Assembly: GCF_000518245.1 (NCBI RefSeq)
Contig: NZ_KI912403.1
Span: forward strand, 1 to 64,000
Reading direction: 5' to 3'
Length of the DNA stretch: 64,000 nt
Source: Brachyspira alvinipulli ATCC 51933
Lineage (GTDB): Bacteria; Spirochaetota; Brachyspiria; Brachyspirales; Brachyspiraceae
Shown here: piece after piece, positions 1 to 64,000 of the stretch
Layout: each line of letters starts with the position of its first letter
How positions within the stretch are numbered: position 1 is the stretch's first letter
Made by a program: the position numbers and the translations under genes
Notes under the pieces: model-generated
What the model was told of the DNA's origin: nothing
What the model saw: only the letters and a program-made list of their open reading frames with translations
The model's database searches: none

Positions 1-3000
1 CATCTATATAGTTTTTCTCATTAGATAAATGTTTCTGCTCTGATTCTTCTCTTGCTTTTTCTATCTCTTCCTGTACTAATTTTGAATAATCTGTCAAAGA
101 ATTCAATGAATTATTATAAACTTCACTAATCAATGAAGAGTAATGTTCATAACCTGACTTTATATCATTTATTAGTTTTTCTGAATCTTCAAACAATTTG
201 CTGTTTTCACCCAATCTATAGCTTTCTATATTTTTTATCTCTTCATTGTATCTTGCTACTGCATCATTTAGCATATTGTGAAGATTATCTAAATTGGAAG
301 TGATATCATTAGTAAGTCTAGAATCTACAGATGACAATTTATTTTCTATATCATAGATTTTACTGTCTATTTTCTCATAGATAGAGTTTTCTTTCTCTTC
401 TATTTTAGAAAGTATATCTGACAATATCTCTTCTTTCTTGTCCTCTGATGTTTCTAAATAGCTATTGATACTATTTTTTGCTTCTTCCAACTGAGATAAT
501 AACTCATTGATATGACCATCTTTCCAGCTAGATATATCATCACTCATAGATTCTATCTTAGCATTTAAATCGTTAAGATAATTTTCAAATTTTATCTCTG
601 TTTCTTTTTGAACTTCTTCTAATTCATTTCTCATCTCAGCAGCATATAGACTTCTGATTTTAGAACTATCTGACCAAGTATCTTCAAAATATTCCATACG
701 TCTTTCTAATCTATCTTTGAACTCTGAATTATATGTTTTGAAGTTATTGAATAGTTCTTCCAATTTATTTACTTCTTCTGTAAATAAAGTTTCAATACTG
801 TCATTTCTGCCTAATACATTAGATAAATTTTCTCTCATAGAAGATAATTTATTTTCAAGCTCTTCTTTATCTTTCAATATAATATCTTCTAACTCTGAAA
901 CCTTATCCATAGAATCACTTATATTGCTTCTAATATCATTTAGATCAAGGCTCAAAATACCTATATTGTACTCTAAATCTTTTCCTATAGAATCTTTTAA
1001 TCTGTTTTCTATCTCCTCAAATTTATATGAATCATCCATAACATCTTTTAATTCATTCAACCTATTCTCTAAATCTTCTAATTTAGAAAAATCATTCTTC
1101 AATGAATTGAAAGAATCTTCTAATGCTTGTTTTTCCAATACTAATTGAGATACTGTATCATCTTCTTTTAAGCTATTTAATTCTGCTTTTAAATTATCTA
1201 TTTTCTCTAATAATGATAATTTATCATCAGACATTAAATCTTTCAAATAATTAATATCACTTTCTGAAGTATTTACTCTATCAAATAAATCATTGAAAGC
1301 TTTTTCTATCTTTTCTTTCTCTTCTTCAAATAAGTCTGATATATCATAAGTATTTGATGTTAATACTTCTTCTTTGAAATTATCAAAGTCTGCTTTTAAT
1401 TCATCTACTTTTGAAGCAAGTGCATCTTTATCTGACTCTGCTAATTCATCTCTATCCAATATAGAATTTTTTAGCATATCTAATGATTCTTCAAAATTTG
1501 CATTTAATTCTTTATACTTATCCTTGATATCTGAAACTTCTGAAGTAATATTATATATTTCATTATCTATCTTAGAATTGATAGAACTTAAATGCATTTC
1601 TAATTCTGATATATATTCTTTATAATCAAATAATCTTTTTGATGCTTCCTCTTCTAATTGAGAAACTACAGAATTTATTCTGTTATCTGCTTCTTCATTG
1701 AATTTAGATATAGCATTACTCAAGTTATCGTTCAATGTATTAAATGATTCTTTTATCATATCATCTAATTGAGATTTACTATCATTTAAAATATTAATTT
1801 TATCTGCTATTTTCTCATCCAATTTATTAGAATACTCTTTTAAATACTCATCTATATAGTTTTTCTCATTAGATAAATACTTCTGCTCTGATTCTTCTCT
1901 TGCTTTAAATATTTCTGATTTTATCTTATTGGCATAATCAGATAAGGAAGATAATGAATCTTTATATGCTGAATTAATTAATTTTGAATAATAATCGTAG
2001 CCTGATTGTATATCTTCTAATAATTTACTGCCTTCTTCTGTTCTATGATGCTCTATATTCTTTATCTCTTCATCGTATTTAGATACAGCTTTATTAATTA
2101 AATTGCGTACTTCTTCTAAGCCTTTAGCCATATCATCTGATACTTTAGAATCTACATCAGACAATCTATTTTCCATATCTTCTATTTTAGAATCCATTTT
2201 CTCATAGATAGAATTCTCTTTCTCTTCTATCTTAGAAAGTATATCTGATAATATCTCTTCTTTCTTGCCTTCTGAGGTTTCTAAATAGTCATTGATACTA
2301 TTTTTAGCTTCTTCCAATTGTGACAATAACTCATTTATATGACCATCTTTCCAGCTGGATATATCATCATTCATTAACATTATCTTATTATTCAAGTCTT
2401 CAAGATAATTTTCAAATTTTATCTCTGTTTCTTTTTGAATCTCATCCAACTCATTTCTCATCTCAGCAGCATATAAACTTCTGATTTTAGAGCTGTCAGA
2501 CCAAGTATCTTCAAAATAATCCATGCGTCTTTCTAATCTGTCTCTGAACTTAGAATTATCTGTTTTGAAGTTATTGAATAGCTCTTCTAATTTATTTACT
2601 TCTTCTGTAAATAAAGTTTCAATACTGTCATTCTTACCTAAGACATTAGATAAATTTTCTCTTATAGAAGATAATTTATTTTCTAACTCTTCTTTTTCTT
2701 TAAGTATGCTCTCCTCTAATTCTGAAGATCTATTAATAGCTTCTTTTATAGAATTAATATCGCTATTTAATAATTCAACATTATTCATACTATCCTTTAA
2801 TTCATTTAAACTATTCTCTAAATCTTCTAATTTAGAAAAATCATTTCTTAATGAATTGAAAGAATCTTCTAATGCTTGTTTTTCCAATACTAACTGAGAT
2901 ACTGTATCATCTTCTCTTAAACTATCTAATTCTGATTTTAAATTATCTATCTTATCTAATAAGACAAATTTATCCTCAGATATTAAATCTTTCAAATAAT

Positions 3001-6000
3001 TTACATCACTTTCTGAAGCATTTACTCTATCAAATAAATCATTGAATGTTTTTTCTATCTTTTCTTTTTCTTCTTCAAATAAGTCTGATATATCATAAGT
3101 ATTTGATGTTAATACTTCTTCTTTGAAATTATCAAAATCTGTTTTTAATTCATCTATTTTTGAAGATAATAATTCTTTATCAGATGACTGAATAGTTAAT
3201 AATTCATCTCTATCTAATATAGAATTTTTTAGCATGTCTAATGTATCTTCAAAGTCAGAACTTAATTCTTTATATTTATTCTTAATATCTGAAACTTCTG
3301 AAGTAACATTATATATCTCATTATCTATCTTAGAATTAATAGAGCTTAAATGAGTCTCTAACTCAGACATATATTCTTTATAATTAAATAATCTGTTTGA
3401 TGCTTCAACCTCCAATCTAAAAACTGTCTCATTTATTCTCATATCAGCTTCTTTATTGAACTTAGCTATAGCATTATTCAAATTGATATTTAATGTATTA
3501 AATGATTCTTTAACCATATCATCAAGCTGTGCTTTGCTATCATTTAATATATTAACTTTATCTGCTATTTTCTCATCCAATTTATCAGAATATTCTTTCA
3601 AATACTCATCTATATAATTCTTCTCATTAGATAAATGTTTTTGTTCTGATTCTTCTCTAGCTTTTTCTATCTCTGCTTTTATTCTATTAGTATACTCAAA
3701 TAAAGAAGACAATGAATCTTTATATGTAGAATTAATCAAATTAGAATAATAATCATAGCCTGATTTGATATCATCTAATAATTTGGAATGTTCTTCTGCT
3801 CTATGATGTTCCATATTTTTTATTTCTTCATCATATTTAGATACAGCCTTATTTATTATAGCATGTACAACTTCCAAATTTTTAGACATACTATCTGATA
3901 TTTTAGAATCTGCAGCAGACAATCTGTTTTCCATATCTTTTATTTTATAATCTATTTTCTCATAGATAGAATTTTCTTTCTCTTCTATCTTAGAAAGTAT
4001 ATCTGATAATATCTCTTCTTTTTTGCCTTCTGATGTTTCTAAATAGCTATTGATACTATTTTTTGCTTCTTCAAACTGAGATAATAACTCATTAATATGT
4101 CCGTCTTTCCAGCTAGATATATCATCATTCATTGACATTATCTTGTTATTCAAATCTTCAAGATAATCTGCAAATTTTGTCTCTGTTTCTGATTTGATAT
4201 TATCTAACTCTTCTCTTAAATCTGAAGCGTATAAACTTCTTAATTTCTCACTGTCTGACCAAGTATCTTCAAAATAATCCATGCGTTTTTCTAATCTATG
4301 TCTAAACTCAAAATGATCTTTTTTGAAGTTATTGAATAAGTCATTAATATTTTGTACTTCTTCCTTAAATAGACTTTCTAAACTATCATTTTTACCTAAT
4401 ACATGATATAGATTTTCTTTTATAGAAGATAATCTATTTTCTAACTCTTCTTTTTCTTTGAGTATGCTGTCTTCTAATTCTGAAGATCTATTAATAGCTT
4501 CTTTGATAGAATTAATATCACTATTTAATAATTCTACATTTTTATCTATATCATCTTTTACTTTACCTTCAAACTTATCAGATAATATATCAACATAGTT
4601 CATACTATTTTTTAATTCATTCAAACTATTCTCTAAATCTTCTAATTTAGAAAAATCATTCTTCAATGAATTAAAAGAATCTTCTAATGCTTGTCTCTCT
4701 AATACTAACTGAGAAACTGTATCATCTTCTTTTAAATTATCTACTTCTTCACTCAAGTTTTCTATTTTTTCTAATAATGATAATTTATCTTCTGACATTA
4801 AATCTTTCAAATAATTTACATCATTTTCTGAATTATTCACCATATCTAATATCTCTTCAAAATCAGAAGTCAATTCTTTATATTTATTTCTTATATCTGA
4901 CATTTCTGAATCTAATTTTGAATTTATGTTATATATCTCATTATCTATCTTAGAATTGATAGAACTTAAATGCATTTCTAATTCTGCTATATATTCTTTA
5001 TAATCAAACAATCTTTTTGATGCTTCTTGTTCAAATTGAGAAACTACAGAATTTATCTTATTATTTGATTCCTCATCAAATTTTAATATAGCATTATTCA
5101 AAGATTCATTTAATGTATTGAATGAATCTTTTATCATATCATCAAGCTGAGTTTTAGTATCATCTAGTATAGTTATTCTCTCAGCTATTTTCTCATCCAA
5201 TTTATTAGAATATTCTTTCAAATATTCATCTATATAATTCTTCTCATTAGCTACATGTTTTTGTTCTGATTCTTCTCTAGCTTTTTCTATCTCTGCCTTT
5301 ATCCTATTAGTATACTCAGATAAAGAAGACAATGAATCTTTATATGTAGAATTAATTAATTTAGAATAATAATCATAACCTGATTGTATATCTTCTAATA
5401 ATTTATTGCCTTCTTCCGCTCTATGATGTTCTATATTCTTTATCTCTTCATCATATTTAGATACAGCTTTATTAATTAAATCACGTACTTCTTCTAAGCC
5501 TCTAGCCATATCATCTGAAACTTTAGAATCTACATCAGATAATCTATTTTCCATGTCCTCTATTTTAGAATCTATTTTTTCATAGATAGAATTCTCTTTC
5601 TCTTCTATCTTGGAAAGTATATCTGATAATATCTCTTCTTTCTTATCTTCTGATGATTCTAAATAGCTGTTTATACTATTTTTTGCTTCTTCTAACTGTG
5701 ATAATAACTCATTAATATGACCATCTTTCCAGCTAGATATATCATCATTCATAAGTATGATTTTATTATTCAAATTTTCAAGATAATCTGCAAACTTTAA
5801 TTCTGTTTCTTTTTGAATTTCTTCTAATTCATTTCTCATCTCAGCAGCATATATATCTCTAATTTTAGAACTGTCTGACCAAGTATCTTCAAAATAATCT
5901 ATACGTTTTTCTAATCTATCTTTAAACTCTGCATTATCTGTTTTGAAATTATTGAATAGTTCTTCTAATTTATTCACTTCTTCTGTAAATAAATTTTCCA

Positions 6001-9000
6001 TACTCTCATTTTGACCTAATACATTAGATAGATTTTCTTTTATAGAAGATAGTTTATTTTCAAGCTCTTCTTTTTCTTTTAATATGCTCTCTTCTAATTC
6101 TAATGATTTAGTTATAGTATTTCTAATAGAATTAATATCATTATTCAATGATTCAATATTATAATTGATATTTTTTTCTATATCTTCTTTTAAACTATTC
6201 TCCAAGCCTTCTAATTTAGCAAAGTCATTCTTTAATGAATTTAAAGAATCTTCCAATGCCTGTTTCTCTAATACCAATTTGGAAACTGTATCATCTTCTT
6301 TTAAATTATCAACTTCGGCTCTTAATCCATCAATTTTTTCCAATAATGATAATTTATCATCAGACATTAAATCTTTCAAATAATTAATATCGCTTTCAGA
6401 AGTATTTACTCTATCTAATAAATCATTGAAAGTTCTATCAATTTTTTCTTTCTCTTCTTCAAATAGGGCAGGTATGTCCTCTTTAGCAGCAACTAATATT
6501 TCTTCTTTGAAGTTTTCAAAGTCATTTTTTAACTCATCTATTTTTGAAGCTAGTAACTCTTTTTCTGAAGTTTGAAGTTCTATTAACTCATCTCTGTCTA
6601 ATATAGAACTTTTTACCACATCTAAAGCATCTTCAAAATCTATAGTTAAGTTTTTATATTTATTCTTAATATCTGACATTTCTGAGTCTAATTTTGAATT
6701 TAGACTATATATTTCATTATCTATTTTAGAATTAATAGAATTAAGATGAGTTTCTAACTCAGACATATATTCTTTATAATCGAATAATTTATCTGATGCT
6801 TCCATTTCTAATCTTGAAACAGCTTCATTTATTCTAGTATCTGCACTTTCATTAAATTTAGCTATAGCATCATTTAAATTATCATTTAATGTATTGAATG
6901 AATCTTTTATCATGTCATCAAGCTGAGTTTTAGTATCATTTAAGATATTAATTCTCTCAGACATTTTTTCATCCAATTTATTAGAATATTCTTTCAAATA
7001 CTCATCTATATAATTTTTCTCATTAGCTACATGTTTTTGCTCTGATTCTTCTCTAGCTTTTTCTATCTCTTCTTTGATTCTATTAGTATAATCTGATAAA
7101 GAAGACAATGAATCTTTATATGTAGAATTAATTAAATTAGAGTAATAATCATAACCTGATTGTATATCTTCTAATAATTTGCTGCCTTCTTCTGTTCTAA
7201 TATGTTCTATATTTTTTATCTCTTCATCATATTTAGATACAGCTTTATTTATTATATCATGTACTTCTTCTAAGCCTCTAGCTATATCATCTGATACTTT
7301 AGAATCTACATCAGACAATCTATTTTCCATATCTTCTATCTTAGAATCTATATTCTCATAAATAGAGTTCTCTTTTTCTTCTATTTTAGAAAGTATATCT
7401 GATAATATTTCTTCTTTCTTATCTTCTGATGATTCTAAATAGTTATTGATACTATTTTTAGCTTCTTCCAACTGAGATAATAATTCATTAATATGACCAT
7501 CTTTCCAGCTAGATATATCTGTATTAATATTTTCTAGTTCTGCTTTGAAATCAGATATCTGTTCTTCTTTCCAATTAGATAGATCACTGCTTATAGATTC
7601 CACTTTATTATTGAAATCATTGAAATAATTATCTAATTTTACTTCTGTTTCAGACTTGATGCTGTCTAATTCTTCTCTTAAATCTGAGGCGTATAATGCT
7701 CTAATTCTGTCGCTGTCAGACCATATATCCTCAAAATAATCCATACGTTTTTCTAATCTATTTCTAAACTCTATATTATCTGTTCTAAAATCACCAAAAA
7801 GTTCATTTATCTTTTTAACTTCTTCTTTGAAGAGTCCTTCCATATTTTCATTGCTGCCTAATACATTAGATAAATTTTCTCTTATAGAAGATAATTTATT
7901 TTCTAACTCTTCTTTTTCTCTAAGTATATTATTTTCCAATTCTGATGATTTATCTATAGAATCTCTTATATTGCTCTTAATACCGTCAATATCTTCTGTT
8001 ATTACGGAATATTTGTTTTCAAATTTATCATATAATTTTTTAACATCTTCTTCAACATTATCTTTTAATTGATAAACAGTATCCTCTAACTCACCTAATT
8101 TAGAAAAATCAGCTTTTATATTATTGAAAGAATCTTCTAATGACTGCTTTTCAAATACTAATTGAGCTATAGTATTATCTTTTACAGAGCTTATTTCTGA
8201 TTTTAAATCATCTATCTTTTCCAAGATGATAGATTTATTTTCAGATATTATATCTTTAACTTCATCTATATCATTTTCAGAACTGTTTACTCTCTCTAAA
8301 ATATTGTTGCTAAATTCTTCAAATGATTTCTCTATTTTTTCTTTTTCTTTTTCAAATAGGGCAGGAATCTCCTCTTCATTTGATTTCAACAATTCATCTC
8401 TAAAAGAAGCAAACTCTGTTTTTAATGAATCCATCTGTTCTGATAATAATTCTTTCTCAGAATTCTGCAGCTCAATTAATTCATCTCTTTCAAGTAAAGA
8501 ACCTTTTATCATATCTAATGCTTCATCAAAATCTGTACTTAAATTTTTATATTGAGTCTTAACACCAGATATTTCAGTATCTAATTTAGAAGAAATATTA
8601 TAAAGCTCATTATCTATTTTAACACTTATAGCTCTTAATTGATCCTCTAATTCAGCCATATATTTCTGTTCATTGAATAATCTAGCAGCAGCTTCTCTCT
8701 CTAATCTTTCAATAGCAGAATTTACTCTATTATTAGCATCTTCATTAAATCTATTAACTGCCTCATTCAAATTAGAATTCAATACATTAAATGATTCTTT
8801 TATCATATCATCCAATTGAACTTTGCTTTCACTTAATATATTTAATTTATCATTAACCTGCTCTTCAAGTTTAGAAGAATAATCTTTTAAATACTCATCT
8901 ATATAATTTTTCTCATTAGCCACATGTTTGCTTTCTGATTCTTCTCTAGCTCTCTCTATCTCACTTTTTATATTCTCAAGATGAGTTTCTAATTCAGCAA

Positions 9001-10914
9001 CAGCATCTTCATAGATCTTATCTATCATCAATGAATATTCTTCATAATCTTCACGTATGCTGTTTCCTAAATCTTCAATATCAGAGATAAGCTCTTCAGC
9101 TTCATTTGCTCTATGATGTTCTATTCTCTTTATTTCTTCATTATACTTTTCTACAGATTCATTTATTCTGTTATGTATATCTTCTAAACTATTTCCTATA
9201 GCATTATTCAATTTTTCATCTATAGTAGAAAGTTTATTTTCTGCCTCTAATATCCTTTCATCTATACGTGAATAAATTTCATTTTCTTTATGCTCTATAG
9301 TGTTTAGCATATCAATAAGGAATTGATTCTTTTTACCTTCTGAACCATCTATAAAGCTTTCTATACCTTTTTTAGCTTCATCTAATTGGGCAAGCAAGTC
9401 ATTTAAATTACATTTTTTCCAATCATATATTTCCTGTTCTATTTGATCCATTTGTTTTTTCAACTGTGCTATATGATTGTCAAATTTAACATCAGCTTCT
9501 TTTCTTATATTTTCAACTTCTTCTCTAATATCTGCCGCATATATACTTTTTATTCTAGTATTATCAGACCACATATCTTCAAAATAAGATATACGTTTTT
9601 CAAGTCTGTCTTTAAACTCCTCATTGTTGGAAGCTAAATTATTAAATATAGAATCCAATCTATCTTTTTCATTGTCTAACATATCTTTAATTTCATTCTT
9701 GCTTAATAAGTTAGACATATTATTTTTAAGATTATCTATAGCAGAATCTATAGTATTTCTTTCTCTTGTTATTCTATCTTCGATAATAGAAGTTTTATTT
9801 ATTGAATCTAATAAATTTTCTCTTACAGTATCAAAATTTCTATTAAGAGTTTCTAAATCTCTGTATATACTGTCAGAATCTTTTTCTATTTTTTCCTCTA
9901 AATTTTCTTTTAATCCTTTTAATTTTTCAGACAAATCTTTAACATCATCTTTTAAACCAGAATCTATACCTTCCATTCTGTTTTTAAGATTAATAAAGTC
10001 ATTCTCCAAATCTATAATTTTTCCGAAATCTTCTTTCAATATATTTAAAGAATTTTCTAATACTGCTTTCTCTTCAGATAAAACTTCAACTGTATTGTCA
10101 TCTTTTATAGCATCAACATCGCTTCTTAAAAGTTCTACCTGAGATATTAAATGATTTCTCTCTTCAGACAAAATATCTTTGATATAGTGTATATCACTTT
10201 CACTATCTGCAAGTCTCATAAGAAGATTCTTACTAAACTCATCAAACATATTCTCTATTTTTTCTTTCTCTTCATCAAAAAGAGCAGGTATTTCAATTTC
10301 ATTTGTTCTCAATACCTGATCTTTAAACAATTCAAATTCTTCTTTTAAATCATCTATTTGATTCTTTAGTAATTCCTTCTCACTGTTTTGAAGCTCTATC
10401 AATTCTTCTCTATCAATTATAGACGATTTGATATCATCTATTATATCATTAAATTCTTTCTTATCATCTAATATTCTTGATTTTAGATCTTCTATTTCAT
10501 TAGATAATATTTCTTTAACAGTATCTATTACATCAGCAATATCTTTTACATGCTCTAATCTGTCATTATGTTCATCCAATATAGCAAGTACATTTTCATT
10601 ATTAGAAATTAATTTATCTGCTTGATCTCTCAATTTATCATCAACATTATCTTTCAATGATATAAACTCATTTCTTAAATCTTCTAATGTTAATCCTACA
10701 CTATCTCTAACTTCCAATGCAGCATCGGATATAACTTTTTCAGCATGCTCTTTTATATTCTCTATAGACTTTAAAGCTTTCTCTTCACTATCTCTTCTAA
10801 TGTTAGCTAGGATATAAGAAAATCCCTTATATAAAGTATTAAATGAGTCATTCAAATTTGCATTTAAATTATTAACTTCCTCATCTATTTTAGAAGATGT
10901 CTTGCTTAAATATT
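1..10914 (-). repeat. Six tandem 1.6-2.0 kb in-frame repeat units inside the giant coiled-coil gene
   Basis: The segment encoding NEKNYIDEYL (plus strand: catctatatagtttttctc and close variants) recurs at about 1, 1849, 3607, 5227, 7003, 8896 and 10915. This defines units of 1848, 1758, 1620, 1776, 1893 and 2019 bp, all multiples of three (616, 586, 540, 592, 631 and 673 residues). Units also share a WKDGHINELLSQLEE segment (near 510, 2340, 4100, 5720 and 7490) and a YFEDTWSDS segment (near 670, 2500, 4260, 5880 and 7720). The copies nearest the left edge (C-terminal) look almost identical at DNA level, while those nearer the gene start are more diverged. The array may continue beyond the window. 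Confidence 0.85.
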
Positions 10915-13900
10915 CATCTATATAATTAGATTCGTTATTAAGATGCTTAGCTTCAGATTCTTCTCTTGCAGCTTCAATCTCATTTTTTAATTCTTCAGCA
11001 TAGTTATTTAAAGAAGATTTCTCATTATTATAAAGCTCTTCGAGCATATTAGTATACTGTTCATAATCTCTTCTTATTCCAGCACCAATATTTTCAATAT
11101 CTTCTATTATGCTTTTATTCTCTTCAAGTCTGTAAGTTTCTATATCCTTTATTTCTTCTTTATATCTGTCTATAGCACCGTCAATTAATGATCTGAGTTC
11201 ATTTAATTTCTTGAAAGTATCTTCTTCTACATTAGCAAATATATTTTCGCATTTTTTGTCAAGAGATTTCTTTTTCTCTTCTATATAAGAATCAATAACT
11301 CCTGTTTTTTCATCAATAACTGACTGCATATTATTAGCATTATCAATGATTTGACTTATTCTTTCACCTAAATTCTCTATACGCATTTTATATTCATCAG
11401 TCATTAAAGAAGCATGATGTTTTAATTCTTCATAATCATCTTTTAAATCATTAGAATATTTTTCAAGCATAGCATGATATTCAGAACTTATAGCATTTAA
11501 ATCTGCTCTTCTTTCATCAAGAACGCTGTCTATTCTTTTTCCTAAAGAATTATATTTATCTTCAATATCAGACATTAATTCTTTTTCTTTATCTTCTGCA
11601 TTTTCATAAACTTTATTTATAGTACGTTCAAAAGCATCTTTTCCACTTTCAACTCTATGCATGATATCTTCTATTTCATCTTTTATTCTGTTCATGCTGT
11701 CTCTTTTTTCATTTAAAAGAATGTCAAAAGAGTCTGTAGCTTGACGAAGCTCATTATGAAGCATATCAACTACTTCATTTTTATTTTTATCATTGATTTT
11801 TATATTTTCATCTATAACATCATCTATTTTATTTTTAAACTCACCTAAAGAGTTTTCCATATTATTTAGCATTGCTTCATGTCTTTTTTCACTTTCATCA
11901 ACCTGATTAAGTACTGAATCAATGCTGTCTGTTATAGCTTTCATTTTTGTTTGTTCATAATTATCTAAAACGTCTTTTAGATGTTTTTTCAAACTGTCTA
12001 TATAAGCTTCACTATATTCTGATAATTCTTTTTTAATGTCATCTATTTTATCTTCAGCATCTTTCATTCCAGTATCTAATCTTTCGTTAGCTCTGCTTAC
12101 TAAACCATTTATCTCAGTAGATGATTTCTCTAATATTTCTAAACGTTTTTCTATATTTTCTTTTATATTAGTTTCCGTTTCTTTGCTCAAAGTATCTATA
12201 TCAGAAGAAGCTCTGTCATACTGTTCTTTCAAACTTGACAATTTCTCATCCATAGCACCTAAATCATGGGCTGTATTTTTTATATAATTATCTATATTCT
12301 CTTCTAACTCAGTTTTTATAGTGCTGAATAAAGTATCAAGTTCTCTAACTTTATCATTAGCCTGAGTTTCTAAATCTTTATATAAATATTCTTTCTGCAA
12401 GCTTAAAGAATCTAATATTTCTTCCTGTTTGTTATTAAGTATAGATATTATTTCAGAAGTTTGATAATGAGTTTCATCTATTTTGTCTTTTAATAGATTA
12501 GTTTCCATTTCAACATCATTTCTAAGCTCATTGATTTCGGCTATTAAAGAACTTCTGGCATTATCTATAGAATATTCCATATCATCCTGAGCTCTTGCTA
12601 ATATATCATCTTTTAATTTGTTGATATCATTAACTATATCATCAAATCTGCTTTCTGCTTTAAGCATAGTTTCTTCGCTCATACCATCTATAGATATGAT
12701 TAAATCATTAAGCTCTTTTGTTTTATTTCTATAGAGAGTTATAACACCATCATCTTCATTTTCAAGTATATTTCTTATATGATTTGAGAAATTCTCAACT
12801 TCTGCTATAAATCTGCTGTTTATATCATCTTTTAATGATGTAAATTCATTTTCTAATTGATGTGCTTTTTGAGCATAATCCTGACTTATATAATCAGCCT
12901 TATCTTTTATATCATCTATAGACTTTTCCAAAGAATGTGCTTTCTGCTCTATAGAGTCTAAGAACTCCTCTCTATCCTGAGTTATTTTTTCAAGACCTTC
13001 TTTTAGAGTAGAGTATAGCATTTCTTTTGTTTTTTCCATCTCATCTTTGAACTCTAATACACTTGATTCTGTTATAGAGTTCAATCTGTCATGTATAGTA
13101 TCTCTCAAATTATTTAATTCTGCTTCTAATCCGTCTTTAGATTGACTTAGAGTCTCATAACGGTTTTCTATATCTTTAGATTTAACATCTATTTCATCTG
13201 CAAATGATGAATATTTATTAATAAGCTCATCTCTTCCTTTCTCAAATAGTTCTGCCAACTGTTCTATATTATGACGTGCTGTTCTTTCAGCAAGCTGAGT
13301 AAGCTGATTTGTAAATAATTCCTCTTTTTTAGCAACATGCTGCTTAAATTCTTCAGTAAGAGCAGAAATTTTTTCTTTTTCCTGCTCAGCCATAGTGCTG
13401 TAATGGGCATCGCGTGCCAAGAGATTGGTAGTAAGGGCATCAAATCTCTTATAAAGCTCACTTTCAAACTCATTTAACTTAGAATTATAAGATTCTATAA
13501 GTTTATCTTGTATAGAACCAACATTTTTTTCTAATTCTGTCATCTTAGCTTTAACATCAGATATTCTTTTATATGTTTTTTCTATAGTATTACGCTCTTT
13601 TAAAACAGTATCTACTTTATTAAGTATCTCAAGATATGCTTCTTCAAGAGAATCCACCTGTTCCTGATACTGTGAAACTGCAGCTTTATAATCTTTGTAA
13701 GATTCTATTCTTTTGTTTAGTTTAGCTAGATCTTCTTCCATAGATTTGCTTATAAATCCGGCTTTTTTAACGGCTATTTCCAAATCTATGGCATTATCTC
13801 TAACTTCAGATATTTTTTCTTCAACTATTCCCTCAATAGCGGCTTTTTCTTCAGCAAATAAATCGTTCAAATCGTTTCCATAAGGATTTTTTTTCTTATC

Positions 13901-13969
13901 TATTATTCTAGTAATTCCGACAATAGCAGTAGGTACAACGAATATTAGTACAAGATATAGGATAGACAT
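1..13969 (-). CDS. Giant membrane-anchored coiled-coil repeat protein (SpiroCoCo-like), C-terminus outside the window
   Basis: The frame is open from an ATG at 13969 to the left edge, at least 4656 codons, so stop and true length are unknown. The start has a GGAG five bases upstream. Residues 2-22 are a hydrophobic segment, followed by a basic stretch (RIIDKKK), which by the positive-inside rule puts the long C-terminal part in the cytoplasm. The rest is almost entirely charged, Glu/Lys/Asp/Ser/Leu/Ile-rich sequence of coiled-coil type with no recognisable enzyme domain. Residues 1 to about 1017 are not obviously repeated; beyond that lie six tandem units. From memory this resembles proteins RefSeq names SpiroCoCo family. 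A structural or cytoskeletal role is inference only. It stands alone, divergent from the sulfatase locus. Myosin-like or SMC-like labels would be composition artefacts, since no ATPase head is seen. Confidence 0.9.
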   Translation of the reverse strand, partial: MSILYLVLIFVVPTAIVGITRIIDKKKNPYGNDLNDLFAEEKAAIEGIVEEKISEVRDNAIDLEIAVKKAGFISKSMEEDLAKLNKRIESYKDYKAAVSQYQEQVDSLEEAYLEILNKVDTVLKERNTIEKTYKRISDVKAKMTELEKNVGSIQDKLIESYNSKLNEFESELYKRFDALTTNLLARDAHYSTMAEQEKEKISALTEEFKQHVAKKEELFTNQLTQLAERTARHNIEQLAELFEKGRDELINKYSSFADEIDVKSKDIENRYETLSQSKDGLEAELNNLRDTIHDRLNSITESSVLEFKDEMEKTKEMLYSTLKEGLEKITQDREEFLDSIEQKAHSLEKSIDDIKDKADYISQDYAQKAHQLENEFTSLKDDINSRFIAEVENFSNHIRNILENEDDGVITLYRNKTKELNDLIISIDGMSEETMLKAESRFDDIVNDINKLKDDILARAQDDMEYSIDNARSSLIAEINELRNDVEMETNLLKDKIDETHYQTSEIISILNNKQEEILDSLSLQKEYLYKDLETQANDKVRELDTLFSTIKTELEENIDNYIKNTAHDLGAMDEKLSSLKEQYDRASSDIDTLSKETETNIKENIEKRLEILEKSSTEINGLVSRANERLDTGMKDAEDKIDDIKKELSEYSEAYIDSLKKHLKDVLDNYEQTKMKAITDSIDSVLNQVDESEKRHEAMLNNMENSLGEFKNKIDDVIDENIKINDKNKNEVVDMLHNELRQATDSFDILLNEKRDSMNRIKDEIEDIMHRVESGKDAFERTINKVYENAEDKEKELMSDIEDKYNSLGKRIDSVLDERRADLNAISSEYHAMLEKYSNDLKDDYEELKHHASLMTDEYKMRIENLGERISQIIDNANNMQSVIDEKTGVIDSYIEEKKKSLDKKCENIFANVEEDTFKKLNELRSLIDGAIDRYKEEIKDIETYRLEENKSIIEDIENIGAGIRRDYEQYTNMLEELYNNEKSSLNNYAEELKNEIEAAREESEAKHLNNESNYIDEYLSKTSSKIDEEVNNLNANLNDSFNTLYKGFSYILANIRRDSEEKALKSIENIKEHAEKVISDAALEVRDSVGLTLEDLRNEFISLKDNVDDKLRDQADKLISNNENVLAILDEHNDRLEHVKDIADVIDTVKEILSNEIEDLKSRILDDKKEFNDIIDDIKSSIIDREELIELQNSEKELLKNQIDDLKEEFELFKDQVLRTNEIEIPALFDEEKEKIENMFDEFSKNLLMRLADSESDIHYIKDILSEERNHLISQVELLRSDVDAIKDDNTVEVLSEEKAVLENSLNILKEDFGKIIDLENDFINLKNRMEGIDSGLKDDVKDLSEKLKGLKENLEEKIEKDSDSIYRDLETLNRNFDTVRENLLDSINKTSIIEDRITRERNTIDSAIDNLKNNMSNLLSKNEIKDMLDNEKDRLDSIFNNLASNNEEFKDRLEKRISYFEDMWSDNTRIKSIYAADIREEVENIRKEADVKFDNHIAQLKKQMDQIEQEIYDWKKCNLNDLLAQLDEAKKGIESFIDGSEGKKNQFLIDMLNTIEHKENEIYSRIDERILEAENKLSTIDEKLNNAIGNSLEDIHNRINESVEKYNEEIKRIEHHRANEAEELISDIEDLGNSIREDYEEYSLMIDKIYEDAVAELETHLENIKSEIERAREESESKHVANEKNYIDEYLKDYSSKLEEQVNDKLNILSESKVQLDDMIKESFNVLNSNLNEAVNRFNEDANNRVNSAIERLEREAAARLFNEQKYMAELEDQLRAISVKIDNELYNISSKLDTEISGVKTQYKNLSTDFDEALDMIKGSLLERDELIELQNSEKELLSEQMDSLKTEFASFRDELLKSNEEEIPALFEKEKEKIEKSFEEFSNNILERVNSSENDIDEVKDIISENKSIILEKIDDLKSEISSVKDNTIAQLVFEKQSLEDSFNNIKADFSKLGELEDTVYQLKDNVEEDVKKLYDKFENKYSVITEDIDGIKSNIRDSIDKSSELENNILREKEELENKLSSIRENLSNVLGSNENMEGLFKEEVKKINELFGDFRTDNIEFRNRLEKRMDYFEDIWSDSDRIRALYASDLREELDSIKSETEVKLDNYFNDFNNKVESISSDLSNWKEEQISDFKAELENINTDISSWKDGHINELLSQLEEAKNSINNYLESSEDKKEEILSDILSKIEEKENSIYENIDSKIEDMENRLSDVDSKVSDDIARGLEEVHDIINKAVSKYDEEIKNIEHIRTEEGSKLLEDIQSGYDYYSNLINSTYKDSLSSLSDYTNRIKEEIEKAREESEQKHVANEKNYIDEYLKEYSNKLDEKMSERINILNDTKTQLDDMIKDSFNTLNDNLNDAIAKFNESADTRINEAVSRLEMEASDKLFDYKEYMSELETHLNSINSKIDNEIYSLNSKLDSEMSDIKNKYKNLTIDFEDALDVVKSSILDRDELIELQTSEKELLASKIDELKNDFENFKEEILVAAKEDIPALFEEEKEKIDRTFNDLLDRVNTSESDINYLKDLMSDDKLSLLEKIDGLRAEVDNLKEDDTVSKLVLEKQALEDSLNSLKNDFAKLEGLENSLKEDIEKNINYNIESLNNDINSIRNTITKSLELEESILKEKEELENKLSSIKENLSNVLGQNESMENLFTEEVNKLEELFNNFKTDNAEFKDRLEKRIDYFEDTWSDSSKIRDIYAAEMRNELEEIQKETELKFADYLENLNNKIILMNDDISSWKDGHINELLSQLEEAKNSINSYLESSEDKKEEILSDILSKIEEKENSIYEKIDSKIEDMENRLSDVDSKVSDDMARGLEEVRDLINKAVSKYDEEIKNIEHHRAEEGNKLLEDIQSGYDYYSKLINSTYKDSLSSLSEYTNRIKAEIEKAREESEQKHVANEKNYIDEYLKEYSNKLDEKIAERITILDDTKTQLDDMIKDSFNTLNESLNNAILKFDEESNNKINSVVSQFEQEASKRLFDYKEYIAELEMHLSSINSKIDNEIYNINSKLDSEMSDIRNKYKELTSDFEEILDMVNNSENDVNYLKDLMSEDKLSLLEKIENLSEEVDNLKEDDTVSQLVLERQALEDSFNSLKNDFSKLEDLENSLNELKNSMNYVDILSDKFEGKVKDDIDKNVELLNSDINSIKEAINRSSELEDSILKEKEELENRLSSIKENLYHVLGKNDSLESLFKEEVQNINDLFNNFKKDHFEFRHRLEKRMDYFEDTWSDSEKLRSLYASDLREELDNIKSETETKFADYLEDLNNKIMSMNDDISSWKDGHINELLSQFEEAKNSINSYLETSEGKKEEILSDILSKIEEKENSIYEKIDYKIKDMENRLSAADSKISDSMSKNLEVVHAIINKAVSKYDEEIKNMEHHRAEEHSKLLDDIKSGYDYYSNLINSTYKDSLSSLFEYTNRIKAEIEKAREESEQKHLSNEKNYIDEYLKEYSDKLDEKIADKVNILNDSKAQLDDMVKESFNTLNINLNNAIAKFNKEADMRINETVFRLEVEASNRLFNYKEYMSELETHLSSINSKIDNEIYNVTSEVSDIKNKYKELSSDFEDTLDMLKNSILDRDELLTIQSSDKELLSSKIDELKTDFDNFKEEVLTSNTYDISDLFEEEKEKIEKTFNDLFDRVNASESDVNYLKDLISEDKFVLLDKIDNLKSELDSLREDDTVSQLVLEKQALEDSFNSLRNDFSKLEDLENSLNELKDSMNNVELLNSDINSIKEAINRSSELEESILKEKEELENKLSSIRENLSNVLGKNDSIETLFTEEVNKLEELFNNFKTDNSKFRDRLERRMDYFEDTWSDSSKIRSLYAAEMRNELDEIQKETEIKFENYLEDLNNKIMLMNDDISSWKDGHINELLSQLEEAKNSINDYLETSEGKKEEILSDILSKIEEKENSIYEKMDSKIEDMENRLSDVDSKVSDDMAKGLEEVRNLINKAVSKYDEEIKNIEHHRTEEGSKLLEDIQSGYDYYSKLINSAYKDSLSSLSDYANKIKSEIFKAREESEQKYLSNEKNYIDEYLKEYSNKLDEKIADKINILNDSKSQLDDMIKESFNTLNDNLSNAISKFNEEADNRINSVVSQLEEEASKRLFDYKEYISELEMHLSSINSKIDNEIYNITSEVSDIKDKYKELNANFEESLDMLKNSILDRDELAESDKDALASKVDELKADFDNFKEEVLTSNTYDISDLFEEEKEKIEKAFNDLFDRVNTSESDINYLKDLMSDDKLSLLEKIDNLKAELNSLKEDDTVSQLVLEKQALEDSFNSLKNDFSKLEDLENRLNELKDVMDDSYKFEEIENRLKDSIGKDLEYNIGILSLDLNDIRSNISDSMDKVSELEDIILKDKEELENKLSSMRENLSNVLGRNDSIETLFTEEVNKLEELFNNFKTYNSEFKDRLERRMEYFEDTWSDSSKIRSLYAAEMRNELEEVQKETEIKFENYLNDLNAKIESMSDDISSWKDGHINELLSQLEEAKNSINSYLETSEDKKEEILSDILSKIEEKENSIYEKIDSKIYDIENKLSSVDSRLTNDITSNLDNLHNMLNDAVARYNEEIKNIESYRLGENSKLFEDSEKLINDIKSGYEHYSSLISEVYNNSLNSLTDYSKLVQEEIEKAREESEQKHLSNEKNYID

Positions 13970-13992
13970 AAAAACTCCGTGAATATAGTATA

Positions 13993-14017
13993 TTAACATA
14001 ATTCTATATTATGTTAA
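13993..14017. promoter_or_regulatory. Inverted repeat TTAACATAA-N7-TTATGTTAA over the giant-gene promoter
   Basis: Two perfect 9-bp arms at 13993-14001 and 14009-14017 flank the -10 element of the giant coiled-coil gene. A dyad overlapping a -10 is a reasonable operator candidate. AT-rich dyads also arise by chance in this genome, and no cognate regulator is identified. Confidence 0.4.
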
Positions 14018-14029
14018 TGTATATGTCAA
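14001..14029 (-). promoter_or_regulatory. Sigma-70-like promoter of the giant coiled-coil gene
   Basis: On the minus strand TTGACA (14029-14024) is followed after 17 bases by TAGAAT (14006-14001). Predicted transcription start is near 13994, leaving about 25 bases of leader with the GGAG ribosome site before the ATG at 13969. Confidence 0.7.
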
Positions 14030-14187
14030 TAGTACCGCTATGCTTAAATTTCTATACATAGTATTTTTTTAACAAAAATACGGAATTTTTCTTCATTATC
14101 ATAATATTTTCTTATGTAAACTTAAATTTTTTTCTGTATTTAGAGTTATTTTAAGAATGAATTTTACTAATCATTAATAACTAAAAC

Positions 14188-14218
14188 TTGACAATAGAAA
14201 AATTTGATATAGTATATT
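14188..14218 (+). promoter_or_regulatory. Candidate promoter for the sulfatase-maturase gene
   Basis: TTGACA at 14188-14193 is followed by TATATT at 14213-14218, a long 19-base spacer. If used, the 8-bp repeat at 14259-14290 lies in the untranslated leader. The alternative is that a TATAAT inside the repeat serves as -10, although no -35 stands out for that. The rest of the 13970-14303 intergenic region shows only AT-rich sequence. Confidence 0.4.
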
Positions 14219-14258
14219 ACAAATAATAATTTTTAAATCTTAAAAATACTAATAAACC

Positions 14259-14290
14259 TATATAATTATATAATTATATAATTATATAAT
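14259..14290. repeat. Four-copy 8-bp tandem repeat (TATAATTA) just upstream of the sulfatase-maturase gene
   Basis: Three full copies begin at 14261, 14269 and 14277, a partial fourth at 14285, and two bases of an earlier copy sit at 14259-14260. Each full copy contains TATAAT. The repeat ends 13 bases before the ATG at 14304. Such a repeat can change copy number by slippage. Confidence 0.75.
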
Positions 14291-14303
14291 ATCCTAATAA
14301 AAA

Positions 14304-15413
14304 ATGAATAAATTATTTATTTTAATAAAACCTTCTTCCTCGTTATGCAACATGAACTGCAAATATTGCTTTTATAAAGATATAGCCAATATAAGACATA
14401 CAAAAAACTATGGATTTATGCAAGAAAACACCATGAAAAACATTATAGATAAATCCTTTAATACCATAACAAAAAATGGATATATACATTTTGCTTTTCA
14501 GGGAGGGGAACCTACACTTATAGGTTTAGAATATTTTTATAGTTTTATTAATTACATTAAACAAAAAAATACTAAAAATATAAATATATCATATTCTATA
14601 CAAACAAATGGGGATTTAATAAATGATGAATGGGCTAAATTATTTGTAAACAATAACTTTTTAGTAGGTCTTTCCTTTGACTTATTAGAAAAAATACATA
14701 ATAAATTAAGAATAAAAAACAATTTACCTACTTATGATATTGTACTCAATGCAAAAGAAATATTAGACAAATATAATGTTGAATACAATATATTAACAGT
14801 ATTAAGCAAAGAATTATCACATTATCCTAAAGAAATATATAATGAAATAAAAAATAAAAATATAGAATATATACAATTTATACCATGTATAGGTGAATTA
14901 GAAAATAATATTAATATAATAGAAGAATACAGTATAAAACCGCGTGAATTTGCATATTTCTATAACTCTATATTTAAAATGTGGGAAAAAGATATTTTGA
15001 ATGGGCGTTATTTAAGTATATCATTTTTTGATAATATCTCAGAATTATTAGCTGGTTACCACCCAACCACATGCGGAATAGATGGAATATGCCATAACCA
15101 TTTAGTTATTGAGAGTAATGGAAATATATACCCTTGCGATTTTTACTGTATAGATAAATACTATTCTGGAAATATTAATACAGATGATTTAATTGATGTA
15201 ATTAATAATCAAAATAGAATCAATTTCACAAATGATCTAAAAAAAATAAATACCAAATGTACATCATGTAAATTTTATAAATTATGTAACTCTGGCTGCA
15301 AAAGAATGTATAATAACATATATATAGAAGACAATTTTTGCGGAATGGAAAATTTTCTAAAAAATAATATAAACTCAATAATAAAAATCTTAAAATTAAA
15401 AAATATTCTATAA
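14304..15413 (+). CDS. Anaerobic sulfatase-maturating enzyme (radical SAM, SPASM domain)
   Basis: This 369-residue enzyme should convert the active-site Cys of a sulfatase to formylglycine without oxygen. The radical SAM cluster motif C15-x3-C19-x2-C22 is at the N-terminus, and a GGEPT motif lies near residue 70. The C-terminal third carries the many cysteines of a SPASM domain (TCGIDGIC, YPCDFYC, CTSCKFYKLC, SGCKRM, NFCGM) that bind auxiliary Fe-S clusters. The family is typically about 370-400 residues, so it looks complete. The sulfatase gene starts 75 bases downstream with a CTPSR site, its likely substrate. No clear SD precedes the ATG; the leader holds an 8-bp tandem repeat. A different SPASM peptide-modifying enzyme is possible, but the neighbour makes sulfatase maturation the best call. 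Confidence 0.88.
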   Translation: MNKLFILIKPSSSLCNMNCKYCFYKDIANIRHTKNYGFMQENTMKNIIDKSFNTITKNGYIHFAFQGGEPTLIGLEYFYSFINYIKQKNTKNINISYSIQTNGDLINDEWAKLFVNNNFLVGLSFDLLEKIHNKLRIKNNLPTYDIVLNAKEILDKYNVEYNILTVLSKELSHYPKEIYNEIKNKNIEYIQFIPCIGELENNINIIEEYSIKPREFAYFYNSIFKMWEKDILNGRYLSISFFDNISELLAGYHPTTCGIDGICHNHLVIESNGNIYPCDFYCIDKYYSGNINTDDLIDVINNQNRINFTNDLKKINTKCTSCKFYKLCNSGCKRMYNNIYIEDNFCGMENFLKNNINSIIKILKLKNIL

Positions 15414-15417
15414 AAAA

Positions 15418-15446
15418 TTGACAATGCATTATTTATTTACTATACT
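15418..15446 (+). promoter_or_regulatory. Strong consensus promoter upstream of the sulfatase gene
   Basis: TTGACA (15418-15423), 17-base spacer, TATACT (15441-15446). It lies directly after the stop codon of the maturase gene and gives the sulfatase and probably the transporter genes their own transcript, starting near 15453. Confidence 0.78.
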
Positions 15447-15488
15447 ATATAAGTAAATGTTACAGTACACGCAAAGAGATTGAAAAAG

Positions 15489-16910
15489 ATGAATAATAAT
15501 CCAAATATAATATTAATAACAGCCGATCAAATGAGAGCCGATTCTATAGGATATATTAATGAAGAATTAGAAACACCAGTATTAGATGAATTAGCAGAAA
15601 ATGGAACAATATTTAATAATTCTTTTTGTACAAGTCCAGTATGCACACCATCAAGAGCATCCATATTTACAGGTAGATATCCTATGAATACAGGAGCTTG
15701 GAATATAGGTACAGAATTAAATGAAGATGAAATAACATTAGCAGATTATTTAAAAAAAGAAAATTACTTTAATATAGCTGTTGGTAAAATGCATTTCAGA
15801 CCTCAGCTAAAAAATCTAAATTGGGAATTTGAAGATGTGCCAAAGAGAGATAGGGTAAGAGAAAGAGATAAAACATATTATGGTTTTGATATAACACATA
15901 TAACAGAAGATGATAAACAAGGTGAATATTTAGATTTCGCTAATAGTCATGGATGTAATTTAGAAACAGGTAAAGGAATTGATGGGATAAACCCTATACC
16001 GGAGGAATTACATCAAACCTATTGGACAGCACAGAAAGCTATTGATGAGATAGATAATTTTAATTTTGATAAACCATTATTTATGTGGGTAAGTTTTGTT
16101 GATCCTCATCATCCATTCGATCCTATAAAAAAGTATTATGATATTTATAAAGATATTAATCCTAAAGAGCTTAATAGTAAATTAAAGTTAGATGATAAAA
16201 GGCCGGAGCATTTAACCAAACAAGGTGAAAGAGGTTATTGGCCAGGTGGTGGAGAAAAGCATCCTTTTACTGAAGAAGAAATAAAAGAAATTAAAAGATT
16301 ATATTATGGAATGATCAGTTTTATAGATGCTCAAATAGGTCGAATTATAGATAAACTAAAAGAAAAAAATGAATTTGAAAATACTATAATAGTTTTTACA
16401 AGTGATCATGGAGAATATTTAGGGGATTATGGATTACTAAAAAAAGGGCCTTTTATGTACGACTGTTTGATAAAAGTACCTCTATTATTTTATGGAAAAG
16501 GCATAATAAAAAATAACAGTAATGAAATAATAGAAAATGTAGATATAGTTCCAACACTATTAGATATATTAGGAAAAGAAATTCCTTATGGTATACAAGG
16601 ACATAGCATTAAAAATATTTTAACAGGAAAAGATAAAGATAAAAGTTATAAAAAAGGTGCTATCATTACTTATGATGCTCATGATAGAGGTATATTTATA
16701 AAAACATACAGAACTAAACAATACAAACTTTCAATATTTTTAGATGAAGAATATGGAGAGTTTTATGATTTGGAAAAAGATCCTAAAGAGGAAAATAATC
16801 TATTCTTTAATAAAGAATATGATGAAATAAAGAATAAATTATTATTAGAGATGTGTCATAAAATGATAGAATGCAGTGACCCTTTAAATAAAAGATATGC
16901 TAGTTGGTAA
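15489..16910 (+). CDS. Sulfatase of the alkaline-phosphatase superfamily, cytoplasmic type
   Basis: A 473-residue type I sulfatase hydrolysing a sulfate ester. N-terminal ITADQMRAD supplies metal-binding residues. The sequence C-T-P-S-R (about residues 52-56, numbered from the ATG at 15489) is the formylglycine motif C-x-P-S-R. Later motifs are GRYP, VGKMHF, the DPHHPF segment and the metal-site SDHGE near residue 311. A TTG at 15480 would extend it by three residues; the ATG is preferred. There is no signal peptide or lipobox, so the enzyme should stay in the cytoplasm, unlike most bacterial sulfatases that attack glycans outside the cell. It is followed by ABC importer genes, consistent with uptake before desulfation. 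The substrate (choline-, aryl- or sugar-sulfate) cannot be read from the sequence. Maturation probably needs the radical SAM enzyme encoded upstream. Confidence 0.9.
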   Translation: MNNNPNIILITADQMRADSIGYINEELETPVLDELAENGTIFNNSFCTSPVCTPSRASIFTGRYPMNTGAWNIGTELNEDEITLADYLKKENYFNIAVGKMHFRPQLKNLNWEFEDVPKRDRVRERDKTYYGFDITHITEDDKQGEYLDFANSHGCNLETGKGIDGINPIPEELHQTYWTAQKAIDEIDNFNFDKPLFMWVSFVDPHHPFDPIKKYYDIYKDINPKELNSKLKLDDKRPEHLTKQGERGYWPGGGEKHPFTEEEIKEIKRLYYGMISFIDAQIGRIIDKLKEKNEFENTIIVFTSDHGEYLGDYGLLKKGPFMYDCLIKVPLLFYGKGIIKNNSNEIIENVDIVPTLLDILGKEIPYGIQGHSIKNILTGKDKDKSYKKGAIITYDAHDRGIFIKTYRTKQYKLSIFLDEEYGEFYDLEKDPKEENNLFFNKEYDEIKNKLLLEMCHKMIECSDPLNKRYASW

Positions 16911-16951
16911 TTTTTCATTAATTTATACATTATAATTTAAAGGAGATAAAA

Positions 16952-17992
16952 ATGACAAAAACATTAAAACTCATTACTACATTGGTTGCGATTGCAAGCT
17001 TATTTCTATTAGCTTCTTGTTCTAACAAAGAAGCTTCATCTTCTGGAGATGCAAAAACATTAAAAGTAGCTGTAATGCCTTTTTTAAACTCTGTACCTAT
17101 TGAGTACATGATTAATAACAAACTAGATGAAAAATATGGTTTTAAAATTGAAACTGTATATTTTCCATCAGGCGGTCCTATGAATGAGGCATTAGGTGCT
17201 GGTTTATGGGAAGTTGGTACTTTAAGTGCTGCTTCTGTATATTCCTTGGCTAATTATAATGCTCATGTTGTTGCTGATATAGGACACTCTGAAGGAGGTA
17301 TAGAAGTATTAGTTAATCCTGATTCTGATATATTGACAGTTAAAGGTGTTAATAAAGATTTTCCGGAAGTTTACGGAGATGCTGCTACTTTAAAAGGAAA
17401 AACTATTGCTGTACCTACTGGAACAATATCTCATTTAAATGTTATACATTGGCTTAAAGCTATAAATGTTGATCCTAATACAGTTAACATAGTTCATATG
17501 GAATTCCCTCAGGCATATCAAGCTTTAAAAGCTAAAAAAATAGATGCTGCTGCTTTGAATCCACCAACTTCTTTTTCTGCTGAAGCTGATGGAATGAAAA
17601 TAGTTTCAAGTTTAACTACTTTAAACATACCTCAGTTTGATTCAATAATAGTATCTGATGAAGCATTTAACAATAAAAAAGATACTATTGTTTTATATAT
17701 AAAAGCATTCTTAGAAGCATGTGATGCTTTACAAGCTGATACAAATATGGCAGCACAAGAATTGTTAAATTGGTATACTAAAAATGGATCTACTTCTACT
17801 TTAGAAGCATGTCAATCTGAAGTGGCTAATCGTCCTTTTGTTACTACAGAAGAAATTAAAAACATAAAAACAGGTGATTCTGTAAGAGTAACTGCTGACT
17901 TCTTTGCAAGTCAATCTCTTATTACAGATGATAAATTACCTATTGTAGATAAAAATGTAGATACAGAATTATTAAGCAAAGCTTTAAATTAA
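16952..17992 (+). CDS. NitT/TauT-family ABC transporter substrate-binding lipoprotein
   Basis: This 346-residue protein has a lipoprotein signal peptide ending LLASC, with the lipidated Cys at residue 23, followed by a Ser/Gly/Ala linker. The mature part reads as a periplasmic binding fold of the SsuA/TauA/NrtA group: an initial beta strand (TLKVAVMPF), a FPSGGPMNEAL segment that resembles the ligand loop, and GKTIAVPTGTISHLNVIHWL near residues 148-168. It should capture the ligand outside the inner membrane and hand it to the two permeases encoded next. A strong AAAGGAG site sits eight bases before the ATG. The gene follows the sulfatase by 41 bases with no terminator, so co-transcription is likely. 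Sulfonates, sulfate esters, nitrate or thiamine precursors are all known ligands of the family; the context favours a sulfated compound. Confidence 0.9.
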   Translation: MTKTLKLITTLVAIASLFLLASCSNKEASSSGDAKTLKVAVMPFLNSVPIEYMINNKLDEKYGFKIETVYFPSGGPMNEALGAGLWEVGTLSAASVYSLANYNAHVVADIGHSEGGIEVLVNPDSDILTVKGVNKDFPEVYGDAATLKGKTIAVPTGTISHLNVIHWLKAINVDPNTVNIVHMEFPQAYQALKAKKIDAAALNPPTSFSAEADGMKIVSSLTTLNIPQFDSIIVSDEAFNNKKDTIVLYIKAFLEACDALQADTNMAAQELLNWYTKNGSTSTLEACQSEVANRPFVTTEEIKNIKTGDSVRVTADFFASQSLITDDKLPIVDKNVDTELLSKALN

Positions 17993-18033
17993 AACATGAA
18001 ACTTGAATTAATTAATATATAATAGGACTATTT

Positions 18034-18864
18034 ATGGAAGAGAATATAATTAATACATCATTAAAAGAAAAAGAAAAACTCGTCATAGCAAAGAAAAAAA
18101 GAGAAAGAAATAAATTTTTTATTATATCCGTTATATCTGTTATATTATTTCTTATAATATGGCAGTTAATAACAGATGTATTCAAATTATTTCCATCATA
18201 TTCTCTTCCAAGTCCTTTTACAGTTTTTAAATCTTTTATCTATAAACTTACTAATAAAGCACCTGATAACGGTACATTGTTTCAACATATATTAGCATCT
18301 TTACAGGTAGCGTTAACAGGTTATTTTTTAGGTGCTGCCATCGGAATACCGCTTGGAATATGTATGGCTTGGTTCAAAAAATTCAATTTAGTTGCAACTC
18401 CATTATTTGACCTTATAAGACCAATACCAACTATAGCATGGATACCTATGATGATATTATGGTTTGGAATAGGATTAGGAGCAAAATCAGCAATAGTATT
18501 TATGTCAGCATTTGTTCCTTGTGTAATTAATACTTATAGCGGAATAAAAGCAACAACTCAAGTACATTTATGGGTAGCTCAAACTTTCGGTGCATCAAGA
18601 AAACAAATGCTTAAAGAAGTTGCTATACCTACAGCTTTGCCTTATATATTTACAGGACTTAGAGTATCTTTAGGAGCTTCTTGGACTTCTTTATGTGCTG
18701 CTGAAATGCTTGCTGCAAGCAGAGGTTTAGGATTTATGATACAGTTAAATAGACAGTTAGCAAGAGCTGATTTAATAATAGTAGGTATGCTTACAATAGG
18801 GGCTGTTGGAGCTATTTTATCTGTAGGATTGGGCTATTTAGAAAAAAAATATGTTAAGAGATAA
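18034..18864 (+). CDS. NitT/TauT-family ABC transporter permease 1
   Basis: A 276-residue inner-membrane permease of the SsuC/TauC type. A charged cytoplasmic N-terminus (residues 1-33, KEKEKLVIAKKKRER) precedes the first membrane helix (FIISVISVILFLIIW). Five further hydrophobic segments follow. The cytoplasmic coupling (EAA) loop reads AQTFGASRKQMLKEVAIPTALPYIFTG in segments near residues 190-215 and contacts the ATPase subunit. It starts 41 bases after the binding-protein gene and ends 14 bases before a second, related permease. The pair probably makes a heterodimeric channel, matching the two different ATPase genes downstream. Confidence 0.9.
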   Translation: MEENIINTSLKEKEKLVIAKKKRERNKFFIISVISVILFLIIWQLITDVFKLFPSYSLPSPFTVFKSFIYKLTNKAPDNGTLFQHILASLQVALTGYFLGAAIGIPLGICMAWFKKFNLVATPLFDLIRPIPTIAWIPMMILWFGIGLGAKSAIVFMSAFVPCVINTYSGIKATTQVHLWVAQTFGASRKQMLKEVAIPTALPYIFTGLRVSLGASWTSLCAAEMLAASRGLGFMIQLNRQLARADLIIVGMLTIGAVGAILSVGLGYLEKKYVKR

Positions 18865-18878
18865 CTAAGAGGTAATTT

Positions 18879-19679
18879 ATGAAAAACAAAGAAGGAAAAA
18901 GAGTTAAATTATCTGATTTTGAAAAACCTATTTGGGCAGTTATATCTATAATAGGATTCTTAATTGTATGGCAATTATTAACAACTTATACTCCTATAAA
19001 AATAACTACACCTAAACCATTAGAAGTATTCAAGTTTTTAGTATGGAGCTTGACTCATAATATAGGTCAGCAAACTATATTAGGACATATAGTAATAAGT
19101 ATATTTAGAGTATTAACTGGATTTGCCATAGGTGCTGTAACAGGTATCATATTAGGAATATCTATGGGGGTTAATAAATATGCAAGAGCAATAATAAGAC
19201 CATTCTTTGAAGTGTTTAGACAAATTCCTCCTATAGCTTGGATACCTATGGCTATACTTTGGTTTGGAATAGGTGAAGTACCTAAAATATTTATCATATT
19301 TATTGGTACTTTTGTTAATGTTACTTTGAATGCTTATGCAGGAAGTTCTCAGGTTAATCCTACTTTGATAGGTGCTGCTAAAATGCTTGGTTCTAATGAA
19401 AAAGATATATTTTTGCATGTTATACTTCCGGCTTCTGTACCTCAAATATTTAATGGTATGCAGGTAGGATTTTCAGTAAGCTGGATGGGAGTATTAGCAG
19501 CAGAAATGGTTAGTTCTTTTGCTGGTGTAGGTTGGGTTATAATAAGAGGTTCTGATACTGCAAATATACCTCAAGTTTTAGCTGGTATGATAGCTATAGG
19601 TATAGTTGGTTTATTATTATCTTCTTTAATGAGATATATAGAAAAAAGATTAACTATTTGGAATTCTACTGGTATATAA
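18879..19679 (+). CDS. NitT/TauT-family ABC transporter permease 2
   Basis: A 266-residue paralogue of the preceding permease. The same six-helix layout is seen, with the shared segments PIAWIPMAILWFGIG (about residues 108-122) and a coupling loop AAKMLGSNEKDIFLHVILPASVPQ near residues 168-192. The N-terminus is short and basic (MKNKEGKRVKLSDFEKP). The gene begins with AGAGGT upstream of the ATG, 14 bases after permease 1, and is followed 21 bases later by an ATPase gene, so all are in one operon. Minus-strand open frames across it have no coding support and are ignored. Confidence 0.9.
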   Translation: MKNKEGKRVKLSDFEKPIWAVISIIGFLIVWQLLTTYTPIKITTPKPLEVFKFLVWSLTHNIGQQTILGHIVISIFRVLTGFAIGAVTGIILGISMGVNKYARAIIRPFFEVFRQIPPIAWIPMAILWFGIGEVPKIFIIFIGTFVNVTLNAYAGSSQVNPTLIGAAKMLGSNEKDIFLHVILPASVPQIFNGMQVGFSVSWMGVLAAEMVSSFAGVGWVIIRGSDTANIPQVLAGMIAIGIVGLLLSSLMRYIEKRLTIWNSTGI

Positions 19680-19700
19680 TAATTAATTTGAGGCGTTAAT

Positions 19701-20459
19701 ATGGAAAATAAAACTATTATAAAAATGAATCATGTTAATAAAGTGTTTTTCAGTGAGCATGGATATAAAGAAGTCATAAAAGATATAAGTCTTGAAGTGA
19801 AGGAAAATGAATTTGTAGTATTATTTGGACCTGGTCAATGCGGAAAGACAACATTAATCAATCTAATAGCAGGACTTGAAACAACAGAAAATTCTGATAT
19901 AGAAGTTAATGGGAAAAAAGTAACAGCACCGCATCCAGAAAGAGGTGTTGTATATCAAACTACTGCTTTATTTCCTTTTTTAACTGTTATGGAAAATGTA
20001 GAATTCGGCCCTAGAGCAAGGGGAATATCAAAAAAAGAGAGAAGAGAAAAAGCAAAATATTATATAGATTTAGTAGGACTTAACGGATTTGAAAATAGTT
20101 ATCCGAATCAATTATCTGGAGGTATGCGTCAGAGGGTAGGTATAGCTAGGGCATATTGTAATGAACCTGTTGTTATGCTGCTTGATGAGCCTTTCGGACA
20201 TTTAGATGCACAAACTAGATATATGATGGAAGAAGAAATTGAAAAAATTTGGCAAAAAGAAAAAAGAACTGTTGTATTTGTTACTAATAATATTGAAGAA
20301 GCAGTATATTTGGGAGATAGAATAATACTTCTCACAAATTGTCCTACAGTTGTAAAAAAAGAATATATTATAGATTTACCTAGACCTAGAAAATTAACAG
20401 ATCCTAATTTCCTTAAAATTAGAAATGAAATAAATGATAATATGGATATAACTTTATAA
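19701..20459 (+). CDS. ABC transporter ATPase 1 (NitT/TauT type) with an altered H-loop
   Basis: A 252-residue nucleotide-binding subunit. Walker A is GPGQCGKT (residues 43-50), the signature is canonical LSGGM (138-142) and Walker B is VVMLLDEP with its Glu. The switch region reads F-V-T-N-N-I-E-E-A where family members normally have T-H-D, so the H-loop His is Asn196. This change should weaken hydrolysis at the site built on this subunit's Walker motifs. The second ATPase, encoded 18 bases downstream, carries the complementary defect. An AGGCG ribosome site precedes the ATG. The protein should sit on the cytoplasmic face of the permeases and energise import. Confidence 0.92.
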   Translation: MENKTIIKMNHVNKVFFSEHGYKEVIKDISLEVKENEFVVLFGPGQCGKTTLINLIAGLETTENSDIEVNGKKVTAPHPERGVVYQTTALFPFLTVMENVEFGPRARGISKKERREKAKYYIDLVGLNGFENSYPNQLSGGMRQRVGIARAYCNEPVVMLLDEPFGHLDAQTRYMMEEEIEKIWQKEKRTVVFVTNNIEEAVYLGDRIILLTNCPTVVKKEYIIDLPRPRKLTDPNFLKIRNEINDNMDITL

Positions 20460-20477
20460 CATAAAAAGGATATATTT

Positions 20478-21230
20478 ATGACAAATGATACTAGAGAAGT
20501 TAAAGTAAAAGTTCAAAGATTAACAAAAAAATTTGGTGATTTATTGGTTTTAAATGATATATCATTTAATGTTATGAAAAGTGAGTTTTTATGCATAGTA
20601 GGACCTACTGGCTGCGGTAAAACTACATTTTTAAATAGCCTTACAAAGTTATACAAACCAACTTATGGAGCTATACAGATAGACGGTGAACATGTTGATT
20701 TAAAAAAACATGATATAGCTTATATATTTCAAGAATATTCTACTATGCCTTGGCTTAAAGTAGAGGAAAATGTTAAGTTCGGATTGAAAATAAAAAAACT
20801 TCCTCAGGATATTATTGAAGAGAGGGCTGATAGAGTAATAAAAATGGTAGGGCTTGAAAAGTTTAGAAACTTTTATCCAAGTGAGCTTTCTGCTAGTATG
20901 CTTCAAAGGGTTGTTATAGCTAGGGCATTTGCAGTGGAGCCTGAATTGCTTTTAATGGATGAGCCTTACGGGCAATTAGATGTTTCTTTGAGATTCAAAT
21001 TAGAAGATGAGCTTTTAAACATATGGAAAACTTTGGGTACTACAATTATATTTATTACTCATAATATAGAAGAAGCTGTTTATTTAGGTGAAAGAGTTTT
21101 AGTATTGACTAATAAGCCAACTTCTATAAAAAAAGAAATACATATAGATTTAGAACATCCTAGAAACATAGCTGATCCTAAATTTGTTGAATATAGAGAA
21201 GAAATAACAGAACTTATAAAATGGTGGTAA
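20478..21230 (+). CDS. ABC transporter ATPase 2 (NitT/TauT type) with a degenerate signature motif
   Basis: A 250-residue paralogue of ATPase 1. Walker A is GPTGCGKTT, the Q-loop is IFQEYSTMPW, Walker B is LLLMDEPYGQLD, and the H-loop T-H-N with His195 is intact. The signature motif, however, is L-S-A-S-M (residues 137-141) in place of LSGG-x. In a heterodimer this signature faces the Walker A of ATPase 1, which already lacks its H-loop His. One composite site is therefore doubly degenerate and the other (this Walker A plus the LSGGM of ATPase 1) is intact. It is the last gene of the importer operon; AAAGGA precedes its ATG. Confidence 0.92.
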   Translation: MTNDTREVKVKVQRLTKKFGDLLVLNDISFNVMKSEFLCIVGPTGCGKTTFLNSLTKLYKPTYGAIQIDGEHVDLKKHDIAYIFQEYSTMPWLKVEENVKFGLKIKKLPQDIIEERADRVIKMVGLEKFRNFYPSELSASMLQRVVIARAFAVEPELLLMDEPYGQLDVSLRFKLEDELLNIWKTLGTTIIFITHNIEEAVYLGERVLVLTNKPTSIKKEIHIDLEHPRNIADPKFVEYREEITELIKWW

Positions 21231-21293
21231 ATCATTAATTAAAATTTTAAGCTGTTATTATATTTAAAATTATAAATATAGAGTAGGGTAGAG

Positions 21294-22328
21294 TTACAAT
21301 AAATTTTCTCTAAATATCACTTGTGTTTCTATATAAGTGTATCTTTTATCTGGTATAGTTTTTGTAAGCAAGTATTCAAATAAAACTTTTATTGCTCTGT
21401 ATCCTTGCTCTTGAGGATTTTGCGTTATTGAAGCTATTATACCTCTATCTAAAAGACCTTCTTTTACAACATCTGAAAAGTCATAAGTAATGATTTTTAT
21501 TTTATTGTATAGTCCTAATTCTTTAATAGCATTTATAACATATTTACTAGTTTCTGCACCCGGACATATAACAACATCAGTATCCATATGTTTTAATAAA
21601 TTGTTTTTACTTTTATCAAAATTAAGATTATTATCTTTTTCCATTTCTATTATTGATTGTACATTTACATTTTTATAATCAGAATTAAGTCTGCTTACTA
21701 AACTGTCAACACGTTTTTTATTTCCAAGCATTTTATTGAAATTATTTGAAAAAACTAATAAATTAATATTATTTCCATTTGATATAATATTCAAAAGTGA
21801 AGCCGCTATTTCTCCAGCCAAATCATAATTGCATCCTACATAAGCTATACAGTCTTTACTATCAACGAAAGAATTTAAAAGTACTATTGGAAAATTATTA
21901 TTATAAAGTTCAGATATTTTATTTTTTACTCTTTCGTCATTTATAGCAACTATAGCCATAGCGTTAGCACCTTCATTAATAGCTTCTTCAATAAGTTCTA
22001 ATTGATTATCAGCATCAAAGTCTTTACATCTCTTTATAATAATAGACATTCCAAATTCTTCGATTTCTTTTCCTGCTATTTCTATACCTTTTATAACATC
22101 TTCAAAAAATAAATTGTTATAAGTATTAAGAACAGCTGCTATTTTAAATTTCTTTTTTCTAATGGCTAACGACTTGGCTATTTTATCAGGTTTATAATTT
22201 AATGATTTAGCAATATCAAGTATTTTCTGTTCTACATCAGGATCAATACGACCTCTGTTATTTAAGGCTCTGTCAACTGTTCCTATTGATACACCTGCTA
22301 ATTTTGCTATTTCTCTTATGGTAGCCAT
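21294..22328 (-). CDS. LacI-family transcriptional regulator
   Basis: A 344-residue regulator. Residues 3-28 form the LacI helix-turn-helix (TIREIAKLAGVSIGTVDRAL), followed by the hinge helix region (YKPDKIAKSLA). From about residue 60 a periplasmic-binding-protein-like sensor domain follows, of the type that binds sugars or related small ligands. The V-D-R-A-L recognition helix is typical of the branch that senses non-lactose ligands such as ribose or inositol-like compounds. It is convergent with the importer operon, 63 bases from its end, so a role in controlling that operon is a guess from proximity. A consensus promoter with a flanking 12-bp direct repeat lies upstream and may be autoregulated. 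Confidence 0.88.
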   Translation of the reverse strand: MATIREIAKLAGVSIGTVDRALNNRGRIDPDVEQKILDIAKSLNYKPDKIAKSLAIRKKKFKIAAVLNTYNNLFFEDVIKGIEIAGKEIEEFGMSIIIKRCKDFDADNQLELIEEAINEGANAMAIVAINDERVKNKISELYNNNFPIVLLNSFVDSKDCIAYVGCNYDLAGEIAASLLNIISNGNNINLLVFSNNFNKMLGNKKRVDSLVSRLNSDYKNVNVQSIIEMEKDNNLNFDKSKNNLLKHMDTDVVICPGAETSKYVINAIKELGLYNKIKIITYDFSDVVKEGLLDRGIIASITQNPQEQGYRAIKVLFEYLLTKTIPDKRYTYIETQVIFRENLL

Positions 22329-22356
22329 ATCAAATCCTTTTTATTCTATAAAAAAC

Positions 22357-22385
22357 ATAATATAAACTTTTATTCTATATGTCAA
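22357..22385 (-). promoter_or_regulatory. Promoter of the LacI-family gene, with 12-bp direct repeats
   Basis: On the minus strand TTGACA (22385-22380), 17 bases, TATTAT (22362-22357). The 12-mer TATAGAATAAAA (minus strand) occurs in the spacer (22379-22368) and again downstream of the -10 (22350-22339), 29 bases apart. This could be an autoregulatory operator pair, though TATAGAAT also occurs at other promoters here. Confidence 0.65.
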
Positions 22386-22470
22386 ACATTTTATTAAAAA
22401 AATCGGTATTGTAAGTATAATATTTTTATAGTATATTATATATTATTAACAAAAGATACGGGGTTATAAA

Positions 22471-23976
22471 ATGAATTCTTCAGAAAATGATAATGATATA
22501 AAAAAAGAACTATGGGCTGCTTCTGATAAGTTAAGAGGCAATATAGACGCTTCAGAATATAAGCATGTAATACTTGGACTTGTATTTTTAAAATATATCT
22601 CTGATAAATTCAAGCTAAGATATGATGAACTTGTGCAGGAAGGTATGGATATGCAGGATGATATAGATGCCTATAGAGCGGATAATATATTTTATCTGCC
22701 TGAAGAGTCAAGATTTGATTATATATCATCGCAGGCACGTTCTGATGAAATAGGTGCTATTATAGATAATGCAATGCAGAAAATAGAAGAAAATAATATA
22801 AAATTAAAAGGCATACTTCCTAAAAATTACAGCCGCCCGGAACTTGATAAAAGAAGACTAGGGGAGATAATAGATTTATTTTCTAATATAAAAATAGCTA
22901 ATAAAAATAAAAAAGATATATTAGGAAATGTGTACGAATATTTTTTATCGCAATTTGCAACTGCCGAAGGAAAGAGAGGAGGAGAGTTCTATACGCCATC
23001 CCCAATAGTTAAACTTTTAGTTGAAATATTAGAACCGTATAAAGGAAGAATATATGATCCTTGTTGCGGAAGCGGAGGAATGTTTGTACAAAGTGCAAAG
23101 TTTTTGGAGGCACATTCTCAAAGTGTAAATAATATATCAGTATACGGACAGGAAAGTAACCCTACAACTTGGAAACTCTGTAACATGAATATAGCAATAC
23201 ATGGAATAGACGGCAATTTGGGAGATAAAAATGCGGATACTTTTTTTGAAGATTTGCATAACAAATTGAAAGCAGATTATATATTAGCAAATCCTCCTTT
23301 TAATATGTCAGATTGGGGAGCAGATGCCTTAAAAGATGATTATCGTTGGAAATGGGGGATTCCTCCTAATGGAAATGCCAATTACGGGTGGCTTTCTCAT
23401 ATAGCATCAAAATTATCAGAAAACGGTAAAGCTGGTGTGGTATTAGCAAACGGATCTCTTTCTACTCAAACATCAGGCGAGGGTTTAATAAGAGAGAATA
23501 TGATAAAAGATGATTTGATAGAATGTATAATATCTCTTCCTACTCAATTATTTATATCTACTCAAATACCTGTTTCATTATGGTTTTTGAATAAGGATAA
23601 AAAGCAGAAAGGACATATACTTTTTATAGATGCAAGAAATTATGGAAGAATGGAGAGCAGGGTTCAAAGGGTATTAGATAACGAAGATATAGAAGCAATA
23701 GCAAAAACGGTTCATAGCTGGCAGGAAGGCAAAGGCTATAAAGATATAAAAGGATACTGCAAAAGTGCATCTTTGGAAGAAATAGCAAAAGAAGATTATA
23801 TACTTACAACAGGACGTTATGTAGGACTTGAAGAGGAAGATAATAAAGAAGAAGATTTTGATTTCAAAATGAAAGTTTTAACGGAAGAATTGGGCGAATG
23901 TTTTAAAGAAAGCAGGAAATTGGAAAAGATAATAAAGGATAATTTAGAGGAAATAGGCTATAGTATCCCAAAATAA
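22471..23976 (+). CDS. hsdM: Type I restriction-modification system methyltransferase subunit HsdM
   Basis: A 501-residue N6-adenine methyltransferase. The N-terminal helical HsdM_N domain (residues 8-130) begins KELWAASDKLRGN. The catalytic domain has the SAM-binding motif I (DPCCGSGGMF, about residues 199-208) and the catalytic motif IV N-P-P-F (ANPPFNMSDWG, about 274-284). The C-terminal tail (residues 465-501) is helical and may contact HsdS. The length is typical. Unlike a standard hsdRMS operon, hsdM stands alone on the plus strand while hsdS and hsdR lie 1.4-5.9 kb away on the other strand. The ATG at 22471 follows GGGG at a usable distance. Confidence 0.93.
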   Translation: MNSSENDNDIKKELWAASDKLRGNIDASEYKHVILGLVFLKYISDKFKLRYDELVQEGMDMQDDIDAYRADNIFYLPEESRFDYISSQARSDEIGAIIDNAMQKIEENNIKLKGILPKNYSRPELDKRRLGEIIDLFSNIKIANKNKKDILGNVYEYFLSQFATAEGKRGGEFYTPSPIVKLLVEILEPYKGRIYDPCCGSGGMFVQSAKFLEAHSQSVNNISVYGQESNPTTWKLCNMNIAIHGIDGNLGDKNADTFFEDLHNKLKADYILANPPFNMSDWGADALKDDYRWKWGIPPNGNANYGWLSHIASKLSENGKAGVVLANGSLSTQTSGEGLIRENMIKDDLIECIISLPTQLFISTQIPVSLWFLNKDKKQKGHILFIDARNYGRMESRVQRVLDNEDIEAIAKTVHSWQEGKGYKDIKGYCKSASLEEIAKEDYILTTGRYVGLEEEDNKEEDFDFKMKVLTEELGECFKESRKLEKIIKDNLEEIGYSIPK

Positions 23977-24148
23977 CATTTATTATTATGTATTAAATAT
24001 ATGAAGCAATATAACCACAATAAAATTAGGTTATGTTGTATATAAATCGTAATATATAATAAGCATATTTTAAAGCTAGAAAAGAACTTCTATTTTTTAT
24101 ATATTATGCCTAAAAGCACTAAAGTAGATTAGCCTTAAATAAACAATA

Positions 24149-24679
24149 TTATTGGAAACGTCTTGGTCTTTCTATTGTTATTAAATAATTCCAAACATAA
24201 TAAAATACAGTATCTTTTGTTGTGAAATTTTCTACAGCTTCATCTTTCTTTAATTTTATCATAGCATTAGAGAAAGCCTCATCTTTTTGTAATTCTTCTA
24301 TCTTTAATGATAATTCATCTGTATGGGCTTTTACTTTAGACATAAGATCTATAGGGAGATTTCTTTCATAATCTTTGCTTGTTAAAGTTTCAAGAGCATA
24401 TTCTATTCTGTCCTGTGTGATTCTTGCTGATATTTCTTGTTCTCTTTGTGCTTCTGTATTAAGTATATTATCAGTCCATGTATTAAATTCATTAATCCAT
24501 TCTTTATACATATTGCCGTATTTATCGGATTCTAATGTATAATCATTTTTTACATCATCCGGAAGTATATTCAAGAAATTTCTGTATCTTTTTTCCATAG
24601 CGTATATTGAACCGCCGTCATTCTGACATGATATTATTATTATTGTTAAACTTAATATTAAAAGTATTATTTTTTTCAT
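24149..24679 (-). CDS. Small helical lipoprotein of unknown function
   Basis: A 176-residue protein with a lipoprotein signal peptide (MKKIILLILSLTIIIISCQ, lipidated Cys18). The mature part is charged and mostly helical by composition, rich in Glu, Lys, Asp and Thr, with no family I recognise. It ends IERPRRFQ. It has its own consensus promoter and sits between hsdM (convergent, 172 bases away) and the rest of the restriction system, so it is probably unrelated to that system. The gap 23977-24148 contains only an imperfect hairpin near 24010-24040 without a U-tract. Confidence 0.8.
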   Translation of the reverse strand: MKKIILLILSLTIIIISCQNDGGSIYAMEKRYRNFLNILPDDVKNDYTLESDKYGNMYKEWINEFNTWTDNILNTEAQREQEISARITQDRIEYALETLTSKDYERNLPIDLMSKVKAHTDELSLKIEELQKDEAFSNAMIKLKKDEAVENFTTKDTVFYYVWNYLITIERPRRFQ

Positions 24680-24717
24680 TAATGCATATCCGTAATTTTT
24701 TTATTTATTAATGCTAG

Positions 24718-24746
24718 ATTATACTATAATATATAAAAAAGTTCAA
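24718..24746 (-). promoter_or_regulatory. Promoter of the small lipoprotein gene
   Basis: On the minus strand TTGAAC (24746-24741), 17-base spacer, perfect TATAAT (24723-24718). This gives a leader of about 30 bases before the ATG at 24679. Confidence 0.7.
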
Positions 24747-24785
24747 TTATTGCTAATTATAAATAATAACTTTTAAGGCTTAAAA

Positions 24786-24881
24786 ATGGAAAATCATAGA
24801 AACCCTTTAGTATATATTGGTATAATGTTAGTAACATTTTTTATTATTGGTTTTATTGTTTATGCTATAATTAAGTTTTAA
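24786..24881 (+). CDS. Possible 31-residue single-span membrane protein
   Basis: A short frame of 31 codons plus stop encodes a polar start (MENHRNP) followed by about 22 consecutive hydrophobic residues and a terminal K-F. An AAGG lies about ten bases before the ATG, and there is room for a promoter in the divergent region. Composition is exactly that of a small membrane protein, but a frame this short in AT-rich DNA can be chance. No family is recognised. Confidence 0.35.
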   Translation: MENHRNPLVYIGIMLVTFFIIGFIVYAIIKF

Positions 24882-25412
24882 AAAATAATATGCATTAGTT
24901 AACATAATATACATTATCGGAACATGTATTTATTGTTTTTCTAGGATATTTTTTATTAAGTATACGATTTTCTAAGTTTTTTAATCAGTTTTACTATATA
25001 GCCCGTTATCAAATATTACTAATAAAATATATCAACCATTACTGCTATACATACCAAAAATCCAAGTTTATGCTGCAAATCTAAAATATATATCTGACTC
25101 AAAAACTTTATTAACTTTTATCTGTTCAAAAACTTTTTTAGAATTTTCTAATTTTAATTTTTTATCTGTAACATATACATATATTTTTAGCCCGTATACT
25201 TATATGTATAATATATAAGCCTTATAATACATTATATAAGAATCAACATCAAATCATATAATTTATATAATAATTCTGGTAATATATGTATAGACATTAT
25301 ATTATATATTCATAAGATATATTGCTTTTAATTTCTAAGTATTCTTTATTATTTTTGTATACATATATGTATATGATTAGTTATTCAATTTTACCCATAA
25401 TACTATACCTTA
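24882..25412. other. AT-rich intergenic stretch without a convincing gene
   Basis: About 530 bases with no intact gene. It holds one possible decayed coding fragment (25068-25199, minus strand) and a 14-bp perfect palindrome ATACATATATGTAT near 25361. Short alternating AT runs are frequent. No terminator with a U-tract is visible for hsdR at 25413. Confidence 0.5.
25068..25199 (-). pseudogene. Possible coding remnant (43 codons, no start)
   Basis: A minus-strand frame bounded by stops reads as plausible protein (for example YVYVTDKKLKLENSKK, then FEQIKVNKVFESD), with Lys/Glu/Asp balance unlike random AT-rich translation. It has no start codon and no ribosome site. It may be the tail of a lost gene; the family is not recognised. 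Confidence 0.22.
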
Positions 25413-28400
25413 TTAGCTATACTTTAATATATCGTAATTCTCTGCTTGTTTTAATATATTATCCAATGCCTCATTCTCAATATCTTTAGGATATTTATGC
25501 GATTTCAAAAATCTTTTTATATCCATTTTCATTTTGGATCTTGTGGATTCTTTATTCTGCCAGTCAATTTCTTCTGAATTCTTTTTTACTATTAAAAACA
25601 ATTCTTTAGCCATAGTTTTAATTTCTTCTTTGTTATAATCAGAATTTATAGGACTGCACATAGCATCATAAATAGCTTTCTCTTCATTAGTCATTCCTAA
25701 ACTATCAGCCTCTTTACTCATATTGTCTAAATCATCAGAAAGATTTAAAAGCTCATCTATTACTTCAATATTATCTATAGCATTATTATTATATTTATCC
25801 ATTATCTTTTTTATTCTATCAGAAAATATATTGGATTGTATTATGTTTACTTTTAAAAAGGCTTTTATTTTATCATCCAATAATTTTTTTAATACTTCCA
25901 ATGCTATATTTTTATACTTCATATTGGCAACAGACTCTAAATACTTTTTATCAAACAATGAAAGCTCTTTAGAATCATCCATGCCGGCAAATATATTGAG
26001 AACGCCTTCACTTTGTATGCTTTCCTGAAGAATCTTATTTATTCTTTGATTGATTTCTCTTAATGACAATTTCTGATGACTTTGCATTTTAGTTATTATT
26101 ACTTTTACAGCTTCATATAATGCAGTTTCAACCGATTCCTTTCTATCAATAATACTTCTGCATAATGCTTCTGCTTTTTTCAATACAGCCGCCCTATTCA
26201 AAAAGTCATTCTTTTTTTCCTCTTCAAAAGAAAATACATAATCAGCTAATTTAGTTATAAGCTCTAATCTTTCTTTACTTGAACAAGTATAAAAATTGGA
26301 ATAATCAATATCTTTAAAAATGTTTCTAATATAATCAATAACTTCATTAAATTTATTCAATGCAGTTTCTGCTATATCCATATTGCCGTAATTTTCTTTA
26401 TCTCTTGCCGTATAATCTTTCATTGCTTTTTTAAGATTATCAGCTATTCCTATATAATCAACTATAAGCCCTGCATCTTTATCCTTACAAACCCTATTAA
26501 CCCTAGAAATTGTCTGCATAAGATCATGTCCGGCTATAGGCTTGTACATATACATTGTGTCAAGTTCAGGAACATCAAAACCAGTAAGCCACATACTCAC
26601 AACTACAGCTATTTTAAAGTTTGAAGTTTTATCTTTAAATTCTTTTGCTAAAGTCTCCCTATGAGATTTATTTCCGAGCATTTTCCCCCACTCTACAGGA
26701 TCTTTATTTGATGTTGTCATTACAGGCTTTATCATACCTTCCCATTCAGGTTTAAGTTCTAATATCTTCTTATATATTTTTATTCCTATAGGACGCGAAT
26801 ATGCAACTATAAATGCCTTTCCTATAAGTACATTTTTTCTTTTTTCATAATGCTGTATTATATCTTTGCATAAAGCATCTATTGCAGCATCAGAACCAAG
26901 CAAAGCATCCATTTTTGAAAGTTCTTTTTTTGATTTTTCTATAGCCTCTTCAGCGGCTTCATTATTTTCAAGCATTTTTTGATATTCTTCATCAGCTTTC
27001 TTCAACTGCTCTTCATCAAGTTTTAAATAGTTTACCCTACCCTCATAATATATAGGAACTGTAACCTCATCTTCAACCGATTGTGTTATATCATAAGTAT
27101 CAATATAATCTCCAAATACATCTTTTGTGTTTCTGTCTTCTGATTCTATAGGAGTGCCTGTAAAACCTATTTTTATAGCATTTGGAAAAGCATCATTAAT
27201 ATATTTGGACATATTATATTTAATTTGTCCGTCTTTTATTTTAGCCTTTTCAAGATCATGAGAGCGATGTGCCTCATCTACCATTAATACAATATTGCTT
27301 CTTTCTGATAATGCCTCATCATAATTCTCAAATTTTTGAAGAGTTGTAAATATTATACCTCCTGCATTAATATCTTTTAATTTTTCAATTAATTCTTTTC
27401 TTGAATCTATTTGTTCAGGAGTCTGTTTTAAATATGTATCCATTGAACTTGAAAATGTTGTAAATAATTGATTGTCCAAATCCGTTCTGTCTGTTATTAT
27501 AACTATTGTAGGATTATCTAAATTCTGAGATATTACTTTTGCCGCCATTAACATAGTAAAAGACTTACCGGAACCGGTAGTATGCCAAACAATACCTGCT
27601 TTCTTTGATTTATTCTTATATGCTTCTTTAATTTTCTTTAATGCTTTATTAACAGCAAAAAACTGATGATATGCTGCCAATATTTTAACTGCTTTCATAT
27701 CTTCTTTTTTTCCGCTTTGAACATAAAATATAAAATAATGCAGAATATTTAAAAATCTTTCTTTTTGAAGCATACCGTTAATTAATGTTTTATATTGTTT
27801 ATTCAAATCAGCATTTTTCTCTATAACATCAATATCTTCGCTTTCTCTTTTCCAAGGAATGAATCTGCTTTTATCAGCCGTTATAGTACCCACTTCTGCC
27901 CTAACCCCGTCTGTAATAACGCAAAAAGAATTATAATAAAAAAGATTAGGAATACCGTTTTCCATATAGTTTTTTATTTGATCATAAGCCTCATCTATAG
28001 TTTCATCGTCTTTAACAGGATTTTTAAACTCCATAACTACAACAGGAAGTCCATTAAAATAAATTATCACATCTGGTCTTCTATTATCAATATCCGTGAT
28101 TGCAAGCTGATTAACAACCCAAAAATAATTATTATTTATATTACTATAATCAGCAATTTTTATATAAGCAGATTTATTTTCATTATCAAAATAATTAACT
28201 TCAATTCCGAATAAAAAATATTTTTGAAAGGTTTTATTTTTATCTATATAATGAATTTCAGAAAGATTTGTAATTAATCTTATAGCCTCATCAATAGCTT
28301 TATCATGGGCATCAGGATTAATTTTTTTAAGAGCTTTATATAATATTTCGGTGATAACAACATTTCTTGTGCTGTTCATAGAAGGATAATCTTTTCTGAT

Positions 28401-28490
28401 ATCCGCCCCATAATAATATTCATATCCGAGATTTTGAATCATATCAATAACAATACTTTCAAAATCACTTTCATGCATATATTTTTCCAT
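25413..28490 (-). CDS. hsdR: Type I restriction endonuclease motor subunit HsdR
   Basis: A 1025-residue translocase-nuclease that cuts unmodified DNA in complex with HsdM and HsdS. The N-terminal PD-(D/E)xK nuclease shows RPDVIIYFNGLPVVVMEFKNP in parts (Asp, then E-F-K) near residues 140-160. The motor has Walker A TTGSGKS (about 310), D-E-A-H (VLMVDEAHRSH, about 410) and SF2 motif III/VI segments (GFTGTP, and QTISRVNR near 675). A TTG at 28547 would extend the frame, but ATG 28490 is preceded by AGGAG nine bases upstream, so that start is used. The length is normal for HsdR. It follows hsdS by 89 bases and may also have its own promoter. Confidence 0.93.
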   Translation of the reverse strand: MEKYMHESDFESIVIDMIQNLGYEYYYGADIRKDYPSMNSTRNVVITEILYKALKKINPDAHDKAIDEAIRLITNLSEIHYIDKNKTFQKYFLFGIEVNYFDNENKSAYIKIADYSNINNNYFWVVNQLAITDIDNRRPDVIIYFNGLPVVVMEFKNPVKDDETIDEAYDQIKNYMENGIPNLFYYNSFCVITDGVRAEVGTITADKSRFIPWKRESEDIDVIEKNADLNKQYKTLINGMLQKERFLNILHYFIFYVQSGKKEDMKAVKILAAYHQFFAVNKALKKIKEAYKNKSKKAGIVWHTTGSGKSFTMLMAAKVISQNLDNPTIVIITDRTDLDNQLFTTFSSSMDTYLKQTPEQIDSRKELIEKLKDINAGGIIFTTLQKFENYDEALSERSNIVLMVDEAHRSHDLEKAKIKDGQIKYNMSKYINDAFPNAIKIGFTGTPIESEDRNTKDVFGDYIDTYDITQSVEDEVTVPIYYEGRVNYLKLDEEQLKKADEEYQKMLENNEAAEEAIEKSKKELSKMDALLGSDAAIDALCKDIIQHYEKRKNVLIGKAFIVAYSRPIGIKIYKKILELKPEWEGMIKPVMTTSNKDPVEWGKMLGNKSHRETLAKEFKDKTSNFKIAVVVSMWLTGFDVPELDTMYMYKPIAGHDLMQTISRVNRVCKDKDAGLIVDYIGIADNLKKAMKDYTARDKENYGNMDIAETALNKFNEVIDYIRNIFKDIDYSNFYTCSSKERLELITKLADYVFSFEEEKKNDFLNRAAVLKKAEALCRSIIDRKESVETALYEAVKVIITKMQSHQKLSLREINQRINKILQESIQSEGVLNIFAGMDDSKELSLFDKKYLESVANMKYKNIALEVLKKLLDDKIKAFLKVNIIQSNIFSDRIKKIMDKYNNNAIDNIEVIDELLNLSDDLDNMSKEADSLGMTNEEKAIYDAMCSPINSDYNKEEIKTMAKELFLIVKKNSEEIDWQNKESTRSKMKMDIKRFLKSHKYPKDIENEALDNILKQAENYDILKYS

Positions 28491-28519
28491 AAATAAAACT
28501 CCTATACTGTATGCTATAT

Positions 28520-28547
28520 AGTGTATATTTATTTTGTATAAAGTCAA
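28520..28547 (-). promoter_or_regulatory. Possible promoter between hsdS and hsdR
   Basis: On the minus strand TTGACT (28547-28542), 16 bases, TACACT (28525-28520). It would let hsdR be transcribed independently of hsdS. The -10 is weak (4 of 6 matches). Confidence 0.45.
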
Positions 28548-28579
28548 ATAATTATTGCATTTTGTATAAAATATAGTTC

Positions 28580-29836
28580 CTATTTTATGCGAATTTCCCC
28601 GCTCATAAGTTTAGGCAGAATACTATCCCGAATAGAAGCAAGTTTCTGGTTTTCTATTTGATTTAATTTAATAGTATCAAATATAGACTTTACACTATTA
28701 TTAAATTTAATTAAAAGAGAAATTTTAGGAATAATTATATTAATTTTTTCAAATAATGATTTATTTAGATTTAAAGTTGTAGTTCCTCCAGACGCATAAT
28801 TAATAATAATATTAGATATATTTTTCATATAAAAATAAACCCAATAAGAACTTATATTGTCTTTTGGTATTATAGAATTAATCTGTTGATTAGTCTGTGA
28901 TTTTTCAGAAGTTAAAGAAACAAGCCCAACAGTTGCTATACAACTAACACAAATACTATTTTCAGGTATAATTTTAGTAAATTGAGTATTTACTCCTTTA
29001 TCAGATAAATATCTTTCTGTTTTTATTATATAAGTATTATTATGCATATCTGGTATAGTTATAAAAGGCATATAATTACCATAATTTTTCTCATCTTTAG
29101 TAGGAGGAGTTTTTCCACATATAACTTCTTTAGATATATCTTTAATAATTCCTATCTGCCAACCCTCTGGTATCTCCCCTAGTTCGCTTTTTATCATCTT
29201 GCCGCCGCTGTCTTTATAAGGTTTTCCTTTGGCATTTGGAAAATTAAAATTAATAAACCATTCCTTAAAAATAGTTTGTGCCGTTTCCTCTAATATTTTA
29301 TTCATATGGTTATTAATCTCTATTTTATCATCAAGCGATGAGAGTATAGAAGCTATTTTCTTTTGTTCTTCTAATGGCGGAAGTTTTATTTTTATATCTG
29401 ATAAATCACTTGGCTTTATAGACGGATATGTTGATACACTTTGCTCTGCTATCATTTGTAAATAATTTATTATATCATCTTGTGTTATATTGTAATATAT
29501 AAAATAGTTATCTGCCACATCTTTTTTCACTTTTATTGTAATAAATCCTGTAGATACTATTATATTATCAATATATTTTTTAATAATACCATAATGTCTT
29601 TGAATTGGTCTAACTGTTGAATAAATAATATCTCCTATATCAACTTTTCTTTTTGCTCTGCTTGGTATATTAGATATATCTATTTTTTGTATGTTATCTA
29701 TTATTCCTTTAGTAATATTTCCAGTGTCTAAATAATTTATATAATCATAATCATCAGATTTTTTTAAAATATCTGAATTAATGTATGATATATCCCCTAG
29801 CCTAACTTCCTGCCAATCATCTTTTACTTTTTTCAT
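28580..29836 (-). CDS. hsdS: Type I restriction-modification specificity subunit HsdS
   Basis: A 418-residue DNA-recognition subunit with the usual two half-repeats. Target-recognition domain 1 starts WQEVRLGDI (about residue 8). The first helical spacer is LPPLEEQKKIASILSSLDDK (about 165-185), continuing to TIFKEWFINF. Target-recognition domain 2 starts GEIPEGWQIGIIKDI. The second spacer ends QKLASIRDSILPKLMSGEI. The frame is open upstream to an ATG at 29872, but ATG 29836 has CAGGAG nine bases before it and is preferred. That ATG overlaps the stop of the broken nucleotidyltransferase gene in the sequence TAATG, a translational-coupling arrangement. No homopolymer or tandem repeat suggesting phase variation is seen inside the gene. 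Confidence 0.92.
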   Translation of the reverse strand: MKKVKDDWQEVRLGDISYINSDILKKSDDYDYINYLDTGNITKGIIDNIQKIDISNIPSRAKRKVDIGDIIYSTVRPIQRHYGIIKKYIDNIIVSTGFITIKVKKDVADNYFIYYNITQDDIINYLQMIAEQSVSTYPSIKPSDLSDIKIKLPPLEEQKKIASILSSLDDKIEINNHMNKILEETAQTIFKEWFINFNFPNAKGKPYKDSGGKMIKSELGEIPEGWQIGIIKDISKEVICGKTPPTKDEKNYGNYMPFITIPDMHNNTYIIKTERYLSDKGVNTQFTKIIPENSICVSCIATVGLVSLTSEKSQTNQQINSIIPKDNISSYWVYFYMKNISNIIINYASGGTTTLNLNKSLFEKINIIIPKISLLIKFNNSVKSIFDTIKLNQIENQKLASIRDSILPKLMSGEIRIK

Positions 29837-30085
29837 TATAAAAAACTCCTGCTGTAAATTATTTCGCTGCATGAGTCTATTATTTGCTTAAACTCTTCGC
29901 TTATATTATTATAATCTATAATATCTACTCTATAAGTTAAATTACTCTCTTCAAAATCATATTTCAAATTCTCTAGTCATTTTTCTATTTAAATCAATAG
30001 CCAAATCAAAATCAGAAAATTTTCTGTTAGTACATTTATATCTTGAACCAAAAGCATAAACTTTTATTATAAAACCTTTTAACAT
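29836..30085 (-). pseudogene. Broken minimal nucleotidyltransferase (MNT-type) gene upstream of hsdS
   Basis: The frame opens with ATG at 30085, immediately after the yggS stop (TAAATG). It reads VYAFGSRYKCTNRKFSDFD, then LAIDLNRKMT, containing the G-S-x10-D-x-D motif of MNT-fold nucleotidyltransferases, and hits TGA after 42 codons. The continuation lies in another frame, YDFEESNLTYRVDIID, then NNISEEFKQIIDS, running to a TAA at 29836 that overlaps the hsdS start. Intact relatives in my memory have about ten residues more between the two halves, so a small frame-shifting deletion is likely. Such proteins are often antitoxins paired with HEPN proteins; no HEPN partner is present. Confidence 0.75.
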
Positions 30086-30781
30086 TTAAGAATTACCTAA
30101 AAAGCTGCTGCCTATTCTAACCATATTTGAACCATGCTTTATTGCAAGTTCATAATCTGAAGACATACCCATAGAAAGAATGGATAAAGGATTTTTATAT
30201 TTTAAATTTATTTCTTCATATATTATGTTAAGTTTTTCAAATTCCTTCTCTATAACTAAAGAATCTTCACTATCCATTGCTATTCCCATAAGACCTTTTA
30301 CACATATATTATCCATTCTAATTATATTTTCGTATATATTATGATAATTGCTTATATCAAATCCGCCTTTCTGTTCCTCATCGCTTATATTAAACTGAAG
30401 AAGTATATCCTGTATCTTATTATTTTTTTGTGCTTCTTTGCTTATATATTGGGCTATTTCAATAGAATCTACACTTTGTATCAAATCTGCATATTTAACT
30501 ATGTATTTTACTTTATTGCTCTGTATGCGTCCTATAAAATGCCATTTAACATTGTCTTTAATCTCTGCAATCTCCCCTGCCCTATCCCTCAAGCTCTGTG
30601 CTTTACTCTCAGCTAGCGGAAGATCTATATTTAATGACAGAAATTCCTTTATAGTGTCCAATGATGAATATTTGCTTACTGCAGCAATACTAATATCATA
30701 GCTTATACTATATTTTTGTTTTATTCTTTCAATATTTTCAATTATTGAGTTATATCTTGATAAAATTTCTTCTCTTTTCAT
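30086..30781 (-). CDS. yggS: YggS/PROSC-family pyridoxal-phosphate homeostasis protein
   Basis: A 231-residue PLP-binding protein of the alanine-racemase-like TIM-barrel fold. Family marks are AAVSKYSS with the PLP lysine (about residue 36), W-H-F-I-G-R-I-Q-S-N-K (about 80-90), IQSVDS, KGLMGIA and the C-terminal L-S-M-G-M-S-S-D-Y, followed by V-R-I-G-S-S-F-L-G. It buffers free PLP and affects amino-acid and vitamin B6 balance. No SD is visible, and the predicted transcript would start at or next to the ATG (leaderless). It is the first gene of a minus-strand run: yggS, broken nucleotidyltransferase, hsdS, hsdR. Confidence 0.92.
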   Translation of the reverse strand: MKREEILSRYNSIIENIERIKQKYSISYDISIAAVSKYSSLDTIKEFLSLNIDLPLAESKAQSLRDRAGEIAEIKDNVKWHFIGRIQSNKVKYIVKYADLIQSVDSIEIAQYISKEAQKNNKIQDILLQFNISDEEQKGGFDISNYHNIYENIIRMDNICVKGLMGIAMDSEDSLVIEKEFEKLNIIYEEINLKYKNPLSILSMGMSSDYELAIKHGSNMVRIGSSFLGNS

Positions 30782-30787
30782 AAAAAA

Positions 30788-30815
30788 ATTATAAATCTTT
30801 TTAGTTTTTTTTCAA
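30788..30815 (-). promoter_or_regulatory. Promoter of yggS, predicted leaderless
   Basis: On the minus strand TTGAAA (30815-30810), 16-base spacer, perfect TATAAT (30793-30788). The -10 ends seven bases before the ATG at 30781, so the mRNA would begin at about the start codon. Confidence 0.65.
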
Positions 30816-30914
30816 TAATCTTCAATTTAATCCATTATTTTAATTAAAAAAATAAAATAATAAAGCAAAATAGCAAAAATACGATTTATAGTATATTGAT
30901 ATTTTATATGATTC

Positions 30915-30929
30915 ATGTTAAGTTAACAT
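30915..30929. promoter_or_regulatory. Inverted repeat ATGTTAA-G-TTAACAT upstream of the YaaR gene
   Basis: A perfect 7-bp dyad with one central base, 27 bases before the ATG at 30956. The same heptamer forms the dyad at the giant coiled-coil promoter (13993-14017), in inverted order and with a longer gap. It is a candidate shared operator, but the information content is low in AT-rich DNA. Confidence 0.3.
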
Positions 30930-30955
30930 AATTAAGTATTTTATGGAGAAATGTA

Positions 30956-31426
30956 ATGAGAGTTCAAGAAAGAATGAATAGAGAGATGAATTTAAACAAT
31001 ATTTTGATGGCTTCGCCTGAGGCATCAATGAAAGTATCAGTAGCTTCATCTCCATTCGCTGCAATGTTGGAAGAGGATAAAGAAATAAGGAAATACTCAT
31101 ACGAATTAGATGAATTAAAAAGACAAATTTACGATGCTGGGAATATTTTAGACAGAAGTGCAAACATAAAAGATTTTCAGAGATTTAGAGATTTAATAAG
31201 AGCATTAACAGATAAACTAATAAAAGACGCTTACAGAGTAAGAGAAGTTTCTGTATTCAATAGAAGCAGATCTATGTACAGCAGCCGCCAGTACAAAGTT
31301 GTTGCAAAGATTAACGAAGAACTTGACTCTCTTTATGCTTTAATTATGAAAGAACAAAAGAATCATATAGCAATAGCAAATAAAGTTATGAGACTTAAAG
31401 GTTTAGTACTAGATTTAATGTCATGA
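30956..31426 (+). CDS. YaaR family (DUF327) protein
   Basis: A 156-residue protein matching the YaaR/DUF327 pattern: a polar N-terminus, SSPFAAMLEED, then helical KRQIYDAGNILDRSANIKDFQRFRDLI in segments (about 58-85), and the C-terminal KINEELDSLYALI and KVMRLKGLVLDLMS. The family is short, all-helical and common in Firmicutes and spirochaetes; its function is not settled. GGAG sits about eight bases before the ATG. The stop overlaps the tsaB start by four bases (ATGA), so the two are translationally coupled. Confidence 0.85.
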   Translation: MRVQERMNREMNLNNILMASPEASMKVSVASSPFAAMLEEDKEIRKYSYELDELKRQIYDAGNILDRSANIKDFQRFRDLIRALTDKLIKDAYRVREVSVFNRSRSMYSSRQYKVVAKINEELDSLYALIMKEQKNHIAIANKVMRLKGLVLDLMS

Positions 31427-32112
31427 ATATATTAGCATTCGATACAGTATCAAGCAGTTTCTCAATAGCTCTTCAAAAAGACGATAATACTATTTCAGAA
31501 CTTAATAAGCAAAATATAAAAAATCATAATGAAGAAATACTGCCTGCTTTACAGTCTTTCCTTAAAGAAAATAATGTTTCATTGGATGATATAACTTATA
31601 TAGCATTGGGAATGGGACCAGGCTCTTTTACAGCCTTAAGAATAGCATTTGCCACTATAAAAACTATATGCTATGCTAAAAACATACCAATAATAGGCAT
31701 TCAAAGTTTAGATGCTTTGTATGAGAATATAAAAGATTATGACGGAATAAAAGCAGCTATGATAGATGCCAGAAAAGGAAGCGTATATGCTAATATATAT
31801 AACGGCTGTAATAAATTAAAAGAAAATATGGATCTAACGTATCAGGAATTCATAGATATAATTAATTCAATAGAAAATACAAATAAAAATATAGTATTAT
31901 GCGGCGACGGATTTTCTAATAATAGAGATTTCTTTACTGAAAATCTAAAAAACTACAATATCCAGCCTTTAGATGAAAATTATAATATAATAAGAGCATA
32001 TAATATAATACTTCTCTCCAAATATAAATTTCAAAACAATCAATTTGACGATATACATTCTTTATTGCCTCTTTACGTAAGAAAAAGCGAAGCTGAAAAT
32101 AAAAAAAATTAG
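31423..32112 (+). CDS. tsaB: tRNA threonylcarbamoyladenosine biosynthesis protein TsaB
   Basis: A 229-residue member of the ASKHA fold. The N-terminus ILAFDTVSSSFSIAL and the motif GMGPGSFTALRIAFATIKTI (about 64-83) are diagnostic of TsaB, the partner that dimerises with TsaD to make t6A37 in tRNAs that read ANN codons. MIDARKGSVYANIY near 110-123 also fits. It overlaps the preceding gene by four bases. TsaD and TsaE are not in the window. The length is typical. Confidence 0.94.
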   Translation: MNILAFDTVSSSFSIALQKDDNTISELNKQNIKNHNEEILPALQSFLKENNVSLDDITYIALGMGPGSFTALRIAFATIKTICYAKNIPIIGIQSLDALYENIKDYDGIKAAMIDARKGSVYANIYNGCNKLKENMDLTYQEFIDIINSIENTNKNIVLCGDGFSNNRDFFTENLKNYNIQPLDENYNIIRAYNIILLSKYKFQNNQFDDIHSLLPLYVRKSEAENKKN

Positions 32113-32194
32113 ATTTTTTTTATAAAAGAATAGATTTAATTAAAAAATAAATGTTAAATATACGATAAATTATACAATATGTAAAAAATATATC

Positions 32195-32222
32195 TTGACT
32201 TCGTAAAAAATATTGTTATTAT
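32195..32222 (+). promoter_or_regulatory. Promoter of the chemoreceptor gene
   Basis: TTGACT (32195-32200), 16-base spacer, TATTAT (32217-32222). The leader would be about 50 bases with GGAG at 32268-32271, seven bases before the GTG start. Confidence 0.6.
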
Positions 32223-32278
32223 ATATAAGAATTATAAAATAATATTTTTTCATGTAAATAAATTGTTGGAGTTTGACA

Positions 32279-34408
32279 GTGAGAAAATTGCAATCCCTAA
32301 AGGTAAAAATACCGTTCTTCGTAATGCTTCTCGTTACGGTTATGACAATTATTTTAGTTACTCTATTAATTAATATAGGTTCTCAGGGTATAAGAAGTTC
32401 TGCTATATTTGGATTTGAAACAACTACAAAAGTATATTCCAGAATGATAAATGTATGGTTAGAACAGTCAATATACACATCTGAAGCTATCAGCAGAGGA
32501 TATCCTCAGCTGATAACATTTATTCAAGATAAAACACCAGAAAGTAAGCTTGCTCTTGAAACGAGTTTAAAAGGTATTGTATCAAATAATAACAATATAG
32601 AAGGTATAGTTGTTCTAGATAGTAATGGAGATGTCGTAGCTGACAGTTTAGATGATAAAATAGTTAATTCTCCAAATACAAGAAATTTTAGCGGTACAGA
32701 GTTATGGCAAAAAGTTATGTTAGGTCAGTCAGCTGTACACTATACTGCAGATCCTTCTCCTGCAGATAACAATAAATATGTAGTTAAAATTTTCTCTCCT
32801 GTAAAAAATTCCAATGGTACAATAATAGGTGCTATATCAACCATGATTGATTGGTTAGGTTTCATAGATAAAGAATTAAACTTAGTTAAATTTGGGAATA
32901 CAGGTCATCCATTCATTGTAGATAAAGAAAGATGGGTTATAGCCGATCCTGTTCCTTCACATGTTAGAAGTGAAGTTTTAAGAAATGCTGATTATATTAA
33001 ATATGCTGTTGAACATGAGTCTGGATATCATGAATTCAAATCTCCTTTCAATGGTAAAGATTCAATAGCAACTTTCTATAAAGAGCCTGTATCTGGATGG
33101 TCTGTTGTTATGAGTATAGAAGCGGATGAATTATTTTCGCATATAATAGCAATGAAAAGATATGCTATAATTGGTACAATAGCCATACTTGTATTAGCAT
33201 CAATATTTATAACTTTCTACATAAGCAAAATAACAAGAATTTTACATTTATTAGCTGTTGACCTAACTAAATTATCTACAGGTGATTTAACAATATCTGC
33301 TCCTCCTGGATTTGAAAAAAGAAAAGATGAATGGGGTGAAATTGCTATTGCTATAAATGAAATAACAGAACAATTAAATGAAAAAGTAAGAATTGTATAT
33401 GATGGTGCCTATACAGTAAAAGCATCAGCTAATGAAGTGGCACAAGGTAACATAGATTTATCAAATAGAACTGAAAATCAAGCTTCAGGACTTGAAGAAA
33501 CCGCTTCTTCTATGGAAGAAATTGCTTCTACAATTAAGTCTTCTGCTGAGCATACATTAGAAGGCAACAATATGATGATTAATTCTAAAAATGCAATTGA
33601 AGAAGCAGGAAGAATTATAGAAGAGAGTACGCAAAATATAGAAGCTGTATATGAATCAAGCTCAAAAATTAGTGCCATTACTAAAATAATTGAAGATATA
33701 GCATTCCAAACTAACATACTTGCTCTTAATGCGGCAGTTGAAGCAGCACGTGCAGGAGAACAAGGAAGAGGTTTTGCTGTTGTTGCTTCTGAAGTTAGAA
33801 ACTTAGCTCAAACAACTCAAACATCAGTAAAAGATATTACTAGTTTAGTAGCTGATTCAGAAGAAAAAATAGCCGCTGCTACTGAAACTGCAAGAGAATC
33901 TAAAGAAATATTCCAAAATTTAAGAGCTCAAATAGAAGAAACTGCTAAAATTATGCAGGATTTAAGTTCTACTGCTATGGAACAGCAAGCTGGAGTTGAT
34001 CAAGTTAATATAGCTATTACACAAATGGATATGACTACTCAGCAAAATGCTGCTTTAGTAGAAGAGGCTACAGCTGCTTCTGAAGCATTATTCTCTCAAG
34101 CTGAAGAATTACTAAGAGCTATGGAATTTTTCAAATTAAGAGGAACCAACTATAAGAAAAATATAGCAAAAGTTGAAAAAAATAAAAAAGGTACAGTAAC
34201 TCCTACTACAGACAAAAAAGCTGTTCAGGAAAGCAAACCTGCTCCTGTAAAAAAACCAGAATTAAAAAGTCCTTTGAAAAAGAATAATGAAGAAAAGCAT
34301 ACTAGTGTTCCTGTTAGTACAGCTCCTGTAAAAACTGTAAAAGATAGCGAATTTGGAAATACATTTGATACTTCTAAAGATACTTCTGATGGTTTTGAAT
34401 CATTTTAA
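32279..34408 (+). CDS. Methyl-accepting chemotaxis protein (Cache sensor, HAMP, signalling domain)
   Basis: A 709-residue transmembrane chemoreceptor. The GTG at 32279 is chosen because GGAG lies seven bases upstream; the TTG at 32273 is too close to it. Transmembrane helix 1 spans about residues 9-34 and helix 2 about 296-319, enclosing a periplasmic Cache-type sensor with the GHPFIVDKERWVIADP segment. A HAMP domain follows (ITRILHLLAVDLTKLSTGDL). The signalling hairpin tip is IAFQTNILALNAAVEAARAG, then EQGRGFAVVASEVR (about 472-510). A Lys/Pro-rich flexible tail of about 90 residues ends G-F-E-S-F, which fits the x-[FWYH]-x-x-[FWYH] CheR/CheB tether. It is monocistronic and closed by a bidirectional terminator. 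The ligand is unknown. Confidence 0.95.
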   Translation: MRKLQSLKVKIPFFVMLLVTVMTIILVTLLINIGSQGIRSSAIFGFETTTKVYSRMINVWLEQSIYTSEAISRGYPQLITFIQDKTPESKLALETSLKGIVSNNNNIEGIVVLDSNGDVVADSLDDKIVNSPNTRNFSGTELWQKVMLGQSAVHYTADPSPADNNKYVVKIFSPVKNSNGTIIGAISTMIDWLGFIDKELNLVKFGNTGHPFIVDKERWVIADPVPSHVRSEVLRNADYIKYAVEHESGYHEFKSPFNGKDSIATFYKEPVSGWSVVMSIEADELFSHIIAMKRYAIIGTIAILVLASIFITFYISKITRILHLLAVDLTKLSTGDLTISAPPGFEKRKDEWGEIAIAINEITEQLNEKVRIVYDGAYTVKASANEVAQGNIDLSNRTENQASGLEETASSMEEIASTIKSSAEHTLEGNNMMINSKNAIEEAGRIIEESTQNIEAVYESSSKISAITKIIEDIAFQTNILALNAAVEAARAGEQGRGFAVVASEVRNLAQTTQTSVKDITSLVADSEEKIAAATETARESKEIFQNLRAQIEETAKIMQDLSSTAMEQQAGVDQVNIAITQMDMTTQQNAALVEEATAASEALFSQAEELLRAMEFFKLRGTNYKKNIAKVEKNKKGTVTPTTDKKAVQESKPAPVKKPELKSPLKKNNEEKHTSVPVSTAPVKTVKDSEFGNTFDTSKDTSDGFESF

Positions 34409-34426
34409 TCTTCAGTTAAGATAAAT

Positions 34427-34462
34427 AAAAAAGCAAAGGAGTTTTTATCCTTTGCTTTTTTT
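34427..34462. terminator. Bidirectional intrinsic terminator between the chemoreceptor gene and mnmH
   Basis: A perfect 13-bp stem (34428-34440 with 34448-34460) and 7-base loop, flanked by A-runs on one side and T-runs on the other. It can therefore stop transcription of both convergent genes. Confidence 0.88.
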
Positions 34463-34465
34463 ATA

Positions 34466-35500
34466 TTAAATACCAACTTTTTCTAATATTAAATTAACAA
34501 TATTGTCAAAATTTTGATTATCACATTTTATTGTAACTAGTTTATCATCCTGTATGCTAAGCTTATAAGCCTTATCATAATAATAAAGCATATTTAATAC
34601 ACATTCATATATATGTCCATTACTAAGCAAATCTAAAGACTCTTTTAATTTCTCACCGCCTAAACGGTTTTTTATTTTAATAATAGATTCTTTTAAATCA
34701 TCAACACTATATTTACCATATGTATTAACTATATATTCAGCCCTAAACTCTTTAGGTATATCCAAATATATTATTTTTTCACTATCTCTCATCCTATCAA
34801 ATAGCTGTCTTGGTATAGCTCTTTTACCTATAAGTAAACTTTCATCCTCAAACCATAATATAGAATCAATACTATACTTTAATAATTCAGCTGATAAATT
34901 ATTTTCAAATTGTTCCTGACTAGGCTGTTCTCCCTCATTTATCCACCCGAATGCTGAACCTTTATGTTTGGCTATTTTTTCTAAATCTATAACATTATGT
35001 CCATATTCTTTTAATTTATTTAATATTAATGTTTTACCGCTGCCGGTTTCTCCTGTAAGCAAATATATTCTATAGTTCCTATTAAAAGAATCTAGCACAT
35101 GATGCCTATACTTTTTATATCCTCCGTCCAAAACATAAACATCATAACCATAACTGGAGCAAAGCCAAGCTACTGACTCGCTTCTCATTCCTCCTCTAAA
35201 ACAATGCATAAGAATTTTATTAGTATTATTATAGTCTTTTGTTATATTATCAATAGATTTTAATATATCTGTCATTCTTAATGATACATACTCAAGCCCT
35301 TTCAATACAGCTTCTTTTCTTCCAATTTGCTTATATATAGTTCCTACATCTTTTCTCTCTTCATCATTGAACAAATAGACATTATAAGAATTTGGTATAT
35401 GGGCATGTTCATATTCTATGGGAGAACGAACATCTATAATAGGCAGATTTTCTTCTTCCATTAATTTAAAAAATTCATCTATATTAATACGCTTAACCAT
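34466..35500 (-). CDS. mnmH: tRNA 2-selenouridine synthase MnmH (SelU/YbbB)
   Basis: A 344-residue enzyme that swaps sulfur for selenium at the wobble uridine of certain tRNAs, using selenophosphate. The N-terminal rhodanese domain has IIDVRSPIEYEHAHIPN (about 21-37), the EAVLKGLEYVS-type segment, and catalytic Cys100 in H-C-F-R-G-G-M-R-S-E-S. The C-terminal domain has a P-loop GETGSGKT (about 148-155). The ATG at 35500 has only a weak ribosome site. It is convergent with the chemoreceptor gene. Its presence implies that selD is elsewhere in the genome. Confidence 0.93.
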   Translation of the reverse strand: MVKRINIDEFFKLMEEENLPIIDVRSPIEYEHAHIPNSYNVYLFNDEERKDVGTIYKQIGRKEAVLKGLEYVSLRMTDILKSIDNITKDYNNTNKILMHCFRGGMRSESVAWLCSSYGYDVYVLDGGYKKYRHHVLDSFNRNYRIYLLTGETGSGKTLILNKLKEYGHNVIDLEKIAKHKGSAFGWINEGEQPSQEQFENNLSAELLKYSIDSILWFEDESLLIGKRAIPRQLFDRMRDSEKIIYLDIPKEFRAEYIVNTYGKYSVDDLKESIIKIKNRLGGEKLKESLDLLSNGHIYECVLNMLYYYDKAYKLSIQDDKLVTIKCDNQNFDNIVNLILEKVGI

Positions 35501-35583
35501 TTATACTCCATATATAAAATAGATTAATATATAATATAAATAAAACTAAAAATGTAAATAGATTTATTTATAAACATTCAAAA

Positions 35584-36201
35584 TTAAAATAATCTTCCAA
35601 TTACTTCAATATCATCCAAATCAATTTCATGTTCTGTAGGTATAGGATAAGATTCCCAATCAGCACTTACAGAAGGCACCCAATCCTTCCCTCTTCCATA
35701 TCCATTTTTTCTCATCCAATGGTGTAATCTATCCTTATAATCTGATGAGTAATTTTCTGCTATATATAAAATATCATCTTTTACCATTAATCCTATAGAT
35801 AAATAAATACTCCTATCTGGAAAATTCTTACTAATATAATATGAAAGTTCTGAATATAATCTGTCATAAACATTTTTTTTTACGGTATCCTCATATAAAT
35901 TAAATGTAGGCAAACTTTCAACTATATAACTTTTTAATGTTGTATTTTTATAATAAAATGCCTGATTTTTTTCTTTCATAAGAAATAAACTATATTTTAT
36001 AGGAGCTTTATATCCATATACAGTTAAAGTCATATCAGCATTATTATTAAATCTATATATATTTTGATAAGCATCATATGATATTTTATTTTTGACCATA
36101 TCTTTCCAATATTGTGCATTATCTGTTTTTAAATAAATTTCTGGTGCACTTAAACATGATAACATCATAAAAAATAATGGAAACAAAAAAGACAACTTCA
36201 T
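35584..36201 (-). CDS. Lipoprotein of unknown function
   Basis: A 205-residue protein with a lipoprotein signal (MKLSFLFPLFFMMLSC, lipidated Cys16). The mature part is mixed alpha/beta, with a Tyr-rich segment and an acidic C-terminus (HEIDLDDIEVIGRLF). No conserved motif that I recognise is present. It lies 83 bases upstream of mnmH on the same strand with no terminator between them, so co-transcription is possible but not functionally informative. Confidence 0.78.
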   Translation of the reverse strand: MKLSFLFPLFFMMLSCLSAPEIYLKTDNAQYWKDMVKNKISYDAYQNIYRFNNNADMTLTVYGYKAPIKYSLFLMKEKNQAFYYKNTTLKSYIVESLPTFNLYEDTVKKNVYDRLYSELSYYISKNFPDRSIYLSIGLMVKDDILYIAENYSSDYKDRLHHWMRKNGYGRGKDWVPSVSADWESYPIPTEHEIDLDDIEVIGRLF

Positions 36202-36400
36202 AAATAACTACACATAATTTTTCAACATATATAATATACTCTATATATAATATTAATCAATATATTTTTATTAATTTATAATATAAAATCATACTATATA
36301 AAAAAATAATACTTGCAATAATATCAACTTAAAAATAAAATATAATACCATTAAATTATATTAATTAATTCTTAAAATATAACAAGTTTGGAGTGTATTA

Positions 36401-37381
36401 ATGATAAAAAACATAGCCCATGTTAAATTTAGGGGTTCTAATATAGGGAAATTTGAACATTTGCATTTAGAAAATGTAAAGGTAAAAGATACATGTGTAA
36501 TAGAAACGGATGAAGGTATAGAAATAGGATACATATTAAATTTTGAAGATATAGATATAGATTCATTAAATGCTGAAGAAAATCAAAATAATGATTCTAA
36601 TGATAATAATGAAATATCAGAACAAAATGATGATATTGATGACAGCAGTAATGAAGAAATATCCGACGAATTACAGGATATTGTAGAAGAAGAACCTAAT
36701 ATAAAAACGAAAAATAATAAAAATAAAATTTTCAATATACTTAGAATAGCTAATGAAAAAGATTTAGAACAGCATAGAATAAATACAGAAGACGCTGCAG
36801 AAGCCTTTAAAATATGTAAAGAGAAAGTTAATAATCATAATCTAGATTTAAAATTGATAAGTTCTTATTATTTTTTAGACAGAGCTAAACTTTTATTTGA
36901 ATTTATCGCAGAAGAGAGAATAGATTTTAGAGAGTTAGTAAAAGATTTGGCAGCACATTTTAAAACAAGAATAGAACTTCGCCAAATAGGTGTAAGAGAC
37001 GAGGCAAGATCTATTGGCGGATGCGGAATATGCGGAAGAGAATTATGCTGTAAAGTAATAAAAGGTAAATTTGAAACTATCACTATAAAAATGGCAAAAG
37101 AACAAGGTATGCTTTTAAACACAATGAAAATATCAGGTCAATGTGGAAGGCTTATGTGCTGTTTAGGACATGAATATAAAGCATACTGTGCCCTAAAAAA
37201 AGATTTACCTAAGGTTGGTACTAAGTTAGTATTTAATAGCGTTCCAGCGGTAATAAAAGAAGTAAATCCATTAAATAAAAAATTATTAATAGAAACAGAA
37301 GATAAAAGACTTATATATATTAATGTAAGCGATTTAAGAACAGAAGAAGGTTTCTTAGTTGCCAACATAAAAGCAGAATAA
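36401..37381 (+). CDS. PSP1/RicT (YaaT)-family iron-sulfur protein with an acidic insertion
   Basis: A 326-residue PSP1-domain protein. The cysteine-rich signature GGCGICGRELCC (about 206-217) and CGRLMCCLGHEYKAYC (about 247-262) matches RicT/YaaT, which with RicA and RicF binds Fe-S clusters and guides RNase Y in Bacillus. The typical FEFIAEERIDFRELVKDLA segment precedes it. Residues about 50-107 form an unusual Asn/Asp/Glu-rich low-complexity insertion that splits the N-terminal beta part. TTTGGAG lies upstream of the ATG. It is followed 28 bases later by trpS on the same strand. Confidence 0.9.
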   Translation: MIKNIAHVKFRGSNIGKFEHLHLENVKVKDTCVIETDEGIEIGYILNFEDIDIDSLNAEENQNNDSNDNNEISEQNDDIDDSSNEEISDELQDIVEEEPNIKTKNNKNKIFNILRIANEKDLEQHRINTEDAAEAFKICKEKVNNHNLDLKLISSYYFLDRAKLLFEFIAEERIDFRELVKDLAAHFKTRIELRQIGVRDEARSIGGCGICGRELCCKVIKGKFETITIKMAKEQGMLLNTMKISGQCGRLMCCLGHEYKAYCALKKDLPKVGTKLVFNSVPAVIKEVNPLNKKLLIETEDKRLIYINVSDLRTEEGFLVANIKAE

Positions 37382-37409
37382 AATATAAAAAATTAAATGG
37401 AGTTATAAT

Positions 37410-38408
37410 ATGTCAAAAAAAGTTATGTTAAGCGGAATACAGCCTACTGGTTCGCTTCATATTGGTAATTATTTAGGGGCTTTGAAAAATTGGGCAGATA
37501 TACTTGATGATTATTATGGATTTTTTTGTATAGTTGACTATCATGCTATTACTGTTGAATATGATGTTAAAGAAATGCAAAAAAGAATAATGGATGCTGC
37601 TGTTGAATATTTAGCATGTGGTCTTGATCCTAAAAAATGTTCCATATTTGTACAATCTGATGTTAGAGCACATACAGAACTTGCTTGGATATTTAATTCC
37701 ATAATACCAGTAGCCGAATTGGAAAGAATGACTCAGTATAAAGATAAATCAAGAAAGAATGTTGAAAATATTAATGCTGCACTTCTCACCTACCCTTCAT
37801 TAATGGCTGCTGATATTTTGCTTTACCATCCTGATATAGTTCCGGTTGGAGAAGATCAAGAACAGCATGTAGAATTAACAAGGATGATAGTAAGAAAATT
37901 TAATAATAGATACGGAGAATATTTTAAAGAACCAGATACATATCATGGCAAAGTATTAAGAATATTGGGATTAGATGGTCAAAACAAAATGAGTAAATCT
38001 CTAAATAATCATATAGCTTTACGTTTGACAGCAGAAGAAACAGAGAAATTAATTTTACAAAAAGCAATGACAGATACAAACAGAAAACTTAAAACTGATG
38101 CTGGTAATCCTGATATTTGCAATGTTTATAATTATCATAAAATTTTCTCTTCTGAAGATGAACAAAAAGAAATTTCTGATGGATGCAAAAATGCTGCTAT
38201 CGGATGTGTACAATGTAAAAAAATGCTAGTTAAAAATATTAATAATGAACTTGCTCCTATAAGAGAGAACATAAATAAATTATCTAATGACAAAGATTAT
38301 GTTTATGATGTACTTAAAGAAGGTGCTAAAAATGCTTCCGAAGTTGCTGAAAAAACATTATATGAAGTCAGAGATTTAATGGGTTTAGTTGATAATAAAA
38401 GAAAATAA
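37410..38408 (+). CDS. trpS: Tryptophanyl-tRNA synthetase
   Basis: A 332-residue class I aminoacyl-tRNA synthetase that charges tRNA-Trp. The HIGH-type motif is SLHIGNYLG (about residues 15-23), and the KMSKS loop appears as N-K-M-S-K-S (about 192-197). Intermediate marks are DYHAIT, AYPS-like LTYPSLMAADILLY and VGEDQEQHVELTR, all standard for bacterial TrpRS. The length is typical. The ATG follows a GGAG eight bases upstream. It is convergent with dnaE and separated from it by a terminator. Confidence 0.96.
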   Translation: MSKKVMLSGIQPTGSLHIGNYLGALKNWADILDDYYGFFCIVDYHAITVEYDVKEMQKRIMDAAVEYLACGLDPKKCSIFVQSDVRAHTELAWIFNSIIPVAELERMTQYKDKSRKNVENINAALLTYPSLMAADILLYHPDIVPVGEDQEQHVELTRMIVRKFNNRYGEYFKEPDTYHGKVLRILGLDGQNKMSKSLNNHIALRLTAEETEKLILQKAMTDTNRKLKTDAGNPDICNVYNYHKIFSSEDEQKEISDGCKNAAIGCVQCKKMLVKNINNELAPIRENINKLSNDKDYVYDVLKEGAKNASEVAEKTLYEVRDLMGLVDNKRK

Positions 38409-38413
38409 TTAAT

Positions 38414-38449
38414 AAAAAAGACTGTTAATTTTTATTAGCAGTCTTTTTT
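38414..38449. terminator. Intrinsic terminator between trpS and dnaE
   Basis: A 15-bp stem (38415-38429 with 38434-38448, one G-T wobble) and 4-base loop, bordered by A-run and T-run. It can serve both convergent genes, though on the dnaE side the wobble becomes an A-C mismatch. Confidence 0.85.
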
Positions 38450-38456
38450 ATAATTT

Positions 38457-41400
38457 TTATGCGTACTCAATTTCTATTAATGATCTTAAAGCATTTTTTG
38501 TTTCATTTAAAAATCTTTGATTAGGATCAACTTTATAATCCTCACCTATTTTAAAAATTTCTGTACCGCTTTCTGATTTTAATTTTAAAAATATTGTATA
38601 TTCTCCAGGATTGCTTGATATAGCATTTTGTAAACACAATAAATCCATATCATCAAATATATTCTTATGAACATGAAGAGATAATTGTTTTTTACCAGTA
38701 TTTGAATGCTTAATTATTATATTGTTATTATTATTAGCAAAAGAATCACTTGAAACAATATTATCAGAACGTTTTATATCAGAATCTTTATTAGAATTTT
38801 TAAATGGAGTGTCATTTCTATTTGACTGAACTTGAATATTCTCTGATATAGCATCTCTTTTTATATTATCTCTCTTAACTTCTTTAAGTTTGATATTTTT
38901 GTCATTCAAATAAGAATCTAATAATTTTATATCAACTACATTATTGTATATTTTATCTGAGAATCTATTTTTATCTCTACGTCCTTTTATCAATATTCCT
39001 GTCTGTTCTTCAAGCATATCTTTGTATTTCTCTATCTGACTATTAGCTGTAATATAAAATACATACTCAGTAAATAAATCCATAACTTTTAATGTAATCA
39101 TAGGAGTATTTTTCTTAGTAGTTGTTTCTAGTGAAGACATAACAACACAAGGAAGTAAAAACTCATCTTTATCTTTAAGATTATCAATATCCAAAGTATT
39201 ATGAAAATATTTATAATCAATTTTAGTAATGTATCTTGCAAACGGATGATATCTTAATGAAAAGCCTAAAACTTCTTTTTCATTTTCCATTAAAATATTA
39301 GAAGTATATTCTACTTGTTTTTCTATTACCAAAGAAGCACTTCCACTGTCATCTTCAGACATAGAATCAAATAACATAGTCTGACCGGATAAAGTTTCCT
39401 TTTGATAATTAGAAGCATGAGCAAGTATAGCATCAAGTGAAGAAAGCAATGCACTTTCAGTATGTCCGAATTCAGAGAAAGCACCACATTTGATAAGAGT
39501 TTCATAAACTTTTCTATTAACTAAATGAACATCAACACGTTTTACAAAATCTTCTAAATTCTTGAATTGTCCGTTTTTCTCTCTTTCTTCCTGAATAGCT
39601 AAAGCAGCATGAAGGCCTACACCTTTAACAGCATGTAAAGCATAAACTATTTTACCATCTTTTTGAGAGAATAAAGCATCACTTTCAAAAACGCTTGCTG
39701 TAACTATATCTATATTTTTTTGCTTAACTTCATTAAGATATAAAGATATTTTGTCAGTATCAGCTATAACAGTATTAAGTAAAGCCACATAATATTCCAT
39801 TGGATAATGTGCTTTAATATAAGCTTCTTGATAAGCAATTAAAGCATAGCAAACTGAGTGAGATTTATTGAAACCATATTCAGCAAAACCTTTCATTGTA
39901 TCAAATAAATAAGTCAATAATTCCTTATCATAACCTCTTTCAAGTCCGCCGTTAATGAATTTTTCTTCCATAGAGTTCATTTTCTCTACAATTTTTTTAC
40001 CCATAGCCTTTCTTAAATCATCAGCTTCTGCAGCAGTAAATCCGCCTATAACACGGCTTATAGCCATAATCTGTTCTTGATATATCAAAACTCCCTGACT
40101 CTCTTTAAGTATAGGCTCTAAATCAGGGTGCTTATATACTATTTCTTTTCTTTTATTTTTTCTGTCGGCATAGTCTTTATCCATTCCAGAGTTTAAAGGA
40201 CCAGGACGATACAATGCTACGCTTGATACTAAGTCATCAAAACCTGTAGGCTGAATATTTATAAGCATTTGACGCATACCTGGACTTTCAAACTGGAAAA
40301 CCCCTCCTGTATCTGCTTTTCTAAATATATCATAAACAGCTTCATCATCTAAAGGTATTTTATCTATATCTATTTCAATACCATATCTATCTTTTATATC
40401 TTTTATAGCATCTTTTATAAGTCTTAAGTTTTTAATACCCAAAAAGTCCATTTTTATAAGACCAGCACTTTCAACATAAGTCATTTCATATTGACAAGCT
40501 CTAGTACCTGTCTTAGAATCCTGATAAACTGGCGCTAAATCAGCTATAGGATGAGAAGATATAATAACACCAGCAGCATGAAGACCAACATTCCTAACCA
40601 AACCGTCAAGTCTTGTAGATATTTCATACATATTTTTTAATTCTCTATTACCTTCTATTTCTTTAACTAAAGCAGCACAATCAGGATGATCATATATATC
40701 TACAACTCTCTTTACATCATCTGGTATACTTTTAGCAAGTCTGTCAGCAGTGGCTAAATCTATACCCATAACACGGCAAACATCTCTTATAACAGAACGG
40801 CCTCCTAAAGCTCCAAAAGTAGCTATTTGAGAAACATTATCTTTACCGTATTTGTTTTTTACATAATCTATTATAACTTCTCGCTTATCATCTTGGAAGT
40901 CAACATCAATATCTGGCATGCTTTTTCTTTCTGGATTTAAAAATCTTTCAAAAAGCAAATTATAATCAAGAGGATTAACTTTAGTAATTCCTGTAGCAAA
41001 TGCAACTATTGAACCAGCAGCACTTCCCCTTCCAGGTCCTACAGCAACATCATGATTTCTAGCATAATTAATGAAATCCTGAACTACAAGAAAATATCCT
41101 TCAAATCCCATCTTAGCTATAACGCCTAATTCCATCTCTAGCCTTTCCATAGCTTCTTTAGGAATATTATTATTATAATATTTATTCAAACCATCCATAC
41201 ACATATTTCTTAATGCTGTAGTTTCAGTTTCACCATTAGGAAGCTCATAATTAGGCATATAATAGGTTTTAGTCATTATATTTAAATCTTTGCATTGTTC
41301 TGCTATCTTTACAGTATTTTCAAATGCTTTAGGAAGTTTAGCAAATGATTTCATCATCTCTTCTTCTGTCTTTAGGTGGAATTCATTGCTTGGGAATTTG

Positions 41401-42149
41401 TATCTTCTTGGAGAATCCAAAGTGGCTTTAGTCTGTATAGCTAAAAGTATCTCATGTGCTTTTGCATCTTCTTTGGATACATAATGCACATCATTAGTAA
41501 CTACAAGTTCTATATTTTCTTTTTTAGCAACTTTGTATAAATCACTATTTAATTGTTTCTCTTCTGCTATGCCATGATCCTGAAGCTCTATATAAAAATC
41601 CTCTCCAAATATAGATTTATAATACTGTGCTAATTTTAAAGCTTGATTATAATCTTTTTTTCTTAAGGCTATAGGAATTTCTCCTCCCATACAAGCAGAA
41701 AGACAAATTAAACCTTTATTATATTTTTCTATTAATTCATGATCTATTCTAGGTCTGTAATAAAATCCTTCAGTATATCCGAAAGTTACTAATTTACATA
41801 AGTTATCATACCCTTCTTTATCTTTAGCAAGAAGAATAAGATGCATAGCACTTTTTTCTTCAGAGTTTTCAATCTTTTTATCAAATCTAGTTTTAGGGGC
41901 AACATATACTTCGCAGCCTATGATAGGTATAATACCCTTATCTTTAGCTTCAGAAAAAAATTCCATAGCTCCAAACATATTGCCATGATCTGTTATTGCA
42001 ATACCAGGCATTTCTAATTCTACTGCTCTGTCTATTAAGCCAGGTATAAGTCTTTTTTTCTTGTCTTTTTTTGAATAAAGAGACTTAATACGGGCAGCTC
42101 CATCAAGTATAGAATATTGTGTATGTACATGCAAATGAACAAATGACAT
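38457..42149 (-). CDS. dnaE: DNA polymerase III alpha subunit
   Basis: A 1230-residue replicative polymerase. The N-terminal PHP domain begins HLHVHTQYSILDGAAR and contains ITDHGNMFG. The palm has GPGRGSAAGS (about 385) and the metal-binding PDIDVDF (about 411). The fingers region includes QEQIMAISRVIGGFTAAEAD. The helix-hairpin-helix (about 850-870) and OB domains follow. Between the OB part and the C-terminal tau-binding region lies a low-complexity Asn/Asp/Ser-rich insert of about 60 residues (about 1105-1165), making it somewhat longer than usual. AGGGG precedes the ATG at 42149. It is monocistronic, divergent from cheX. Confidence 0.96.
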   Translation of the reverse strand: MSFVHLHVHTQYSILDGAARIKSLYSKKDKKKRLIPGLIDRAVELEMPGIAITDHGNMFGAMEFFSEAKDKGIIPIIGCEVYVAPKTRFDKKIENSEEKSAMHLILLAKDKEGYDNLCKLVTFGYTEGFYYRPRIDHELIEKYNKGLICLSACMGGEIPIALRKKDYNQALKLAQYYKSIFGEDFYIELQDHGIAEEKQLNSDLYKVAKKENIELVVTNDVHYVSKEDAKAHEILLAIQTKATLDSPRRYKFPSNEFHLKTEEEMMKSFAKLPKAFENTVKIAEQCKDLNIMTKTYYMPNYELPNGETETTALRNMCMDGLNKYYNNNIPKEAMERLEMELGVIAKMGFEGYFLVVQDFINYARNHDVAVGPGRGSAAGSIVAFATGITKVNPLDYNLLFERFLNPERKSMPDIDVDFQDDKREVIIDYVKNKYGKDNVSQIATFGALGGRSVIRDVCRVMGIDLATADRLAKSIPDDVKRVVDIYDHPDCAALVKEIEGNRELKNMYEISTRLDGLVRNVGLHAAGVIISSHPIADLAPVYQDSKTGTRACQYEMTYVESAGLIKMDFLGIKNLRLIKDAIKDIKDRYGIEIDIDKIPLDDEAVYDIFRKADTGGVFQFESPGMRQMLINIQPTGFDDLVSSVALYRPGPLNSGMDKDYADRKNKRKEIVYKHPDLEPILKESQGVLIYQEQIMAISRVIGGFTAAEADDLRKAMGKKIVEKMNSMEEKFINGGLERGYDKELLTYLFDTMKGFAEYGFNKSHSVCYALIAYQEAYIKAHYPMEYYVALLNTVIADTDKISLYLNEVKQKNIDIVTASVFESDALFSQKDGKIVYALHAVKGVGLHAALAIQEEREKNGQFKNLEDFVKRVDVHLVNRKVYETLIKCGAFSEFGHTESALLSSLDAILAHASNYQKETLSGQTMLFDSMSEDDSGSASLVIEKQVEYTSNILMENEKEVLGFSLRYHPFARYITKIDYKYFHNTLDIDNLKDKDEFLLPCVVMSSLETTTKKNTPMITLKVMDLFTEYVFYITANSQIEKYKDMLEEQTGILIKGRRDKNRFSDKIYNNVVDIKLLDSYLNDKNIKLKEVKRDNIKRDAISENIQVQSNRNDTPFKNSNKDSDIKRSDNIVSSDSFANNNNNIIIKHSNTGKKQLSLHVHKNIFDDMDLLCLQNAISSNPGEYTIFLKLKSESGTEIFKIGEDYKVDPNQRFLNETKNALRSLIEIEYA

Positions 42150-42173
42150 ATTAAACCCCTATTAACTTATTTT

Positions 42174-42201
42174 ATTCTATATCATTTAAGTTAAATATCA
42201 A
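42174..42201 (-). promoter_or_regulatory. Promoter of dnaE
   Basis: On the minus strand TTGATA (42201-42196), 16 bases, TAGAAT (42179-42174). The -10 hexamer is the same as at the giant coiled-coil gene. The rest of the 328-base gap 42150-42477 is AT-rich and holds the divergent cheX promoter; nothing else is seen. Confidence 0.55.
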
Positions 42202-42354
42202 GTTAAATTCATAAAAAATATATAAATAGTTTTTATATTTTCACTATAAATATTTACGGTATTTATATATTAAAATTAATACAGCATTATTAATTTTATA
42301 ACAGCATAACTAATATTTAAAAACAATTTATATTAAATTATATGATATCAAAAT

Positions 42355-42382
42355 TTGACAATTTTAAGTTTATTATTATATT
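42355..42382 (+). promoter_or_regulatory. Promoter of the cheX-amidase-corC-capA run
   Basis: TTGACA (42355-42360), 16-base spacer, TATATT (42377-42382), about 90 bases before the cheX ATG. Confidence 0.55.
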
Positions 42383-42477
42383 TATAATAAATAGAATATA
42401 AAATTTTTATATTATTGAAATTATAATTAACTATGTTATAATTAATTATAATTCAATATAAAAAAGAGGAATACAAA

Positions 42478-42978
42478 ATGGCTACAACTCCAATAAAATT
42501 CATGGACGTTAGATTTATAAATCCGTTCATCGTATCTTTAGTATCTATATTTAAGGAAATGGCTGGTCTTACAATGGAAAAGGGTACTCTTGTAAAGGGA
42601 CAGGGTCGTAAATTATTTTCCGGATATGGTGTTGCTATAGGAATTGTTGGAGATGTTAATGGGCAGGTACTATATGAATTCCCAGAAAATTTTTCTCAGC
42701 TTTTAACCGAAACTCTTACAGAGAAGAAAAGAGGAGAATATGACTCTGAAGATGATTTTGAAGAAATGATGAGAAGTGTTATAAATGAAATGGGAAATAC
42801 AATAAGCGGTCTTGCAATTACTAAATTAGCTGAAGAAGGCATAAGTTGTGATATAACTCCTCCTATACTATATTTTGGTAAAGAAATTCAAATAATACCA
42901 AAAAATCTGCAAACTATAATTATACCATTCCAATCTTCACTTGGTTTTGTTAGTGTTAATATTGCTATGGATGCATAA
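42478..42978 (+). CDS. cheX: CheX-family CheY-P phosphatase
   Basis: A 166-residue protein of the CheX/CheC/FliY fold. The catalytic helix carries the E-x2-N motif, V-I-N-E-M-G-N-T-I-S-G (Glu and Asn at about 103 and 106). The start FMDVRFINPFIVSLVSIFKEMAG and the ending LGFVSVNIAMD also fit. CheX dephosphorylates CheY-P and is the main such phosphatase in spirochaetes such as Borrelia. The gene is away from any che cluster and is first in a run with a cell-wall amidase. AGAGGAAT precedes the ATG. Confidence 0.88.
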   Translation: MATTPIKFMDVRFINPFIVSLVSIFKEMAGLTMEKGTLVKGQGRKLFSGYGVAIGIVGDVNGQVLYEFPENFSQLLTETLTEKKRGEYDSEDDFEEMMRSVINEMGNTISGLAITKLAEEGISCDITPPILYFGKEIQIIPKNLQTIIIPFQSSLGFVSVNIAMDA

Positions 42979-42986
42979 TGCGTTAA

Positions 42987-43676
42987 ATGCTTAAAAATAC
43001 TGTTATTTTATTACCAATAATAATATCTTTATTATCATGCAGTTATACAGCTAAAGGCGGTATATTGCAAACTAATATAATAGCTACAAATCAGGTAACT
43101 AATAATATAAGTATAAATGATAAATATAAAATAACACCTAATTCATTAAGATTAAATTTAATGTCTAAATATTCTATGGAACATTATGGAGAACCACTTA
43201 TATATTTAGATAATCCTAAAATAATAGTTGTTCATTCAACAGAAACCCCAAATCTTGCTATAACTGTTAACATATTCAAAAATGATATTTTAACTGGAAG
43301 ACCAGATATTGAATCTGGAGGAGAAGTGAATGTTGGTACGCACTTTTTAGTAGATACTGATGGAACTATATATGCCAATACTCCAACTGAATATATAGCA
43401 AGACATACTGTAGGACTTAATTATACTGCTATAAGCATTGAAAATATAGGATATGCGGATAAATTAACTAAAGAACAATTAGATTCTAATGTAAAACTAA
43501 TAAAATATCTAAAAAATAAATATAAAAGTATACAATACATTATAGCTCATTATGAATATAAAGATAAAGAATCTGAGCATTATTATCTATACAAAGAATT
43601 AAATACTAAATACACAAGTATAATAAAAACAGATCCTGGAAAAAAATTTATGGAGGAATTAAGAAAAAGACTATAA
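42987..43676 (+). CDS. N-acetylmuramoyl-L-alanine amidase (Amidase_2), lipoprotein
   Basis: A 229-residue peptidoglycan hydrolase that cuts the MurNAc-L-Ala bond. It has a lipoprotein signal ending LLSC (Cys18). The Amidase_2 fold shows IVVHSTETP with the first zinc His (about residue 76), THFLVDTDGTIY, ARHTVGLNYTAISIENIG, and IIAHYEYKDKE with the second His. The catalytic Glu is probably in I-E-N-I-G. It follows cheX by eight bases, with a weak ribosome site, and precedes the CorC-type gene by 21 bases. Confidence 0.88.
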   Translation: MLKNTVILLPIIISLLSCSYTAKGGILQTNIIATNQVTNNISINDKYKITPNSLRLNLMSKYSMEHYGEPLIYLDNPKIIVVHSTETPNLAITVNIFKNDILTGRPDIESGGEVNVGTHFLVDTDGTIYANTPTEYIARHTVGLNYTAISIENIGYADKLTKEQLDSNVKLIKYLKNKYKSIQYIIAHYEYKDKESEHYYLYKELNTKYTSIIKTDPGKKFMEELRKRL

Positions 43677-43697
43677 AAATATAAGGTTTAATAAAAT

Positions 43698-45089
43698 ATG
43701 GAAATTATATTAGTTTATTTATTTGAAATATTAACTATAATTATTCTTATAATGTTATCAGCATTATTTTCTGGAAGCGAAACAGCATATACTTCTATTG
43801 ATGATGTTACTCTAATGCGTTTAGTTAGAGAGAAAAAAATAAAAGAAGAAGATACAAAATATTGGGAAAAATCAAGTTCAATGATACCCAGCCTCTTGGT
43901 AGGAAACAATATTGTTAACATTACAGCTAGCTCAATGATAACGGTATTTGCTATAAGGCTAGCTGCCGCTTTACCTAATATATCTGAAAGTGTAATGGTT
44001 ACTATATCTACAGCTACAATAACCATATTGATTATTATATTTGGAGAAATACTTCCTAAAGTGTTAATGAGAGTTAATGCAGAAAAAATGATGCCTTACC
44101 TTTTATACTTTATGAAATTCTGTTATTTTATTTTCACACCTATAACTTTTTTAATGGATAAAATTACAACTTTTATAATGAATTATTTTGTACCTAAAAA
44201 ATTAAGAAACACTGAAAAAAGAAGCGCATTATCAAGTATGGATGATATAACAACTATCATACATCTAGGACATAAAGAAGGAATTATAAAAGAATCAACT
44301 CATGAACTTCTTACTGGCGTAATTGATTTTAGAAATAAAACTGTAGAAGAAATTATGACACCGCGTGTTGATATGGTTTGTATAGAAGCAGAAACTGATG
44401 TAAATGAAATAATAAAATTAACTGTAGAAACTGGATTATCAAGATTTCCTGTTTATGAAGAAACAGTTGACCATATAATTGGAATATTTCATACAAGGGC
44501 TTTGTTTAAAGAATATGTTAAAGGGGCTGGTAAATTAAACAAAATAAAAAAGAAAGCTATTGATTACATAATGCTTCCTTATTTTGTACCTGAAACTAGA
44601 ACTATAAGTAGTTTATTCAATGATATGCAGAAAAAGAAACTTCAAATGGTTATTACTATTGATGAATATGGCGGAACTGCAGGACTTGTTACTATGGAAG
44701 ATATAATAGAAGAAATAATGGGCGATATTGAAGATGAAAGTGATAAAAAAGAGGAAGAATTAGTAAAAATTAAAGGTAAAAGAATAATAATAAACGGAAC
44801 AGCTCCAATAGAAGAAATTAATAAATTACTTAAATTAGAATTAGAGCATGAGGAATATCAAACTATAGCAGGATATGTTATTGATATGTTGGATCATATA
44901 CCTGAGACCAATGAACGTTTTATATTAAAAGGATATAGAGGAAGGATAATGAAAGTAGAAGACAGAAGGATAATAGAAATGGAATTTACGCCTCTAAAAT
45001 ATACAAGAACAAATGATAATAATGATAATACAGAAATGCTTAATATTCATGATATAGAAAAAAATGATTTAGAAATTTCAAATGAATAA
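43698..45089 (+). CDS. CNNM/CorC (HlyC)-family membrane protein with CBS domains
   Basis: A 463-residue inner-membrane protein. The N-terminal DUF21/CNNM domain (residues 1-150) contains about four hydrophobic segments and the SALFSGSETAYTSI motif. It is followed by paired CBS domains (about 215-335, with IMTPRVDMVCIE and VITIDEYGGTAGLVTMEDI) and a C-terminal CorC_HlyC transporter-associated domain (about 350-435). Relatives take part in magnesium or cobalt efflux or homeostasis; the historical hemolysin label is not supported. Its end overlaps the start of the CapA-like gene by eight bases. Confidence 0.92.
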   Translation: MEIILVYLFEILTIIILIMLSALFSGSETAYTSIDDVTLMRLVREKKIKEEDTKYWEKSSSMIPSLLVGNNIVNITASSMITVFAIRLAAALPNISESVMVTISTATITILIIIFGEILPKVLMRVNAEKMMPYLLYFMKFCYFIFTPITFLMDKITTFIMNYFVPKKLRNTEKRSALSSMDDITTIIHLGHKEGIIKESTHELLTGVIDFRNKTVEEIMTPRVDMVCIEAETDVNEIIKLTVETGLSRFPVYEETVDHIIGIFHTRALFKEYVKGAGKLNKIKKKAIDYIMLPYFVPETRTISSLFNDMQKKKLQMVITIDEYGGTAGLVTMEDIIEEIMGDIEDESDKKEEELVKIKGKRIIINGTAPIEEINKLLKLELEHEEYQTIAGYVIDMLDHIPETNERFILKGYRGRIMKVEDRRIIEMEFTPLKYTRTNDNNDNTEMLNIHDIEKNDLEISNE

Positions 45090-46293
45090 GATAATTAAAA
45101 TAAAAAATACAATGGATAACTATATGATAAAAATAACAATTATTACTATAATAATGGCATTATTAATTTCATGTTCTGAAAAGAAAGAAACAGAAGAACA
45201 AATAAAAGAGCCTCCTAAAAGCATTAAATTAGTTTTTACAGGAGATATAATGACTCACCCTACTATTGTTAATGCTTTTCATAGTAATGATGTATTAATA
45301 GATTTAAAAGATTATTTTCAAGGAGATATTGTATTTGCAAATTTAGAATTTGTAGTTAATACAAATAAACCTCCTATGCCTTATCCGGAATTTAACGGAT
45401 CATTGGAATATCTGCAGTATTTCTTTAAATATTTTAATACTTTTTCAATAGCAAATAATCATGCTTATGATCAAGGGGCACAAGCTGAGGCAGAAACTGT
45501 AGCAGAACTTCATAGAAACAATAAATTAACTTTAGGAGGATCTACTAATTCTCCAAGCATAGCACCTATTATAACAAATATTAATAATGTACCTCTTTTT
45601 ATATCAGCATATACAATGCTTGATAATGGATTAAGTCATAAAACAAATAGAAACGGACATTTTTATTTTATGAACTTCTTTCCAAAACAGGAAGATTTAA
45701 TATCAAAAGTTAAATCAGATTTAGCACTTGCTACGAATAATGAAATCAAAATTATATCATTACATTTCGGACTAGAATATACAACAGCACCTGAAAAAGC
45801 AACAATAGAAACAGCAAGAGCATTAATAGAAAACGGAGTTGACATAATAGTAGGACATCATCCTCATGTTCCTAGACCTGCTGAAGTTTATGAGGGTACT
45901 AATCATAGCGGAATAATAATATATTCTCTTGGAAATTTTATAGCAAATCATAAAGCAAAATATCCTCATCTTGATATAGGTACTATTGTTTCTCTGAACA
46001 TTAATGAAAATAAAGAAATTAGTTTCTCTTATATTCCAACATATTATGCATTTTTTAGAAAGAAAGGATTTGAATTTATAATGAAGCCTATAAAAGAAGA
46101 TCCTAATATTAATATGCCTTCTTTATCAAGCAATTATGTTTATAGTCCTTATGATACTAATGCAATAAAAAAAGGTTATGAGCTTATACAAAAATTTTAT
46201 TCGCCTCTTACAAATGAGAAAGTAAAAACTATGTTTGCTGATAATATAACTAATACTAATATTGTTTCTAATAATAGTTTGGCTCATAATTAA
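45082..46293 (+). CDS. CapA-family (PGA_cap) metallophosphatase-like lipoprotein
   Basis: A 403-residue protein. The lipobox L-L-I-S-C puts the lipidated Cys at residue 31 from the ATG at 45082. An internal Met at residue 15 (45124) would give a more ordinary signal peptide and is an alternative start. The domain starts KLVFTGDIMTHP, then FANLEFVV, SIANNHAYDQG, LHFGLEYTTAP and VGHHPHVPRPAE, the metal-binding pattern of the CapA/calcineurin-like group linked to poly-gamma-glutamate capsule and other envelope functions. It overlaps the previous gene by eight bases, so it is in the same operon. The substrate is unknown, and no pgsBC-type genes are nearby. Confidence 0.88.
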   Translation: MNKIIKIKNTMDNYMIKITIITIIMALLISCSEKKETEEQIKEPPKSIKLVFTGDIMTHPTIVNAFHSNDVLIDLKDYFQGDIVFANLEFVVNTNKPPMPYPEFNGSLEYLQYFFKYFNTFSIANNHAYDQGAQAEAETVAELHRNNKLTLGGSTNSPSIAPIITNINNVPLFISAYTMLDNGLSHKTNRNGHFYFMNFFPKQEDLISKVKSDLALATNNEIKIISLHFGLEYTTAPEKATIETARALIENGVDIIVGHHPHVPRPAEVYEGTNHSGIIIYSLGNFIANHKAKYPHLDIGTIVSLNINENKEISFSYIPTYYAFFRKKGFEFIMKPIKEDPNINMPSLSSNYVYSPYDTNAIKKGYELIQKFYSPLTNEKVKTMFADNITNTNIVSNNSLAHN

Positions 46294-46321
46294 TTTATGA
46301 AAAGTAATTAGTTAAAAATTA

Positions 46322-46350
46322 TTGACAAAGATTTCAATATATACTATATT
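46322..46350 (+). promoter_or_regulatory. Promoter of the JAB-DinG gene, near-leaderless
   Basis: TTGACA (46322-46327), 17-base spacer, TATATT (46345-46350). Transcription should start near 46357, only about five bases before the ATG at 46362, and no ribosome site is visible. Confidence 0.7.
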
Positions 46351-46361
46351 ATTATACCAAT

Positions 46362-48902
46362 ATGAATAATAATAATACTAGAGAATTAGACAGTGTATTT
46401 TCCATAGATGCAATTAATTATATGAGAAAGGCAATAGTAGATGCTTATGGAAATGAAGTATATTTTGGTATAAATTTTAATGCTTATGGTATATTGGATT
46501 ATATAGAGGTAATGGCTAGAGGTAATAAAGATTCTGTGCCTGCTATAATATCATTGTCATTAGAATTTGATGCTGTTATTCATAATCATCCTTCTGGACA
46601 GCTTACACCTTCAAGAGCAGATTTGGCAATAGCAAGTGAATTAGGAAATAATGCTGGTGTTGGTTTTTATATAGTTAATAATGATGTTGATGAATATTAT
46701 GAAGTTGTAAAGCCTATAAAATCAGAAAATGTCAAAACTATAGATGTTCCAGATGCTCTATATATGTTTACTGAAAATGGTACTTTAAGTCAGCTCCTAA
46801 AAAAATACGAATATAGACAAGAACAAACAGAACTAGTTGAAGCTACTATTGAAGCATTTAATAACAATAAACATTTAATATCTGAAGCTGGTACAGGTAT
46901 AGGCAAATCTTTTGCATATCTAGTACCTGCCTTACTATGGCTTAAAGAAAATAAAACTAGAATCGTTATATCTACAAATACAATAAATCTGCAGGAACAA
47001 ATTATTTCAAAAGATATACCTTCTATTATAGGAGGGATTGCTCCAAGCGTAAAATATGCTTTAGTAAAAGGCAGAAATAATTATGTATGCATCAAAAAAG
47101 TTAAAGAAGCCTTGAATGATGTTAATATGCTTGATATGGGAGAGCAGCTTAATTTTTTTGAGGACATTGATAATTGGCTTAATATAACTAAAGATGGATC
47201 CATAACTGATTTAGGATACAAACCTAAAGGTGAATTATGGGAAATGGTTTGCTGTGATACAGATACTTGTACTCATAGAAAATGTGAGTATTTAGAAGAC
47301 TGTTATTTTTATAAAATGCGTAAGCAGTTAAATGCCGCACAGTTATTGATAGTTAATCATCATATACTTTGTGCTGATTTATCTCTTTATGCAGAAACAG
47401 CGGGAAGATATAGCCTTCTTCCAAGATATACAAAAGTTTTAATTGATGAGGCGCATAATTTTGAAAACTCGGCATCAAGTTATTTCGGAGATGAAGGAAG
47501 TAAAAACGGAATATTAAAAGCACTTTTCTATATTTCAAGAATGAAAAAAAATAAAAGACTTGGTGTTATAGAAAGTATTAATAATATGCTTAATGAAAAG
47601 AGAACATCAATTGAAAAACATGAATATGATGAAATAATAAATTTAATAAATCAGGCACATGATTTGACTTCAAGAGTGAGAAATGTAGTTGATGAGAGAT
47701 CAAAAGAATTCATAAACTACTGCCATAAAAATATTCAAACTAAAGAAGGATTAGGTTATAAATTTAGAATAAGTCCGGAACTTGTCCTAACTGCTCATTG
47801 GCAAAATGAAGGATTAAAAGCTCTTAGAGAAATTGTACTTTCAATGACTTCTCTTGTTAATATATGCGATAAATTATATAAAAAGTTTTTTGATATTGCT
47901 ATAGAAAAAGATTTTGATTATGAAGAAATTGCTCAAATGTCAAATGCTTATTTAGAGAGACTAAAAAGACAATTAGTATCATTAAACTCAACAATAGATT
48001 ATAAAAAAGATGAATATATAAGATGGGTAGAAACAAGGCTCACTAAAAAAGGAAATCTTATTCTTAATTGGCATTTAACACCTGTAACGGTATCAAAAAA
48101 TTTAAATGACTTTTTATATTCAAGATTTGATACAGTGGCAATGTACTCTGCTACTTTAACTGTTTCAAAGAGTTTTAATTTCTTTTCTAATAGATTAGGT
48201 TTTGATTATATAGAAAAAAATAAAAAAATAGAAATATATTTAGAATCTCCATTCAATTATGAAGATAATGCAAGACTATATATTGCAACCGATATGCCGG
48301 ATGTTTCTGCTGATACATTTAATGATTTCACTTCAAAAGTATTGCTTCATGTATGCGATATAACAGGAGGAAGAGCCTTCATACTATTTACTTCTTTCTC
48401 ATCTCTTATGAGCGTATATGAAAGCACGGCAGAAAAATTAAAAACTAAAAATATAAATGCATTGGCACAAACTGCTTCTATACATAGACATACCTTACTT
48501 GATATGTTTAAATCATCTTCAAATAATGTACTTTACGGAGTAGATTCATTTTGGGAAGGAGTTGATGTTGCAGGAAAGAATTTAGAAGTTGTTATAATAC
48601 CTAAATTGCCTTTTGCTGTACCGACTGATCCTATAAGCGAGGGAAGATACAGATACATAGAAGAAAACGGAGGCAACGCCTTCTTAGATTATGCTCTGCC
48701 TTTTGCTGTAATAAAGTTTAAGCAAGGATTCGGACGTTTAATAAGAAGCAAAGATGATAGAGGCGTCGTATTTGTTCTTGACAAAAGATTGTATACTAAA
48801 ACTTATGGTACTCAATTTATACAATCTCTTCCTAATGCTAAAATTTTAAGAGGAAGTATGAGAGAAATTTTTAATGATATGAATAATTTTTTTGATTATT
48901 AA
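46362..48902 (+). CDS. RadC/JAB-like domain fused to a DinG-family (XPD-like) helicase
   Basis: An 846-residue protein with two parts. Residues about 1-125 resemble the RadC/JAB metalloprotease-like fold: Glu32 in G-N-E-V-Y-F-G, then H74-N-H76-P-S-G, P-S and Asp87, the full set of JAMM zinc ligands. From about residue 140 it is a DinG/XPD superfamily 2 helicase: Walker A EAGTGIGKS (about 175-183), D-E-A-H (about 360-364), and a four-cysteine Fe-S cluster region (CCDTDTCTHRKCEYLEDC, with Cys also upstream). The helicase C-terminal motifs include YSATL, GVDSFWEGVDVAG and FKQGFGRLIRS. It likely unwinds DNA or R-loops during repair. Normal DinG lacks the N-terminal domain; some carry an exonuclease there instead. 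Confidence 0.9.
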   Translation: MNNNNTRELDSVFSIDAINYMRKAIVDAYGNEVYFGINFNAYGILDYIEVMARGNKDSVPAIISLSLEFDAVIHNHPSGQLTPSRADLAIASELGNNAGVGFYIVNNDVDEYYEVVKPIKSENVKTIDVPDALYMFTENGTLSQLLKKYEYRQEQTELVEATIEAFNNNKHLISEAGTGIGKSFAYLVPALLWLKENKTRIVISTNTINLQEQIISKDIPSIIGGIAPSVKYALVKGRNNYVCIKKVKEALNDVNMLDMGEQLNFFEDIDNWLNITKDGSITDLGYKPKGELWEMVCCDTDTCTHRKCEYLEDCYFYKMRKQLNAAQLLIVNHHILCADLSLYAETAGRYSLLPRYTKVLIDEAHNFENSASSYFGDEGSKNGILKALFYISRMKKNKRLGVIESINNMLNEKRTSIEKHEYDEIINLINQAHDLTSRVRNVVDERSKEFINYCHKNIQTKEGLGYKFRISPELVLTAHWQNEGLKALREIVLSMTSLVNICDKLYKKFFDIAIEKDFDYEEIAQMSNAYLERLKRQLVSLNSTIDYKKDEYIRWVETRLTKKGNLILNWHLTPVTVSKNLNDFLYSRFDTVAMYSATLTVSKSFNFFSNRLGFDYIEKNKKIEIYLESPFNYEDNARLYIATDMPDVSADTFNDFTSKVLLHVCDITGGRAFILFTSFSSLMSVYESTAEKLKTKNINALAQTASIHRHTLLDMFKSSSNNVLYGVDSFWEGVDVAGKNLEVVIIPKLPFAVPTDPISEGRYRYIEENGGNAFLDYALPFAVIKFKQGFGRLIRSKDDRGVVFVLDKRLYTKTYGTQFIQSLPNAKILRGSMREIFNDMNNFFDY

Positions 48903-48906
48903 AAAT

Positions 48907-49480
48907 ATGAATGAAGAAATTTATTACAGAAAATATAATGAAAATGATTTTACAGAATTGGAAATATTACTATAAAATCTTTTGAATTCGATAAAATGCT
49001 TTCTTATAGAAATCCAAAATTGATAGCAGAATTAAATTTATTAACTTTTCTTAATTGTGCAAGTTTTATTAAAATAGCTGAAATAAATAAAAAACCTGTA
49101 GGATTTCTAATTGGAAAATATTAGTATCAAATACAGATAATTATTACGATGATAGAATAAAAAAACTAAAAAGAAAAATGATTCTTAATATAGAAGGATG
49201 TTTTTCTCTGCTAATATATAATATAATAAAAATAATAAATAAAAATCTTTTAAAAAATACAAATAAAAATTATCAAGCAGAATTATCATTTTTTGCTGTA
49301 GATAAAAATTATCATGGATTTGGTATAGGAAGATGTCTTTTTTAAATTTTAATGATTATCTAAAAAAAAATAATATTTTAAATTTTTATCTTTAATACTG
49401 ATACTTATTGCAATTATAAATTTTATGAATATTTCAATATGAATAAAAAGGCTGAAAAAAGATATCAATTAACTTTATAA
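48907..49480 (+). pseudogene. GNAT-family acetyltransferase pseudogene
   Basis: Pieces of one protein appear in successive frames. First comes MNEEIYYRKYNENDFTELEI, stopped at codon 22. Then follow a fragment with KPVGFLIGKY, then ELSFFAVDKNYHGFGIGR (the acetyl-CoA binding Q/R-x-x-G-x-G/A-like motif), then a segment with Y-C-N-Y-K-F-Y-E-Y-F and AEKRYQLTL ending at 49480. At least three frame changes or stops are needed, so it is clearly decayed. It lies directly after the JAB-DinG gene on the same strand. Confidence 0.75.
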
Positions 49481-49521
49481 AAAGAATCAATTTAGAATTT
49501 TATTTATATAATAAAAAAATT

Positions 49522-49556
49522 AAGAGACAGCAAATATAAACTATTTACTGTCTCTT
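49522..49556 (-). terminator. Intrinsic terminator of the protease-propeller operon
   Basis: A 9-bp stem AAGAGACAG (49522-49530) with CTGTCTCTT (49548-49556) can extend inward past one mismatch. On the minus strand it is followed by a T-rich tract. It lies 12 bases after the stop of the propeller gene. Confidence 0.8.
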
Positions 49557-49567
49557 CACTCTTAAAA

Positions 49568-51619
49568 TTATATCAAGAAAGAATAGTACTTAGTATTTCC
49601 TTCTGTATCCATAACCTCAATAGTAACAGATCCAGCATCAGCATCTTCTATATTTACAGTAAAAGTTTCATTCATAGAATCAAGCATTCCGTCATCTGGA
49701 ACTATATATGCCCACTCTCCTGTTATAGTTGAATATCTAACTGTTTTTATGAAAGAAAGCTTATCTTCTATTCTAAAAGTAAGTTTTCTGTTTGCTCCGT
49801 CTCCTGATACATTAAAATCAAATATTTCAGGAGGATCATTATCATATTTAACATTAAATACTTCTAAACTTTTTGTTTTTATAGAACCTACAGGATTATC
49901 ATATTTATCGCTTGCTGTTATCTTAAAATCATAAATACCGGAAGGCATTAAATATGAATCAAATTTATAATATGATGTTTCTAAATTGCTAGCTAATTTT
50001 CTATAATTCTTTTCACCTTTTAATCTATATTCTAAATCGTATACTAATTTATCACCATTAGGATCAGAACCTTTCCAATATATCATAGATTCATTTTCTT
50101 CTAATTGAGGACTTTTAGCTGTTTCAGCAGAATCATTTTGCTGACGGTAGCGTGTAGTAAGTCCTCCATTTAAAACTTCTGGGGCTAAATTATTTTCAAC
50201 ATAAGTAAAATCTACAGAATTCAATATAGGAGTAATCTCTGTATCTGATGTTTCCATTGTAACTTTAAATTGCATGAATCTTCCATTTGGAACATCAACT
50301 TTTCCATTAGCAGCAACAGCAACAAAATCACTCCAAGTATCATCAACGCGTGCAACATTACCAGTTCTAACTTCAATTGATATATTAGCTCCGTCAGGAA
50401 TATTTCCCATAGCATTTAGACTTCCTAATTTGCTTAAAAGTTTTAAATCTAATGTATCACTTGTAAAACTTCCCTTTTGAGGATATTGATGACTTACTTT
50501 ATATATTTCCCCAGTCTTTGATATAGCAAAATAAAGTCCGTCATCAGCAACAGCAAAAGTTGAAAGTATTTTATTTTTTAAACCGCCTATATATGATAAT
50601 AATCCGTCATCTCCATTTATTTTATATACATCTGCAGTATCTCCTGTTACAAAATATACATTATTATTATTATCACTGCTCATAGCAAATATAAGCATTT
50701 GATTCAAAAAGAATAATCTCTGAACTGTTCCATTAGCATCAGCTTTATATAACGAATTTCTAAATTCTTTTTCACTTTCATCAGGTCTTTTATCACTATC
50801 AATAATAGAAGGAAGAAGCAAATAAGCAGGTTCTCTTGTAGCAGTACCAAAATATAAATTACCTGTATTATCCATAGTTATAGCATAAACTTCATTTTCT
50901 GCTGTATCATGAATAACACTGTATGAAGGACTTTCAAAATTAGTAGCCAAATCAATGCATAATACAAGACCTCTTCCTGCTGTACCTACATAAAGCTTAT
51001 TATTTTTATTGTCAAAATATAATGACATAGCATGCTGTTCATCTGTTTTTAATATTTCTTCTACATTTCCATCAGGAGAAACTTTTAATACTCTAGCATT
51101 ATTACCGCCTGCAGCAAGGAATAAATTTCCATTATTATCAAATTTCATATCCCATACATAAGTATCATATAAATTTTCAACCCAAAGTTCATTACCCTCA
51201 CTATCATATTTCCTTATTTTAGCATAAGGACCAGTTGCAGCATAAATATTTCCCTCTTTATCAGAAATAACTGCTGTAAATGCACTTTCATTAGTAGCAG
51301 TCAAAAAATGTGTAAAATTAGTTTCACCAGCATTTCTTTTATATAATTCAGCACCATTTCCGCTTATAGCAGCAATCATACTCCCATCATCAGAAGGATA
51401 AATTTTCCATATATCTTTTCCAGCAATAGCGCCATTCTGTTCTATAATTGGGGCTAAAGTCAAAGCACCTTGTTCTGTAAGCATTATGCCATCATAAATA
51501 CCATTATCATAAAATCCCCTTCTGCTGCTTGAAAATGTTCTTGTGACAACACCAAAAACAGCATTGGAAGATAATATTAATATAAATTGTAATATAAAAA
51601 CAATCTTAACGATTCTCAT
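49568..51619 (-). CDS. Secreted beta-propeller protein with C-terminal Ig/Fn3-like segments
   Basis: A 683-residue exported protein. The ATG at 51619 is chosen because GAAGGGG lies about eight bases upstream; the frame is open to a TTG at 51637. A Sec signal peptide (KIVFILQFILILSSNAVFG) starts the protein. Residues about 60-390 contain repeated blades such as G-N-I-Y-A-A-T-G, G-N-L-F-L-A-A-G-G, NKLYVGTAGRG, GNLYFGTA and NNVYFVTGDT, typical of a six- to eight-bladed propeller. The C-terminal part (about 400-683) has beta-sandwich-like sequence, including GSDPNGDKLVYDLEYR. It overlaps the upstream S55 protease gene by 14 bases, so the two proteins probably act together in the periplasm or at the surface. 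Confidence 0.82.
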   Translation of the reverse strand: MRIVKIVFILQFILILSSNAVFGVVTRTFSSSRRGFYDNGIYDGIMLTEQGALTLAPIIEQNGAIAGKDIWKIYPSDDGSMIAAISGNGAELYKRNAGETNFTHFLTATNESAFTAVISDKEGNIYAATGPYAKIRKYDSEGNELWVENLYDTYVWDMKFDNNGNLFLAAGGNNARVLKVSPDGNVEEILKTDEQHAMSLYFDNKNNKLYVGTAGRGLVLCIDLATNFESPSYSVIHDTAENEVYAITMDNTGNLYFGTATREPAYLLLPSIIDSDKRPDESEKEFRNSLYKADANGTVQRLFFLNQMLIFAMSSDNNNNVYFVTGDTADVYKINGDDGLLSYIGGLKNKILSTFAVADDGLYFAISKTGEIYKVSHQYPQKGSFTSDTLDLKLLSKLGSLNAMGNIPDGANISIEVRTGNVARVDDTWSDFVAVAANGKVDVPNGRFMQFKVTMETSDTEITPILNSVDFTYVENNLAPEVLNGGLTTRYRQQNDSAETAKSPQLEENESMIYWKGSDPNGDKLVYDLEYRLKGEKNYRKLASNLETSYYKFDSYLMPSGIYDFKITASDKYDNPVGSIKTKSLEVFNVKYDNDPPEIFDFNVSGDGANRKLTFRIEDKLSFIKTVRYSTITGEWAYIVPDDGMLDSMNETFTVNIEDADAGSVTIEVMDTEGNTKYYSFLI

Positions 51620-53351
51620 ATTTTTTAGCCCCTTCAATTATTATATCTATTTTCATTAAACCAAGTATAGAATACGGCATTTGATAATCTCCATCAACTG
51701 CAGTTATAACAGCTGCTTTATCAGATGTGGCATTCTTTGCCATAACGCCGTATTTTGACGGAGGAAGTGTAGGATATAAATCTTTTCCTATCTGCACTCC
51801 TCTTGATGATGAGTAAAGCCATACTTTGATATTGCTGTCACTATAAGACTTACCATAAATACGCATAACATCATCTAAACTTCTAATTTCATATTTATTA
51901 GGCATGAATAATTGTTCAGCATAATTATAAATATATTCATTAGCAGCATAAATACTATATTTATCTGTTTTTAAATTAACAGGAAGTTTAACAGGTATAT
52001 CTATATATTTTTTCTCTTGTCCGTAAGGAGTAAGTCCTACCCTCAAATGTATAGTTTCACCAGCTACTGCTTTAGGTTCTACCAATGTTATATCATTTAA
52101 GAATGCATATTCAAGATTATTTCTTTTTATAGATAATTTAACAGATTTAATTCCAACTCTATTAAAAGTATTATATATAAAGAAATCAACAGGCGCTATC
52201 AATTGTTTTATAGCAGATTTGAATGCATCAGTAGAAGAATAAGCCAATATTCTATCATTTACTTTATAAGGTTCACTAAAATAATCAGTTTCTATCTCAT
52301 AACTTATACTAAATACACCCTCTTCATCTCCTCCTGCTGTAGAACTGATGGCACTATATATTGCCATTGAAAGTATATCAGAAAAATATGTAGGATCATT
52401 CAATACCCTAAAATTATAATCTCTTGTTAAAAACGTCTGATCTTCTATCTCTAATTTAACAGGAACCATAGTATTTTCAGGAACTTCACCATAAACTCCA
52501 GAAACCCCGAAAACACCGTCATAAACTGTATATCCTAAATAATTAGAATAAGCAGCACCTAATTTGAATGAAGAATCTACAGAAGCAACTATATGATTAA
52601 TATATGCTCTTGATACAGGAGCTCTTAATCTTCCTTTAGACCACATTGAATGGCCAAAAAGCAAGAATTTCTCATCATCTGTATGGGAAACAGTACCAAT
52701 TCCTGCCATAGAAACGTCACCATCAGCTAATACTATAGCTACAGAATCACCGAATAAAAATTTCATAGACTGATTAGTATCTGAAACAGAACCTCCTGCC
52801 TGCATAGGAACAAATCCACCTTTTTTGAAAATACTGGAATACTCATTAAAAGCTTTTCCGCTTATTCCAGAAAATATTAATGGTGTTTGAAGCGAATTAT
52901 TATCTGTAAAAGCTACAGCCGGAAGTTTAGCATTTGTATCATCATATAATTTGTACATTTCTTCTATTGGAGTAACACCAGCTATAGGATCTTTAGCATA
53001 ATTCCATCCAAAAGCTAATGCTCCTGCTATTTTTCCGTCAAAATATATAGGAGATCCGCTCATACCTGCTACTGTTCCAGAATGTTCTAAATTTAGTCCC
53101 TCACATCTTATAAGTATAGCATCACTGTTATGCCATCTCTTTCTTAGAACAGATAAAACCTTTACTTTAAATGGTTCTACATTAGTTCCATGTATAACAG
53201 TATATCCAACCCCTTCCATTCCCTCATAAATTTCACTCATAGGTATAACTTCAGGGTTCTCCGGAGGATATGGAGGCAAATCTTCTGTCTGTGAAAATAA
53301 ATTCAAAGTTAATAATAATAGTGTAATAATTAAAAATATTTTTTTTCTCAT
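51606..53351 (-). CDS. SpoIVB-type S55 peptidase-domain protein, exported
   Basis: A 581-residue protein with a signal peptide (residues 1-20, ending LFSQ). Residues about 35-240 match the SpoIVB peptidase S55 domain: EIYEGMEGVGYTVIHG with the candidate catalytic His54, LEHSGTVAGMSGSPI with catalytic Ser98, and later FGHSMWSKGRLRAPV. The remaining about 340 residues are beta-rich and unassigned. In Bacillus SpoIVB signals across the forespore membrane; here there is no sporulation, so a periplasmic processing role is inferred. The predicted transcript begins about at the ATG. Together with the overlapping propeller gene it forms a two-gene operon ending in a terminator. Confidence 0.85.
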   Translation of the reverse strand: MRKKIFLIITLLLLTLNLFSQTEDLPPYPPENPEVIPMSEIYEGMEGVGYTVIHGTNVEPFKVKVLSVLRKRWHNSDAILIRCEGLNLEHSGTVAGMSGSPIYFDGKIAGALAFGWNYAKDPIAGVTPIEEMYKLYDDTNAKLPAVAFTDNNSLQTPLIFSGISGKAFNEYSSIFKKGGFVPMQAGGSVSDTNQSMKFLFGDSVAIVLADGDVSMAGIGTVSHTDDEKFLLFGHSMWSKGRLRAPVSRAYINHIVASVDSSFKLGAAYSNYLGYTVYDGVFGVSGVYGEVPENTMVPVKLEIEDQTFLTRDYNFRVLNDPTYFSDILSMAIYSAISSTAGGDEEGVFSISYEIETDYFSEPYKVNDRILAYSSTDAFKSAIKQLIAPVDFFIYNTFNRVGIKSVKLSIKRNNLEYAFLNDITLVEPKAVAGETIHLRVGLTPYGQEKKYIDIPVKLPVNLKTDKYSIYAANEYIYNYAEQLFMPNKYEIRSLDDVMRIYGKSYSDSNIKVWLYSSSRGVQIGKDLYPTLPPSKYGVMAKNATSDKAAVITAVDGDYQMPYSILGLMKIDIIIEGAKKYENR

Positions 53352-53359
53352 AGTTCCAT

Positions 53360-53386
53360 ATTATAAAAATATTATATTTTTTTCAA
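53360..53386 (-). promoter_or_regulatory. Promoter of the S55 protease operon, predicted near-leaderless
   Basis: On the minus strand TTGAAA (53386-53381), 15-base spacer, perfect TATAAT (53365-53360). The -10 ends nine bases before the ATG at 53351, leaving room for a leader of only about 0-3 bases. Confidence 0.55.
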
Positions 53387-53576
53387 GTAATTATAATTAA
53401 TAATTAAACTATATTAAAAGAAAATTAGTAAAATATTAACATATAATTTACTTATTATCGGAAAAATAATCATAAATAAAATGTGATTAATTATTTATAA
53501 AAAATTACCTTGACAAATAATATATATATATTAATATTATATAGGTATATAATAGGTTTATAAAGAGGTTTATAAA

Positions 53577-54257
53577 GTGGTTGAAGCAAAGATACTTAAT
53601 TTAGCAATTACAGATAAAGGTTTTGCTGTTATTTTAAAACCAATTAAATCAGAAAAAGTAGTTCCTATATCAATAGCATATTTAGAAGCACAGTCTATAA
53701 TGTCAAGTCTTATAGGTTATAAAATAGAAAGACCTCTTACTCATGATATTGTAAACAGCATTTTTCAAAATTGTAATATTAGATTAATTAATGTTATAAT
53801 CGATAATGTACATATAGATACATTTTTCTCAAAATTGGTTATAGAATATAATGGAAAAAATATTTTCATAGACTCAAGACCATCTGATGCTATAGCACTA
53901 TCATTAAAATCAAAAGCACCAATATTTATAGAAGAGCATGTTATAGAAAAAGCAGGTATAATACTAGAAAATAATGATGGATTAATGAAAGTAAAAGATA
54001 GTATACCTTTCACATATCAAAGATTTGATAGAGAAGATATTAAAGAAAATAGTGAAGAAACTTTCATTTTACAAAATGATAAAACTATAAATGAAGATAA
54101 CATGGAAAATAATGACAATGTAGATACATCAGCAGTAAAAGAAAATAATAAAAAAAATAAAGAAGAACTACAAAAATTACTAGATCAAGCTGTCAAAGAA
54201 GAAAGATACGAAGATGCTGCTAAATATAGAGATGAACTTGATAATTTAATTGATTAA
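53577..54257 (+). CDS. Bifunctional-nuclease-domain (DUF151) protein with C-terminal UVR motif
   Basis: A 226-residue protein. Residues 1-125 form the bifunctional nuclease (BFN/DUF151) domain, with VVPISIAYLEAQSI near 28-41 and the conserved D-S-R-P-S-D-A-I-A-L-S (about 100-110). An acidic Asn-rich linker follows, and residues about 196-226 are a UVR motif (KLLDQAVKEERYEDAAKYRD) as found in UvrB, UvrC and McsA. The start is GTG at 53577, supported by AAAGAGG eight bases upstream. A TTGACA at 53510 with a weak -10 around 53532-53540 may be the promoter. It is followed by the transglutaminase-like gene after 32 bases. Confidence 0.9.
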   Translation: MVEAKILNLAITDKGFAVILKPIKSEKVVPISIAYLEAQSIMSSLIGYKIERPLTHDIVNSIFQNCNIRLINVIIDNVHIDTFFSKLVIEYNGKNIFIDSRPSDAIALSLKSKAPIFIEEHVIEKAGIILENNDGLMKVKDSIPFTYQRFDREDIKENSEETFILQNDKTINEDNMENNDNVDTSAVKENNKKNKEELQKLLDQAVKEERYEDAAKYRDELDNLID

Positions 54258-54289
54258 TTTTTAAATTACTATAACACTTTAGAGGTTAT

Positions 54290-55462
54290 ATGAAACACTA
54301 TATAAAAATTGCTTTTATTATTATAATAACAATATCTCATTTAATATATGCTAAACCATCTGATAAAATAAGATTTAGTGCTAATGAACTTACAAAATTA
54401 GAATATGATTTCTTCACAAAAATAGATAATGGAGAAACTAATGATTTAGAACTTCATTATGATGGTTTTATAATAGCTTCCGGTATTACAGATGAAGAAG
54501 AATTTAAATTTTATAGAAACAAATTAAATGATATAAGGGATTTAGCAAAAAGTGAGCTGACTCAATATGTTAAAGAAGGCGCATATGAATTTGGAAAAAG
54601 ACTGCTTAACTGGATGTATACTAGCGGAGTATTAAAAAAATATTTTGAAACATCTACCCTATTCCAAGATTTAATATATAAAGGAGAATATAATTGTCTA
54701 ACTTCCAGTATATTATATTCTTTACTATATAGAGAATTTGGATTTGAAGTTGAGGGAATACTTACTTCAAGCCATGCCTTTTGCTCAGTATATACAGAAA
54801 GAGGTAAAATAGATGTAGAAACCACAATATCAAAAGGGTTTAATCCAGGTCAGAAAGAAATAAGAAATACTGGAAACTCTACAATAGTTACATTTGTGCC
54901 TCAGGGAAATTATAGAAACAGAAATGAAGTTGATATATTTACACTTATAGCCACATTATATCCTAATTCAATTTCATTAAAGAAAATAGAAAAAGATTTA
55001 GAAAAACAGCTTGTAATGGCCAAAAAGGCATATTATTTATCTCCAAATACTCAAATGTACAATAATAATTTGGTAAATGCTTATAACAGACTTGCATTAG
55101 ATTATATCAAAAAAAATAATTATGAAGAAGCATATAAAACATTAGAAGAGGCATTAGCTTTTAATCCTTCAAGTGCTATGACAAAAAACAATAGAATACA
55201 CTATTATAATACCATTGGCACTTCATATTTAAATAAAAGAGATTATCCTAGTGCAATAAAAACATATAAAATTGGCATATCTGATATAGGAGATGGTGCT
55301 GACGTTTTAAAAAGAAATTTAAAAGTATCATATTATAACTATGCTGTTACAGAATATAATGAAAGAAGATATAATAATGCTAATACTATCTCTGAAGAAG
55401 CATTAAAATTATTTCCAAATGATAGAGATTTTATAAGATTATTGTCATCTATACCAAAATAA
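54290..55462 (+). CDS. Exported transglutaminase-like protein with C-terminal TPR repeats
   Basis: A 390-residue protein with a signal peptide (residues 1-21, ending IYA). The central part has the order and spacing of a transglutaminase-like Cys-His-Asp triad: Cys136 in E-Y-N-C-L-T-S-S, His162 in S-S-H-A-F, and Asp175 in G-K-I-D-V-E-T. Residues about 245-385 are tetratricopeptide-like helices, for example YEEAYKTLEEALAFNPSSA and YPSAIKTYKIGI. Such fusions occur in periplasmic peptidases or cross-linkers; the substrate here is unknown. AGAGG sits before the ATG. A small secreted protein gene follows 27 bases downstream. Confidence 0.78.
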   Translation: MKHYIKIAFIIIITISHLIYAKPSDKIRFSANELTKLEYDFFTKIDNGETNDLELHYDGFIIASGITDEEEFKFYRNKLNDIRDLAKSELTQYVKEGAYEFGKRLLNWMYTSGVLKKYFETSTLFQDLIYKGEYNCLTSSILYSLLYREFGFEVEGILTSSHAFCSVYTERGKIDVETTISKGFNPGQKEIRNTGNSTIVTFVPQGNYRNRNEVDIFTLIATLYPNSISLKKIEKDLEKQLVMAKKAYYLSPNTQMYNNNLVNAYNRLALDYIKKNNYEEAYKTLEEALAFNPSSAMTKNNRIHYYNTIGTSYLNKRDYPSAIKTYKIGISDIGDGADVLKRNLKVSYYNYAVTEYNERRYNNANTISEEALKLFPNDRDFIRLLSSIPK

Positions 55463-55489
55463 TAAAAAAATAATTCCGAATAATATTAT

Positions 55490-56044
55490 ATGAAAAATAT
55501 ATTTATTTTATTATTTATAACTATATTAAGCAGTTTAGCTTTTTCTCAGGATAACTTTGATTATAATTTAGATATTAAATTCAGAGTAATAGAAAAGTTT
55601 GATAAAATTACATCTTCTGATAATAAAGAATATATTTTCTATATAGATGCCAGCTATATTTTTACTGATGATGGAAAAAACATTTACAGCAACAATGTAT
55701 ACAATATACAGAAAACATTAAATGATTTAGAAAAACAAGAAATAAATGCTAGAAGTCAAGAAGAAAAAAACTCATTAAATCAAAATATTAGGATATATAA
55801 AGGACTATTGGCTTATAATACACCTCCAAAAAAATTTATAAGCCTATTAATAAACAGACAAATACATCAATATATATCAAAATACCATTCAAGTTATATA
55901 GATAAAATGATGCAAAATAACCTTCAAGAATTTTACAATAATATAAGAAATACTATCATAACAAATGAGAACTATACAGGAATTTTCACTGCTATAAAAT
56001 TCCTAACGCCAGAAAGATTTAAATATTATACAGGAAGAACTTAA
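55490..56044 (+). CDS. Small exported protein of unknown function
   Basis: A 184-residue protein with a signal peptide (MKNIFILLFITILSSLAFSQ, cleavage after about residue 20). The mature protein is Lys/Asn/Tyr-rich with a central helical segment (IQKTLNDLEKQEINARSQEE). No motif is recognised. It is probably co-transcribed with the transglutaminase-like gene and ends four bases from the convergent PfkB gene. There is no visible terminator in that gap. Confidence 0.75.
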   Translation: MKNIFILLFITILSSLAFSQDNFDYNLDIKFRVIEKFDKITSSDNKEYIFYIDASYIFTDDGKNIYSNNVYNIQKTLNDLEKQEINARSQEEKNSLNQNIRIYKGLLAYNTPPKKFISLLINRQIHQYISKYHSSYIDKMMQNNLQEFYNNIRNTIITNENYTGIFTAIKFLTPERFKYYTGRT

Positions 56045-56048
56045 ATAA

Positions 56049-56951
56049 TCATAATCCAAATTTAGCCTTAACTGCATTGATATCATATTTAGCAGTTCCA
56101 CCTTTTACTTGAACCATTTCTTCTGAAACACTTGAAGCAAATTTTAAAATATTATTTATATCAAGATTTTTCAATACAGCATAACTTAAAGCTGCACAAA
56201 AAGAATCCCCGGCACCAACTGTATCAACAACATTAACTTTATTAGAAGGATTAAATATGTATTCATTGTTATAAAATACAGATGCCCCATCCTTACCAAG
56301 TGTAAGGAATATATAATCTATATTGAAATCATTATTAATCGCTTTCAATAAAGTTTCATTATCATTTTTTAAATAAGGGAAAAATATATCTTTTATGACA
56401 GCAAGCTCATCATCATTAATTTTCAATATATTTATAAACTCTAAAGCTTCTTTTATTTTATCTTTAGTATAATAATTTTTTCTAAATGTTACATCACATA
56501 CTTTATATTTTGCTTTTATATTTTTAAATATTTGTTTTAGAGTATCGTATGATTTTTGATTTCTTTGTGAAAGTATATTAAAATAGAACATATCATAATT
56601 TTCTTTCAAAGCATTATCTATATCCATGCTGTATTCTATATTATCCCAAGCAGCATTTTCATGTATGATATAATCCGGAACTTTATTTTCATTAAGAAAA
56701 ACAGTAGCTTTTCCCGTTTCATAATTATTCAATATCTGTATTAAAGAAGAATCTATATTTTCATTATTTATAAATTTAAGCGCATCTTTAGAATAATCAT
56801 CATTGCCTAAAGCTGTTATAAACTTTAATTTATCATTATTCTCCATAAGTCTTGATAATTGAAGACTGTAATTAAACGGCGCTCCTCCAATAACTGCTAC
56901 ATTATCATATACATCATATAAAAGCTCTCCAAAACTAAGTATGTTGCTCAT
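56049..56951 (-). CDS. PfkB-family carbohydrate kinase (fructokinase-like)
   Basis: A 300-residue ribokinase-fold sugar kinase. The start at 56951 (MSNILSFGELLYDVY) is preferred to the ATG at 56963, because GGAG inside that extension lies six bases upstream. The N-terminal substrate region has GGAPFNYSLQLSRL (about 22-35). The C-terminal signature VDTVGAGDSFCAAL (about 241-254) carries the catalytic Asp and anion hole. FLTLGKDGASVFY is the usual ATP-site strand. Fructokinase is the closest guess, but family members also phosphorylate ribose, nucleosides and deoxy sugars. It lies 22 bases downstream of the penicillin-binding protein gene on the same strand. Confidence 0.9.
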   Translation of the reverse strand: MSNILSFGELLYDVYDNVAVIGGAPFNYSLQLSRLMENNDKLKFITALGNDDYSKDALKFINNENIDSSLIQILNNYETGKATVFLNENKVPDYIIHENAAWDNIEYSMDIDNALKENYDMFYFNILSQRNQKSYDTLKQIFKNIKAKYKVCDVTFRKNYYTKDKIKEALEFINILKINDDELAVIKDIFFPYLKNDNETLLKAINNDFNIDYIFLTLGKDGASVFYNNEYIFNPSNKVNVVDTVGAGDSFCAALSYAVLKNLDINNILKFASSVSEEMVQVKGGTAKYDINAVKAKFGL

Positions 56952-56973
56952 AATAAACTCCATAAAATTAAAT

Positions 56974-58872
56974 TTATTCTTTAATAGGTGCCTTTAACAA
57001 TAATCTTATTATAGAATTATTTGTAACTGTACTGCCGTAAGGAGGAGAGAAATCTGAAACATAACCTTCACCTTGTATTGCTATTTTAGCATTATTATTT
57101 GAAACAATATATGATATACTATTTAATGCATCTCTTAAAGAAAGCCCTGATATATTAGGCATAACATTGTTTGTAATTCCATAATTATTTGAAGGCGGTA
57201 CCAATGAAAGAAACTCATTAGTATTTATAGTATATATTTCACCATCAACCAATCCTAAATAAGGTATAATCTGATTGGCAATTTTAGCAAAAAGCGGAGC
57301 TGCTACCCTACCCGCTGCCTGAGTACCTGTACCTTGAGGATCGTCCAATAATACAAGTATCGATATTTTAGGGTCTTCAAGAGGAAAACCGCCTATAAAT
57401 ATAGACTGATAATATTTCTCCGGCTTATCCATAACATTATCTCTATAAACTTCTGTTATTGCTGTACCTGTTTTACCAACAACATCTATATTAAGCAAAT
57501 TAGCCCTGTATCCGGTAGAACCTGATTCAACACCTTTTCTAAGTAATACTCTTGCTATTTGAGAATATTGTTCATCTATTATTCTAACTTTTTTTAAATT
57601 ATTAGTTGCGCTTACTCTTTCAATACCATTATCAAAGTAGGCAACAACATGCATAGGAACTTTCCACCCGCCATTTAAAAGCGGTAAATAAGATGCCGCT
57701 ATCTGCATAGGAGTAACACTTAAATCATATCCTATAGCTAAATAACCTCTTGAGAATCTGTGCCATTTATTTAAAGGATGATATATTCCGCTCCATTCAT
57801 TCTTATAAGGTCCAACTCCTGTAGGTTCTCCAAATCCGAATCTCTTTAAATAATCATAAAAAAACTGTTTATCTATTCTCTCAGCTATAGTTACAATAGC
57901 AAAATTACAACTGTATTTTAATATGTCATTAAAAGCCACATCTCCATGAGGATAATCGCAATGTATGCGTGTTTGTTTGCTATAATCATAATACCCTTTA
58001 CAATGAAAAATTTCATCGCTATTAACAACACCCTGTTCTATAGCAGCAAGCTCTGCAAATATCTTCATTGTACTTCCTGGATATATTGTGCTCATTATAC
58101 TTCTATCCATTCTTTCATTATTAACATAGTCAAAAGGATTATTCGGGTCAAAAGAAGGATAAGAATAATTTGCTATTATAGCCCCTGTATTTACATCAGA
58201 TACTATAACAGTTACAGACTGAGGAGATTTCTCAGCAACCGTTTTCAATACTTCATTTCGCACTATTGTTTGAACATCTCTGTCTAAAGTTAATACTAAG
58301 TCTTTAGGATTATCATTTTCAGATGAAAGCATATATTCATATGTAGCTTCAAGTCCAGCATATCCTTCCGTTTCAGTTTTATTCATATAACCTATAACAT
58401 GAGCAAAAACATCCTCATAAGGATAAAATCTCTTATAACTTTCTATGCCGTATATACTTCTAACATTATATTTATCTTTAATATTCTTTATTTTTTTATA
58501 TGAATCTAAATTAATGTTTTGTGATAACATTATAGTTCTTCTTTTAGTTTTAAGAAGTTCTGCAAATTTTTCTTTAGTTATGCCTATAATATTAAATATT
58601 TGACTATAAGCCTCATTTATATCTGTTTCTTCATTTCCATCCAATGAAACAGATTCAGTATCAAGATATATTGTATATGCTGGTATATTTATTGTAAGAG
58701 GACGCATTTTTGAATCATATATAGTTCCTCTTGGCTTATCAAGACCATTTAATGAAGATATTGATTTCCTATTTTTTATAGTTAAATTAAATAATTGTAT
58801 GAGTATTGCTATAGTTCCTATGACAAAACAAATAAGAAACAAATATAATCTTTTAACTCGGCTATCATTCAT
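56974..58872 (-). CDS. ftsI: Penicillin-binding protein, FtsI/PBP2-type transpeptidase with PASTA domain
   Basis: A 632-residue class B penicillin-binding protein. The open frame extends to 58941, but that extension is a translation of the tRNA-Cys gene, so the start is ATG 58872 (MNDSRVKRLYLFLI). A membrane anchor lies at about residues 9-30. Domain order: dimerisation domain with KPRGTIYDSKMRPL, transpeptidase with S267-T-M-K270, S-C-N near 323 and K467-T-G, and a C-terminal PASTA-like segment (PNISGLSLRDALNSI) from about residue 570. It cross-links peptidoglycan, probably septal. Only 12 bases separate the start codon from the tRNA-Cys 3' end, and no clear ribosome site is seen. Confidence 0.92.
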   Translation of the reverse strand: MNDSRVKRLYLFLICFVIGTIAILIQLFNLTIKNRKSISSLNGLDKPRGTIYDSKMRPLTINIPAYTIYLDTESVSLDGNEETDINEAYSQIFNIIGITKEKFAELLKTKRRTIMLSQNINLDSYKKIKNIKDKYNVRSIYGIESYKRFYPYEDVFAHVIGYMNKTETEGYAGLEATYEYMLSSENDNPKDLVLTLDRDVQTIVRNEVLKTVAEKSPQSVTVIVSDVNTGAIIANYSYPSFDPNNPFDYVNNERMDRSIMSTIYPGSTMKIFAELAAIEQGVVNSDEIFHCKGYYDYSKQTRIHCDYPHGDVAFNDILKYSCNFAIVTIAERIDKQFFYDYLKRFGFGEPTGVGPYKNEWSGIYHPLNKWHRFSRGYLAIGYDLSVTPMQIAASYLPLLNGGWKVPMHVVAYFDNGIERVSATNNLKKVRIIDEQYSQIARVLLRKGVESGSTGYRANLLNIDVVGKTGTAITEVYRDNVMDKPEKYYQSIFIGGFPLEDPKISILVLLDDPQGTGTQAAGRVAAPLFAKIANQIIPYLGLVDGEIYTINTNEFLSLVPPSNNYGITNNVMPNISGLSLRDALNSISYIVSNNNAKIAIQGEGYVSDFSPPYGSTVTNNSIIRLLLKAPIKE

Positions 58873-58884
58873 AGTTAGAAAATG

Positions 58885-58955
58885 AGGCGGCGAACGGATT
58901 TGAACCGATGATAAGAGTTTTGCAGACTCCTGCCTTACCACTTGGCGACGCCGCC
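58885..58955 (-). tRNA. tRNA-Cys (anticodon GCA)
   Basis: A 71-nt cloverleaf on the minus strand. The acceptor stem is GGCGGCG (58955-58949) paired with CGCCGCC (58892-58886), with discriminator U. The anticodon loop is CUGCAAA with anticodon GCA, and the T-loop is GGTTCAAATCC. CCA is not encoded. A consensus promoter lies 20 bases upstream. Confidence 0.96.
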
Positions 58956-58974
58956 ATATTTATAGATGTCATTA

Positions 58975-59003
58975 ATAATATATCAAAATAAATAAAAAGT
59001 CAA
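58975..59003 (-). promoter_or_regulatory. Promoter of tRNA-Cys (and probably the penicillin-binding protein gene)
   Basis: On the minus strand TTGACT (59003-58998), 17-base spacer, TATTAT (58980-58975). Transcription would start near 58968, 13 bases before the tRNA. No terminator lies between the tRNA and the downstream protein gene. Confidence 0.68.
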
Positions 59004-59143
59004 TATGTTAACAATTTAATTTAATTTAATAATAAAATATTTATTTTTTTCAATACATTTAATATTTACATACTCAAGTTCATAATTCAATATATTTTTA
59101 TCTAGTATAAAAAATATAATTATATTTACACATAAATATTGTC

Positions 59144-59171
59144 TTTACAAATAATATATTTCTTATATAAT
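59144..59171 (+). promoter_or_regulatory. Promoter of the immunity-like gene
   Basis: TTTACA (59144-59149), 16-base spacer, perfect TATAAT (59166-59171), about 36 bases before the ATG at 59208. Confidence 0.6.
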
Positions 59172-59207
59172 ATAGGCGTTAAAATTACTTATAACAAAAG
59201 GAATAAT

Positions 59208-59708
59208 ATGTATATAGATAAGTTATGGGGAGAATATTTCGGTGACTGTGATGACTCATTAGTATTATTAGATTATTTTGATGAGAATGATAATACTCAA
59301 TATAGCGTTAAGCAAATATTTACTGACTTTAATGTATATAATGAATATTCTCCAATAGAAGTTGATTCATTTAGAAAAAGTAAAGATATAAAATATGTTT
59401 GTAATGGTATTGAACATAATATAGATATAGTAATAGATTTAATATTAGATTTATCAGTATTAATTTTAGAATGTCTTCATAACAAAAAAATATATTTAAA
59501 AGATTTATATAGTAACTCTGAAAAAGATAAATATATATCAATAAATGCTGATAAGGAAGATATAGAATTATTTATAAATATATTAAATGACTTTTCTGTT
59601 AATGGTTCTAAGTATGATTTAGCTGATATGTGTGATGATGAAACTATTAATAATATTGCAAAAAAGACAAAATATATAGCAAATGAAATGTCAAAATTTA
59701 CATATTAA
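59208..59708 (+). CDS. Small acidic protein, possibly an orphan polymorphic-toxin immunity protein
   Basis: A 166-residue cytoplasmic acidic protein without signal peptide. ATG 59208 has AAAAGGA five bases upstream; the upstream TTG at 59139 would place coding sequence over the promoter. The N-terminus MYIDKLWGEYFGDCDDSLVL, followed by LDYF, resembles, from memory, the start of a putative immunity-protein family of polymorphic toxin systems (Y/W-G-x-Y, then D-D-S-L, then D-Y). No toxin gene is adjacent, so it would be an orphan. If that resemblance fails, it is simply a hypothetical protein. It has its own promoter. Confidence 0.6.
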   Translation: MYIDKLWGEYFGDCDDSLVLLDYFDENDNTQYSVKQIFTDFNVYNEYSPIEVDSFRKSKDIKYVCNGIEHNIDIVIDLILDLSVLILECLHNKKIYLKDLYSNSEKDKYISINADKEDIELFINILNDFSVNGSKYDLADMCDDETINNIAKKTKYIANEMSKFTY

Positions 59709-59841
59709 TAAATTGATAAAAAATAAATAAAAAAATATTAATAACTTTACATAATTTTTTTATAAAAAGTTTTATTTAAATATATTGAGATTTTTACATT
59801 TAAATATACAATATATATATATAATAAAATCAGGAGTATAT

Positions 59842-60531
59842 ATGAGTATAGGCTCTAGCAGAAGCAAATTAGAAGATGGAATAAAATTTTTTAGAAATGA
59901 AAATTATAAAGAAGCTATAGATTCACTAGAAAAAATTTTCTCAGAAAAAAATGATGTGGAATCAGGATACCATTTAGCATTAGCCTATGCCCAAATTCAG
60001 GATTATGATAATACTCTTGAAGTATTTGATAAAATAATGAGAAGATTAGATAATCCGCTTAGACTCATGCAGGCACATATTATTGTCGGATATATTTATG
60101 CAGTAAAAGAAATGTATGATCTTGCCGAATTTGAACTTATAGATGCATTATCATCTGGAGTGGAAAATACTCAAATACATGCGGCATTAGGATATGTTTA
60201 TTATAAAAAAGGAAATATAAGAAAAGCTATAGAACATCTAAAAAAAGCAGTAACTCTTGATCCTAAAAGTGCCAATGCTAGAAACTCACTTGGATTTATT
60301 TTAGCAGATACTGGTACAGACATAGATGAAGGAATAGAAGAGATAAAAAAAGCTATAGCAATAGACCCTACTAATCCTGCATATTTAGATTCTTTAGGAT
60401 GGGCATTTCTCAAAAAAAATGATTTGGTACATGCTAAAGAATTTTTAACTAAAGCATTTGAATTGGCTCCAACAAACAGAGATATTAAGGAACATTTACT
60501 TCAGTTGGATCAAGCATCATATAAAAAATAA
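59842..60531 (+). CDS. Tetratricopeptide-repeat protein
   Basis: A 229-residue protein of at least five TPR units. The best are residues about 12-45 (EDGIKFFRNENYKEAIDSLEK in part), AALGYVYYKKGNIRKAIEHL, ARNSLGFILADTGTDIDEGI and YLDSLGWAFLKKNDLVHAKE. No signal peptide is visible from ATG 59842, which has AGGAG upstream; a TTG at 59785 would extend it but lacks support. TPR proteins scaffold complexes. It is followed after 22 bases by the first M23 gene, so an envelope-assembly role is possible. Confidence 0.88.
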   Translation: MSIGSSRSKLEDGIKFFRNENYKEAIDSLEKIFSEKNDVESGYHLALAYAQIQDYDNTLEVFDKIMRRLDNPLRLMQAHIIVGYIYAVKEMYDLAEFELIDALSSGVENTQIHAALGYVYYKKGNIRKAIEHLKKAVTLDPKSANARNSLGFILADTGTDIDEGIEEIKKAIAIDPTNPAYLDSLGWAFLKKNDLVHAKEFLTKAFELAPTNRDIKEHLLQLDQASYKK

Positions 60532-60553
60532 AATCTTAATTTAAAGGAAGTTT

Positions 60554-61735
60554 ATGAAATACATCATTACAGTTATTTTTTTAATTTCAATATCTTTATA
60601 TGCAGAATATGATTTTCAATATACAGGCAGCATTATAGTAAAAAGAGATGGTAAAGATATTAATACAAAAGGATTAGATAAAGTAAATGACAATGACATT
60701 ATAGAAACTAAAAAAAAGACATCAGCAGAAGTGAAAATAAAAAATAAATATTATTATATAGCTCAAAACAGCAAAGTAAAAATTACTGAAAAAGGTGCTG
60801 AACTTATAAATGGAGCGGTTTATACTAGAAGCAGCAGTTTTGATTCTTTAAAAGATTTTGAAGTTTATGACAACAATTTACAAATATATGCTGACCCTTT
60901 CCCATTTTATGCAGGAAAAGTTTCAACTATATTTATAACATCTAAGGATGATATAAAAATAAAATCTTCAAAACTTTTAGGAAGTGCAAGACCAATAGTA
61001 AAATTTTTTGAAGTTAAAGATGCTGATGAAAAAATGAAAGTATATAAAAGTATATTCGGAATATATGTAGGTGCTCAGGATGAAAAATATCAATTTGTTT
61101 CAAATATTGAATTAAATGATAAAACAATACTTGATGTAGCTTTAAACATAAAATTAGATTTTACTCCTCCCCCTCCTAAGCCTAAACAAATACCAGGTGT
61201 TACTTCAACTATGAAAAATATTATAAGTAATCCACAAAAATCAAGAGAAGAAAGAGAATTATTAAACGGCAAAATTTATGTAAGCTATACGCCTACTAAT
61301 TATGCTGATAAAGTTTATATAATGCCTTCTCAAGGAAGATATTCTTCAGGTTTCGGAGCATTCAGAGGATATACAAAAGACTATGCTAGATATCATCAAG
61401 GATTTGATATAGCAAATACAAATGGTACTCCTATAATTGCTGCAAATAATGGAGTTGTAAGAGTATCAAGAGAATTATTTGTACGCGGAAATTGTGTTGT
61501 TATAGATCATGGAGAAGGAGTATACAGCTCATACTTCCACATGTCAAAACTAATAGCAAAAGAAGGACAGTATGTTAAAAAAGGAGAAGTTATAGGACTT
61601 ATAGGTTCTACAGGAATGTCAACAGGTCCTCATTGTCATTGGGAGATGAGAGCTGGAAACATGACTTTTGATCCTTTAAGCATATTGGAAAAACCTGTTT
61701 CATTTAATACTAAAGTTCTAACTAAAATAAAATAG
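60554..61735 (+). CDS. M23-family peptidoglycan endopeptidase with N-terminal FecR-like region
   Basis: A 393-residue exported protein (signal peptide about 1-17). Residues about 18-95 resemble a FecR-like beta region (GSIIVKRDGKDI, then NDIIETKKKTSAEVKI). The C-terminal LytM/M23 domain (about 255-380) has the zinc ligands of H-Q-G-F-D (His and Asp) and H-C-H-W-E, plus SYFHMSKL and KGEVIGLIGSTG. All active-site residues are present, so it should be an active zinc endopeptidase on peptidoglycan cross-links. A proline-rich strip (PPPPKPKQ) links the parts. It is in a run with the TPR gene, a membrane protein and a second M23 gene. Confidence 0.9.
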   Translation: MKYIITVIFLISISLYAEYDFQYTGSIIVKRDGKDINTKGLDKVNDNDIIETKKKTSAEVKIKNKYYYIAQNSKVKITEKGAELINGAVYTRSSSFDSLKDFEVYDNNLQIYADPFPFYAGKVSTIFITSKDDIKIKSSKLLGSARPIVKFFEVKDADEKMKVYKSIFGIYVGAQDEKYQFVSNIELNDKTILDVALNIKLDFTPPPPKPKQIPGVTSTMKNIISNPQKSREERELLNGKIYVSYTPTNYADKVYIMPSQGRYSSGFGAFRGYTKDYARYHQGFDIANTNGTPIIAANNGVVRVSRELFVRGNCVVIDHGEGVYSSYFHMSKLIAKEGQYVKKGEVIGLIGSTGMSTGPHCHWEMRAGNMTFDPLSILEKPVSFNTKVLTKIK

Positions 61736-61754
61736 CTAGGATAAAAAATAATAA

Positions 61755-62930
61755 ATGAAAATAAAAGATAAGCCAATAATAAATTCAGAAAATGTACATC
61801 AAATAGAGCCTTTTTTTATTAGGTATTTAACTATTATAAGTTCTATTATTCTTATAATATTGTTTATTTTTTTCTTCGGTACAAACAGATTAAATGAAGA
61901 ATATAATATTATAAATATTTGGAATAAATCTGTTTCTTCAATAGAATCTCCGTCGCATGATAATAATTTTAATATAGACGGAATATTCAAACATAATTTT
62001 TTCACTCAGCCGGAAGGAATTATACATTATTTCGATTTTAACGGAGATACAATATACAGCACAAATTTATCCAGAGGTGAATTAGCAACATTAAATAATG
62101 AAAATTTCATTATATATAAAAGGTATGGTAATTATATAGATGCTTATAATAATATGGGTATTATTATATGGCGTACAAATACATCCGTTTATCCGGAAAT
62201 AGCTCCTTATGCTAAAAGAACTATATACCATTCAAGCGACAATTCAAAAATACAAATGTTTGACTTTAACAATAATCCATTAAGCAAACATATTCAATAT
62301 GGAGAAATTATAACAGATGGTGCATTTGCCCTTAATACAGGTGATTATATAGCAGGATTTTCAAGCGGAGATATTGCATATATAAATAGAAATGGAAATT
62401 TAGATTTTGCTATATCTACAATACTAAGCGAAATAAATATAGTTAAATCTGTAGCCATAAGCGAATACGGAAGTTTTGCCCTATCTGTAAGCGGAATAAG
62501 ACCGGAATATATTACACTTTATGACGCTAAAGGAAGCACAATATGGTATTCAGATACACAATTAAATAGAAGACGTCATGTATCATCTTATGTAAGCGAA
62601 AGATCAATGACTGCATTTATGCTTGCAGATAGAGATATTGTTTTATACTCTTTAAATAAAGGAAAAGAAATAGATAGAATTAATTTAGAAAAATATAATA
62701 TGCAAAATGCTATTAATATGAAATTAAACAGTGAAACTAATTCTACAATTATGAGTATATCAAAAGATTCTAAGAGTATAATTTTCATATATGATAATAA
62801 ATCTAAAGAAATAATATTTGAAAAACCTGTAAGCGGATGGGTTTATTATCTTGATATATCAAGCATACAAAATGAATATATGATAGTAAGCGACAAAATG
62901 ATTTATACATATAAGAGGATAAAACTATGA
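61755..62930 (+). CDS. Membrane-anchored protein with propeller-like repeats, unknown function
   Basis: A 391-residue protein with one N-terminal transmembrane helix (about residues 27-46, YLTIISSIILIILFIFFFG), a type II topology that leaves the bulk outside the inner membrane. The rest has repeated strand-turn patterns such as G-D-T-I-Y-S, D-A-Y-N-N-M-G-I-I-I-W-R, GDIAYINRNGNLDFA and KGSTIWYSD, resembling a PQQ/WD-type propeller. No enzyme motif is present. Its last four bases overlap the start of the second M23 gene. It may recruit or regulate that peptidase; this is inference from coupling only. Confidence 0.75.
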   Translation: MKIKDKPIINSENVHQIEPFFIRYLTIISSIILIILFIFFFGTNRLNEEYNIINIWNKSVSSIESPSHDNNFNIDGIFKHNFFTQPEGIIHYFDFNGDTIYSTNLSRGELATLNNENFIIYKRYGNYIDAYNNMGIIIWRTNTSVYPEIAPYAKRTIYHSSDNSKIQMFDFNNNPLSKHIQYGEIITDGAFALNTGDYIAGFSSGDIAYINRNGNLDFAISTILSEINIVKSVAISEYGSFALSVSGIRPEYITLYDAKGSTIWYSDTQLNRRRHVSSYVSERSMTAFMLADRDIVLYSLNKGKEIDRINLEKYNMQNAINMKLNSETNSTIMSISKDSKSIIFIYDNKSKEIIFEKPVSGWVYYLDISSIQNEYMIVSDKMIYTYKRIKL

Positions 62931-63781
62931 AAAAATATATATTTTTATTATTTATTCTATCATCAATTTTATTTGCAAGAATTCCTATAGATAATACAAG
63001 AATAAGAATAACAAGTACATTTGGAGAATTTAGAACAGATCATTTCCATAACGGTGTAGATTTTGGAGGAAACGGTATGGAAATTTATCCTATACAAGAT
63101 GGAGAAATAGTTTATTATCATGATGAATATGAAGACCCTACAAGACCTATATACGGAGTTGGAAACATACTTATGATAGAACATCCGGATAGCGTTAGAA
63201 GTTACTATTATCATATAGAACCAGGTACAATAGAAAAATCTTATGCAAAAGTAACAGAAAAAGATGTTGTAGCACTTACAGGAAACAGCGGAAGATCTGG
63301 AGGAGCTCATTTGCATTTAACTATAGAAAATATGAAGGAAGGATTAGTTGTAGATCCATTAGAATATTTAAATATATCTAAAGGCTCAGACCAAGCACCT
63401 TTAATTCATGGTATATATTTAAGAACAGAAAACAGATTAATACAAATAAAAGATCAAATGTCTATGAGATACAATGGAGAAATAAAATTATTTGTTAAAG
63501 CTTATGATTTGCTTGGAAGCATTCCTATGGGGCTAAAAAGGGTCAAAATATATATGAATGATGAATTATTGCGTGATTATGATTTTACATACTTTATAAA
63601 AAGAGATAATATTTATTATATATCTCCGAATTACACTTTTGAAGAGGTTTATGGTGTTGATTCACATTTTTATAGAGGTGGTACCTTTATCCCTAAAAGA
63701 GGAAAATATACATTCACAACAGAAGTAACTGATTTTGACAATAAATCTGTTATTTTAAGCAAAACTGTTAACTTCTATTAA
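62927..63781 (+). CDS. M23-family peptidoglycan endopeptidase, short form
   Basis: A 284-residue exported zinc peptidase (signal peptide about 1-17, ending LFA). The LytM/M23 domain is at the N-terminal side: H-N-G-V-D-F-G supplies the first His and Asp (about residues 42-46), then NILMIEHPDS, YYYHIEPG, ALTGNSGRSGG and H-L-H-L (about residue 128). The C-terminal 140 residues are beta-rich and unassigned. The start codon lies inside the stop overlap with the previous gene (ATGA). The two M23 proteins differ in domain order, so they are not a simple duplication. Confidence 0.9.
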   Translation: MKKYIFLLFILSSILFARIPIDNTRIRITSTFGEFRTDHFHNGVDFGGNGMEIYPIQDGEIVYYHDEYEDPTRPIYGVGNILMIEHPDSVRSYYYHIEPGTIEKSYAKVTEKDVVALTGNSGRSGGAHLHLTIENMKEGLVVDPLEYLNISKGSDQAPLIHGIYLRTENRLIQIKDQMSMRYNGEIKLFVKAYDLLGSIPMGLKRVKIYMNDELLRDYDFTYFIKRDNIYYISPNYTFEEVYGVDSHFYRGGTFIPKRGKYTFTTEVTDFDNKSVILSKTVNFY

Positions 63782-63985
63782 AAATATTTATTATACATTA
63801 AATAGCATTTCCATTTATTATTGCTTTATATTAAATAACTACTTTGAAATTTATAATTTAAATAAATTTGCTAATATTTCCATTTTTAGCTTTACTCAAA
63901 GTTAGTTTCTTACTTTATTGTTCGTACTTGTTTTTTATAATTAATAAATTATCATATAAAATTATTTTGACACAAGGAGCATTTC

Positions 63986-64000
63986 ATGGAAAAAATAAAT
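63986..64000 (+). CDS. Start of a further gene, cut by the window edge
   Basis: An AAGGAG six bases upstream of ATG 63986 marks a convincing translation start (MEKIN), but only five codons are visible, so the product is unknown. The gap 63782-63985 contains no other gene and no clear hairpin. Confidence 0.5.

Follow-up and report, generated by a model that had tools for sequence, protein, structure and literature searches.

Brachyspira alvinipulli encodes one of the largest bacterial proteins, a chain of about 8,200 amino acids which consists of a membrane helix, some 8,000 nearly uninterrupted helical residues, a basic linker and a C-terminal HTH. Domain scores settle, at the level of sequence, that this giant is a member of the SpiroCoCo family of NCBIfam. 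The family name is already known; what appears to be new is the giant repeat-built form, the near-untwisted period shared by the family, its co-occurrence with flagella, the likeness of its terminal domain to FipA/DUF6115 proteins and the presence of a paralogue in an flhF operon. It is proposed, tentatively and at somewhat less than even chances, that the giant acts as a flagellum-linked scaffold, a cytoplasmic membrane-tethered rod that would serve the system organising the polar flagella or the cell body. The fixed subpolar placing of the rows of motors in spirochaetes, and the organisation of so long and thin a cell, are largely unexplained. Here there is a length-adjustable rod of cellular dimensions, found in essentially all flagellated spirochaetes sampled, whose end domain is of the kind that brings FlhF to the pole in other bacteria. 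The size and universality of the family will surprise the specialist, and the question can be tested through a single gene.

The window, the whole stretch of 64,000 nucleotides that was analysed, starts at base 1 of contig C2. Its edge is thus a contig edge, and the gene runs off the contig, not off the chosen window. On the minus strand, a frame scan from ATG 13969 to this edge gave 4,656 codons free of stops, for which the chance is about 10^-171 at the given base composition. When the last 566 residues were searched against the organism's own genome, the search matched C4:1-438 with 100% identity. Contigs C2 and C4 overlap by 439 bp with 1 mismatch, and the other repeat copies show at most 74% identity over their length. 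The frame goes on into C4 and stops at C4:11076 (L017), giving a joined protein of 8,201 aa from a gene of 24.6 kb. The preliminary description, which had proposed extending the contig to find the stop, was right about the unbroken minus-strand frame; its figure of at least 4656 residues is real as a lower bound but is not the length of the protein. A 701-residue stretch spanning the join aligns continuously with seven other species at 60-65% identity; a near-identical extra repeat copy could still be hidden there. The gene and the signals before it are placed as follows, in window coordinates unless a contig is named.

2-13969, minus strand: giant SpiroCoCo-family gene, residues 1-4656 of 8,201 (open frame, contig join, colinearity with relatives)
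Contig C4 up to 11076 (L017): giant gene, residues 4657-8201 (contig join)
13975-13978, minus strand: Shine-Dalgarno sequence GGAG, 5 nt before ATG 13969 (sequence reading; GGAG at the same start in related species)
14001-14029, minus strand: sigma-70-like promoter TTGACA-17-TAGAAT (11/12 match, by consensus only)

Matches to a sigma-70-like promoter are no commoner upstream of the giant gene than in shuffles. ATG 13999 was ruled out as the start codon; it sits at the expected start of the transcript and is without a Shine-Dalgarno sequence. Elsewhere in the window, a radical-SAM-like gene with a CNMNCKYC motif lies directly before a sulfatase-like gene (14304-16910), and the two look like a sulfatase and its maturation enzyme. 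At 22471-28547, HsdM-like and HsdR-like frames suggest, by reading only, a type I restriction-modification system.

The part of the protein encoded in the window carries the following features.

13910-13963, minus strand: single N-terminal transmembrane helix, about residues 3-20 (KD scan; hydrophobic helix in 21/21 rows of alignment A4)
13292-13951, minus strand: SpiroCoCo_N domain, residues 7-226 (NF047514, 154.2 bits against a cut-off of 75; alignment A1)
13887-13894, minus strand: A8 tract coding KKK after the membrane helix, the sole homopolymer of at least 8 in the 24.6-kb gene
7739-9586, minus strand: internal repeat 1, residues 1462-2077, from YFED.WS
5897-7738, minus strand: internal repeat 2, residues 2078-2691
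4277-5896, minus strand: internal repeat 3, residues 2692-3231
2519-4276, minus strand: internal repeat 4, residues 3232-3817
692-2518, minus strand: internal repeat 5, residues 3818-4426
2-691, minus strand: internal repeat 6, its beginning, from residue 4427; the rest is on contig C4

Over the full protein, a membrane helix scored only at residues 1-20 (KD19 2.52; best elsewhere 1.0), and the basic residues (KKK) behind it suggest an N-out/C-in topology. From residue 1462 the rod is built of tandem units of 540-670 residues with the markers YFEDTWS, SSWKDG and AREES...YIDEYL; species of Brachyspira differ in how many of these markers they have, from 2 to 10. The copies differ by insertions, including ones of 22 and 7 residues, with the 7/11 register kept. 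An AlphaFold model of one repeat module was of low confidence (pLDDT 58) and had helix breaks near WSDS and ETSEGK. At the C-terminus, the structure model shows a long helix, a linker and three short helices as an HTH. A profile search of solved structures gave no convincing match. Matches along the rod to Baculo_PEP_C, Exonuc_VII_L, ATG17 and SMC-like families (Pfam/NCBIfam) were rejected as compositional or periodicity matches, because they covered no domain and varied among relatives.

The distribution and sequence of the gene within the genus are those of a real protein. Of the 26 genomes of the genus, 24 contain the N-terminal 200 and the C-terminal 200 residues of the giant, each once, and the 21 good genomes all have both ends. 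Identity to the window protein over the N-terminal 270 residues is 83-91% across the genus, and all 13 named loci with the giant C-terminus come from Brachyspira or a Brachyspira-like uncultured spirochaete. Assembled copies in the genus have 3,898-9,113 residues, with intact single frames of 7,077-9,113 residues in several species and of 3,898-5,572 in others. A chance open frame is ruled out by its probability and by dN/dS, which in three species pairs (4,800-7,800 codons) was 0.03-0.24 in every 700-codon block and lowest in the first 1,400 residues. Homopolymers of at least 7 number 4 in the giant gene against 24.7 expected from synonymous shuffles; the rest of the genes in the window show a weaker depletion (58 against 64.6 expected). 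An assembly or sequencing error that fused several genes, or a frame that is not expressed, might be read from the contig break inside a repeat array crossed by the gene and from the broken frame of two assembled copies, but such an artefact has negligible probability and is already refuted at genus level by frames of about 7,000-9,100 codons that run without interruption in the genomes of several species, assembled independently and some of them single-contig, by purifying selection over the full length, and by an avoidance of homopolymers of at least 7 well beyond that of neighbouring genes.

In most species of Brachyspira the membrane helix has an A8-A9 tract after it. In the complete genome G008, a frameshift at this tract parts the anchor from the rod, which may be a sequencing error or phase variation. 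In G010 (L085, C1:754001-774000), an otherwise complete genome, a frameshift near residue 790 splits the giant frame, again through error or as a real break.

The second family domain, SpiroCoCo_C (NF047515), scored 212.8 bits against a cut-off of 125 over the last ~325 residues. SpiroCoCo_N and SpiroCoCo_C thus lie on two contigs here, which have been joined, and in one open frame in complete relatives. Long proteins of Borrelia-, Treponema pallidum- and Leptospira-type genomes match both domains, and Brachyspira profiles found orthologues with both ends in sister genera (one of 3,597 residues) and, within the order, in a second family, where the frames have 1,765 and 1,935 residues. Two motifs recur phylum-wide: FRxxDxxNRSLxK after the membrane helix (alignment A4) and QGWxxxEIAxxTxLSxGEVELIL at the protein end (alignment A5). 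The family (NF047514/NF047515, and the LA_3659 family NF047516) has the same plan of membrane helix, coil and HTH as the giant, and the same spread through the phylum. Brachyspira members differ in length, having 3,898-9,113 residues through their tandem repeats, whereas most other spirochaetes have about 700-3,400. They differ also in a C-terminal domain that is basic and without the conserved leucine.

The NCBIfam entry gives the family a name and states no function. Literature searches made without the name SpiroCoCo found no paper describing the giant, BB0512, TP0408 or DUF6115, and the B. hyodysenteriae genome paper, when searched by word, proved not to mention the giant. From gene order, the Borrelia orthologue is presumably BB0512 and that of T. 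pallidum TP0408. A HAD phosphatase gene lies directly upstream of the long gene in Borrelia-type, T. pallidum-type and another Treponema-type genome; in Borrelia burgdorferi the long gene has pheS on its other side. Two genomes carry long SpiroCoCo-type genes in tandem, of 2,786 and 1,304 residues (L156:1935-14231, G026) and of 3,014 and 1,377 residues (L162:4056-17224, G039), so that some spirochaetes have paralogous rods of different length.

The hydrophobic residues of the giant recur with a period of 3.645, at a power of 10.1 compared with 3.0 at 3.5 and 1.2 in shuffled sequence. Each of the 28 family members tested has a period of 3.625-3.645, with 2-8 times the power seen at 3.5. A canonical heptad coiled coil (period 3.5) is thereby ruled out. 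The phase is coherent over 600 residues in members of 1,000-3,000 residues, and breaks more often in the Brachyspira rod. If the helices pair, a period this close to the pitch of the helix itself would leave them with little or no supercoil. With its phylum-wide period of 3.64, the family lends itself well to the study of nearly untwisted coiled coils in nature.

Parts of the earlier picture have to be redrawn at this point. The preliminary description was correct that one N-terminal membrane helix is followed by basic residues. It had nothing but coiled coil thereafter, whereas the chain ends in a basic linker and HTH, and the continuous heptad coil it assumed fails on the 3.64 period and on the phase breaks of the Brachyspira rod. 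The structure prediction that it called for modelled helix, linker and HTH at the C-terminus and gave, for a repeat module, the low pLDDT stated above. Its rod of roughly 0.7 micrometres was of the right order; an 8,201-aa protein wholly extended as helix would instead span ~1.2 micrometres. Nor is the protein an orphan, since NCBIfam already holds the family. The HTH, the SpiroCoCo family, the tandem repeats, the 3.64 period and the orthologues in Borrelia-, Treponema- and Leptospira-type genomes were all absent from that description.

By sequence, the terminal domain of the giant resembles DUF6115/DUF2802, the domain type of FipA. DUF6115 (PF19610) is passed by two relatives (27.2 and 29.5 bits against a cut-off of 27) and scores up to 40.3 bits phylum-wide; it gave no score against the C-terminus of the giant itself. 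DUF2802 (PF10975) reached 15.7 bits (E 0.018) in the giant, below the gathering score of 33.5. FipA, a DUF2802 protein of 163 residues from gamma-proteobacteria, is a pole determinant which recruits FlhF to the cell pole, and its gene lies just after flhA-flhF-flhG-fliA (PMC11620751). It has a short N-out segment, one membrane helix, a coil and a C-terminal domain, and binds FlhF via the conserved G110 and L129; the membrane helix is needed (PMC11620751). FipA homologues have been reported absent from spirochaetes (PMC11620751), whereas DUF2802/DUF6115-like single-pass proteins were seen here throughout the phylum, some of them in the flhF operon.

On its predicted topology, the giant shares with FipA the N-out segment, the single membrane helix, the cytoplasmic coil and the C-terminal domain, and FlhF is encoded in its genome. 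In alignments, the spacing of the invariant G110, E126 and L129 of FipA equals that of G, E (+16) and L (+19) in spirochaetes, and the giant keeps the spacing of G and E. The differences are size (163 against 8,201 residues), the DUF2802 score below cut-off, and the counterpart of L129, which is L in most other spirochaetes but K, R or T in Brachyspira, so that direct binding of FlhF by the giant is doubtful. Unlike fipA, the giant gene is not beside flhF/flhG. It occupies C2:1-13969, and flhF lies on the same contig at C2:97148-99151, as do FlhG and FlhA (FlhG and the context of FlhA by reading, FlhA itself by PF00771). The long gene is outside the flagellar operon in Brachyspira and does not adjoin flagellar genes in most spirochaetes examined; in a T. 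pallidum-type genome fliI is about 3 kb from it.

Short DUF6115 paralogues are present in the same genomes. These have a membrane helix, a coil and a C-terminal HTH homologous to that of the giant, in about 165-270 residues (alignment A8, from which the S. thermophila short-paralogue row was left out). Many short DUF6115 matches lie within 10 kb of flhA.

L221:9001-9813: short DUF6115 paralogue (Brachyspira)
L222:6311-6808: short DUF6115 paralogue (Borrelia-type genome)

Unlike the giant, the short paralogue is found in the flhA-flhF cluster in the Borrelia-type genome, where the cluster reads flhB-flhA-flhF-flhG-FapA, and in Spirochaeta thermophila. Its position parallels that of SwrB (YlxL) of Bacillus subtilis, a single-pass protein which activates flagellar export and is encoded by the last gene of the fla/che operon (PMC4526659). 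SwrB resembles the giant in crossing the membrane once and differs from it in size and gene position. In a DUF6115 control some B. subtilis protein matched, a control which did not identify that protein as SwrB.

In a set of 149 spirochaete genomes, every one of them with FlhA (PF00771), the C-terminal profile matched 147. When the sample was larger, most of the genomes listed without a match came from one family, f47, in which FlhA was found in 0 of 81 genomes and profile matches in only 3, these being weak and consisting of coil alone or short frames. The link to the flagellated spirochaete body plan that the preliminary description had drawn is borne out by these counts, none of the matches in the 81 FlhA-negative genomes being convincing. 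The family f47 is probably Sphaerochaetaceae and, as is general for Sphaerochaeta, probably coccoid. The joint loss with flagella concerns one family and is probably one event; f47 has probably also lost the elongated cell shape. Separately, G102 and G153 are the sole FlhA-positive genomes of the 149 without a match to the long-protein profile.

As a flagellum-linked scaffold, the chain would extend into the cytoplasm as a long coiled-coil rod with little supercoil, nearly straight in view of a period, 3.64, that comes near the pitch natural to an alpha helix. The cell of B. hyodysenteriae measures about 10 by 0.3 micrometres (PMC7225975); a rod of up to 1.2 micrometres is too long to span a cell ~0.3 wide and would have to run lengthwise beneath the membrane or double back on itself. 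The terminal domain might, by analogy with FipA or SwrB, be a protein-binding module for the FlhF/FlhG-type placement and export machinery. The giant would then be a tether or scaffold that helps to order the periplasmic flagellar motors in their polar or subpolar rows, together with the surrounding cell cylinder. Size differences among Brachyspira arise through gain and loss of the 540-670-residue units, making the length of the rod adjustable in evolution. The cytoplasmic filament or tether of the preliminary description survives as a membrane-anchored cytoplasmic rod, on the predicted topology; the role in cell shape that it named is possible and is not distinguished from flagellum positioning.

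That role in shape, close to the view of the preliminary description, is the strongest competitor, although a rather unlikely one. The protein would be a mechanical element, a membrane-tethered cytoskeletal strut along the protoplasmic cylinder that makes it stiff or curved without being tied specifically to flagellar assembly. Its micrometre-scale size and the very regular straight-rod periodicity would suit such a strut, as would its presence in nearly all flagellated spirochaetes and its absence from the FlhA-less family, presumably coccoid. The two roles, in filament and cell shape or in flagellum positioning, are not separated by this distribution because f47 appears to have lost both features. 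The far end of the protein argues against the strut, its most conserved feature being a DUF6115/DUF2802-like domain of the FipA type tied to flagellar placement; moreover, no filament-forming family was recognised.

The predicted HTH raises a different possibility, that of a tether whose C-terminus binds DNA, with the rod holding the chromosome at a fixed distance from the inner membrane. In a PDB fold search with the C-terminal model, the best matches were all HTH DNA-binding domains (resolvase, NarL/LuxR type), none of them significant, and in Brachyspira the domain and the linker are both basic, at +2 to +4 each. In most of the other members, however, the domain is acidic or close to neutral, and the conserved part of its last helix is GEVELILE rather than a basic recognition helix. 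The related FipA domain is a protein-binding module (PMC11620751), and loss together with flagella is not what one would expect of a nucleoid tether. A tether of this kind is improbable.

Less probable still is an unpaired, extremely long amphipathic helix lying flat on the inner leaflet and lining the membrane in the manner of an apolipoprotein. It is kept as a weak rival on account of a charge pattern like that of lipid-binding helices, with lysine and arginine most frequent along the borders of the non-polar face and acids in the middle of the polar face, and of PF01442, which two relatives pass (98.8 and 107.9 against 90 bits); the 11-residue periodicity is also in keeping with it. The PF01442 match reflects a shared 11-mer periodicity, however, and the best piece of the giant scores 67.9 bits, below 90. 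The edge positions in Brachyspira hold as many acids as bases, and a net charge of about -110 per 1,000 residues would be unfavourable on an anionic membrane.

A distinctly speculative reading is that the family is a molecular ruler. A single straight membrane-tethered helical rod of about 0.15-1.3 micrometres would set an axial distance in the cell through its number of repeats, and a FipA/SwrB-like head would read the position. The distance set might be, for example, the spacing between the rows of periplasmic flagellar motors or that between these rows and the pole.

In Brachyspira, the Borrelia-type genome and Spirochaeta thermophila, a conserved gene of 106-123 residues immediately precedes the short DUF6115 paralogue.

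L221:8608-8979, L222:6827-7147 and L224:12164-12496: conserved 106-123-residue gene

The two of these three that were searched gave no Pfam match, and the gene is a candidate unnamed flagellar gene.
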